This document shows positions 1-25,406 of a DNA stretch of 25,406 bases, piece after piece. Position 1 is the stretch's first letter. Each line of letters opens with the position of its first letter. Under the pieces are notes generated by a model. The model saw only the letters and a list, made by a program, of their open reading frames with translations. It searched no databases and was not told the DNA's origin. The stretch is from a virus. The stretch spans positions 1-25,406 of IMG/VR virus record IMGVR_UViG_3300009481_003825. One strand, written 5' to 3'. The position numbers and the translations under genes are program-made.

Positions 1-846
1 CTTGTATCGGCAAGACCAAAGGTCGGCAAGAGTGTTTTCGCTGACAATGTAGCATTAAACGTTGCGTCCAACGGGGTGCCGGTGCTAATGCTAGACACAG
101 AAATGTCGAAAGAAGACCACCTCAATAGAATCATTGCCAATCTTAGCGGTATACCTATCAACGAAATAGCAACCGGAAAGTTTTCCGATGACGATGAAAA
201 GCTTGAGAAAGTTAGTGAAGCTGTAGAACATATAGAGTCTATACCATATAGCTATACATCAGTAGCGGGAAAGCCTTTTGAACAAATATTAAACATCATT
301 AAAAGATGGATAATGCAGGAGGTTGGCACAGACGAATATGGAAGAACAAATGAGTGCGTTGTTATCTACGACTACCTTAAGCTAATGACATCCAACTCCA
401 TAACGCACAATGTTCAAGAGTACCAAGCTCTAGGTTTCCAAATCACATCGTTACATAACCTTTGCGTTAAATACGACTTCCCATGCTTGTCATTTGTCCA
501 GCTAAACAGAGATGGGATTACTTCCGAGACCACTGCAACCGTTAGTGGCTCAGACAGACTCATATGGCTGTGTACATCCTTCAGTATATTCAAACTAAAG
601 TCTGCCGAAGAGCTTGCTGAAGATGGCGTAAAGGCTGGAAACAGGAAACTTGTCCCCATTGTATCCAGACACGGGGCAGGCTTAAGCGACGGCGACTATA
701 TAAATATGAATATGGTTGGTGAGCACGCCAAGCTGCTGGAGCTAAAAACTAGAAATGAATTCAACAACCAGCCATCTGGAGATACTGGTTTGATAAGTCA
801 AGAAGCGTTGGAAAATATTGCAGATGATGGACTTGAAGAAGGTTAA
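1..846 (+). CDS. DnaB-like replicative helicase, RecA-fold ATPase domain (5' truncated by window edge)
   Basis: Ring helicase that would unwind DNA at the phage fork. The frame is open from base 1, so the true start lies upstream. The first visible residues hold a Walker A motif (ARPKVGKS, compare DnaB GRPxxGKT). It is followed by LDTEMSKE, the counterpart of the DnaB SLEMS motif, and later by VVIYDYLKLM, the Walker B counterpart of DnaB IDYLQL. A QLNRDG stretch matches the QLNR sensor region. The N-terminal primase-interaction domain is not in view. The 3' end overlaps the primase gene by 29 nt, a helicase-primase pairing common in phages. About 281 codons are visible. RadA/KaiC-type ATPases are alternatives, but the DnaB-like order of motifs and the adjacent primase favour a replicative helicase. 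Confidence 0.88.
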   Translation, partial: LVSARPKVGKSVFADNVALNVASNGVPVLMLDTEMSKEDHLNRIIANLSGIPINEIATGKFSDDDEKLEKVSEAVEHIESIPYSYTSVAGKPFEQILNIIKRWIMQEVGTDEYGRTNECVVIYDYLKLMTSNSITHNVQEYQALGFQITSLHNLCVKYDFPCLSFVQLNRDGITSETTATVSGSDRLIWLCTSFSIFKLKSAEELAEDGVKAGNRKLVPIVSRHGAGLSDGDYINMNMVGEHAKLLELKTRNEFNNQPSGDTGLISQEALENIADDGLEEG

Positions 847-1855
847 ATCAATTATCTTTAAAGATATTGAATTAGTACTAAGCAACTTAGACATGTCATA
901 CGAGATTCTTGGTGACAATATATACTCAACGTGCCCAATACACGAAGGTAGCGACAACTGCCGAGCCTTCTCTCTTTCTAAAGATAAGAGGATATGGACA
1001 TGCTGGACTAGAGGTTGCCAAGAAGACTACGGTAACGATATATTTGGATTAATACAGGGAGTGTTGTCCCAATCGACGGGTGAGCCTGTCGGCTTCAAAG
1101 AAGCTTTGCTTTGGGTGTGCAAGGTGTTAAACATAGACAGCCATGACATCAAGGTAGAAAAGGCTGAGGAGCCAGATGATTTTGTAAAGCTGGTAAACAT
1201 ATTTAGAAATAATACCGAGTTCCAGAATAATAAGCTGTCAGAAACTACTGGCGTCAGGTATAATGTAATACACCCTTCGCCATACTTCCAAACAAGAGGT
1301 TTTGCCGAGTCAACACTACTACACTTTGAAGTTGGTGACTGCGTTGACAAATCTTCACCTATGCATAACAGATCCCTCATACCGATACACAACGATGATG
1401 GGTCAGAGATTGTAGCTCATATAGGTAGAACAACTAAGCACTACATGAAGCCTAAGTTTTTATTTACAAAAGGTTTTGATAAAAGGATGTTCCTCTACAA
1501 CTACCACCGGGCTGTAGATGTGGCAACGTCAACCTCATGCCTCTTTGTGACTGAAGGGCAGGGGGATGTATGGAGGCTTTATGAAGCTGGTGTTAATAAC
1601 GCTGTTAGCATATTCGGGAAGACTCTAACAGAACAACAGGTACATAAGCTGACAAGCAGCGAAGTTACAACACTTGTAGTACTCACCGACAACGATCAGG
1701 CCGGTAGAGAAGCGAAGACTGATATACAGAGAAGGTTGGGCAGAATGTTCAATCTAATTTTCCCAAGAATGACGAGCAAAGACATAGGCGATATGCCAGT
1801 TGAATTGATTGAATCTAAAATATTGACTCAAGTTGGAGGTAATTTGTATGGCTAG
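818..1855 (+). CDS. DnaG-type primase with zinc-binding and TOPRIM domains
   Basis: Synthesises RNA primers for phage replication. Near the N-terminus sits a zinc-binding arrangement, C39-x2-H42 then C62-x4-C67; the spacing of the second pair differs from the usual CxxC of CHC2 fingers. The TOPRIM catalytic region shows TEGQGD (E246, D250), then TDNDQAG with D291 and D293, the metal-binding acidic residues. At 345 aa it is much shorter than E. coli DnaG (581 aa) and lacks a recognisable C-terminal helicase-binding domain. The gene overlaps the helicase by 29 nt. Three in-frame ATGs occur within the first four codons (818, 824, 827) and no strong Shine-Dalgarno separates them, so the exact start is uncertain by a few residues. 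Confidence 0.88.
   Translation: MQMMDLKKVKSIIFKDIELVLSNLDMSYEILGDNIYSTCPIHEGSDNCRAFSLSKDKRIWTCWTRGCQEDYGNDIFGLIQGVLSQSTGEPVGFKEALLWVCKVLNIDSHDIKVEKAEEPDDFVKLVNIFRNNTEFQNNKLSETTGVRYNVIHPSPYFQTRGFAESTLLHFEVGDCVDKSSPMHNRSLIPIHNDDGSEIVAHIGRTTKHYMKPKFLFTKGFDKRMFLYNYHRAVDVATSTSCLFVTEGQGDVWRLYEAGVNNAVSIFGKTLTEQQVHKLTSSEVTTLVVLTDNDQAGREAKTDIQRRLGRMFNLIFPRMTSKDIGDMPVELIESKILTQVGGNLYG
1835..1840 (+). promoter_or_regulatory. Ribosome binding site fixing the dNMP kinase start
   Basis: GGAGGT sits 7 nt before ATG 1848. An in-frame TTG at 1833 lies before and overlaps this site, so it cannot be the start served by it. The site is inside the last codons of the primase gene, which suggests translational coupling. 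Confidence 0.8.
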
Positions 1856-2597
1856 GATACTGGGCATATCGGGCAAGAAGCAGTCAGGTAAAAACACAAC
1901 TGCTAACTACATACACGGCAACATCTTAAAAGATCTCAAGCTTGCTAGAGATTTCTACATCGAAGAGGGTACGGGAAGTCTTGTTATTGAGACGCAAGAT
2001 TCAAACGGTAAGTATGGGTGGGGAGAGTTCGATGTCTGTAGGAAGGACATCTCTTTTGTTCAGTACGCTGAGAGAGAGATATGGCCATACGTAAAAATGT
2101 ACAGCTTTGCTGATGGGCTTAAAAATCTATGCGTTGATTTTTTTGGCCTTAAGCCGGATCAGGTTTACGGTACAGACGACAGAAAGAATGAGAAGATACC
2201 TCATCTACTGTGGGAGAACATGCCTTCAAACGAAAACAAAACAGGCCCCATGACATCCCGTGAGTTCATGCAATTCTTCGGTACAGATATTATGCGTAGT
2301 ATGCATGGAACAGTTCACGTTGATCATGCAATTCGTAGGATTAAATCTGAGGGTTCAGCGCTTTCAATTATAGCTGATGTCAGATTTCCAAATGAAGTAA
2401 AATCTATTCAGGATGCTGGAGGAAAGGTTATTAGACTCACAAGACGAAAGTTTGACGACTGTCACGCCAGTGAGTGCGGACTCGATAAAGAAAATTTTGA
2501 TTGGAGTAACTTTGATGCAGTTGTAGAAAATAACAAGCCTCTCAATGAATGCCTACCAATGTATGATGAAGTTTACAATAATTTGTTTTTGAGGTAA
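1848..2597 (+). CDS. Deoxynucleoside monophosphate kinase (phage dNMP kinase family)
   Basis: Probably phosphorylates dNMPs to dNDPs, feeding nucleotide supply for replication. The 249-aa product begins MARILGISGKKQSGKNT, a P-loop at residues 9-17 (GKKQSGKNT). Further features fit the T4 gene 1-like dNMP kinase fold: SFADGLKN, the QVYGTDDRKN segment, MTSREFMQFFGTD and IIADVRFPNEV followed by KVIRLTR, which resembles the core of adenylate/dNMP kinases. The start is set by GGAGGT at 1835-1840 and overlaps the primase stop by 8 nt. The RecB-like gene starts 2 nt after its stop. Substrate specificity cannot be read from the sequence. Confidence 0.85.
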   Translation: MARILGISGKKQSGKNTTANYIHGNILKDLKLARDFYIEEGTGSLVIETQDSNGKYGWGEFDVCRKDISFVQYAEREIWPYVKMYSFADGLKNLCVDFFGLKPDQVYGTDDRKNEKIPHLLWENMPSNENKTGPMTSREFMQFFGTDIMRSMHGTVHVDHAIRRIKSEGSALSIIADVRFPNEVKSIQDAGGKVIRLTRRKFDDCHASECGLDKENFDWSNFDAVVENNKPLNECLPMYDEVYNNLFLR

Positions 2598-2599
2598 AT

Positions 2600-3622
2600 A
2601 TGTTAGTCACCTATATAAGAAGTTCGAGCTATAATAATTATTCCTTTTGTCAGATGCAGTATTTTCTGACATACGTCCTTGGCTATCAAACCGATAGCGG
2701 TAAGAAGGCTGAGCTTGGAACTATAGTCCATAAAGTAATGGAGGTACTTGCAGACCTAAAGAAGTTTAAGCAAGACAACCCCAGTAGGAAGTTCCTCAAG
2801 TCAGACGATGACGCATTAGGGGAGGTTAAAATACACAAGGATAAGTTTATGGATGACTTCTTTGTGGTTGATCTGCTAGATCGCAGCTTCGATTATTATA
2901 TTAAAGACTCCAAGAATAAATTCACAGACAAGGACAGGAAGAACTGCCTAGACTTAGTGTGGGTGGTATTTGAATACAATGAGGGCCAGTTTGACCCAAG
3001 AACCAGAAATGTAGTGGCTTCAGAGCCTCATTTTGACATAGAGATAGATGAAGACTGGGCTAAGTACGAATATGAGATGCCTGATGGGGAAGTGATTAAA
3101 GGAAATCTTGCAATCAAAGGCACTATAGACCTTGTAACTGAAGCAGAAGATGGTATAATAGAGGTAATTGACTGGAAAACTGGACGAAGGCTTGACTGGG
3201 CTACTGGAGAAGAGAAGACTTACGAAAAACTTTGTAAAGATCCACAGTTGTTGCTGTACAATTATGCTATATCCAAGCTTTTTCCAGAGTACGAACAGTC
3301 CATAATGACTATTTTTTACATAAAAGACGGTGGACCATTCTCTATGTGCTTTGATAGCAAGGACAGAGCAAAGTTCAAAGAGATGCTCAGGGAAACTTTC
3401 GAGTCAATTAAAAGAAACAACACCCCTAGACCCTTATCCAAAGCAAGGAACCACTGGAAGTGTACCAAGCTCTGTCATTATTATAAAAATAACTGGAAGG
3501 GTTCAGACAAGAATATGTGTATATATATAGAGGAGCACCTTAACAAACATGGTATGGAAAAGACCGTAAAAGAATGTACTAAAGAAGGATTTAGTATAGG
3601 TTATTATAATGCTCCGGGTTAA
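2600..3622 (+). CDS. RecB/Cas4-like PD-(D/E)XK exonuclease with likely Fe-S cluster
   Basis: A single-domain nuclease of the RecB/AddB/Cas4 group, probably acting on DNA ends in recombination or DNA degradation. Catalytic residues are visible in order: H44 in GTIVHKVME, D177 in KGTIDLV, and D191-W-K193 in VIDWKTG (the PD-(D/E)XK core), then a QLLLYNYAIS segment matching the conserved Q/Y motif. One cysteine near the N-terminus (C17) and three at the C-terminus (C288, C292, C307) have the 1+3 arrangement that binds a 4Fe-4S cluster in AddB and Cas4. Length (340 aa) suits a stand-alone nuclease without helicase. It ends the first replication block; a 29-nt gap separates it from the DUF1501 cassette. 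Confidence 0.87.
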   Translation: MLVTYIRSSSYNNYSFCQMQYFLTYVLGYQTDSGKKAELGTIVHKVMEVLADLKKFKQDNPSRKFLKSDDDALGEVKIHKDKFMDDFFVVDLLDRSFDYYIKDSKNKFTDKDRKNCLDLVWVVFEYNEGQFDPRTRNVVASEPHFDIEIDEDWAKYEYEMPDGEVIKGNLAIKGTIDLVTEAEDGIIEVIDWKTGRRLDWATGEEKTYEKLCKDPQLLLYNYAISKLFPEYEQSIMTIFYIKDGGPFSMCFDSKDRAKFKEMLRETFESIKRNNTPRPLSKARNHWKCTKLCHYYKNNWKGSDKNMCIYIEEHLNKHGMEKTVKECTKEGFSIGYYNAPG

Positions 3623-3651
3623 TAAAATTAGTATAGTATTAGGAGTCTGAT

Positions 3652-4896
3652 ATGCTGGATTTAGATTTCAACAGAAGAGATTTTCTTAGAGTTGGCGGAA
3701 TTGGAGCAGGATTGAGCGTTCTACCCTTCTCTGACGAGGCGTTTGCGGAAGAGTTTGTTCTCCCAAGCCAAAAGTCAGTGGTGTGGGTATGGCTAGGCGG
3801 AGGCCCGACACAGTTCGAGACCTTCCACGCTCCCACAGAGGCAGTCCCAGACACCCACAGGCCAGTAACTGGCAAGGTAACCCATAAGAACGGGTTGGCT
3901 TTTGGTGGTTTATTTAAAGAATTAATTAAACAGGGTGACCATCTTACTGCCGTAAACTCTTTCTCTCACGGAGACTCTTCTCACAGGCAGGCCACACACT
4001 GGATGATGACCGGTCATCGCAATCCTAAGAGAGAGAATACTGCTGACTCTGAATATCCGGGTCATGGAGCTATTGCCTCTGCGGTATTTGGTTCTAACCA
4101 TCCAACAAATGGTATGCCAGCCTACGTAAAACAAGGCAAGATTGAAGGTGAACAGCCAACATTTTTAGGCGGGGCACATAAACCCTTTGATCCGTCCAAC
4201 AAGGATAACTTAACGCCTAGAATTCCTATTGCTCGCTTTGAGGAAAGAAAAGGCCTGCTAAGCTCTCTGGATAGTCTAGACAAGATTCGCTCTAAAGATG
4301 CGGATTCGTTTACCAAGATTGGCAACACTGCGTACAATGTTATTCTTGGAAATGCCAAGGACGCTTTCGATCTCGACCAAGAACCTGAAGCCATGCGGGA
4401 AATGTATGGTAAGGGAGGCATTGGTGATCAGATGTTGCTGGCTCGCAGGCTTGCTCAATTTGGCACCAAGTTCGTTACGGTTCACTACGGTGGGTGGGAC
4501 ATGCATAGCAATATAAAGAATGCGCTAGAGGGTAAGATCCCCCCTCTTGACAAGGCTCTTTCTTCCTTTGTTAAGGATATATACCAGAGCGGCATGTCTG
4601 AAAATACACTGTTGGTAGTTACGGGTGAGTTTGGAAGAACCAGACTCAATGGCAATTCTGGGCGTGACCACTGGCCTTCGATTACCCCCATGCTGCTATC
4701 TGGTGGAGCATACAACCATGGTCGGGTTATTGGCAAAGCGGACAAAGCTTACGTACCAACCGAAGACAAGGTTGGGCCAATAGACGTAGCAGCCACCCTG
4801 TTTGATCACTTCGGTATCCCCAAGGAAATCCAAAGAACAGATCAGGGCGGAAGACCTAGATACCTATTAGAGGGAGAAGGAAAGGTTATACTATAA
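3652..4896 (+). CDS. DUF1501 protein, paralogue 1, Tat-exported
   Basis: Member of DUF1501, an uncharacterised family with a fold assigned to the alkaline-phosphatase/sulfatase superfamily; no activity is proven. The N-terminus is a twin-arginine signal: NRRDFLRVGG (R8, R9), a hydrophobic stretch and a possible AFA/E cleavage site near residue 32. Family signatures: LGGGPTQFETF (49-58), GGWDMH (D283, H285), GEFGRTR (E326-R331) and GRDHW (H340). Two positions differ from the other copies: the GGP block has E56 where copies 3 and 4 have D, and R331 replaces the usual proline after FGRT. AGGAG at 3641-3645 serves ATG 3652. It is the first of four copies on the same strand; paralogue 2 starts 1 nt after its stop. 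Confidence 0.93.
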   Translation: MLDLDFNRRDFLRVGGIGAGLSVLPFSDEAFAEEFVLPSQKSVVWVWLGGGPTQFETFHAPTEAVPDTHRPVTGKVTHKNGLAFGGLFKELIKQGDHLTAVNSFSHGDSSHRQATHWMMTGHRNPKRENTADSEYPGHGAIASAVFGSNHPTNGMPAYVKQGKIEGEQPTFLGGAHKPFDPSNKDNLTPRIPIARFEERKGLLSSLDSLDKIRSKDADSFTKIGNTAYNVILGNAKDAFDLDQEPEAMREMYGKGGIGDQMLLARRLAQFGTKFVTVHYGGWDMHSNIKNALEGKIPPLDKALSSFVKDIYQSGMSENTLLVVTGEFGRTRLNGNSGRDHWPSITPMLLSGGAYNHGRVIGKADKAYVPTEDKVGPIDVAATLFDHFGIPKEIQRTDQGGRPRYLLEGEGKVIL

Positions 4897-4897
4897 T

Positions 4898-6154
4898 ATG
4901 TTAAGAAGATCTTTTTTACAGGCGGGAGTGTTGGGGGGATTGGGAATATCCTTTGCGAGGGGCGACCAAAAGTTTTACGAGAGCAAGGAGGGACCGGCTA
5001 AGAGTGTAATCTTTATATACTTGCCCGGAGGAATGGCTCATCAAGAGACGCTAGACCCGAAACCACTTGCCCCCATTGAGTATCGTGGGCCTTTGGGTAG
5101 TATTGAGACTAACGTTCCCGGTACTAGGCTTGGTGAGCTTCTTGTCAATACGTCTAAGATTGCTGATAAGATATCAATTATCCGCAGCATGACTCATGGA
5201 GAAGCCGCTCATGAACGTGGAACACACAACATGTTCACGGGTTATCGCCCCAGTCCAGCACTTCAGTACCCATCTATGGGTTCCGTTGTCTCGCATGAGT
5301 TCGGGCCTAGGCACAACCTTCCACCGTATGTATGCATACCTAACCAGCCAAACGAATACGCTGGTACAGGCTACCTAAGCAGCTCTTACGCAGGTTTCGC
5401 TTTAGGTTCTGATCCGGCTAGTTCAAATTTCCAAGTTCGTGATTTGAAAACTCCAGTGCCTGCCCCGAGATTCAGCCGTAGGCAAAGAGTTCTTGATATA
5501 GTTAATACAGACTTTAATTCCAAACAATCCGCAGACTCTATTGATGCAGTCAACTCATTCTACCAAAGGGCGTACAGCCTGATAGGTGATGTCAAAGCTA
5601 GTGAGGCGTTTGATCTCAATAAAGAACCAGATCAGTTGCGAGATAAGTATGGAAGAAATACCGCTGGAGCCAGAATGATACTAGCAAGAAGACTAGTAGA
5701 GGCTGGCACTAGATTTGTAACTTTAACATATGGTGGCTGGGACATGCATAACAATATAGCGGGAAGCATGAAGAGCCAGTTACCAGCTTTTGACAAGGGT
5801 TTCTCAACACTCATAGAGGACTTAAGCGATAGAGGTATGCTTGACTCCACATTAGTATGTGTTGTTTCTGAGTTTGGACGAACTCCAAAGATCAACGCCA
5901 ATGCTGGCAGAGACCACTGGCCTAAAGTATTCAGCACAATTATTGCTGGCGGTGGAATTAAAGGCGGGATGACATACGGCACATCCAACGCAACCGCTAG
6001 TGAGCCAGAAGAAAACCCAGTCAACATAGAAGACTGGGCATCTACTATTTACGATAGACTTGGTATAGTTTCTGACAAGGAGCTAATGGCTCCCGGTGAC
6101 AGACCGATAGAGATCGTGGACGGTGGAAAAGTTATCGCAGATTTAATTATGTAA
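4898..6154 (+). CDS. DUF1501 protein, paralogue 2, Tat-exported
   Basis: Second DUF1501 copy (418 aa). A short Tat signal starts almost at once, MLRRSFLQAG (R3, R4), followed by a Gly/Leu-rich core; the cleavage site is unclear, perhaps after the SFARG region. Signatures: YLPGGMAHQETLDPKP (41-56), the form closest to the family consensus, a HERGTHNMFTGYRP block, GGWDMH (D282, H284), SEFGRTPKIN (E325) and GRDHWP (H340). It retains the ETLDPKP segment, which is altered in the other three. It starts 1 nt after paralogue 1, so the two are probably co-translated. The function is unknown; a periplasmic hydrolase is only an inference from the superfamily. Confidence 0.94.
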   Translation: MLRRSFLQAGVLGGLGISFARGDQKFYESKEGPAKSVIFIYLPGGMAHQETLDPKPLAPIEYRGPLGSIETNVPGTRLGELLVNTSKIADKISIIRSMTHGEAAHERGTHNMFTGYRPSPALQYPSMGSVVSHEFGPRHNLPPYVCIPNQPNEYAGTGYLSSSYAGFALGSDPASSNFQVRDLKTPVPAPRFSRRQRVLDIVNTDFNSKQSADSIDAVNSFYQRAYSLIGDVKASEAFDLNKEPDQLRDKYGRNTAGARMILARRLVEAGTRFVTLTYGGWDMHNNIAGSMKSQLPAFDKGFSTLIEDLSDRGMLDSTLVCVVSEFGRTPKINANAGRDHWPKVFSTIIAGGGIKGGMTYGTSNATASEPEENPVNIEDWASTIYDRLGIVSDKELMAPGDRPIEIVDGGKVIADLIM

Positions 6155-6167
6155 AAGGAATATAACC

Positions 6168-7454
6168 ATGCTAACCTTGTCCCGAAGAAGCTTTTTGACA
6201 GTTGGCGGTCTTGGCATGTTATCAATGCCTCAAGTCATGTACGCACAGGATAGGCTGGGAACATCACACAAAGCTGTGATTAACATCTTTCTAGGTGGAG
6301 GCCCACCGCATCAAGACATGTGGGATATTAAAACAGAAGCCCCGTCAGAGGTAAAGGGGCCTTTCAAACCAATCTCAACCGCTGTAAATGGAATCCAGAT
6401 AGGAGAATGCTTCCCTAAGATAGCCTCTATGTTTGATAAGTTCACTGCTATCAGGTCTATAGTTGGCTCTGACGGTAGTCACGACGGACATCAATGCGTC
6501 ACGGGCTGGAGCAGAAAAGAGATGGTTTCCGGTACGAGCTACCCAGCCATTGGAGCATGCGCATCTAAAATTCTAGGCCCAGTTGACCCAGCCGTTCCAG
6601 TAGCTGTTGGTTTAGCGGATAAGACTCAGCACGGACCTTGGTCTGAAGCTGGCGGAGCTGGATATCTAGGGGAAACACATAAGCCCTTCAAGCCCAACGG
6701 CGAAATGATGAAAGACCTCAAGCTTAATCTTGATGTAGATAGATTTAGAAGCCGAAAAGATTTACTCGCCGGTTTCTCCAGCGTAAGGGAAACTATAGAC
6801 AAGGCAATAGCTACTGACACGTTTACAGAAGAAGCTTTTGGTGTATTGACATCCAGCGCTCTGGTTGACGCCTTAGATATTTCCAAAGAAAACCCAAAGA
6901 TAAGGGAAATGTACGGCGATGGAAAGCCGTTTAAATTTCAGTATGATGGAGCGCCCACTGTTAACGAGCATGTCCTCATGGCCCGCAGGCTTGTTGAAGC
7001 TGGCGCTAGGTCTGTTACGTTATCTTATGGTCGCTGGGATAGCCACGGATCAAACTTCGACCTCGTAAGAGATCATGGTGCAAAGCTAGACCAATGCGTT
7101 TCAGCCCTAGTAACAGATCTTGACAACCGTGGAATGTTAGACGACACGCTGGTTGTTGTTTGGGGAGAGTTTGGAAGAACACCTAAGATTAACAAGGGCG
7201 GTGGACGAGACCACTGGCCTCAAGTGTCATGTGCCCTTCTTGCTGGCGGCGGTTTCAACCATGGTCAAACCATTGGGGAAACGAACAGGCTTGGCGAAGT
7301 TCCAGAATCAAGACCCGTACATATCCAAGAGGTGTGTTCCACAATGTATCGCGCTCTTGGTATTGACACAATGTCAACCACCTTATTAGACAGAACCGGA
7401 AGGCCTCAGTACCTATTGGATCACAGAGAGCCAATCAAGGAACTTGTCAGTTAA
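6168..7454 (+). CDS. DUF1501 protein, paralogue 3, Tat-exported
   Basis: Third DUF1501 copy (428 aa, the longest). The Tat signal reads LSRRSFLTVGG (R6, R7) with a likely MYA/QD cleavage near residue 26. Signatures: FLGGGPPHQDMWDIK (41-55), DGSHDGHQCVTGWS, GRWDSH (D291, H293; Arg replaces the second Gly seen in the other copies), GEFGRTPKIN (E334) and GRDHWP (H349). It carries a roughly 8-residue insertion before the ARRLVEAG helix (GAPTVNEHV region) relative to copies 1 and 2. AAGGAA lies just upstream in the 13-nt gap after paralogue 2. Copies 1-4 align through the core but clearly differ along their length, so they are old paralogues, not a recent tandem duplication. Confidence 0.94.
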   Translation: MLTLSRRSFLTVGGLGMLSMPQVMYAQDRLGTSHKAVINIFLGGGPPHQDMWDIKTEAPSEVKGPFKPISTAVNGIQIGECFPKIASMFDKFTAIRSIVGSDGSHDGHQCVTGWSRKEMVSGTSYPAIGACASKILGPVDPAVPVAVGLADKTQHGPWSEAGGAGYLGETHKPFKPNGEMMKDLKLNLDVDRFRSRKDLLAGFSSVRETIDKAIATDTFTEEAFGVLTSSALVDALDISKENPKIREMYGDGKPFKFQYDGAPTVNEHVLMARRLVEAGARSVTLSYGRWDSHGSNFDLVRDHGAKLDQCVSALVTDLDNRGMLDDTLVVVWGEFGRTPKINKGGGRDHWPQVSCALLAGGGFNHGQTIGETNRLGEVPESRPVHIQEVCSTMYRALGIDTMSTTLLDRTGRPQYLLDHREPIKELVS

Positions 7455-7484
7455 AAATATAATAGCAGGAAGGTTACAATATCA

Positions 7485-7853
7485 ATGAGACCTAACAAAA
7501 AGCAAAAATACCTTGATGCCATAGAGGATCATGTCCAAAAACATAAGAGCAAGTCACACGAAGCTGGCTCGATGGAGGACTATGTATTCACATCAAAGGA
7601 AGAAGCTGACAAGATGGCTGAAAAAATCGGCCTCTCTGGCAGTCACTCCCACAAGAGTGGCGATGGAAAAACATTATACATGCCGGGCAAAAACATGGAA
7701 GAATTCCAAGACTGGTATGAAGAACACGGTGCCAAGGCGGCATTCAAATACGAAAACCCTAGGACTGGAGAAGTGTTCACTTACCGTAGAATGGGTAACT
7801 ACAAGAAGGATGGGGTTTCTCTAGTTTATAAAGGCAAGGCTGACGAAGTATGA
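7485..7853 (+). CDS. Small protein of unknown function inside the DUF1501 cassette
   Basis: A 122-aa soluble, charged protein without signal peptide or membrane segment, so it probably stays in the cytoplasm, unlike its neighbours. I do not recognise the family with certainty. Visible features: a basic N-terminus (NKKQKYLDAIEDH), an EEADKMAEKIGLSGSHSHK segment followed by GDGKTLYMPGKNMEEFQDW, which reads as a compact unit with a His-containing turn, and a C-terminal beta-like stretch (GEVFTYRRMGNY). SHSHK/YMPG-type units occur in small uncharacterised phage proteins as far as I recall, which is weak support. CAGGAAGG upstream serves ATG 7485. It overlaps paralogue 4 by ATGA (stop 7851-7853, start 7850), so the two genes are translationally coupled. 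Confidence 0.75.
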   Translation: MRPNKKQKYLDAIEDHVQKHKSKSHEAGSMEDYVFTSKEEADKMAEKIGLSGSHSHKSGDGKTLYMPGKNMEEFQDWYEEHGAKAAFKYENPRTGEVFTYRRMGNYKKDGVSLVYKGKADEV

Positions 7854-9061
7854 TTTCTAGACGTGGATTTGTTTCAGGGCTTGCTTCGCTTCCCTTTGTG
7901 GATATACTGCAAGCTAGGTCTGAGGAGATTAAAAAGAAGAGGAAGTCTGCCATCCTGCTATGGATGGGCGGTGGCCCTTCTACTATGGACATCTGGGATT
8001 TAAAGCCCGGAGCAACAACTGGCGGTCCTTTCAGGCCCATATCCACCACCGGCGATTTGCAGATATGTGAACACATGCCTATGATGGCCAAACAGATGCA
8101 CAATGTATCTGTAGTTAGGAGCATGAGCACACGGGAAGCTGACCACATGCGTGGTAGGTATTACATGCATACGGGTTATGTTCCAAATCCACGCATGGAA
8201 CACCCAAGCTATGGGTCAGTAATATCTAAACAGATTCAGAGAGACGACCTTAAGATTCCTCAGTTCATTTCAGTGAACGGGGCTAGCGTTGGAGCTGGGT
8301 TCTTGGGTTCTCAATACTCCCCCTTTGTTGTAAACAGTGATGGTAGAGTCAGAAATCTAGATATAAAAGTAGACGAAAGATTCTACCAAAGGATGTACAC
8401 TCTAGATCTCATAGAAAATAATTTCATCAATTCCAACAGAGGGTCTCTACCAAAAGAGCATCAGAAGGTATTGAGGAAAGCGTTTGATGTACTTACCAGC
8501 CAACAGATGGATGCTCTAAAAGTTTCTCAGGAGCCTAGCGAAGTTCTTGAAAGATACGGAGACAATAGCTTTGGTAAGGGTTGCCTAATGGCTAGGAGAC
8601 TTGTAGAAGCTGGAGTCCCATTTATAGAGGTTGGCTTCGGCGGCTGGGATAATCATCAGAATATTTTCAGTACATTACGTGATAACAAGCTCCCTATACT
8701 AGACAGAGCCATGAGCGCTTTGTTTGAAGATTTAGAACAGAGGGGCCTGCTAGAAGATACAGTTGTTCTATGGATGGGGGAGTTTAGTAGAACCCCTAGA
8801 ATCAACCAGAATACCGGTAGAGACCACTGGGCAAGGAGCTGGAGCGTGGCTCTGGGTGGTGGAGGCATCAACGGCGGCTTAGCAATAGGTGAGACCGACA
8901 AAAATGGAACAACTGTAGAGACCGAGCCGCATACCTCACAGGACATCATGGCTTCCGTATGTAAATGCTTAGGGATATCCCTAGACACCACATTCACAAG
9001 CAACAGCGGAAGACCAATGAGGATAGCAAATTCAGGACATGTAATAAGTAAGTTATTCTAA
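7850..9061 (+). CDS. DUF1501 protein, paralogue 4, Tat-exported
   Basis: Fourth DUF1501 copy (403 aa, the shortest). Tat signal ISRRGFVSGLASLPF (R4, R5) with a possible LQA/RS cleavage near residue 22. Signatures: WMGGGPSTMDIWDLKPG (38-54), the ADHMRGRYYMHTGYVPNP block, GGWDNH (D267, H269), GEFSRTPRIN (E311; Ser replaces the second Gly of EFGRT) and GRDHWA (H326). The start codon lies in the stop of the 122-aa gene (ATGA). Core motifs are intact, so it is presumably functional. As in the other copies, no DUF1549/DUF1553, the usual genomic companion of DUF1501 in Planctomycetota, is next to it. Confidence 0.94.
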   Translation: MISRRGFVSGLASLPFVDILQARSEEIKKKRKSAILLWMGGGPSTMDIWDLKPGATTGGPFRPISTTGDLQICEHMPMMAKQMHNVSVVRSMSTREADHMRGRYYMHTGYVPNPRMEHPSYGSVISKQIQRDDLKIPQFISVNGASVGAGFLGSQYSPFVVNSDGRVRNLDIKVDERFYQRMYTLDLIENNFINSNRGSLPKEHQKVLRKAFDVLTSQQMDALKVSQEPSEVLERYGDNSFGKGCLMARRLVEAGVPFIEVGFGGWDNHQNIFSTLRDNKLPILDRAMSALFEDLEQRGLLEDTVVLWMGEFSRTPRINQNTGRDHWARSWSVALGGGGINGGLAIGETDKNGTTVETEPHTSQDIMASVCKCLGISLDTTFTSNSGRPMRIANSGHVISKLF

Positions 9062-9074
9062 CGGAGAAATAGCT

Positions 9075-9395
9075 ATGAAGTCGGTGAAAATATGGTTCGC
9101 AATTATCGTCCTTGCTGCCCTTGGTACAAATATAGGACTGAACTTACGCACAATTGAGCACATCAGGCACCAGACAGAAGACCCTTCAGATGTAGAGATG
9201 GGCATCATGTCACAAATGAATGCTATGCACTTTCAGGGGCATCAGGAGAGAACTGTCCTAATGGAAAGAGTCCTTGGTATTGAGCACATACACGGTATGC
9301 ATGCAGGGACTCACATAGAAATGTGCGAAGGGTGCCGAGCAAACAAGCGTAGAGAGTCAGAAACTCAGGGGGAAAGCGTAACTCTCGCAAAATAA
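9075..9395 (+). CDS. Membrane-anchored small protein with His/Cys-rich motif
   Basis: A 106-aa protein of unknown function. Residues 4-22 (VKIWFAIIVLAALGTNIGL) form one hydrophobic helix after a short basic N-terminus, fitting a signal anchor or uncleaved signal, with the rest probably outside the cytoplasm. Near residues 69-86 is a dense run of potential metal or haem ligands: GIEHIHGMHAGTH, then MCEGC with a CxxC pair. The C-terminal tail is charged and polar. GGAG at 9063-9066 serves ATG 9075. It closes the export cassette after DUF1501 paralogue 4. A spanin or holin accessory role was considered, but nothing specific supports it. Confidence 0.72.
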   Translation: MKSVKIWFAIIVLAALGTNIGLNLRTIEHIRHQTEDPSDVEMGIMSQMNAMHFQGHQERTVLMERVLGIEHIHGMHAGTHIEMCEGCRANKRRESETQGESVTLAK

Positions 9396-9466
9396 AAGTG
9401 CTTTGAACGTCGTCACTTGCTATAATAGAGTGAGGACAAAATGATTTGAAAAAGGAAAAGTTGCAA
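9396..9466 (+). promoter_or_regulatory. Intergenic region with extended -10 promoter candidate
   Basis: One of the few true gaps in the window. It contains TGCTATAAT at 9418-9426, a perfect extended -10 (TGnTATAAT); no good -35 box stands 16-18 nt upstream, which extended -10 promoters tolerate. Expected transcription start is near 9433. AAGTG (9396-9400) and CACTT (9414-9418) could form a weak 5-bp stem, but no T-run follows, so it is not a terminator. AAGGAA at 9452-9457 is the likely ribosome binding site for ATG 9467. The region would allow the polymerase block to be expressed independently of the cassette before it. Confidence 0.5.
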
Positions 9467-11110
9467 ATGGAATGGTCTCCCATTCATAACTATACGCATT
9501 ATAGTTTACTAAAAGGTTTCTCTAAACCAGAACAGCTCGCAAAGAAGTGCTCAGAAAACGGGTACAAGGCTTGCGGCATAGCTGACTATAAATCTATCTC
9601 AGGAGCAGTGTCTTTCTATCAGGCCTGCAAGAAGCATAATATCAAGCCGATTATTGGCTGTTCCTTTGACAGCTACACGTTGATCGCTAAGAATAAAGAC
9701 GGCTGGCTGAACCTAATCGAGATAGTGTCTCTGCTTGACGAAGATGGCAACATCCCGTCAGAGCTTTCTTACAAGGTCTTTCAAGAGGGAAATCTTATCT
9801 GCATAGCGGATAAGTATTACCCCATTCTAGGTAAAGACTCCTATGTTACGTCCCCAGCACTAAGCCCAACTTATTATTGCGACAAAGAGGATGCCCCTCT
9901 GCATAGAGTGCTACTGTGTTCATACCTGAAGACAACGCTCCCCAAGGCGAAGAAAAGCCTGAAGTCTGGCGATTTCGATCCGACATTTGAGAAGTTCTTT
10001 AGTCATGAAACTTTTCACTTACCGGATAGACGTGAGGTGACAGAGGTACTATTAGACGAATGTTCAGATGAACAGATAAATTCCGTCATAGAAATAGTTG
10101 AGAAATGTGAAGAGTATGATATACTCAGTAAACCTATGCTGCCGGAGTTTCCAATACCTACAGGCGAAAGCGAGGAGGATCTGCTGAAGAGTCTTTGTCG
10201 AGAGGGTTGGAAGCAGTACTTGCTTGACTCTGGCAAGCTAGACTCTGAGGAATCTGAAGCTCATTACGCTGAAAGGTTTCGTGAAGAACTAGGTGTCATT
10301 AAAGAGGCTAACCTCTTCGGATACTTTCTTATTGTGTGGGATATTATACGCTTCGTAAACAGCGAGGGGTGGTTATCTGGTCCGGGTAGAGGGTCAGCAG
10401 CCGGATGCCTCATATCTTACCTAATGGGAATCACTAAGATTGACCCAATCGAATATGATCTTCTATTTGAAAGGTTCTACAACAGCGGAAGAAATACAGA
10501 AGGTCACATCTCGCTTCCCGACATTGACATAGACGTACCCGGAAAGAAGAGAGACGAAATCATAGATTACCTAAAAGACAAGTACGGTCACGAGAACGTT
10601 AGCCAAATGATTACCTTTGGTAGACTACAGGGGCGTAGCGCATTAAAGGAAGTTCTTAGAATAAATGAGGCATGCTCATTTGGAGAAATGAACGAGATCA
10701 CCAAGAGCCTCCCCAACGAGGCAGACATCTCAGACCAACTGCAAGAGATGGATGAAGAAGATAGATCTATCATTCGTTGGGCACTAATCAACAACCCAGA
10801 AGAACTCAGGGACTTCTGTTTTATAAACGACCACGGAGACCTAGATGGAGACTATGCAGAGTTCTTTGACCAAGCAATCAGAATGGAAGGAACCTTCAAG
10901 TCGCAGGGTAAGCATCCAGCAGGCGTAGTTATTTCCAGAGACAAGCTTAAGCTGGTATGCCCTATGGTTAAACAAAGGAACAAGGATGAAAAATTAGCTG
11001 GTCTGGAAATGTCTGACCTAGAAAGCTTGGGCCACGTTAAATTCGATGTTCTTGGTATCAACCTTCTCGATAAGATCATGAAAGTTAAGGATCTCATAAA
11101 CCAAACCTAA
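9467..11110 (+). CDS. DNA polymerase III alpha-type, N-terminal half (PHP-like plus palm/thumb)
   Basis: N-terminal half of a C-family (DnaE) polymerase, 547 aa. Residues about 5-200 align with the PHP domain (IHNYTHYSLLKG; GIADYKSISGA; IKPIIGCSF), but metal-binding His positions are changed: Tyr9 where LHNHT has its second His, and ADY where TDH is usual. The palm follows with SGPGRGSAAG (about 304-313) and LPDIDID (D354 and D356, equivalent to E. coli D401/D403). It also contains KHPAGVVIS and VKFDVLG with D527, equivalent to D555. All three catalytic Asp are therefore here. The protein stops 20 residues after D527, at the palm/fingers boundary; fingers and OB fold are encoded at 11795-13387. 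An in-frame TTG at 9446 exists, but ATG 9467 has the better spaced AAGGAA site and matches the usual PHP start. Confidence 0.93.
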   Translation: MEWSPIHNYTHYSLLKGFSKPEQLAKKCSENGYKACGIADYKSISGAVSFYQACKKHNIKPIIGCSFDSYTLIAKNKDGWLNLIEIVSLLDEDGNIPSELSYKVFQEGNLICIADKYYPILGKDSYVTSPALSPTYYCDKEDAPLHRVLLCSYLKTTLPKAKKSLKSGDFDPTFEKFFSHETFHLPDRREVTEVLLDECSDEQINSVIEIVEKCEEYDILSKPMLPEFPIPTGESEEDLLKSLCREGWKQYLLDSGKLDSEESEAHYAERFREELGVIKEANLFGYFLIVWDIIRFVNSEGWLSGPGRGSAAGCLISYLMGITKIDPIEYDLLFERFYNSGRNTEGHISLPDIDIDVPGKKRDEIIDYLKDKYGHENVSQMITFGRLQGRSALKEVLRINEACSFGEMNEITKSLPNEADISDQLQEMDEEDRSIIRWALINNPEELRDFCFINDHGDLDGDYAEFFDQAIRMEGTFKSQGKHPAGVVISRDKLKLVCPMVKQRNKDEKLAGLEMSDLESLGHVKFDVLGINLLDKIMKVKDLINQT

Positions 11111-11136
11111 TTTTGTAACTAACAGGAGACTTTGAA

Positions 11137-11814
11137 ATGTCTAATAAAGACATAATTGTATTTGATTTTGAAACTGGTTCTAGAAACCCACACAAAACCC
11201 AACCAACCCAGCTAGCCGCCATAGCCTTAGACGGTAGAAACTTGCGCCTAAAGGGTACGTTCAACAGCGAGATCAGGCCAATTCTCAGCGAGAAGAAGGC
11301 GATTGAAGCGGGAGTAGATCCTGTTGAAGACGAGGCTCTTCGTATCACAGGCAAGACCAGAGAGGCTCTAAAAAAAGCCCCGACCATCAGGTCTGTGTGG
11401 AAGAAGTTTGTACAGTTTGTTGAACAGCATAACTGGAAGGGAACCTCATGGTTTGCCCCAATCCCCGCTGGGTTTAACATCATCGGGTTTGATATGGTTA
11501 TCATCAATAGGTTATGTAAAGAGTACGGACCTTACGATAACGACAGGTGTCAGCAAAAGTTGTTTAACCCCATCTTCAAAATAGATGTTATGGATAATGT
11601 ATTCATGTGGACTGAGGGAGACCCATCTATCAGATCTATTAGCATGGATTCTCTTCGTGACAGGATGGGGATGAGTAAGGAGAATGCGCATGACGCGCTT
11701 CAGGATGTTAAGGATACTGCTAACATCATGATTAAATTCATGAAAACACATAGAGCAGTATACCAAAATTTGAGCTTAGATAAGGCATTTGCAGATGGAA
11801 ACTCTTATATCTAA
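11137..11814 (+). CDS. DEDDh 3'-5' exonuclease (DnaQ-like proofreading subunit)
   Basis: RNase H-fold exonuclease, 225 aa, probably the proofreader for the split polymerase that flanks it. DEDDh residues are visible: D10-F-E12 in VFDFETGS (Exo I), D119 in IIGFDMVII (Exo II), and H185 with D190 in AHDALQDVKDT (Exo III). AGGAG at 11124-11128 serves ATG 11137. The gene sits between the two polymerase halves: 26 nt after the N-half stop, and its last 20 nt overlap the C-half start. This layout implies coordinated production of three subunits. The degenerate PHP domain of the N-half makes a separate exonuclease functionally sensible. An oligoribonuclease role is less likely given the context. Confidence 0.92.
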   Translation: MSNKDIIVFDFETGSRNPHKTQPTQLAAIALDGRNLRLKGTFNSEIRPILSEKKAIEAGVDPVEDEALRITGKTREALKKAPTIRSVWKKFVQFVEQHNWKGTSWFAPIPAGFNIIGFDMVIINRLCKEYGPYDNDRCQQKLFNPIFKIDVMDNVFMWTEGDPSIRSISMDSLRDRMGMSKENAHDALQDVKDTANIMIKFMKTHRAVYQNLSLDKAFADGNSYI

Positions 11815-13387
11815 AGAAAGAACTGGGATAGACTACAACTCTCCAGAAACTTGGAGTCTCTTTAGTGAGGGAAAAACAAAAGGAATTTTCCAGCTTGAGA
11901 GCAATCTAGGTAGATCTTGGTCGAAGAAGCTTAAGCCCACAAACATAGAGGAGCTAGCAGCATTGATAGCCCTCATCCGACCCGGATGCTTAAAGGCTAT
12001 TCAGGACGGCAAGTCTATGACCCAGAGGTACATTGATCGCAAGAGGGGCATAGAAGAGGTAACTTATTTAGATGAGTCTCTTGAGGAAATACTTAAGCCA
12101 ACCTATGGAGTGCTTGTATACCAAGAACAATCCATGCGTATAGCCCAGAAAATTGCTGACTTCAACCTGCAAGAGGCAGACGTTTTACGAAAAGCTATCG
12201 GTAAAAAGAAGGCTGGCCTCATGGCCCAAGTAAAAAAGTCCTTTCTAGAGGGCGCTGAAAGCAAAGGGTTGGTTACCAGCGAAGTCGCTGAGGAAATCTT
12301 TAGTTGGATTGAGAAGTCCTCCAGATACTCTTTTAATAAGTCACACGCTGTTGCTTATGCAATGTGTTCTTACTGGAGCGCATATTACAAAGCCACGAAC
12401 ACCAGTGAGTTCTTCCTATCCTACATGTACTATGCCAACGAGAAGCAGAACCCGCATGAAGAGATATACGAACTTGTATCCGAAGCCAAGCTATTTGACC
12501 TAGAGACCAAAGCTCCGAACATCACCAACTTTGCTGAGAAATTCAACATAAGAAATGGTAAAATCTACTTTGGCATCAAAGATATCAAGTCACTCGCAGG
12601 AAAGACTGGAGACAAGGTGCTTGTGGCGGTACAGGCACTGAAAGACAATCTAGGAAAACCGCTGAAAGACTTGAGCTGGATGGAGATACTTGTACATTTC
12701 TCGCCAACTGTAAACTCTACAGCGTTCAAAGCCCTCTGCTCAGTAGGATTCTTCAGAGGATTCAGCGATAAGATTACCAGAAACCAAGCTCTGTATCAAT
12801 ACAATATATACAGAACCCTGACGAAGGCGGAAGTCAAATGGGTTACTGAGAACTACCCAAAGAAAAGATGGAAGACCCTAGAAGATTGTCTTAAAGATCT
12901 GGCACCCTTAAAAAAGGAAGGCGGCGGCACGCATCGTGTAGACAGAAGTCAACTCATACTCAATGAGTTAAGCTTACTACAAAATCCTCCTTACGACCTA
13001 AACGATGATCCGGGCTGGGTTATTGACCAAGAAACTAAACTGCTTGGATGTCCCATAAGTATGTCTAAGGTGGAAAGTTCGGATACCTCAGCGGCCAACA
13101 CAACATGCAAGGAAATAGTTAATGGCAAGACTGGATCAGGCCTATGCATATGCGTACACGTCAAGAGGGTTTCAGATTACCGCATAACTAAAGGCGACTC
13201 AAAGGGTAGGCAAATGGCGTTTCTCACGGTAGAGGACGACACATGCTCACTTGATAGTGTAATAACATTTCCAGACACCAGAGATAAACATAAGTATATA
13301 TTATACGAAGGCAACAATCTAGTGCTATGCGGGTCTGTAGCAAGAAACGACAATTCTTTTATTGTTGATAAAATATATGAAATTTAA
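11795..13387 (+). CDS. DNA polymerase III alpha-type, C-terminal half (fingers, HhH, OB fold)
   Basis: C-terminal half of the DnaE polymerase, 530 aa. It begins with ETWSLFSEGKTKGIFQLES, matching the E. coli segment that leads to VFQLES. It continues through ALIRPG, LKPTYGVLVYQEQ, ADVLRKAIGKKK and YSFNKSHAVAYA, the fingers motifs. A helix-hairpin-helix-like stretch (about residues 305-335) and an OB fold near the end (GRQMAFLTVEDDTCSLDSVI) follow. It ends just after the OB fold, lacking the E. coli C-terminal tau-binding region. Joined to the N-half, nothing is missing or duplicated (547+530 aa). ATG 11795 has AAGG about 9 nt upstream inside the exonuclease gene; an in-frame TTG at 11789 is a less likely start. 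Confidence 0.92.
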   Translation: METLISKERTGIDYNSPETWSLFSEGKTKGIFQLESNLGRSWSKKLKPTNIEELAALIALIRPGCLKAIQDGKSMTQRYIDRKRGIEEVTYLDESLEEILKPTYGVLVYQEQSMRIAQKIADFNLQEADVLRKAIGKKKAGLMAQVKKSFLEGAESKGLVTSEVAEEIFSWIEKSSRYSFNKSHAVAYAMCSYWSAYYKATNTSEFFLSYMYYANEKQNPHEEIYELVSEAKLFDLETKAPNITNFAEKFNIRNGKIYFGIKDIKSLAGKTGDKVLVAVQALKDNLGKPLKDLSWMEILVHFSPTVNSTAFKALCSVGFFRGFSDKITRNQALYQYNIYRTLTKAEVKWVTENYPKKRWKTLEDCLKDLAPLKKEGGGTHRVDRSQLILNELSLLQNPPYDLNDDPGWVIDQETKLLGCPISMSKVESSDTSAANTTCKEIVNGKTGSGLCICVHVKRVSDYRITKGDSKGRQMAFLTVEDDTCSLDSVITFPDTRDKHKYILYEGNNLVLCGSVARNDNSFIVDKIYEI

Positions 13388-13475
13388 TGTGTTTTATACA
13401 CCTGTCGTGGCTAAAATATTAAGATAGCTTTTTCACACAAATTCTGACCGTCTACATTAGAGAGGCTTAAATTTT
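13388..13475. other. 88-nt intergenic gap between polymerase and SSB
   Basis: AT-rich gap. It holds a small inverted repeat, GCTA (13410-13413) with TAGC (13425-13428) followed by five T (13429-13433): a 4-bp stem, so at best a very weak terminator. A perfect but short GTGT/ACAC repeat lies at 13389-13401. TAAAAT at 13412-13417 resembles a -10, but no -35 pairs with it. AGAGAGG about 10 nt before ATG 13476 is the likely SSB ribosome site. Confidence 0.3.
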
Positions 13476-13793
13476 ATGAATCTATGTTCTTTTACAGGGT
13501 ATCTCGTCGAAGATCCCAAGCTATCCAAGGCTGACAGTGGAGTCAGTCGTGCAGAATTTACTCTCGTTACATATACATATAGAACCACCAAAAGCACCGG
13601 CGAAAAAAGCAGGATACCAACATACATAAGGTGTGAAGCTTGGCACACCGGAGCTGAAACCATAGGTAGCCTATTCAGCAAAGGTTCAAAGATACATGTT
13701 CATGCGACAGCAAAGAATTCCGCAAAGGGTAGTAGGGATGTAATATTCAGAGTTAACGAATTTGACACTACGGAACCCTTTGATCAGGAATAA
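13476..13793 (+). CDS. Single-stranded DNA-binding protein (small OB fold)
   Basis: Binds ssDNA at the fork. The 105-aa product is one OB fold of the bacterial SSB type: CSFTGYLVEDPKL matches the family start (xGxLxxDPxL), SRAEFTLVTYTY is the next strand, PTYIRCEAWHTGAETI corresponds to the wI-x-V-x-afgk-x-AE segment, and FSKGSKIHVHATAK to lxKGxxVxVxG. It is much shorter than E. coli SSB (178 aa). It lacks a linker and a DDDIPF-type tip, ending in EPFDQE, so partner recruitment by the C-tail may be reduced or different. It follows the polymerase genes and stands 3 nt before the glycosyltransferase operon. Confidence 0.85.
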   Translation: MNLCSFTGYLVEDPKLSKADSGVSRAEFTLVTYTYRTTKSTGEKSRIPTYIRCEAWHTGAETIGSLFSKGSKIHVHATAKNSAKGSRDVIFRVNEFDTTEPFDQE

Positions 13794-13796
13794 ATA

Positions 13797-15473
13797 ATGC
13801 GAAAAAAACGGATACTCTTCTGTAGCGAAGCTACGTTTCTGAACACGGGATACGCTACATATGCCAGAGAAACTCTTAAATACCTGCATTCTACAGGTAA
13901 ATATGAACTAGCAGAGCTGGCTAGTTACGGTGAACGGAGCGACCCTAGAGGACTCTCTCTGCCTTGGAAGTATTACGGTGTGCAACCAAACACAGAAAAC
14001 GAACCAAAGGGTACGCAAGAGGAGCACGACCAGTATAACTCTAGTCCCACTATGCAGTTTGGTGAACACATCTTTGAACATGTATGCTTAGATTTCAAGC
14101 CAGATGTTGTCTGTGACATTCGAGACTTTTGGATGCTCGACTTTGTTGAAAGATCTCCTTACAGAGGGTTCTTTAGGTGGGCTATCATGCCAACGGTTGA
14201 TGCTAGACCTCAAGCTCGCCAGTGGATAGCCACATACAGTTCAGCAGACGCCTGCTTTACTTACTCTGACTGGGCTGGTGGTGTGTTAGAAGATCAATCT
14301 GGTGGTAAAATCAACTACCTCGGATCGTCCCCACCCTCTGCCCATCCAGCATACGCGCCGGTAGAAGACAAGGATGCGCACAAGGTGGCTGTTGGCATCG
14401 ACCCGGACACCAAAATTATTGGCACCGTGATGCGTAACCAGAGGCGTAAGCTTTACCCAGACCTATTCGAGGCGTTCAAGAAATTTTTAGATAATTCGGA
14501 AGACAAAAACTATAAACTGTATTGCCACACAAGCTACCCAGATTTGGGTTGGGATATCCCAGAGTTACTACAAGAGTATGAACTTTCCTCACACGTATTA
14601 TTTACATATGTATGTAGACAGACAGGAAAACCATTCCCGTCCCTGTTCAAGGGGGCGGTAGCTCAGTCGCCCTTTACGGGTCAGTTTGGCTCTACACTCA
14701 CTAGCGTAAAGAATGGGGTTGAATACGAAGACTTAGCCGCCATAATGAATCTTTTTGATGTGTATGTACAGTACGCAAACTGCGAAGGGTTTGGACTTCC
14801 ACAGGTTGAAGCAGCAGCTTGCGGCGTGCCCGTCATGGGTACAGACTACTCAGCCATGGAAAGTGTTCTTAGAAAGCTCGAAGGGGTTCCAATCAAACCA
14901 AAGGCTTTATACAAGGAACTGGAAACAGGGTGCTTAAGGGCAGTTCCAGATAACGACTTGGCAGCACAAAAGTTTGCAGAGTTCTTTGAACAACCCAAGA
15001 GTGTTCGCAGGAAAATGGGCTTCAAGTGTAGGCAGGCTTTCGAGAAGTATTACCAGTGGGATATCAGCGGGAAGAAGTGGGAAAACTATTTTGATAGCGT
15101 TGAAATTATTCCCGAAGAGATGACTTGGAAGTCTCCACCAAGGATTAAAAACCCGGCACCCATGCCAGACCCTATTCCAGACAACGCCACCCCAGCACAG
15201 TTGAGTAAATGGTTAATAACAGATGTTCTTTGTGAACCTGAGCGGTTAAATACATACTTTGAGTCTAGACTGATTAGAGACCTCACGTATCACAGTACTA
15301 CGCAAACAACTGGAGGTATGTACTTTAATGAAAGTTCGGCAGCTTTTGAGGGTAAGAATGTTAGAAACCCATACAACCTTGAGATTGCCCACAACCACAT
15401 GTCAAACCTCTGTAATAGGAGAAATATGTGGGAGCAAAGAAGGTATGATCTCAACAATCAAGGAGTTGGTTAA
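13797..15473 (+). CDS. GT4-like glycosyltransferase with C-terminal extension
   Basis: GT-B fold glycosyltransferase, 558 aa, cytoplasmic; it would transfer a sugar from a nucleotide donor. The N-terminal Rossmann-like half opens RILFCSEATFLNTGYATYA. In the C-half GTVMRNQRRKLYPDLFEAF starts the donor domain, and CEGFGLPQVEAAACGVPVMG holds the E-x7-E pair E330/E338. Between them, about residues 270-300, is a CRQTGKP...AQSPFTGQFG insertion that reads like a zinc-ribbon that has lost its paired cysteines. Roughly 120 residues after the GT domain (Pro-rich link, then FNESSAAFEGKNVRNPYN) have no family I recognise. It overlaps the next glycosyltransferase by TAATG. Donor and acceptor are unknown. 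Confidence 0.85.
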   Translation: MRKKRILFCSEATFLNTGYATYARETLKYLHSTGKYELAELASYGERSDPRGLSLPWKYYGVQPNTENEPKGTQEEHDQYNSSPTMQFGEHIFEHVCLDFKPDVVCDIRDFWMLDFVERSPYRGFFRWAIMPTVDARPQARQWIATYSSADACFTYSDWAGGVLEDQSGGKINYLGSSPPSAHPAYAPVEDKDAHKVAVGIDPDTKIIGTVMRNQRRKLYPDLFEAFKKFLDNSEDKNYKLYCHTSYPDLGWDIPELLQEYELSSHVLFTYVCRQTGKPFPSLFKGAVAQSPFTGQFGSTLTSVKNGVEYEDLAAIMNLFDVYVQYANCEGFGLPQVEAAACGVPVMGTDYSAMESVLRKLEGVPIKPKALYKELETGCLRAVPDNDLAAQKFAEFFEQPKSVRRKMGFKCRQAFEKYYQWDISGKKWENYFDSVEIIPEEMTWKSPPRIKNPAPMPDPIPDNATPAQLSKWLITDVLCEPERLNTYFESRLIRDLTYHSTTQTTGGMYFNESSAAFEGKNVRNPYNLEIAHNHMSNLCNRRNMWEQRRYDLNNQGVG

Positions 15474-16606
15474 TGAAAGTTTTATACATAGGCCACTACA
15501 GGGAGTTTGGCGGTTGGTCTGACGCAGCCATCGGCCACATGCTTGCTATGGACACAGTTGGTATTGATGTGGTCGCAAGAAATATACCTTTAACCCAATC
15601 CCCCAGAGAGGATATTCCCAAGAAAATAGAACAGTTTGAAGGCAAGAGTCTTGAGGACTGTGATGTCTGTATTCAGCACGTTCTCCCTCATCACTTAATT
15701 GGAACTTCCGGCTTCAAGAAAAACATAGCCCTCCTTGAAAGCGAAAGCCTAAGCATCAAAGATAATGCTTGGTTCAACTACTTGCAGCAAATGGACGAAG
15801 TGTGGGTTCCGAACAGCGACCTTAAAAATATACTCACAAAGGACGGATTGTTTGAAGACAGTGAACGTATCAAGACCGTTCCGCACACCTGTGACCTAGG
15901 AAAATACAAGGCCCCCACTAAGCCGGTCTCCATAGAGGGTCTGGACGACAAGTTCAAGTTCTATTATATAGGAGATATGAACGACAGGAAAAACTTACGC
16001 TCACTCGTTAGGTGTTTTCACAGCGAATTTGACAGGTCTGAGCCAGTAGGACTAGTTCTAAAGCTTTGGAAATTCGGCCACTCACCACAACAAGTGCGTG
16101 AGCTAGCTGTCAACATGTGTAATCAAGTTAAGCAAGAATTAAGAATGTATAAGTCGATTGAGTCCTACCACACAGAATCTATTATATCAGAGCAGATTCC
16201 AGAGGAGGGGATTAGGGCGTTGCACCAGTATGGCGACTGCTTTGTTTGCCCATCTCATGGAGAGGCTTGGTCTATACCATCTTTTGACGCGATGTGCTAC
16301 GGTAAAACCCCAATATGTAGCAACTTTGGAGGCCCTAAAGAGTTCATAGGAACAGATCCAGACATAAATAAAGGGACTCTTGTTGAAGGGTTCTTTGATG
16401 TATGCGACTGCACCGACTCACCATTCCCCACATTGTTTACTGGGAGGGAGCAATGGTTTGACCCTAGCGAGGGAGGGATTAAAAGTGCTATGCGTTACTA
16501 TTACGAACAAAGAGACAAGATAGATAGGCAGGTAGGCATTGAAAGTGCGGAAAGGTTTTCTTACGAATCCGTAGGAAACTTAATGAAAGATTACCTTGGA
16601 GGTTAA
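15473..16606 (+). CDS. GT4-like glycosyltransferase
   Basis: GT-B glycosyltransferase, 377 aa. It starts KVLYIGHYREFGGWSDAAIG, a donor-type Gly-rich turn near the N-terminus. DEVWVPNSDLKNIL and VPHTCDLGKY mark the inter-domain region. KFYYIGDMNDRKNLRSLVRCF opens the second domain, and SHGEAWSIPSFDAMCYGKTPI is the nucleotide-sugar site. There the second Glu of E-x7-E is Asp (E264, D272), a conservative change. The stop of the preceding gene overlaps its start (TAATG), with AGGAG at 15461-15465. Working with the neighbouring GT it could build one oligosaccharide; the linkage is not predictable. Confidence 0.83.
   Translation: MKVLYIGHYREFGGWSDAAIGHMLAMDTVGIDVVARNIPLTQSPREDIPKKIEQFEGKSLEDCDVCIQHVLPHHLIGTSGFKKNIALLESESLSIKDNAWFNYLQQMDEVWVPNSDLKNILTKDGLFEDSERIKTVPHTCDLGKYKAPTKPVSIEGLDDKFKFYYIGDMNDRKNLRSLVRCFHSEFDRSEPVGLVLKLWKFGHSPQQVRELAVNMCNQVKQELRMYKSIESYHTESIISEQIPEEGIRALHQYGDCFVCPSHGEAWSIPSFDAMCYGKTPICSNFGGPKEFIGTDPDINKGTLVEGFFDVCDCTDSPFPTLFTGREQWFDPSEGGIKSAMRYYYEQRDKIDRQVGIESAERFSYESVGNLMKDYLGG
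16598..16603 (+). promoter_or_regulatory. Ribosome binding site fixing the ALDH start
   Basis: GGAGGT 4 nt before ATG 16608. A TTG at 16596 is in frame but lies before this site, so ATG 16608 is chosen. The site overlaps the last codons of the upstream glycosyltransferase, whose stop is at 16604-16606. Confidence 0.75.
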
Positions 16607-16607
16607 T

Positions 16608-18164
16608 ATGTATTTTACAAACTACGTTGGGAAAAATTTAATCGACGGAACTTGGTGGAACTCAGGCGGCGATGTCAAGAACACTAACCCCTGCGATGGT
16701 TCGCAAATAGGAGCCTTCCCGCAAACTCCATCACAGCAAATTAATGAAGCGTGTGAGGCAGCTAGAAATGCATCTGATGACTGGAGAGATCTCAGCAGGG
16801 TTAATAGAGCTGAATACTTATTCAGGGTTGCTAAGATCTTAGAAAGAGATCTAGATCAGTTTGCTACAGCTATCTCCCTAGAAACAGGCAAGAGTTATAA
16901 CGAGTCAATCGCAGAGGTTAACGAAGCCCTACACATGGCTCAGTATGCGTTTGGTACCGGCAGGATGCCTCATGGAGAAGCGTTGTCTTCTGAGATAGCA
17001 GAGAAGGACGCTTACATGCTACGGAAGCCGAAGGGTGTTGTAGCCATTATAAGCCCTTGGAATTTTCCTCTAGCTATTGGTGCATTCTGGTGTGCTGCCC
17101 CAGCTCTAGTAGAGGGAAATACAGTTGTAATCAAACCCAGTGAAGACGCTCCGCTTAGTACGGAGCTGGCTGTTAAGGCTTACGTAGAGGCTGGAATACC
17201 ACCGGGAGTTCTAAACCTCATCCATGGTGACGGTGAAGTAGGTGATGAGTTAGCGAAACATCCAGAGGTAGACCATATTTGCTTTACTGGCAGTGCCGAG
17301 GTTGGACAGCATATACGCAGAGTCTGTGCTGATAGCTGGAATAAGACATGCTCTTGCGAGCTTGGCAGCAAATCGGCTGTAATAGTTTTTGATGATGCCA
17401 ATTTCGACCTAGCAGTATCTGCCAGTATAGCAAGTGCATTTAAGCTTTCAGGGCAACGATGCGTGTCTGCTGGGAGGCTTATAGTACAGAGAGGAATTTA
17501 TGATCAATTTTGTGAAAGCTTTACTAAGTATGCAGGTCAGGTAGTTGCGGGTCAACCGTTTGATGAGCAAGCTACTGAAGAAAAAGATAGCTCTAACTTC
17601 TTCGCCTTTGGTGAGGGTAAATCTTCATTTGTAAGTCCTGTGGCAAACAGCTTAGCTTACATGGGGCCTCTAATTAATGAGCAGCAGCTTGAGAGAGTTA
17701 AGAGGTTCAATCAACTTGTAATCGAGGATGATATGGCAGAAGTGCTTGTTGAGCCTACCTATAAAGTTCCGGGAAACTATGCGTCACCAATGGTATATAA
17801 GACGGAATGGAGAGATGCTCCCTACCTAAAGCAGGAAGTTTTTGGACCACATGTTGCCATTATCCCCTTTGATACTGTTAATGATGCTGTCCACATTTAC
17901 AATGACACTGATTATGGATTGGCTGTTGGAGTAATTACAGAAGACTTTAAGAAAGCGAGGATCTGCCGTGATAACTGTGACTATGGTATGTGTTATTGGA
18001 ACGGTGGTAGTATTGCTGCTGAGTCGCACCTTGGATTTGGTGGAGTCAAGAAATCAGGAAATGGTTTCCCATCAGCGGCGAGAACCGTAAGAGCAGTTAC
18101 ACACGAGGTGGCTTGGACTGTTAATCACGACGAAAAACTTAGCTTTCCGCAGGGGATGGAGTAA
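16608..18164 (+). CDS. NAD(P)-dependent aldehyde dehydrogenase (ALDH superfamily)
   Basis: Oxidises an aldehyde to a carboxylate with NAD(P)+. The 518-aa product is full length and catalytically intact: SPWNFPLA, KPSEDAPLS, HICFTGSAEVGQ (nucleotide-binding region), CELGSKSA with E251 as general base, SGQRCVSAG with nucleophile C285, and EVFGP near the C-terminus. A roughly 25-residue stretch between about 305 and 345 (DEQATEEKDSSNFFAFGEGK) looks like a lineage-specific insertion. It is followed by the 54-aa membrane gene (TAATG overlap) and then by a saccharopine/lysine-dehydrogenase-like gene. That suggests, as inference, alpha-aminoadipate semialdehyde as substrate (an ALDH7-like role). Other aldehydes, including sugar-derived ones, cannot be excluded. 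Confidence 0.92.
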   Translation: MYFTNYVGKNLIDGTWWNSGGDVKNTNPCDGSQIGAFPQTPSQQINEACEAARNASDDWRDLSRVNRAEYLFRVAKILERDLDQFATAISLETGKSYNESIAEVNEALHMAQYAFGTGRMPHGEALSSEIAEKDAYMLRKPKGVVAIISPWNFPLAIGAFWCAAPALVEGNTVVIKPSEDAPLSTELAVKAYVEAGIPPGVLNLIHGDGEVGDELAKHPEVDHICFTGSAEVGQHIRRVCADSWNKTCSCELGSKSAVIVFDDANFDLAVSASIASAFKLSGQRCVSAGRLIVQRGIYDQFCESFTKYAGQVVAGQPFDEQATEEKDSSNFFAFGEGKSSFVSPVANSLAYMGPLINEQQLERVKRFNQLVIEDDMAEVLVEPTYKVPGNYASPMVYKTEWRDAPYLKQEVFGPHVAIIPFDTVNDAVHIYNDTDYGLAVGVITEDFKKARICRDNCDYGMCYWNGGSIAAESHLGFGGVKKSGNGFPSAARTVRAVTHEVAWTVNHDEKLSFPQGME

Positions 18165-18328
18165 TGGGTGTCTGGGCTTTAGTGATAGCCTTTTTATTAT
18201 ACCTAGTGGTATCAATAGATTTATGGTATAAAAAGAACTACGCCTTAGCTGTAGTGTTCCTGTGCTACGCTGTAGCAAATTTAGCATACATATGGGTAGG
18301 CGATTATCTCAAAGGAGGAAGCTCATGA
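18164..18328 (+). CDS. 54-aa membrane protein with two predicted helices
   Basis: A small gene in the gap between ALDH and dehydrogenase. ATG 18164 lies in the ALDH stop (TAATG) and its TGA (18326-18328) overlaps the ATG of the next gene (ATGA), so both ends are coupled; a GGAG-like site (18158-18161) precedes it. Residues 3-18 (VWALVIAFLLYLVVSI) and about 26-45 (NYALAVVFLCYAVANLAYIW) are hydrophobic, separated by a short charged loop (DLWYKK); it ends in GGSS. The hairpin topology resembles small holins and small membrane regulators, but no specific family is recognised. Exact stop/start coupling on both sides argues that it is a real gene. Confidence 0.72.
   Translation: MGVWALVIAFLLYLVVSIDLWYKKNYALAVVFLCYAVANLAYIWVGDYLKGGSS
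18313..18318 (+). promoter_or_regulatory. Strong ribosome binding site for the dehydrogenase
   Basis: AGGAGG 6 nt before ATG 18325, inside the last codons of the 54-aa membrane gene. It decides the start at 18325; an upstream in-frame start at 18262 would overlap most of the membrane gene and has no such site. Confidence 0.8.
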
Positions 18329-19344
18329 AGGCTGTAGTGATGGGAGCTGGACGTATGGGGCAAGCCATAGCTTGGTCTATGGATAAATTTGGGTATGAAA
18401 TATTTTTGGTTGATAACAATTCCAAAAACTTGTTTGATACTGAGTATGACTTTTCTAAGGTTTCTTTGATACACGCATCCTCTGAGGACTACTTCAACGA
18501 TAATGCTGACATTGTGATTTCCGCAATGCCCTACCATCAGAATTTCCACATAGCTAAAAAGTGTATTGAATCAAACGTCCCCTACTGTGATCTTGGCGGT
18601 AGCGTGCCTGTAAGCCGTCAGATCAACGAACTTGCTCGTCAAAAAGGGGCGACTGTAATAACAGACCTAGGTTTAGCTCCGGGATGGGTTAATATCATTG
18701 CTGAGGATGGAGCTGTGCAATCATCCCCAGAGTCAATTAAGATGATGGTTGGAGGGCTTCCCAAAAACCCCAACAACTACCTGAAATATAATTGCACTTG
18801 GTCATATGACGGGCTGATTAACGAATATAAAGACTCCTGTGAGGTTCTTGTAAATGGATTCCAGACAATTGTACAGGGAATGGAGGGTCTGGAACTTGTT
18901 GAGACTTCCCTAGGTGTGTTGGAAGCTTTCTATACCAGCGGAGGTGCTGCTCACAGTGTTTCATCTATGCAGGATAGGGGGGTTAAGAACTGCTACTATA
19001 AAACTCTAAGGTATCAAGGTCATAGAGACGCCATGAGATTTCTTATGTATGAATGCGGTCTTGATGGCGAAGACTTGAAGCAAGCTATAATTAAAGCATG
19101 CCCTCCGGCTGAAGATATTGTTGTTGTCCGTGTAGACGTAGACGGTACAGTTAGTGAAAAAATAGTCGAGAGTTGTGATAAGTTTAGTGCAATGCAAAAG
19201 GCTACGGCGTTTCCGATATCATCTGTCGCAGATCTGATTGGACACAGAATAATTGAAGGACCATCGTCTTACAAGGATGTACCATACCAAACATTTGAAT
19301 CGAACCTTAACCAACTTTTTAACGAGGTAAAAGATGCCGAATAG
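18325..19344 (+). CDS. Saccharopine dehydrogenase / lysine 6-dehydrogenase-like oxidoreductase
   Basis: NAD(P)-dependent amino-acid dehydrogenase, 339 aa. Residues 7-13 (GAGRMGQ) form the Rossmann Gly motif, preceded by KAVVM. The family hallmarks continue: ADIVISAMPYHQNFHIAKKC, VPYCDLGGSVPVSRQINELA and ITDLGLAPGWVNIIAEDGA, the last being the conserved catalytic-domain block shared by saccharopine dehydrogenase, lysine 6-dehydrogenase and carboxynorspermidine dehydrogenase. The C-terminal domain includes a GGAAHSVSSMQ turn. The usual product of the first two enzymes, alpha-aminoadipate semialdehyde, is a substrate for an ALDH, which is encoded two genes upstream. Start chosen by AGGAGG at 18313-18318; it overlaps the next gene by 11 nt. 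Substrate assignment within the superfamily is not possible by eye. Confidence 0.88.
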   Translation: MKAVVMGAGRMGQAIAWSMDKFGYEIFLVDNNSKNLFDTEYDFSKVSLIHASSEDYFNDNADIVISAMPYHQNFHIAKKCIESNVPYCDLGGSVPVSRQINELARQKGATVITDLGLAPGWVNIIAEDGAVQSSPESIKMMVGGLPKNPNNYLKYNCTWSYDGLINEYKDSCEVLVNGFQTIVQGMEGLELVETSLGVLEAFYTSGGAAHSVSSMQDRGVKNCYYKTLRYQGHRDAMRFLMYECGLDGEDLKQAIIKACPPAEDIVVVRVDVDGTVSEKIVESCDKFSAMQKATAFPISSVADLIGHRIIEGPSSYKDVPYQTFESNLNQLFNEVKDAE

Positions 19345-20317
19345 CACAATCAACATTATAAAAGAAGCTGTTTCCGGCAAGAGAAAGAAGTATAACATAC
19401 TAACCTTTCCTACGCATGAGCGGTATGAAACCCAGCTAGCGAAAACTGGGCACGATTTCTACGCATTTAGCGCGGAAGGTCAGAAGAAGTGGAACGAAGA
19501 CTTTGCTCCTAGACCTAGTAACTATTATGTCCTTCCAGAAAATGCTATCTACCAAGCAATTGAATACGATTTCATACTCTCGCAGAGCAAGTTCGGTCAA
19601 TTTCACCTAGCTCAAAGGCTAAACGAAATGCTTGATCTTCCGGTAGTGTCCCTAGAACATACCCTGCCAATCCCTCAATGGCCAGAAGGACAAGCTCAAC
19701 AGATGGCTTCAATGGTCGGGGACTACAATGTATTCATATCGGAGTTTTCAAGAGATGCTTGGGGTATGGGTGCTGATAATATTGATGTCATACATCACAG
19801 TGTGGACACAGAGACATTTAAACCTTATGAAGTAGAGAAAAGTGGCAACGTGCTGAGCGTTGCAAACGATTTTATAAACAGAGACTACTGCTTAAACTAC
19901 AGCGGCTGGAAGAGGATAACGGAGGGATTAGATGTTAGGGTTGTCGGTGATACTGAAGGTCTTTCAAAGCCAGCATCCTCTACAGAGGAATTGGCTACTG
20001 AGTACAATACAGCAAGCGTTTTTCTTAACACCTCTACCCTGAGTCCAATACCAACTTCTCTCCTAGAGGCCATGTCTTGTGGGTGTGCCGTTGTATCTAC
20101 GGCAACTTGCATGATACCGGAGGTTATAGAGAATGGCAAGAACGGATTCATTTCTAATGACGAGTCTGAGTTAAGAGCCTTCATAGAGGAGCTTCTAAAA
20201 AACCCAGACCTTGCTAAAAACGTTGGGAATGAGGCGCGAAAGACAGTCGTTGAAAGATTCTCGGAAAAGGTTTTTATAGATAACTGGAACAATAAATTTG
20301 ACGAGGTGATGAAGTGA
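19334..20317 (+). CDS. GT4-like glycosyltransferase
   Basis: GT-B glycosyltransferase, 327 aa. The N-half has FLTFPTHERYETQ-like content (ILTFPTHERYETQLAK) and VVSLEHTLPIPQW. VFISEFSRDAWG and VIHHSVDTETFKPY are the typical linker and donor-domain start of GT4 enzymes. TLSPIPTSLLEAMSCGCAVVST with IPEVIENGKNGF is the nucleotide-sugar site; of E-x7-E the second Glu is present (E245), while the first position is Ser237. Some GT4 enzymes lack it, so activity is plausible but not certain. It starts inside the upstream dehydrogenase (11 nt overlap, GAGGTAA site) and ends in GTGA coupling with the next gene. Confidence 0.85.
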   Translation: MPNSTINIIKEAVSGKRKKYNILTFPTHERYETQLAKTGHDFYAFSAEGQKKWNEDFAPRPSNYYVLPENAIYQAIEYDFILSQSKFGQFHLAQRLNEMLDLPVVSLEHTLPIPQWPEGQAQQMASMVGDYNVFISEFSRDAWGMGADNIDVIHHSVDTETFKPYEVEKSGNVLSVANDFINRDYCLNYSGWKRITEGLDVRVVGDTEGLSKPASSTEELATEYNTASVFLNTSTLSPIPTSLLEAMSCGCAVVSTATCMIPEVIENGKNGFISNDESELRAFIEELLKNPDLAKNVGNEARKTVVERFSEKVFIDNWNNKFDEVMK

Positions 20318-20745
20318 AAATACATGTAGTAAGCGGAAGCGAGGGTCATATAGAGGGATACGAGAGAGTGGAAGTCTCCGAGAATGGAGATGCGAATCTT
20401 TCTGCGTACTCTGATAATGAATGTTCCTTTATATTAGCCACAGACGCTTTAGATTCTATGGGATATGACCAAGCCAAGATATTTATTATGACCGCTAGGC
20501 AAAAGCTTAGGCTTGGTGGCACCGTAATAGTGGGCGGGACAGACATGAGGCTGTTTGCAAGGTCTATTGTTGCAGATCAAATCAACGTAGGAGAAGCAAA
20601 CCAAGTATTGTTTACAAAGAGGTCTATGTTAGACACAAACACAGTATCGTCCATAACTAAAGATATAGGCCTTAAAGTAATAACAACAAGGATAGCAGGT
20701 ATTCACTATGAAGTCGAAGCAAAAAGAGAAACGCCTTCAAACTAG
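20314..20745 (+). CDS. Methyltransferase-like protein lacking the SAM-binding half
   Basis: A 143-aa protein with a GTG start (GTGA overlap with the preceding stop; GAGGTGA site upstream). The stretch from about residue 42 (LATDALDSMGYDQAKIFI) to GGTVIVGGTDMRLFARS matches the second half of class I SAM methyltransferases, where a DxLdy-like motif and the xLrxGGtvvigg strand follow the cofactor half. The N-terminal GxGxG cofactor segment is absent, so catalysis as a methyltransferase is doubtful; it may be a degenerate or regulatory remnant, or a partner subunit. It overlaps the next gene by 38 nt. Confidence 0.6.
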   Translation: MKIHVVSGSEGHIEGYERVEVSENGDANLSAYSDNECSFILATDALDSMGYDQAKIFIMTARQKLRLGGTVIVGGTDMRLFARSIVADQINVGEANQVLFTKRSMLDTNTVSSITKDIGLKVITTRIAGIHYEVEAKRETPSN

Positions 20746-21472
20746 CTGTAAAGGGTGTGCTTTCGCAATATACGAAGGCGACACACAGACCGGGTGCAAG
20801 TTTGGCAGGACTGAAAAGTTCCTTGAGAGAGGGGAACTCTTCGAGGCATATGACGAGGAGAAGGAGTTCTTTGTCGTAAAGAGGTTGTGTAATCTCGCTA
20901 GGCCTACAGAATATAGCTCCGAAGACTCTGGAATGGCAGAGGTTAGGGACTCGATTAAGCCCTCAATATTTATTTCTGTAGAACTTGACGGTGCAACAGA
21001 AGGGGAGTTTAATAATTTCTTCAACACAATGAAGAACATAGACTACCCTACTGATAAACTGTCCATAATCTTGTCTCAGCCGTTTGAGGCTACCAAGGAG
21101 CAGAGAAAGCTGGGAACTAAACTTCTTTGCGATATTAAGAATTTGGGAATCAAGGCTCAAGTAGTGTTTAATATAGTAAGCAGCATGAGAGAGTATGATG
21201 CCTTTAAGAAATGCGAAAAGAATTTTAGCTACTATAGTTTCCTTTCGATTAAAAGCACTTTACACAACGGTATGTTGCCGTACATTGACAAGGTTCTAAA
21301 TGAAGACATGGACAAAGTGGTATTCTTCAGGCTTAATGAGATAGGCTTTATCTCATCATATGCCTTCCTTATGAACTATGGTAAGCATATTGGAGACTAC
21401 AAAGAATTCGAGAAAGAAATGGAAGAAGAAGCTGAAAAGCTTGACCTTTATAAGGAGAAAAGTTTTGGTTAA
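20708..21472 (+). CDS. Cys4 protein with possible glycosyltransferase-A-like domain
   Basis: 254 aa, not confidently recognised. The N-terminus has four cysteines, CKGC (C14, C17), C30 and C61, in a short domain with IYEGDTQTGC and DEEKEFFVVKRLC; this could bind Zn or an Fe-S cluster. From about residue 82, PSIFISVELDGATEGEFNNF, followed by MKNIDYPTDKLSIILSQP, reads like the first strands of a GT2/GT-A domain, but the usual DxD motif is not evident. The C-terminus is highly charged (EKEMEEEAEKLDLYKEKS). Context among glycosyltransferases supports a glycan role. Start at ATG 20708, within the previous gene; the SDR start at 21465 overlaps its end. Confidence 0.55.
   Translation: MKSKQKEKRLQTSCKGCAFAIYEGDTQTGCKFGRTEKFLERGELFEAYDEEKEFFVVKRLCNLARPTEYSSEDSGMAEVRDSIKPSIFISVELDGATEGEFNNFFNTMKNIDYPTDKLSIILSQPFEATKEQRKLGTKLLCDIKNLGIKAQVVFNIVSSMREYDAFKKCEKNFSYYSFLSIKSTLHNGMLPYIDKVLNEDMDKVVFFRLNEIGFISSYAFLMNYGKHIGDYKEFEKEMEEEAEKLDLYKEKSFG
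21452..21457 (+). promoter_or_regulatory. Ribosome binding site deciding a TTG start
   Basis: AAGGAG 7 nt before TTG 21465. The upstream in-frame ATG 21378 would give a 29-residue lysine-rich extension not expected in this family and 95 nt of overlap with the preceding gene. TTG 21465 places MVKKVLMTGGSGFIG at the N-terminus, as in typical family members. Confidence 0.7.
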
Positions 21473-22457
21473 AAAAGTACTGATGACTGGCGGTTCTGGC
21501 TTTATAGGACACCACCTTTGCGAACACATATTAAAAGAGACTGACTGGGAAATTGTGTGCATGGATAGGCTGGACTGCTCCGGCACTCTTCACAGATTAC
21601 ACGAAGTCTTAGAGTCACACAAACACTGGAAATCCCGAGTCAGTTTTGTCTTCCACGATCTCAAGGCTGAAATAAATTCATTTACAGCTTCTCAGATAGG
21701 GCGTGTTGACTATATCCTGCACCTAGCTGCTGGCTCACACGTAGATAGAAGTATCGAAGACCCAATGTCTTTTGTTATGGATAATGTAGTAGGAACCACT
21801 AACCTGCTAAATTATGCAAGATCACTGGACTCGCTGGAGCTGTTCATGAACTTTTCCACTGATGAGGTGTTTGGCCCAGCCCCTGAAGGGGTTAAGTATA
21901 AAGAATGGGATCGGTATGATTCGACTAATCCATATTCAGGATCAAAGGCTGGGGCGGAGGAGATGTGTTTAGCGTTTGCAAATACCTACAAACTTCCGTT
22001 AGTCATAACCCATTGCATGAATGTCTTCGGAGAACGGCAACATCCTGAAAAGTTCATCCCCATGTGTGTCAATAGGGCGTTAACCGGAGAAAAGGTTTAT
22101 ATCCATGCCAGCGCAGAGGGTCAACCCGGCAGAAGGCATTACATACATGCTAGAAATACCTCGGCGGCGGTACTATTTTTAATGCAAGGAAAATGGGAAC
22201 ACAGAGAGAAGTATAATATAGTAGGAGAAAAAGAAGTTGACAACTTGCAGATGGCTCAATTTATAGCAGGTGTTGTTGGTAAACCGCTGAATTATGAACT
22301 ATTAGACTTTCATAGCAGCCGACCCGGACATGACCTTAGATACGCTTTGGATGGTGGAAAAATGGAGTCCTTGGGATGGTCCCTTCCTATTAACTTTGAG
22401 GATAGTTTAGAGAAGACTATACGGTGGACACTAGAAAACAATAGGTGGCTAGGCTAG
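21465..22457 (+). CDS. NAD-dependent sugar-nucleotide 4,6-dehydratase/epimerase (RmlB-like extended SDR)
   Basis: Extended short-chain dehydrogenase acting on a nucleotide sugar, 330 aa. TGGSGFIGHH (8-17) is the NAD-binding GxxGxxG. It is followed by HLAAGSHVDRSIEDP, typical of RmlB-like dehydratases, and by STDEVFG with D133 and E134, the acid/base pair of dTDP-glucose 4,6-dehydratase. YSGSK gives catalytic Y157 and K161. RHYIHARNTS and DLRYALDGGKMESLGW match the C-terminal substrate domain. The product would be a 4-keto-6-deoxy sugar, but dTDP versus CDP/GDP/UDP specificity cannot be told. It lies in the glycan operon; the next gene starts 6 nt after its stop. Confidence 0.88.
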   Translation: MVKKVLMTGGSGFIGHHLCEHILKETDWEIVCMDRLDCSGTLHRLHEVLESHKHWKSRVSFVFHDLKAEINSFTASQIGRVDYILHLAAGSHVDRSIEDPMSFVMDNVVGTTNLLNYARSLDSLELFMNFSTDEVFGPAPEGVKYKEWDRYDSTNPYSGSKAGAEEMCLAFANTYKLPLVITHCMNVFGERQHPEKFIPMCVNRALTGEKVYIHASAEGQPGRRHYIHARNTSAAVLFLMQGKWEHREKYNIVGEKEVDNLQMAQFIAGVVGKPLNYELLDFHSSRPGHDLRYALDGGKMESLGWSLPINFEDSLEKTIRWTLENNRWLG

Positions 22458-22463
22458 ATTTCT

Positions 22464-23231
22464 ATGCGAAGAAAAAGCACTTTCATAACCTCTCCGAGCA
22501 TTCCTCAGAGAAGAATGGACGAGCTTGTTAGTGTGGTACTCCTTTCTGAAAAGTCTGGGTACCGCATGAAGTCATACGGGCCAACCCCTCTACTGAAGAT
22601 GGGTGGGCAGTGTTTGATAGACATGCAGATATCTGCAATCAAATCAGTATTTTCCAACTTCGAGGTGGTGGTTTGTTGTGGGTTCGACTCCGAGAAGGTT
22701 ATAAAGCACATAAGAAAGAACTACCCGGACACCAGAATTAGGGTGGTTGAAAATCAGATATATCAACACTCAAACTGTTGTGAGAGTCTGAGGCTTTGCC
22801 TTAATAATATCAACAACAGCAGAGTTCTGGTTTCCAAGGGGTCGCTCATGTTAGACCCAGAGATATTGTTGTCAATAGATCCTTCTCAAACACACGTAGT
22901 ATCAGCTTTGGAGGGGTCTAGAAACCTAGACGTTGGCTTTACCGCTGACACAAAAGGGGCAATACAAAATTTTTCGTATGGTATAAACAACGTTTGGTCA
23001 GAGATGCTTTATCTAAACTCCATGAAAGCCATAGAGACATTGAGGGAGATTGTATCTTTAATTGACTTTAAGAACAGGTTTCTTTTCGAGGCTTTGAATA
23101 GGTTTATACGGGGGGTTGAGATATCTGTTATTCCATACACTGAAAAACAACTTATAAATATCAACAACATAAAAACATACCACATGATACGGAGATACTA
23201 TGAAGGCACTAGTACAAAACTACACGACTAG
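22464..23231 (+). CDS. Nucleotidyltransferase-like protein (sugar-1-phosphate/MobA-like fold)
   Basis: 255 aa with the N-terminal signature of NTP-transferases: SVVLLSEKSGYRMKSYGPTPLLKMGGQ (a loop of the LAAGxGxRMxxxxPKPLxxxxG type, about residues 23-49), then IDMQISAIKSVF. The usual Lys after the loop Pro is Thr (PTPLL). The AG part of LAAGxG is SE, and the GD metal motif is replaced by KGSLMLDPEIL, so activity is uncertain. FTADTKGAIQNFSYGINNVW and the C-terminal half resemble sugar nucleotidyltransferase or phosphocholine cytidylyltransferase tails only in outline. In this context it may activate a sugar or modify a glycan. It overlaps the next gene by 32 nt. Confidence 0.65.
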   Translation: MRRKSTFITSPSIPQRRMDELVSVVLLSEKSGYRMKSYGPTPLLKMGGQCLIDMQISAIKSVFSNFEVVVCCGFDSEKVIKHIRKNYPDTRIRVVENQIYQHSNCCESLRLCLNNINNSRVLVSKGSLMLDPEILLSIDPSQTHVVSALEGSRNLDVGFTADTKGAIQNFSYGINNVWSEMLYLNSMKAIETLREIVSLIDFKNRFLFEALNRFIRGVEISVIPYTEKQLININNIKTYHMIRRYYEGTSTKLHD

Positions 23232-24126
23232 CACCAGCACAGAAGCGGCATACCTGCACGAGTCACTCAATTGCCTCAATGGTGTGGAGTCTGCTTTCTG
23301 GAGCGACACCAATGTCAGCGTCTTTGATATGTTTGATATCGTGAAGCCTGACATTTTTATTACGCATATAACCCTCCTAAACGATGACGCGCTTAAGTAC
23401 TTACGCAGAAACCAGAGGATAAAACTAATTGTTAACGTGACAGGTTCTTCGCAAGAAACAGTTGACCTAATAAACCATGTTGTTAAAGAAACCAAAATAA
23501 ACTGCCCGCTACTGTTTACCAATCAGCCCAAGAGACTCAACAGGTTGTCCTCTAAGGGAACTAAACTTATCAGTGTCATGCACGGCGCTGACTTATTTGC
23601 TAGTAGAAGGGGTAGAAGGTTTCCTGAATATCAGATAGAACTAGGACTGCTAACAGACTACAAAAGTGATGACAGATTGGACGAGCTGCTGTCTTCTGCG
23701 GAAACATACCACTACCTGACACAAAACTCACAACCTCTAGAGGGTTCGGACATACATATGTCTGCCTTTGATATGTACGAGCTTTATGGTAAATATAACA
23801 AATTTGTAGTATCGGTTGAAGATCCTTATATACCGCAAGCCTTTTTTGATGCCACCATATACGGCAACAAGACATACTATCATTGTAAGTATGATGCGCA
23901 GACGGATAGGATGAAGGACGTTTTGGATGGGGTCTTGAAGGTGGGCAGATTTGTCTGCGGAACCCAGAAGGAAATAGCTGAAGACGATAGTAATTTTGAC
24001 AGGGTTAAGGATACTGTGCTAGAAAAACACACATGTCTCAATAGGCTTGCTAGGATATTTTCTAATATCAAGATGCCTGATCTCGAATCGCAAACCAAAC
24101 AACTAATTGGAAACATCTCAAAATGA
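23200..24126 (+). CDS. Probable GT-B glycosyltransferase (CgeB/GT4-like, uncertain)
   Basis: 308 aa. The visible pattern is a N-terminal domain with KPDIFITHITLLNDDALKYL (Rossmann-like strand-helix) and a QRIKLIVNVTGSSQETVDLI strand, a LISVMHGADLFASRRG segment (inter-domain), and a C-terminal VVSVEDPYIPQAFFDATIYGNKTYYH. That last block resembles the donor-binding block of CgeB-type GT-B proteins, where a Glu-Pro-x-Phe-like block and Gly-rich turn are expected. No E-x7-E is evident. The start at ATG 23200 overlaps the upstream gene by 32 nt; ATGA coupling leads to the GT-A gene. Assignment is from overall pattern and context, so moderate to low confidence. Confidence 0.5.
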   Translation: MKALVQNYTTSTSTEAAYLHESLNCLNGVESAFWSDTNVSVFDMFDIVKPDIFITHITLLNDDALKYLRRNQRIKLIVNVTGSSQETVDLINHVVKETKINCPLLFTNQPKRLNRLSSKGTKLISVMHGADLFASRRGRRFPEYQIELGLLTDYKSDDRLDELLSSAETYHYLTQNSQPLEGSDIHMSAFDMYELYGKYNKFVVSVEDPYIPQAFFDATIYGNKTYYHCKYDAQTDRMKDVLDGVLKVGRFVCGTQKEIAEDDSNFDRVKDTVLEKHTCLNRLARIFSNIKMPDLESQTKQLIGNISK

Positions 24127-24872
24127 TTACAGCAATTCTTAATGGGTATAAAAGGCCTCACACCCTATCTGAACAATATGAGGCAATCAAATCACAGACA
24201 ATAGACGATGTTGACATCATGTTCTGGGGTAACTACCACAAAGATTCAATGGAATCATTCCCCAGTGATGTGATAGAGCAATGTACATCAGCATTTTGCA
24301 ACAAGAACCTAGGTGTTTGGGCTAGATTTGCCTACGCCTTGAACGCTGACACTGAATATGTGTGTGTTTTTGACGATGACACCATTCCCGGAAAAAGATG
24401 GTTAGAGAATTGTCTGGAAACTATGAAAACTCACAGGGGTTTACTTGGTTGTAGGGGTGTCAGAATGACTGGAGATGACTATAATATGTATCCGGGTTGT
24501 ACATATGAGAGCATCAGCTCTGGATATGGAAATGAGCAGCCTGAACCTGTAGACATAATGGGACATTGTTGGTTTTTTGAAAGAGATTGGCTACGTGCTT
24601 ATTGGGCGGAAATGCCTAAGACTCCCCTGACGAGAGGTGGTGAAGATATGCATTTCTCATACGTTATTCAAAAGCATTTTGGTTTATACACCTACGTTCC
24701 CCCTCAACCGAAAGAAGAACCTGAAATGTGGGGTTCCTTGGACCCCTCTAAGTATGGGGAAGACATGGCAGCTACATCCAGAACTTCTGAAGGTCACATG
24801 CAGGCCAACTCATATTGGAATTATATAGTATCACAGGGTTATAAATTAGTAAAGGATAGGCAGCAGCAATGA
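24123..24872 (+). CDS. GT-A (GT2-like) glycosyltransferase
   Basis: Probable inverting glycosyltransferase of the GT-A fold, 249 aa. TAILNGYKRPHTLSEQ is the N-terminal strand/turn. KNLGVWARFAYALNADTEYV is the helix before the metal site, and CVFDDDTIPGKRWLE holds the DDD motif (D84-D86), the expected DxD-type donor/metal site. GHCWFFERDWLRAYW and TRGGEDMHFSYVIQKH form the acceptor-side block with the acidic GED pair. It begins in ATGA overlap with the preceding gene and ends in ATGA overlap with the 2-epimerase gene, so expression is tightly coupled. Donor and acceptor are unknown. Confidence 0.82.
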   Translation: MITAILNGYKRPHTLSEQYEAIKSQTIDDVDIMFWGNYHKDSMESFPSDVIEQCTSAFCNKNLGVWARFAYALNADTEYVCVFDDDTIPGKRWLENCLETMKTHRGLLGCRGVRMTGDDYNMYPGCTYESISSGYGNEQPEPVDIMGHCWFFERDWLRAYWAEMPKTPLTRGGEDMHFSYVIQKHFGLYTYVPPQPKEEPEMWGSLDPSKYGEDMAATSRTSEGHMQANSYWNYIVSQGYKLVKDRQQQ

Positions 24873-25406
24873 TACTCATAGCATTTGGAACAAGACCTGA
24901 GTGGATTAAGATCAGACCAATAGTAGATGCCATACACGGGGAAATACCGTATAAGCTCCTCTTTACAGGGCAGCACACATCATTAATTGATGACAGTATA
25001 GAGAATTACCAGTATGAACCTATGACTATAAGCAGCGATGGCTGCGACAACAGGCTAGATTCTATAGTTTGTTCCTCGTTGAAAAACTTTCCAGACGGTG
25101 AGTACTCGGCGGTAATGGTTCAGGGCGACACAACCTCAGCATTTGCGGTAGCATTGGCGGCATTTCACAGAAGTATTCCCGTTATACACCTAGAAGCAGG
25201 TCTGAGAACATTCAACAATAAACACCCGTACCCAGAGGAGTTCAACAGAGCGTCAATCACTTCATTGGCAGACATCCACCTTTGTCCAACAGAGACTGCG
25301 GAACGAAACGTAAAGAACGAAAACCCTAACGCCAAGACGTATGTAGTTGGAAATACAGTTCTGGACCACTTGGTTGGCCTTGAGCCTAGTCTTGGGGACT
25401 TTGTTC
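24869..25406 (+). CDS. UDP-N-acetylglucosamine 2-epimerase, non-hydrolysing (3' truncated by window edge)
   Basis: Converts UDP-GlcNAc to UDP-ManNAc, precursor of ManNAc-containing surface glycans. Visible signatures of the WecB/MnaA family: AFGTRPEWIKIRPIV at residues 5-19, TGQHTS, VQGDTTSAFAVALAA with D87, VIHLEAGLRTF with E109, YPEEFNRASITSLAD with E123/E124, and CPTETAERNV. D87, E109 and the following Glu correspond to the residues implicated in catalysis in E. coli WecB. About 179 codons of the expected roughly 370 are present. The start overlaps the GT-A stop (ATGA). It suggests that the phage can supply ManNAc-type sugars for its glycan. Confidence 0.92.
   Translation, partial: MILIAFGTRPEWIKIRPIVDAIHGEIPYKLLFTGQHTSLIDDSIENYQYEPMTISSDGCDNRLDSIVCSSLKNFPDGEYSAVMVQGDTTSAFAVALAAFHRSIPVIHLEAGLRTFNNKHPYPEEFNRASITSLADIHLCPTETAERNVKNENPNAKTYVVGNTVLDHLVGLEPSLGDFV

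What the first reader, a model, noticed from the sequence alone, without database searches (positions are those of the whole stretch)
9467..13387. Phage DnaE polymerase split at the palm/fingers boundary with the proofreading exonuclease gene between the halves
The N-half (547 aa) has all three catalytic Asp (D354, D356, D527) and stops 20 residues after the third. The C-half resumes with the fingers segment leading to GIFQLES. Joined, they cover the family with no gap or duplicated stretch. The 225-aa DEDDh exonuclease lies between them and overlaps the C-half start by 20 nt. No intein or intron signs are visible: no Cys at the junction, no homing-nuclease motif, and the interposed frame is a complete separate gene with its own start and stop. 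The simplest reading is a three-polypeptide polymerase whose halves reassemble non-covalently. The gene order palm-exonuclease-fingers matches the places where the subunits would meet, which is uncommon among described C-family enzymes.
Basis: partly seen in the sequence, partly recalled or inferred. Interest (0 to 1): 0.82.

Follow-up and report, generated by a model that had tools for sequence, protein, structure and literature searches.

The report
Split viral DNA polymerase flanking its proofreader
A large family of uncultured aquatic viruses makes its only recognisable DNA-copying enzyme as two separate proteins cut between palm and fingers, always with the proofreading exonuclease gene between the two halves, so a bacterial-type replicase probably works there as a permanently two-piece enzyme.

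Summary
Window genes 9467-11110 (PHP + palm, 547 aa), 11137-11814 (DEDDh exonuclease) and 11795-13387 (fingers to OB fold) are intact. AlphaFold models of the two halves (pLDDT about 94) map onto E. coli Pol III alpha residues 4-575 and 575-1073, without gap or overlap. The split is no artefact. All 142 distinct related loci from the first searches have the order N-half, exonuclease, C-half. A later search started from the N-half found 69 more split loci and no continuous one. The split loci form one clade with full support against continuous bacterial and phage DnaE. All three genes are under strong purifying selection. In 24 long contigs (87-176 kb) no family A or B polymerase or second DnaE was found. 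No intein or intron was found at the junction, although inteins occur elsewhere in some relatives' halves. The likeliest mechanism is non-covalent reassembly of the halves with a separate proofreading subunit; assembly itself is untested. The two gaps are an insertion hotspot for unrelated genes, so gene order is not evidence of subunit contacts. Split phage Pol III has precedents; an ancient, fixed split around the proofreader appears undescribed.

The parts
9467..11110 (+). Polymerase N-half: PHP domain plus palm with all three catalytic Asp (D354, D356, D527), 547 aa; ends 20 residues after the third Asp
   Evidence: PF02811 and PF07733; invariant D354/D356/D527 in 81 sequences; AlphaFold pLDDT 94.3, maps to E. 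coli alpha 4-575, Z 29.3, rmsd 2.8 A over 501 residues; dN/dS 0.04 against L082
11111..11136 (+). Short intergenic stretch with AGGAG at 11124-11128, 8 nt before the exonuclease ATG; in relatives this junction often holds extra genes
   Evidence: gap contents
11137..11814 (+). DEDDh 3'-5' exonuclease, 225 aa, presumed proofreading subunit; lies between the halves in every related locus that holds all three genes
   Evidence: PF00929 and phrog_192; motifs FDFET, NIIGFD, NAHDALQDVKDT; order N-Exo-C in 142 of 142 distinct loci
11795..13387 (+). Polymerase C-half: fingers (GIFQLES, YQEQSM, FNKSHAVAYA) to C-terminal OB fold, 530 aa from ATG 11795 (alternative TTG 11789); start overlaps the exonuclease end by 20 nt
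   Evidence: PF17657; AlphaFold pLDDT 93.8, maps to E. coli alpha 575-1073 (5fku_A, Z 22.9); dN/dS 0.03 against L082; same 20-nt overlap in 43 of 139 loci
13476..13793 (+). Single-strand DNA-binding protein, conserved next-door gene (context, not part of the polymerase)
   Evidence: PF00436; present in 152 of the related loci searched

Best explanation
This is the probable replicative polymerase of a large, uncultured clade of phage-like viruses: a bacterial-type (family C, DnaE) enzyme whose gene was broken once, in the common ancestor, in the surface linker between palm and fingers, and has stayed broken. The N-half (PHP + palm, all catalytic Asp) and C-half (fingers through to the OB fold) are made as separate proteins. 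They most likely dock non-covalently to rebuild the normal DnaE shape, with the separately encoded DEDDh exonuclease as the epsilon-like proofreader. Shown: the split, its conservation, single origin, selection, complementary folds, and absence of another recognised polymerase in long contigs. Inferred: assembly, activity, and proofreading by this exonuclease.
For: Complementary ORFs and profile coverage. Complementary models with no overlap on E. coli, Taq and M. tuberculosis alpha. Order N-Exo-C in 142 of 142 distinct loci, N-half ending 15-34 residues after the third Asp. N-half-led search: 69 split, 0 continuous, 10 N-half only with no C-half in the fetched stretch. One origin, support 100, one change against 19 for shuffled labels. 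Low dN/dS for all three genes. One palm and one fingers gene and no family A or B polymerase in 24 long contigs; in one of them, L104, the palm gene is broken further. The C start overlaps the exonuclease gene, suggesting coupled translation.
Against: The contigs may be incomplete, so a second polymerase could be missed. Host and lineage are unknown.
Confidence: 0.87

Rival explanations
1. The halves are joined covalently by a split intein or another trans-splicing element not visible by eye.
For: Real inteins occur inside the halves of some relatives: L088 (complete, with HNH), L089 (split, at the FNK/SH site used by cyanobacterial split DnaE inteins), L104 (two sites).
Against: At the palm/fingers junction the N tails and C heads are short and variable in length, with no intein motif seen in any junction printed; no Hint domain in the window halves. 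The site is a variable linker, whereas the inteins found sit in conserved motifs.
Confidence: 0.03
2. The stretch between the halves is an intron carrying the exonuclease gene, and the mRNA is spliced to a continuous polymerase.
For: Phage polymerase genes do carry introns (PMC2993671, PMC10580990); endonuclease genes sit in these gaps in some relatives.
Against: No Rfam match in the window or in 7 other loci, nor a meaningful one at relaxed threshold over 10900-12100. Gap length and content vary widely, N and exonuclease starts are enriched for Shine-Dalgarno sites, and the C start overlaps the exonuclease ORF.
Confidence: 0.03
3. The split polymerase is not the replicase: the halves act separately or are decayed, and the virus uses host polymerase.
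For: Some large phages carry an accessory split Pol III beside another polymerase (PMC7824862).
Against: Catalytic and fingers residues invariant, strong purifying selection, no other polymerase in 24 long contigs, location in a helicase-primase-SSB block.
Confidence: 0.06
4. Assembly error or frameshift in the contig.
For: None found.
Against: Same break in all related contigs from many metagenomes, including a 98-99% identical separate contig (L082).
Confidence: 0.01

Closest known systems
Bacterial DNA polymerase III alpha (DnaE) with separate epsilon subunit (E. coli, Taq, M. tuberculosis)
   Same: Same domains in the same order, catalytic Asp, fingers motifs, OB fold; proofreading by a separate DEDDh exonuclease in E. 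coli
   Different: Two polypeptides instead of one; model of the C-half ends at E. coli residue 1073, so the C-terminal tau-binding part has no counterpart; exonuclease gene lies between the halves
Corynebacterium phage P1201 gp59/gp58 (NC_009816)
   Same: DnaE broken at the same palm/fingers linker (N-half profile to 535 in gp59, C-half profile from 8 in gp58)
   Different: Single genome; genes overlap by 29 nt with no exonuclease between; distant in sequence from this clade; sequencing frameshift not excluded
Cbastvirus (Cellulophaga phi13:1, Tenacibaculum Larrie) and Lactobacillus phage Maenad split DnaE
   Same: Phage DnaE annotated as two adjacent genes
   Different: Broken earlier, at about N-half residues 342-351 before the first catalytic Asp; no exonuclease between
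Split minimal Pol III alpha of group 2.2 jumbo phages (Iyer et al. 2021, PMC7824862)
   Same: C-family polymerase core in two proteins proposed to reconstitute an enzyme
   Different: Minimal core without the other Pol III domains, genes far apart, beside a family B polymerase
Phage polymerases interrupted by split inteins or other ORFs (MIJ3 PolB, PMC6892783; OM43 phage polymerases, PMC10580990)
   Same: Polymerase in two genes with another ORF between
   Different: MIJ3 is PolB with a split intein; the OM43 phage insert is a small ORF of unknown function, possibly an intron; here no intein or intron at the junction and the insert is the proofreader

Membership tests
C-family DNA polymerase (DnaE type) | PHP domain at the N terminus | tested here: met
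   PF02811 9.6e-20 in the N-half; in the window the first metal-binding motif reads H-N-Y, so the site looks partly degenerate (by eye)
C-family DNA polymerase (DnaE type) | Palm with three catalytic Asp | tested here: met
   PF07733 4.4e-70; D354, D356, D527 invariant in 81 sequences
C-family DNA polymerase (DnaE type) | Fingers domain and C-terminal OB fold | tested here: met
   PF17657 4.6e-48; residues 434-530 match OB folds and 1-530 match E. coli alpha 575-1073
C-family DNA polymerase (DnaE type) | Single polypeptide | tested here: not met
   Palm and fingers on separate ORFs in all 254 split loci collected; hence 'split variant', not an ordinary DnaE
C-family DNA polymerase (DnaE type) | Polymerase activity | not testable with these tools
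   Needs biochemistry
DnaQ/epsilon-like DEDDh proofreading exonuclease | RNase_T/DEDDh family with catalytic D-x-E, D, H-x4-D | tested here: met
   PF00929 6.4e-13; motifs seen in the nine diverse members printed
DnaQ/epsilon-like DEDDh proofreading exonuclease | Binds the polymerase | not testable with these tools
   No complex could be modelled
Split-intein ('fractured') gene | Intein halves at the break | tested here: not met
   No Hint/intein domain or motif at the junction, while the same tests do find inteins elsewhere in L088, L089, L104
Intron-interrupted gene | Group I or II intron core between the exons | tested here: not met
   No Rfam match; a divergent intron below detection is not strictly excluded
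Jumbo-phage split minimal Pol III (Iyer et al. 2021) | Lacks other Pol III domains, genes distant, PolB present | tested here: not met
   PHP and OB present, genes adjacent, no PolB found in 24 long contigs

The most novel reading that the evidence does not exclude
In this viral clade the DnaE replicase has become an obligate multi-subunit enzyme in which the exonuclease (and, in many members, a conserved small protein of about 60-90 aa encoded just before it) helps hold palm and fingers together, so proofreading and polymerase assembly are physically coupled, unlike any C-family polymerase I know of.
Probability: 0.2. Interest if true: 0.82.

Novelty: new variant of a known kind. Interest (0 to 1): 0.6.

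Why it matters
It is a natural, ancient and stable bisection of a bacterial-type replicative polymerase between the metal-bearing palm and the fingers. It makes two questions testable: can a C-family replicase work as separable palm and fingers subunits, and does the proofreader stabilise them. Two of the most conserved neighbouring genes have no match in the 50,697-record phage collection, so this is also the likely replicase of a large unsampled viral group.

Tried and rejected
Misassembly or frameshift: rejected, same break in every relative. Intein at the junction: none. Intron: no Rfam match. Continuous relatives inside the clade: none found by C-half or N-half searches. Cultured relatives: none for the glycosyltransferase or PDDEXK neighbours; best phage hits to the halves are about 30% identical. 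Searches with the most divergent member (L181) and the continuous L105 returned only their own contigs. Viral beta clamp: no PF02768 match in 24 contigs. Small ORF family before the exonuclease: no PDB match better than E 0.33 and no PHROG match of note. Literature searches for a split phage DnaE found only Iyer et al. 2021 for family C; the paper on fractured genes (PMC2677866) is not held. KLEB27-3 (L274), with an HNH gene between DnaE pieces, looks more like an intron case and was not pursued.

Full report
What is there. The window is a 25,406-base IMG/VR virus record. In its replication block (DnaB-like helicase, Toprim primase, deoxynucleotide kinase, PDDEXK nuclease, later SSB) lie three genes. 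The N-half, 9467-11110, carries PHP and palm. The exonuclease is 11137-11814. The C-half, ATG 11795 to 13387, carries fingers and the rest. The catalytic D354, D356 and D527 are invariant in 81 relatives, the third lying 20 residues from the end of the N-half. The C-half start overlaps the exonuclease gene by 20 nt, an overlap found at exactly this length in 43 of 139 loci.

Do the halves make one whole? Both halves gave confident models from alignments of 81 relatives (N: pLDDT 94.3, pTM 0.91; C: 93.8, 0.85). Aligned independently to solved structures, N residues 1-547 fall on E. coli alpha 4-575 and C residues 1-530 on 575-1073; Taq gives 5-638 and 636-1121; M. tuberculosis DnaE1 gives 8-607 and 607-933. 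The break therefore lies in the linker after the last palm helix, and nothing is missing or duplicated there. At the far C terminus the tau-binding part of E. coli alpha has no counterpart.

Is it conserved? Searches from both halves collected 254 split loci, 175 of them different near the junction. In the first set, all 142 distinct full loci have the order N-half, exonuclease, C-half. In the later N-half-led set 69 of 69 loci holding both halves are split, and 10 hold only the N-half, most of them cut off near a contig end. Identity of the N-half to the window falls to about 40%. Bacterial DnaE proteins from 78 genome contigs and the phage DnaE proteins used as outgroups are continuous at this point. 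In a maximum-likelihood tree of 70 concatenated sequences the 48 split ones form one side of a branch with full support, a single change (quick method without bootstrap). Two split loci come from genome assemblies (L186, labelled Flavobacteriales; L187, labelled Lokiarchaeota); these are probably viral contigs in bins, so they say little about hosts.

Is it functional? Against the near-identical contig L082, dN/dS is about 0.04 (N), 0.01 (exonuclease) and 0.03 (C); other close pairs also show dN far below dS. In 24 long contigs (87-176 kb) there is one palm and one fingers gene each, with further fragmentation in L104, and no family A or B polymerase was found. The contigs may be incomplete, but 24 concordant absences make the split enzyme the likely replicase.

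How could it be rejoined? Intein: no Hint domain or intein motif at the junction. The tests are able to find inteins: L088 has a complete intein with HNH in the fingers, L089 a split intein at FNK/SH, and L104 intein pieces at two sites. Intron: no Rfam match, and the gaps contain unrelated genes in relatives. That leaves separate chains that dock, which is inference until tested.

What about the gene order? The exonuclease is always between the halves, but the two gaps beside it also accept many other genes: small ORFs of about 60-90 aa (two families, 82 loci), EndoVII/HNH-type endonucleases, PDDEXK-like proteins, uracil-DNA glycosylases, methyltransferases and single cases, about 27 families in all. 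So adjacency cannot be read as a map of contacts. The epsilon-binding PHP domain lies in the N-half, by match to the alpha-epsilon chimera structures. Coupled expression of one core enzyme explains the order equally well. The endonuclease genes suggest, but do not prove, that mobile endonucleases helped to break the gene; this is inference.

What is known. Split phage Pol III is not new as such. Iyer et al. describe a minimal split version in some jumbo phages. Cbastvirus and Maenad break DnaE before the first catalytic Asp. PhunaPhoke has separate genes for the PHP part and the polymerase core. P1201 breaks it at the same linker as here, without an exonuclease, in one genome where a frameshift error is not excluded. 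What I did not find described is a whole clade with a fixed palm/fingers break enclosing the proofreader. The library searched lacks many subscription papers.

Verdict: real, functional by all computational signs, new variant of a known kind.

Noticed in passing
3652-9061: Four DUF1501 genes (PF07394; one further small ORF among them), a family I associate from memory with Planctomycetes, stand directly before the polymerase; copies at up to 97% identity occur in the same place in about 20 related viral contigs. Role in a virus unknown.
   Followed up: partly
13797-24872: Long run of glycosyltransferases, GDP-mannose-dehydratase-like epimerase, aldehyde dehydrogenase and a saccharopine-dehydrogenase-like gene after SSB; the first glycosyltransferase is kept in 163 related loci and has no match in the phage collection.
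   Followed up: partly
L089:8700-10120: Split intein at the FNK/SH site of the fingers (site of the cyanobacterial split DnaE intein) with a separate endonuclease-like ORF between the halves, so this polymerase would be three chains with two rejoined.
   Followed up: partly
L104:5971-12680: Palm gene further fragmented: intein pieces at GPGRG/SAAG, another break before the first catalytic Asp (same place as Cbastvirus), plus a mini-intein in the fingers. L103 shows a similar extra break.
   Followed up: partly
L088:8334-9293: Complete intein with HNH domain at RPG/C in the fingers (PF14890 over cut-off).
   Followed up: yes
L024:5116-5343 and about 60 loci; L154:4042-4218 and about 22 loci: Two unrelated small ORF families of about 60-90 aa between N-half and exonuclease, no known relatives; candidates for an extra polymerase subunit.
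   Followed up: partly
L276:1451-4811: Corynebacterium phage P1201 DnaE in two genes with the break at the same palm/fingers linker, apparently independent.
   Followed up: partly
L340:3983-9893: An N-half with nearly 4 kb downstream that holds neither the exonuclease nor the C-half; a longer insert or rearrangement.
   Followed up: no
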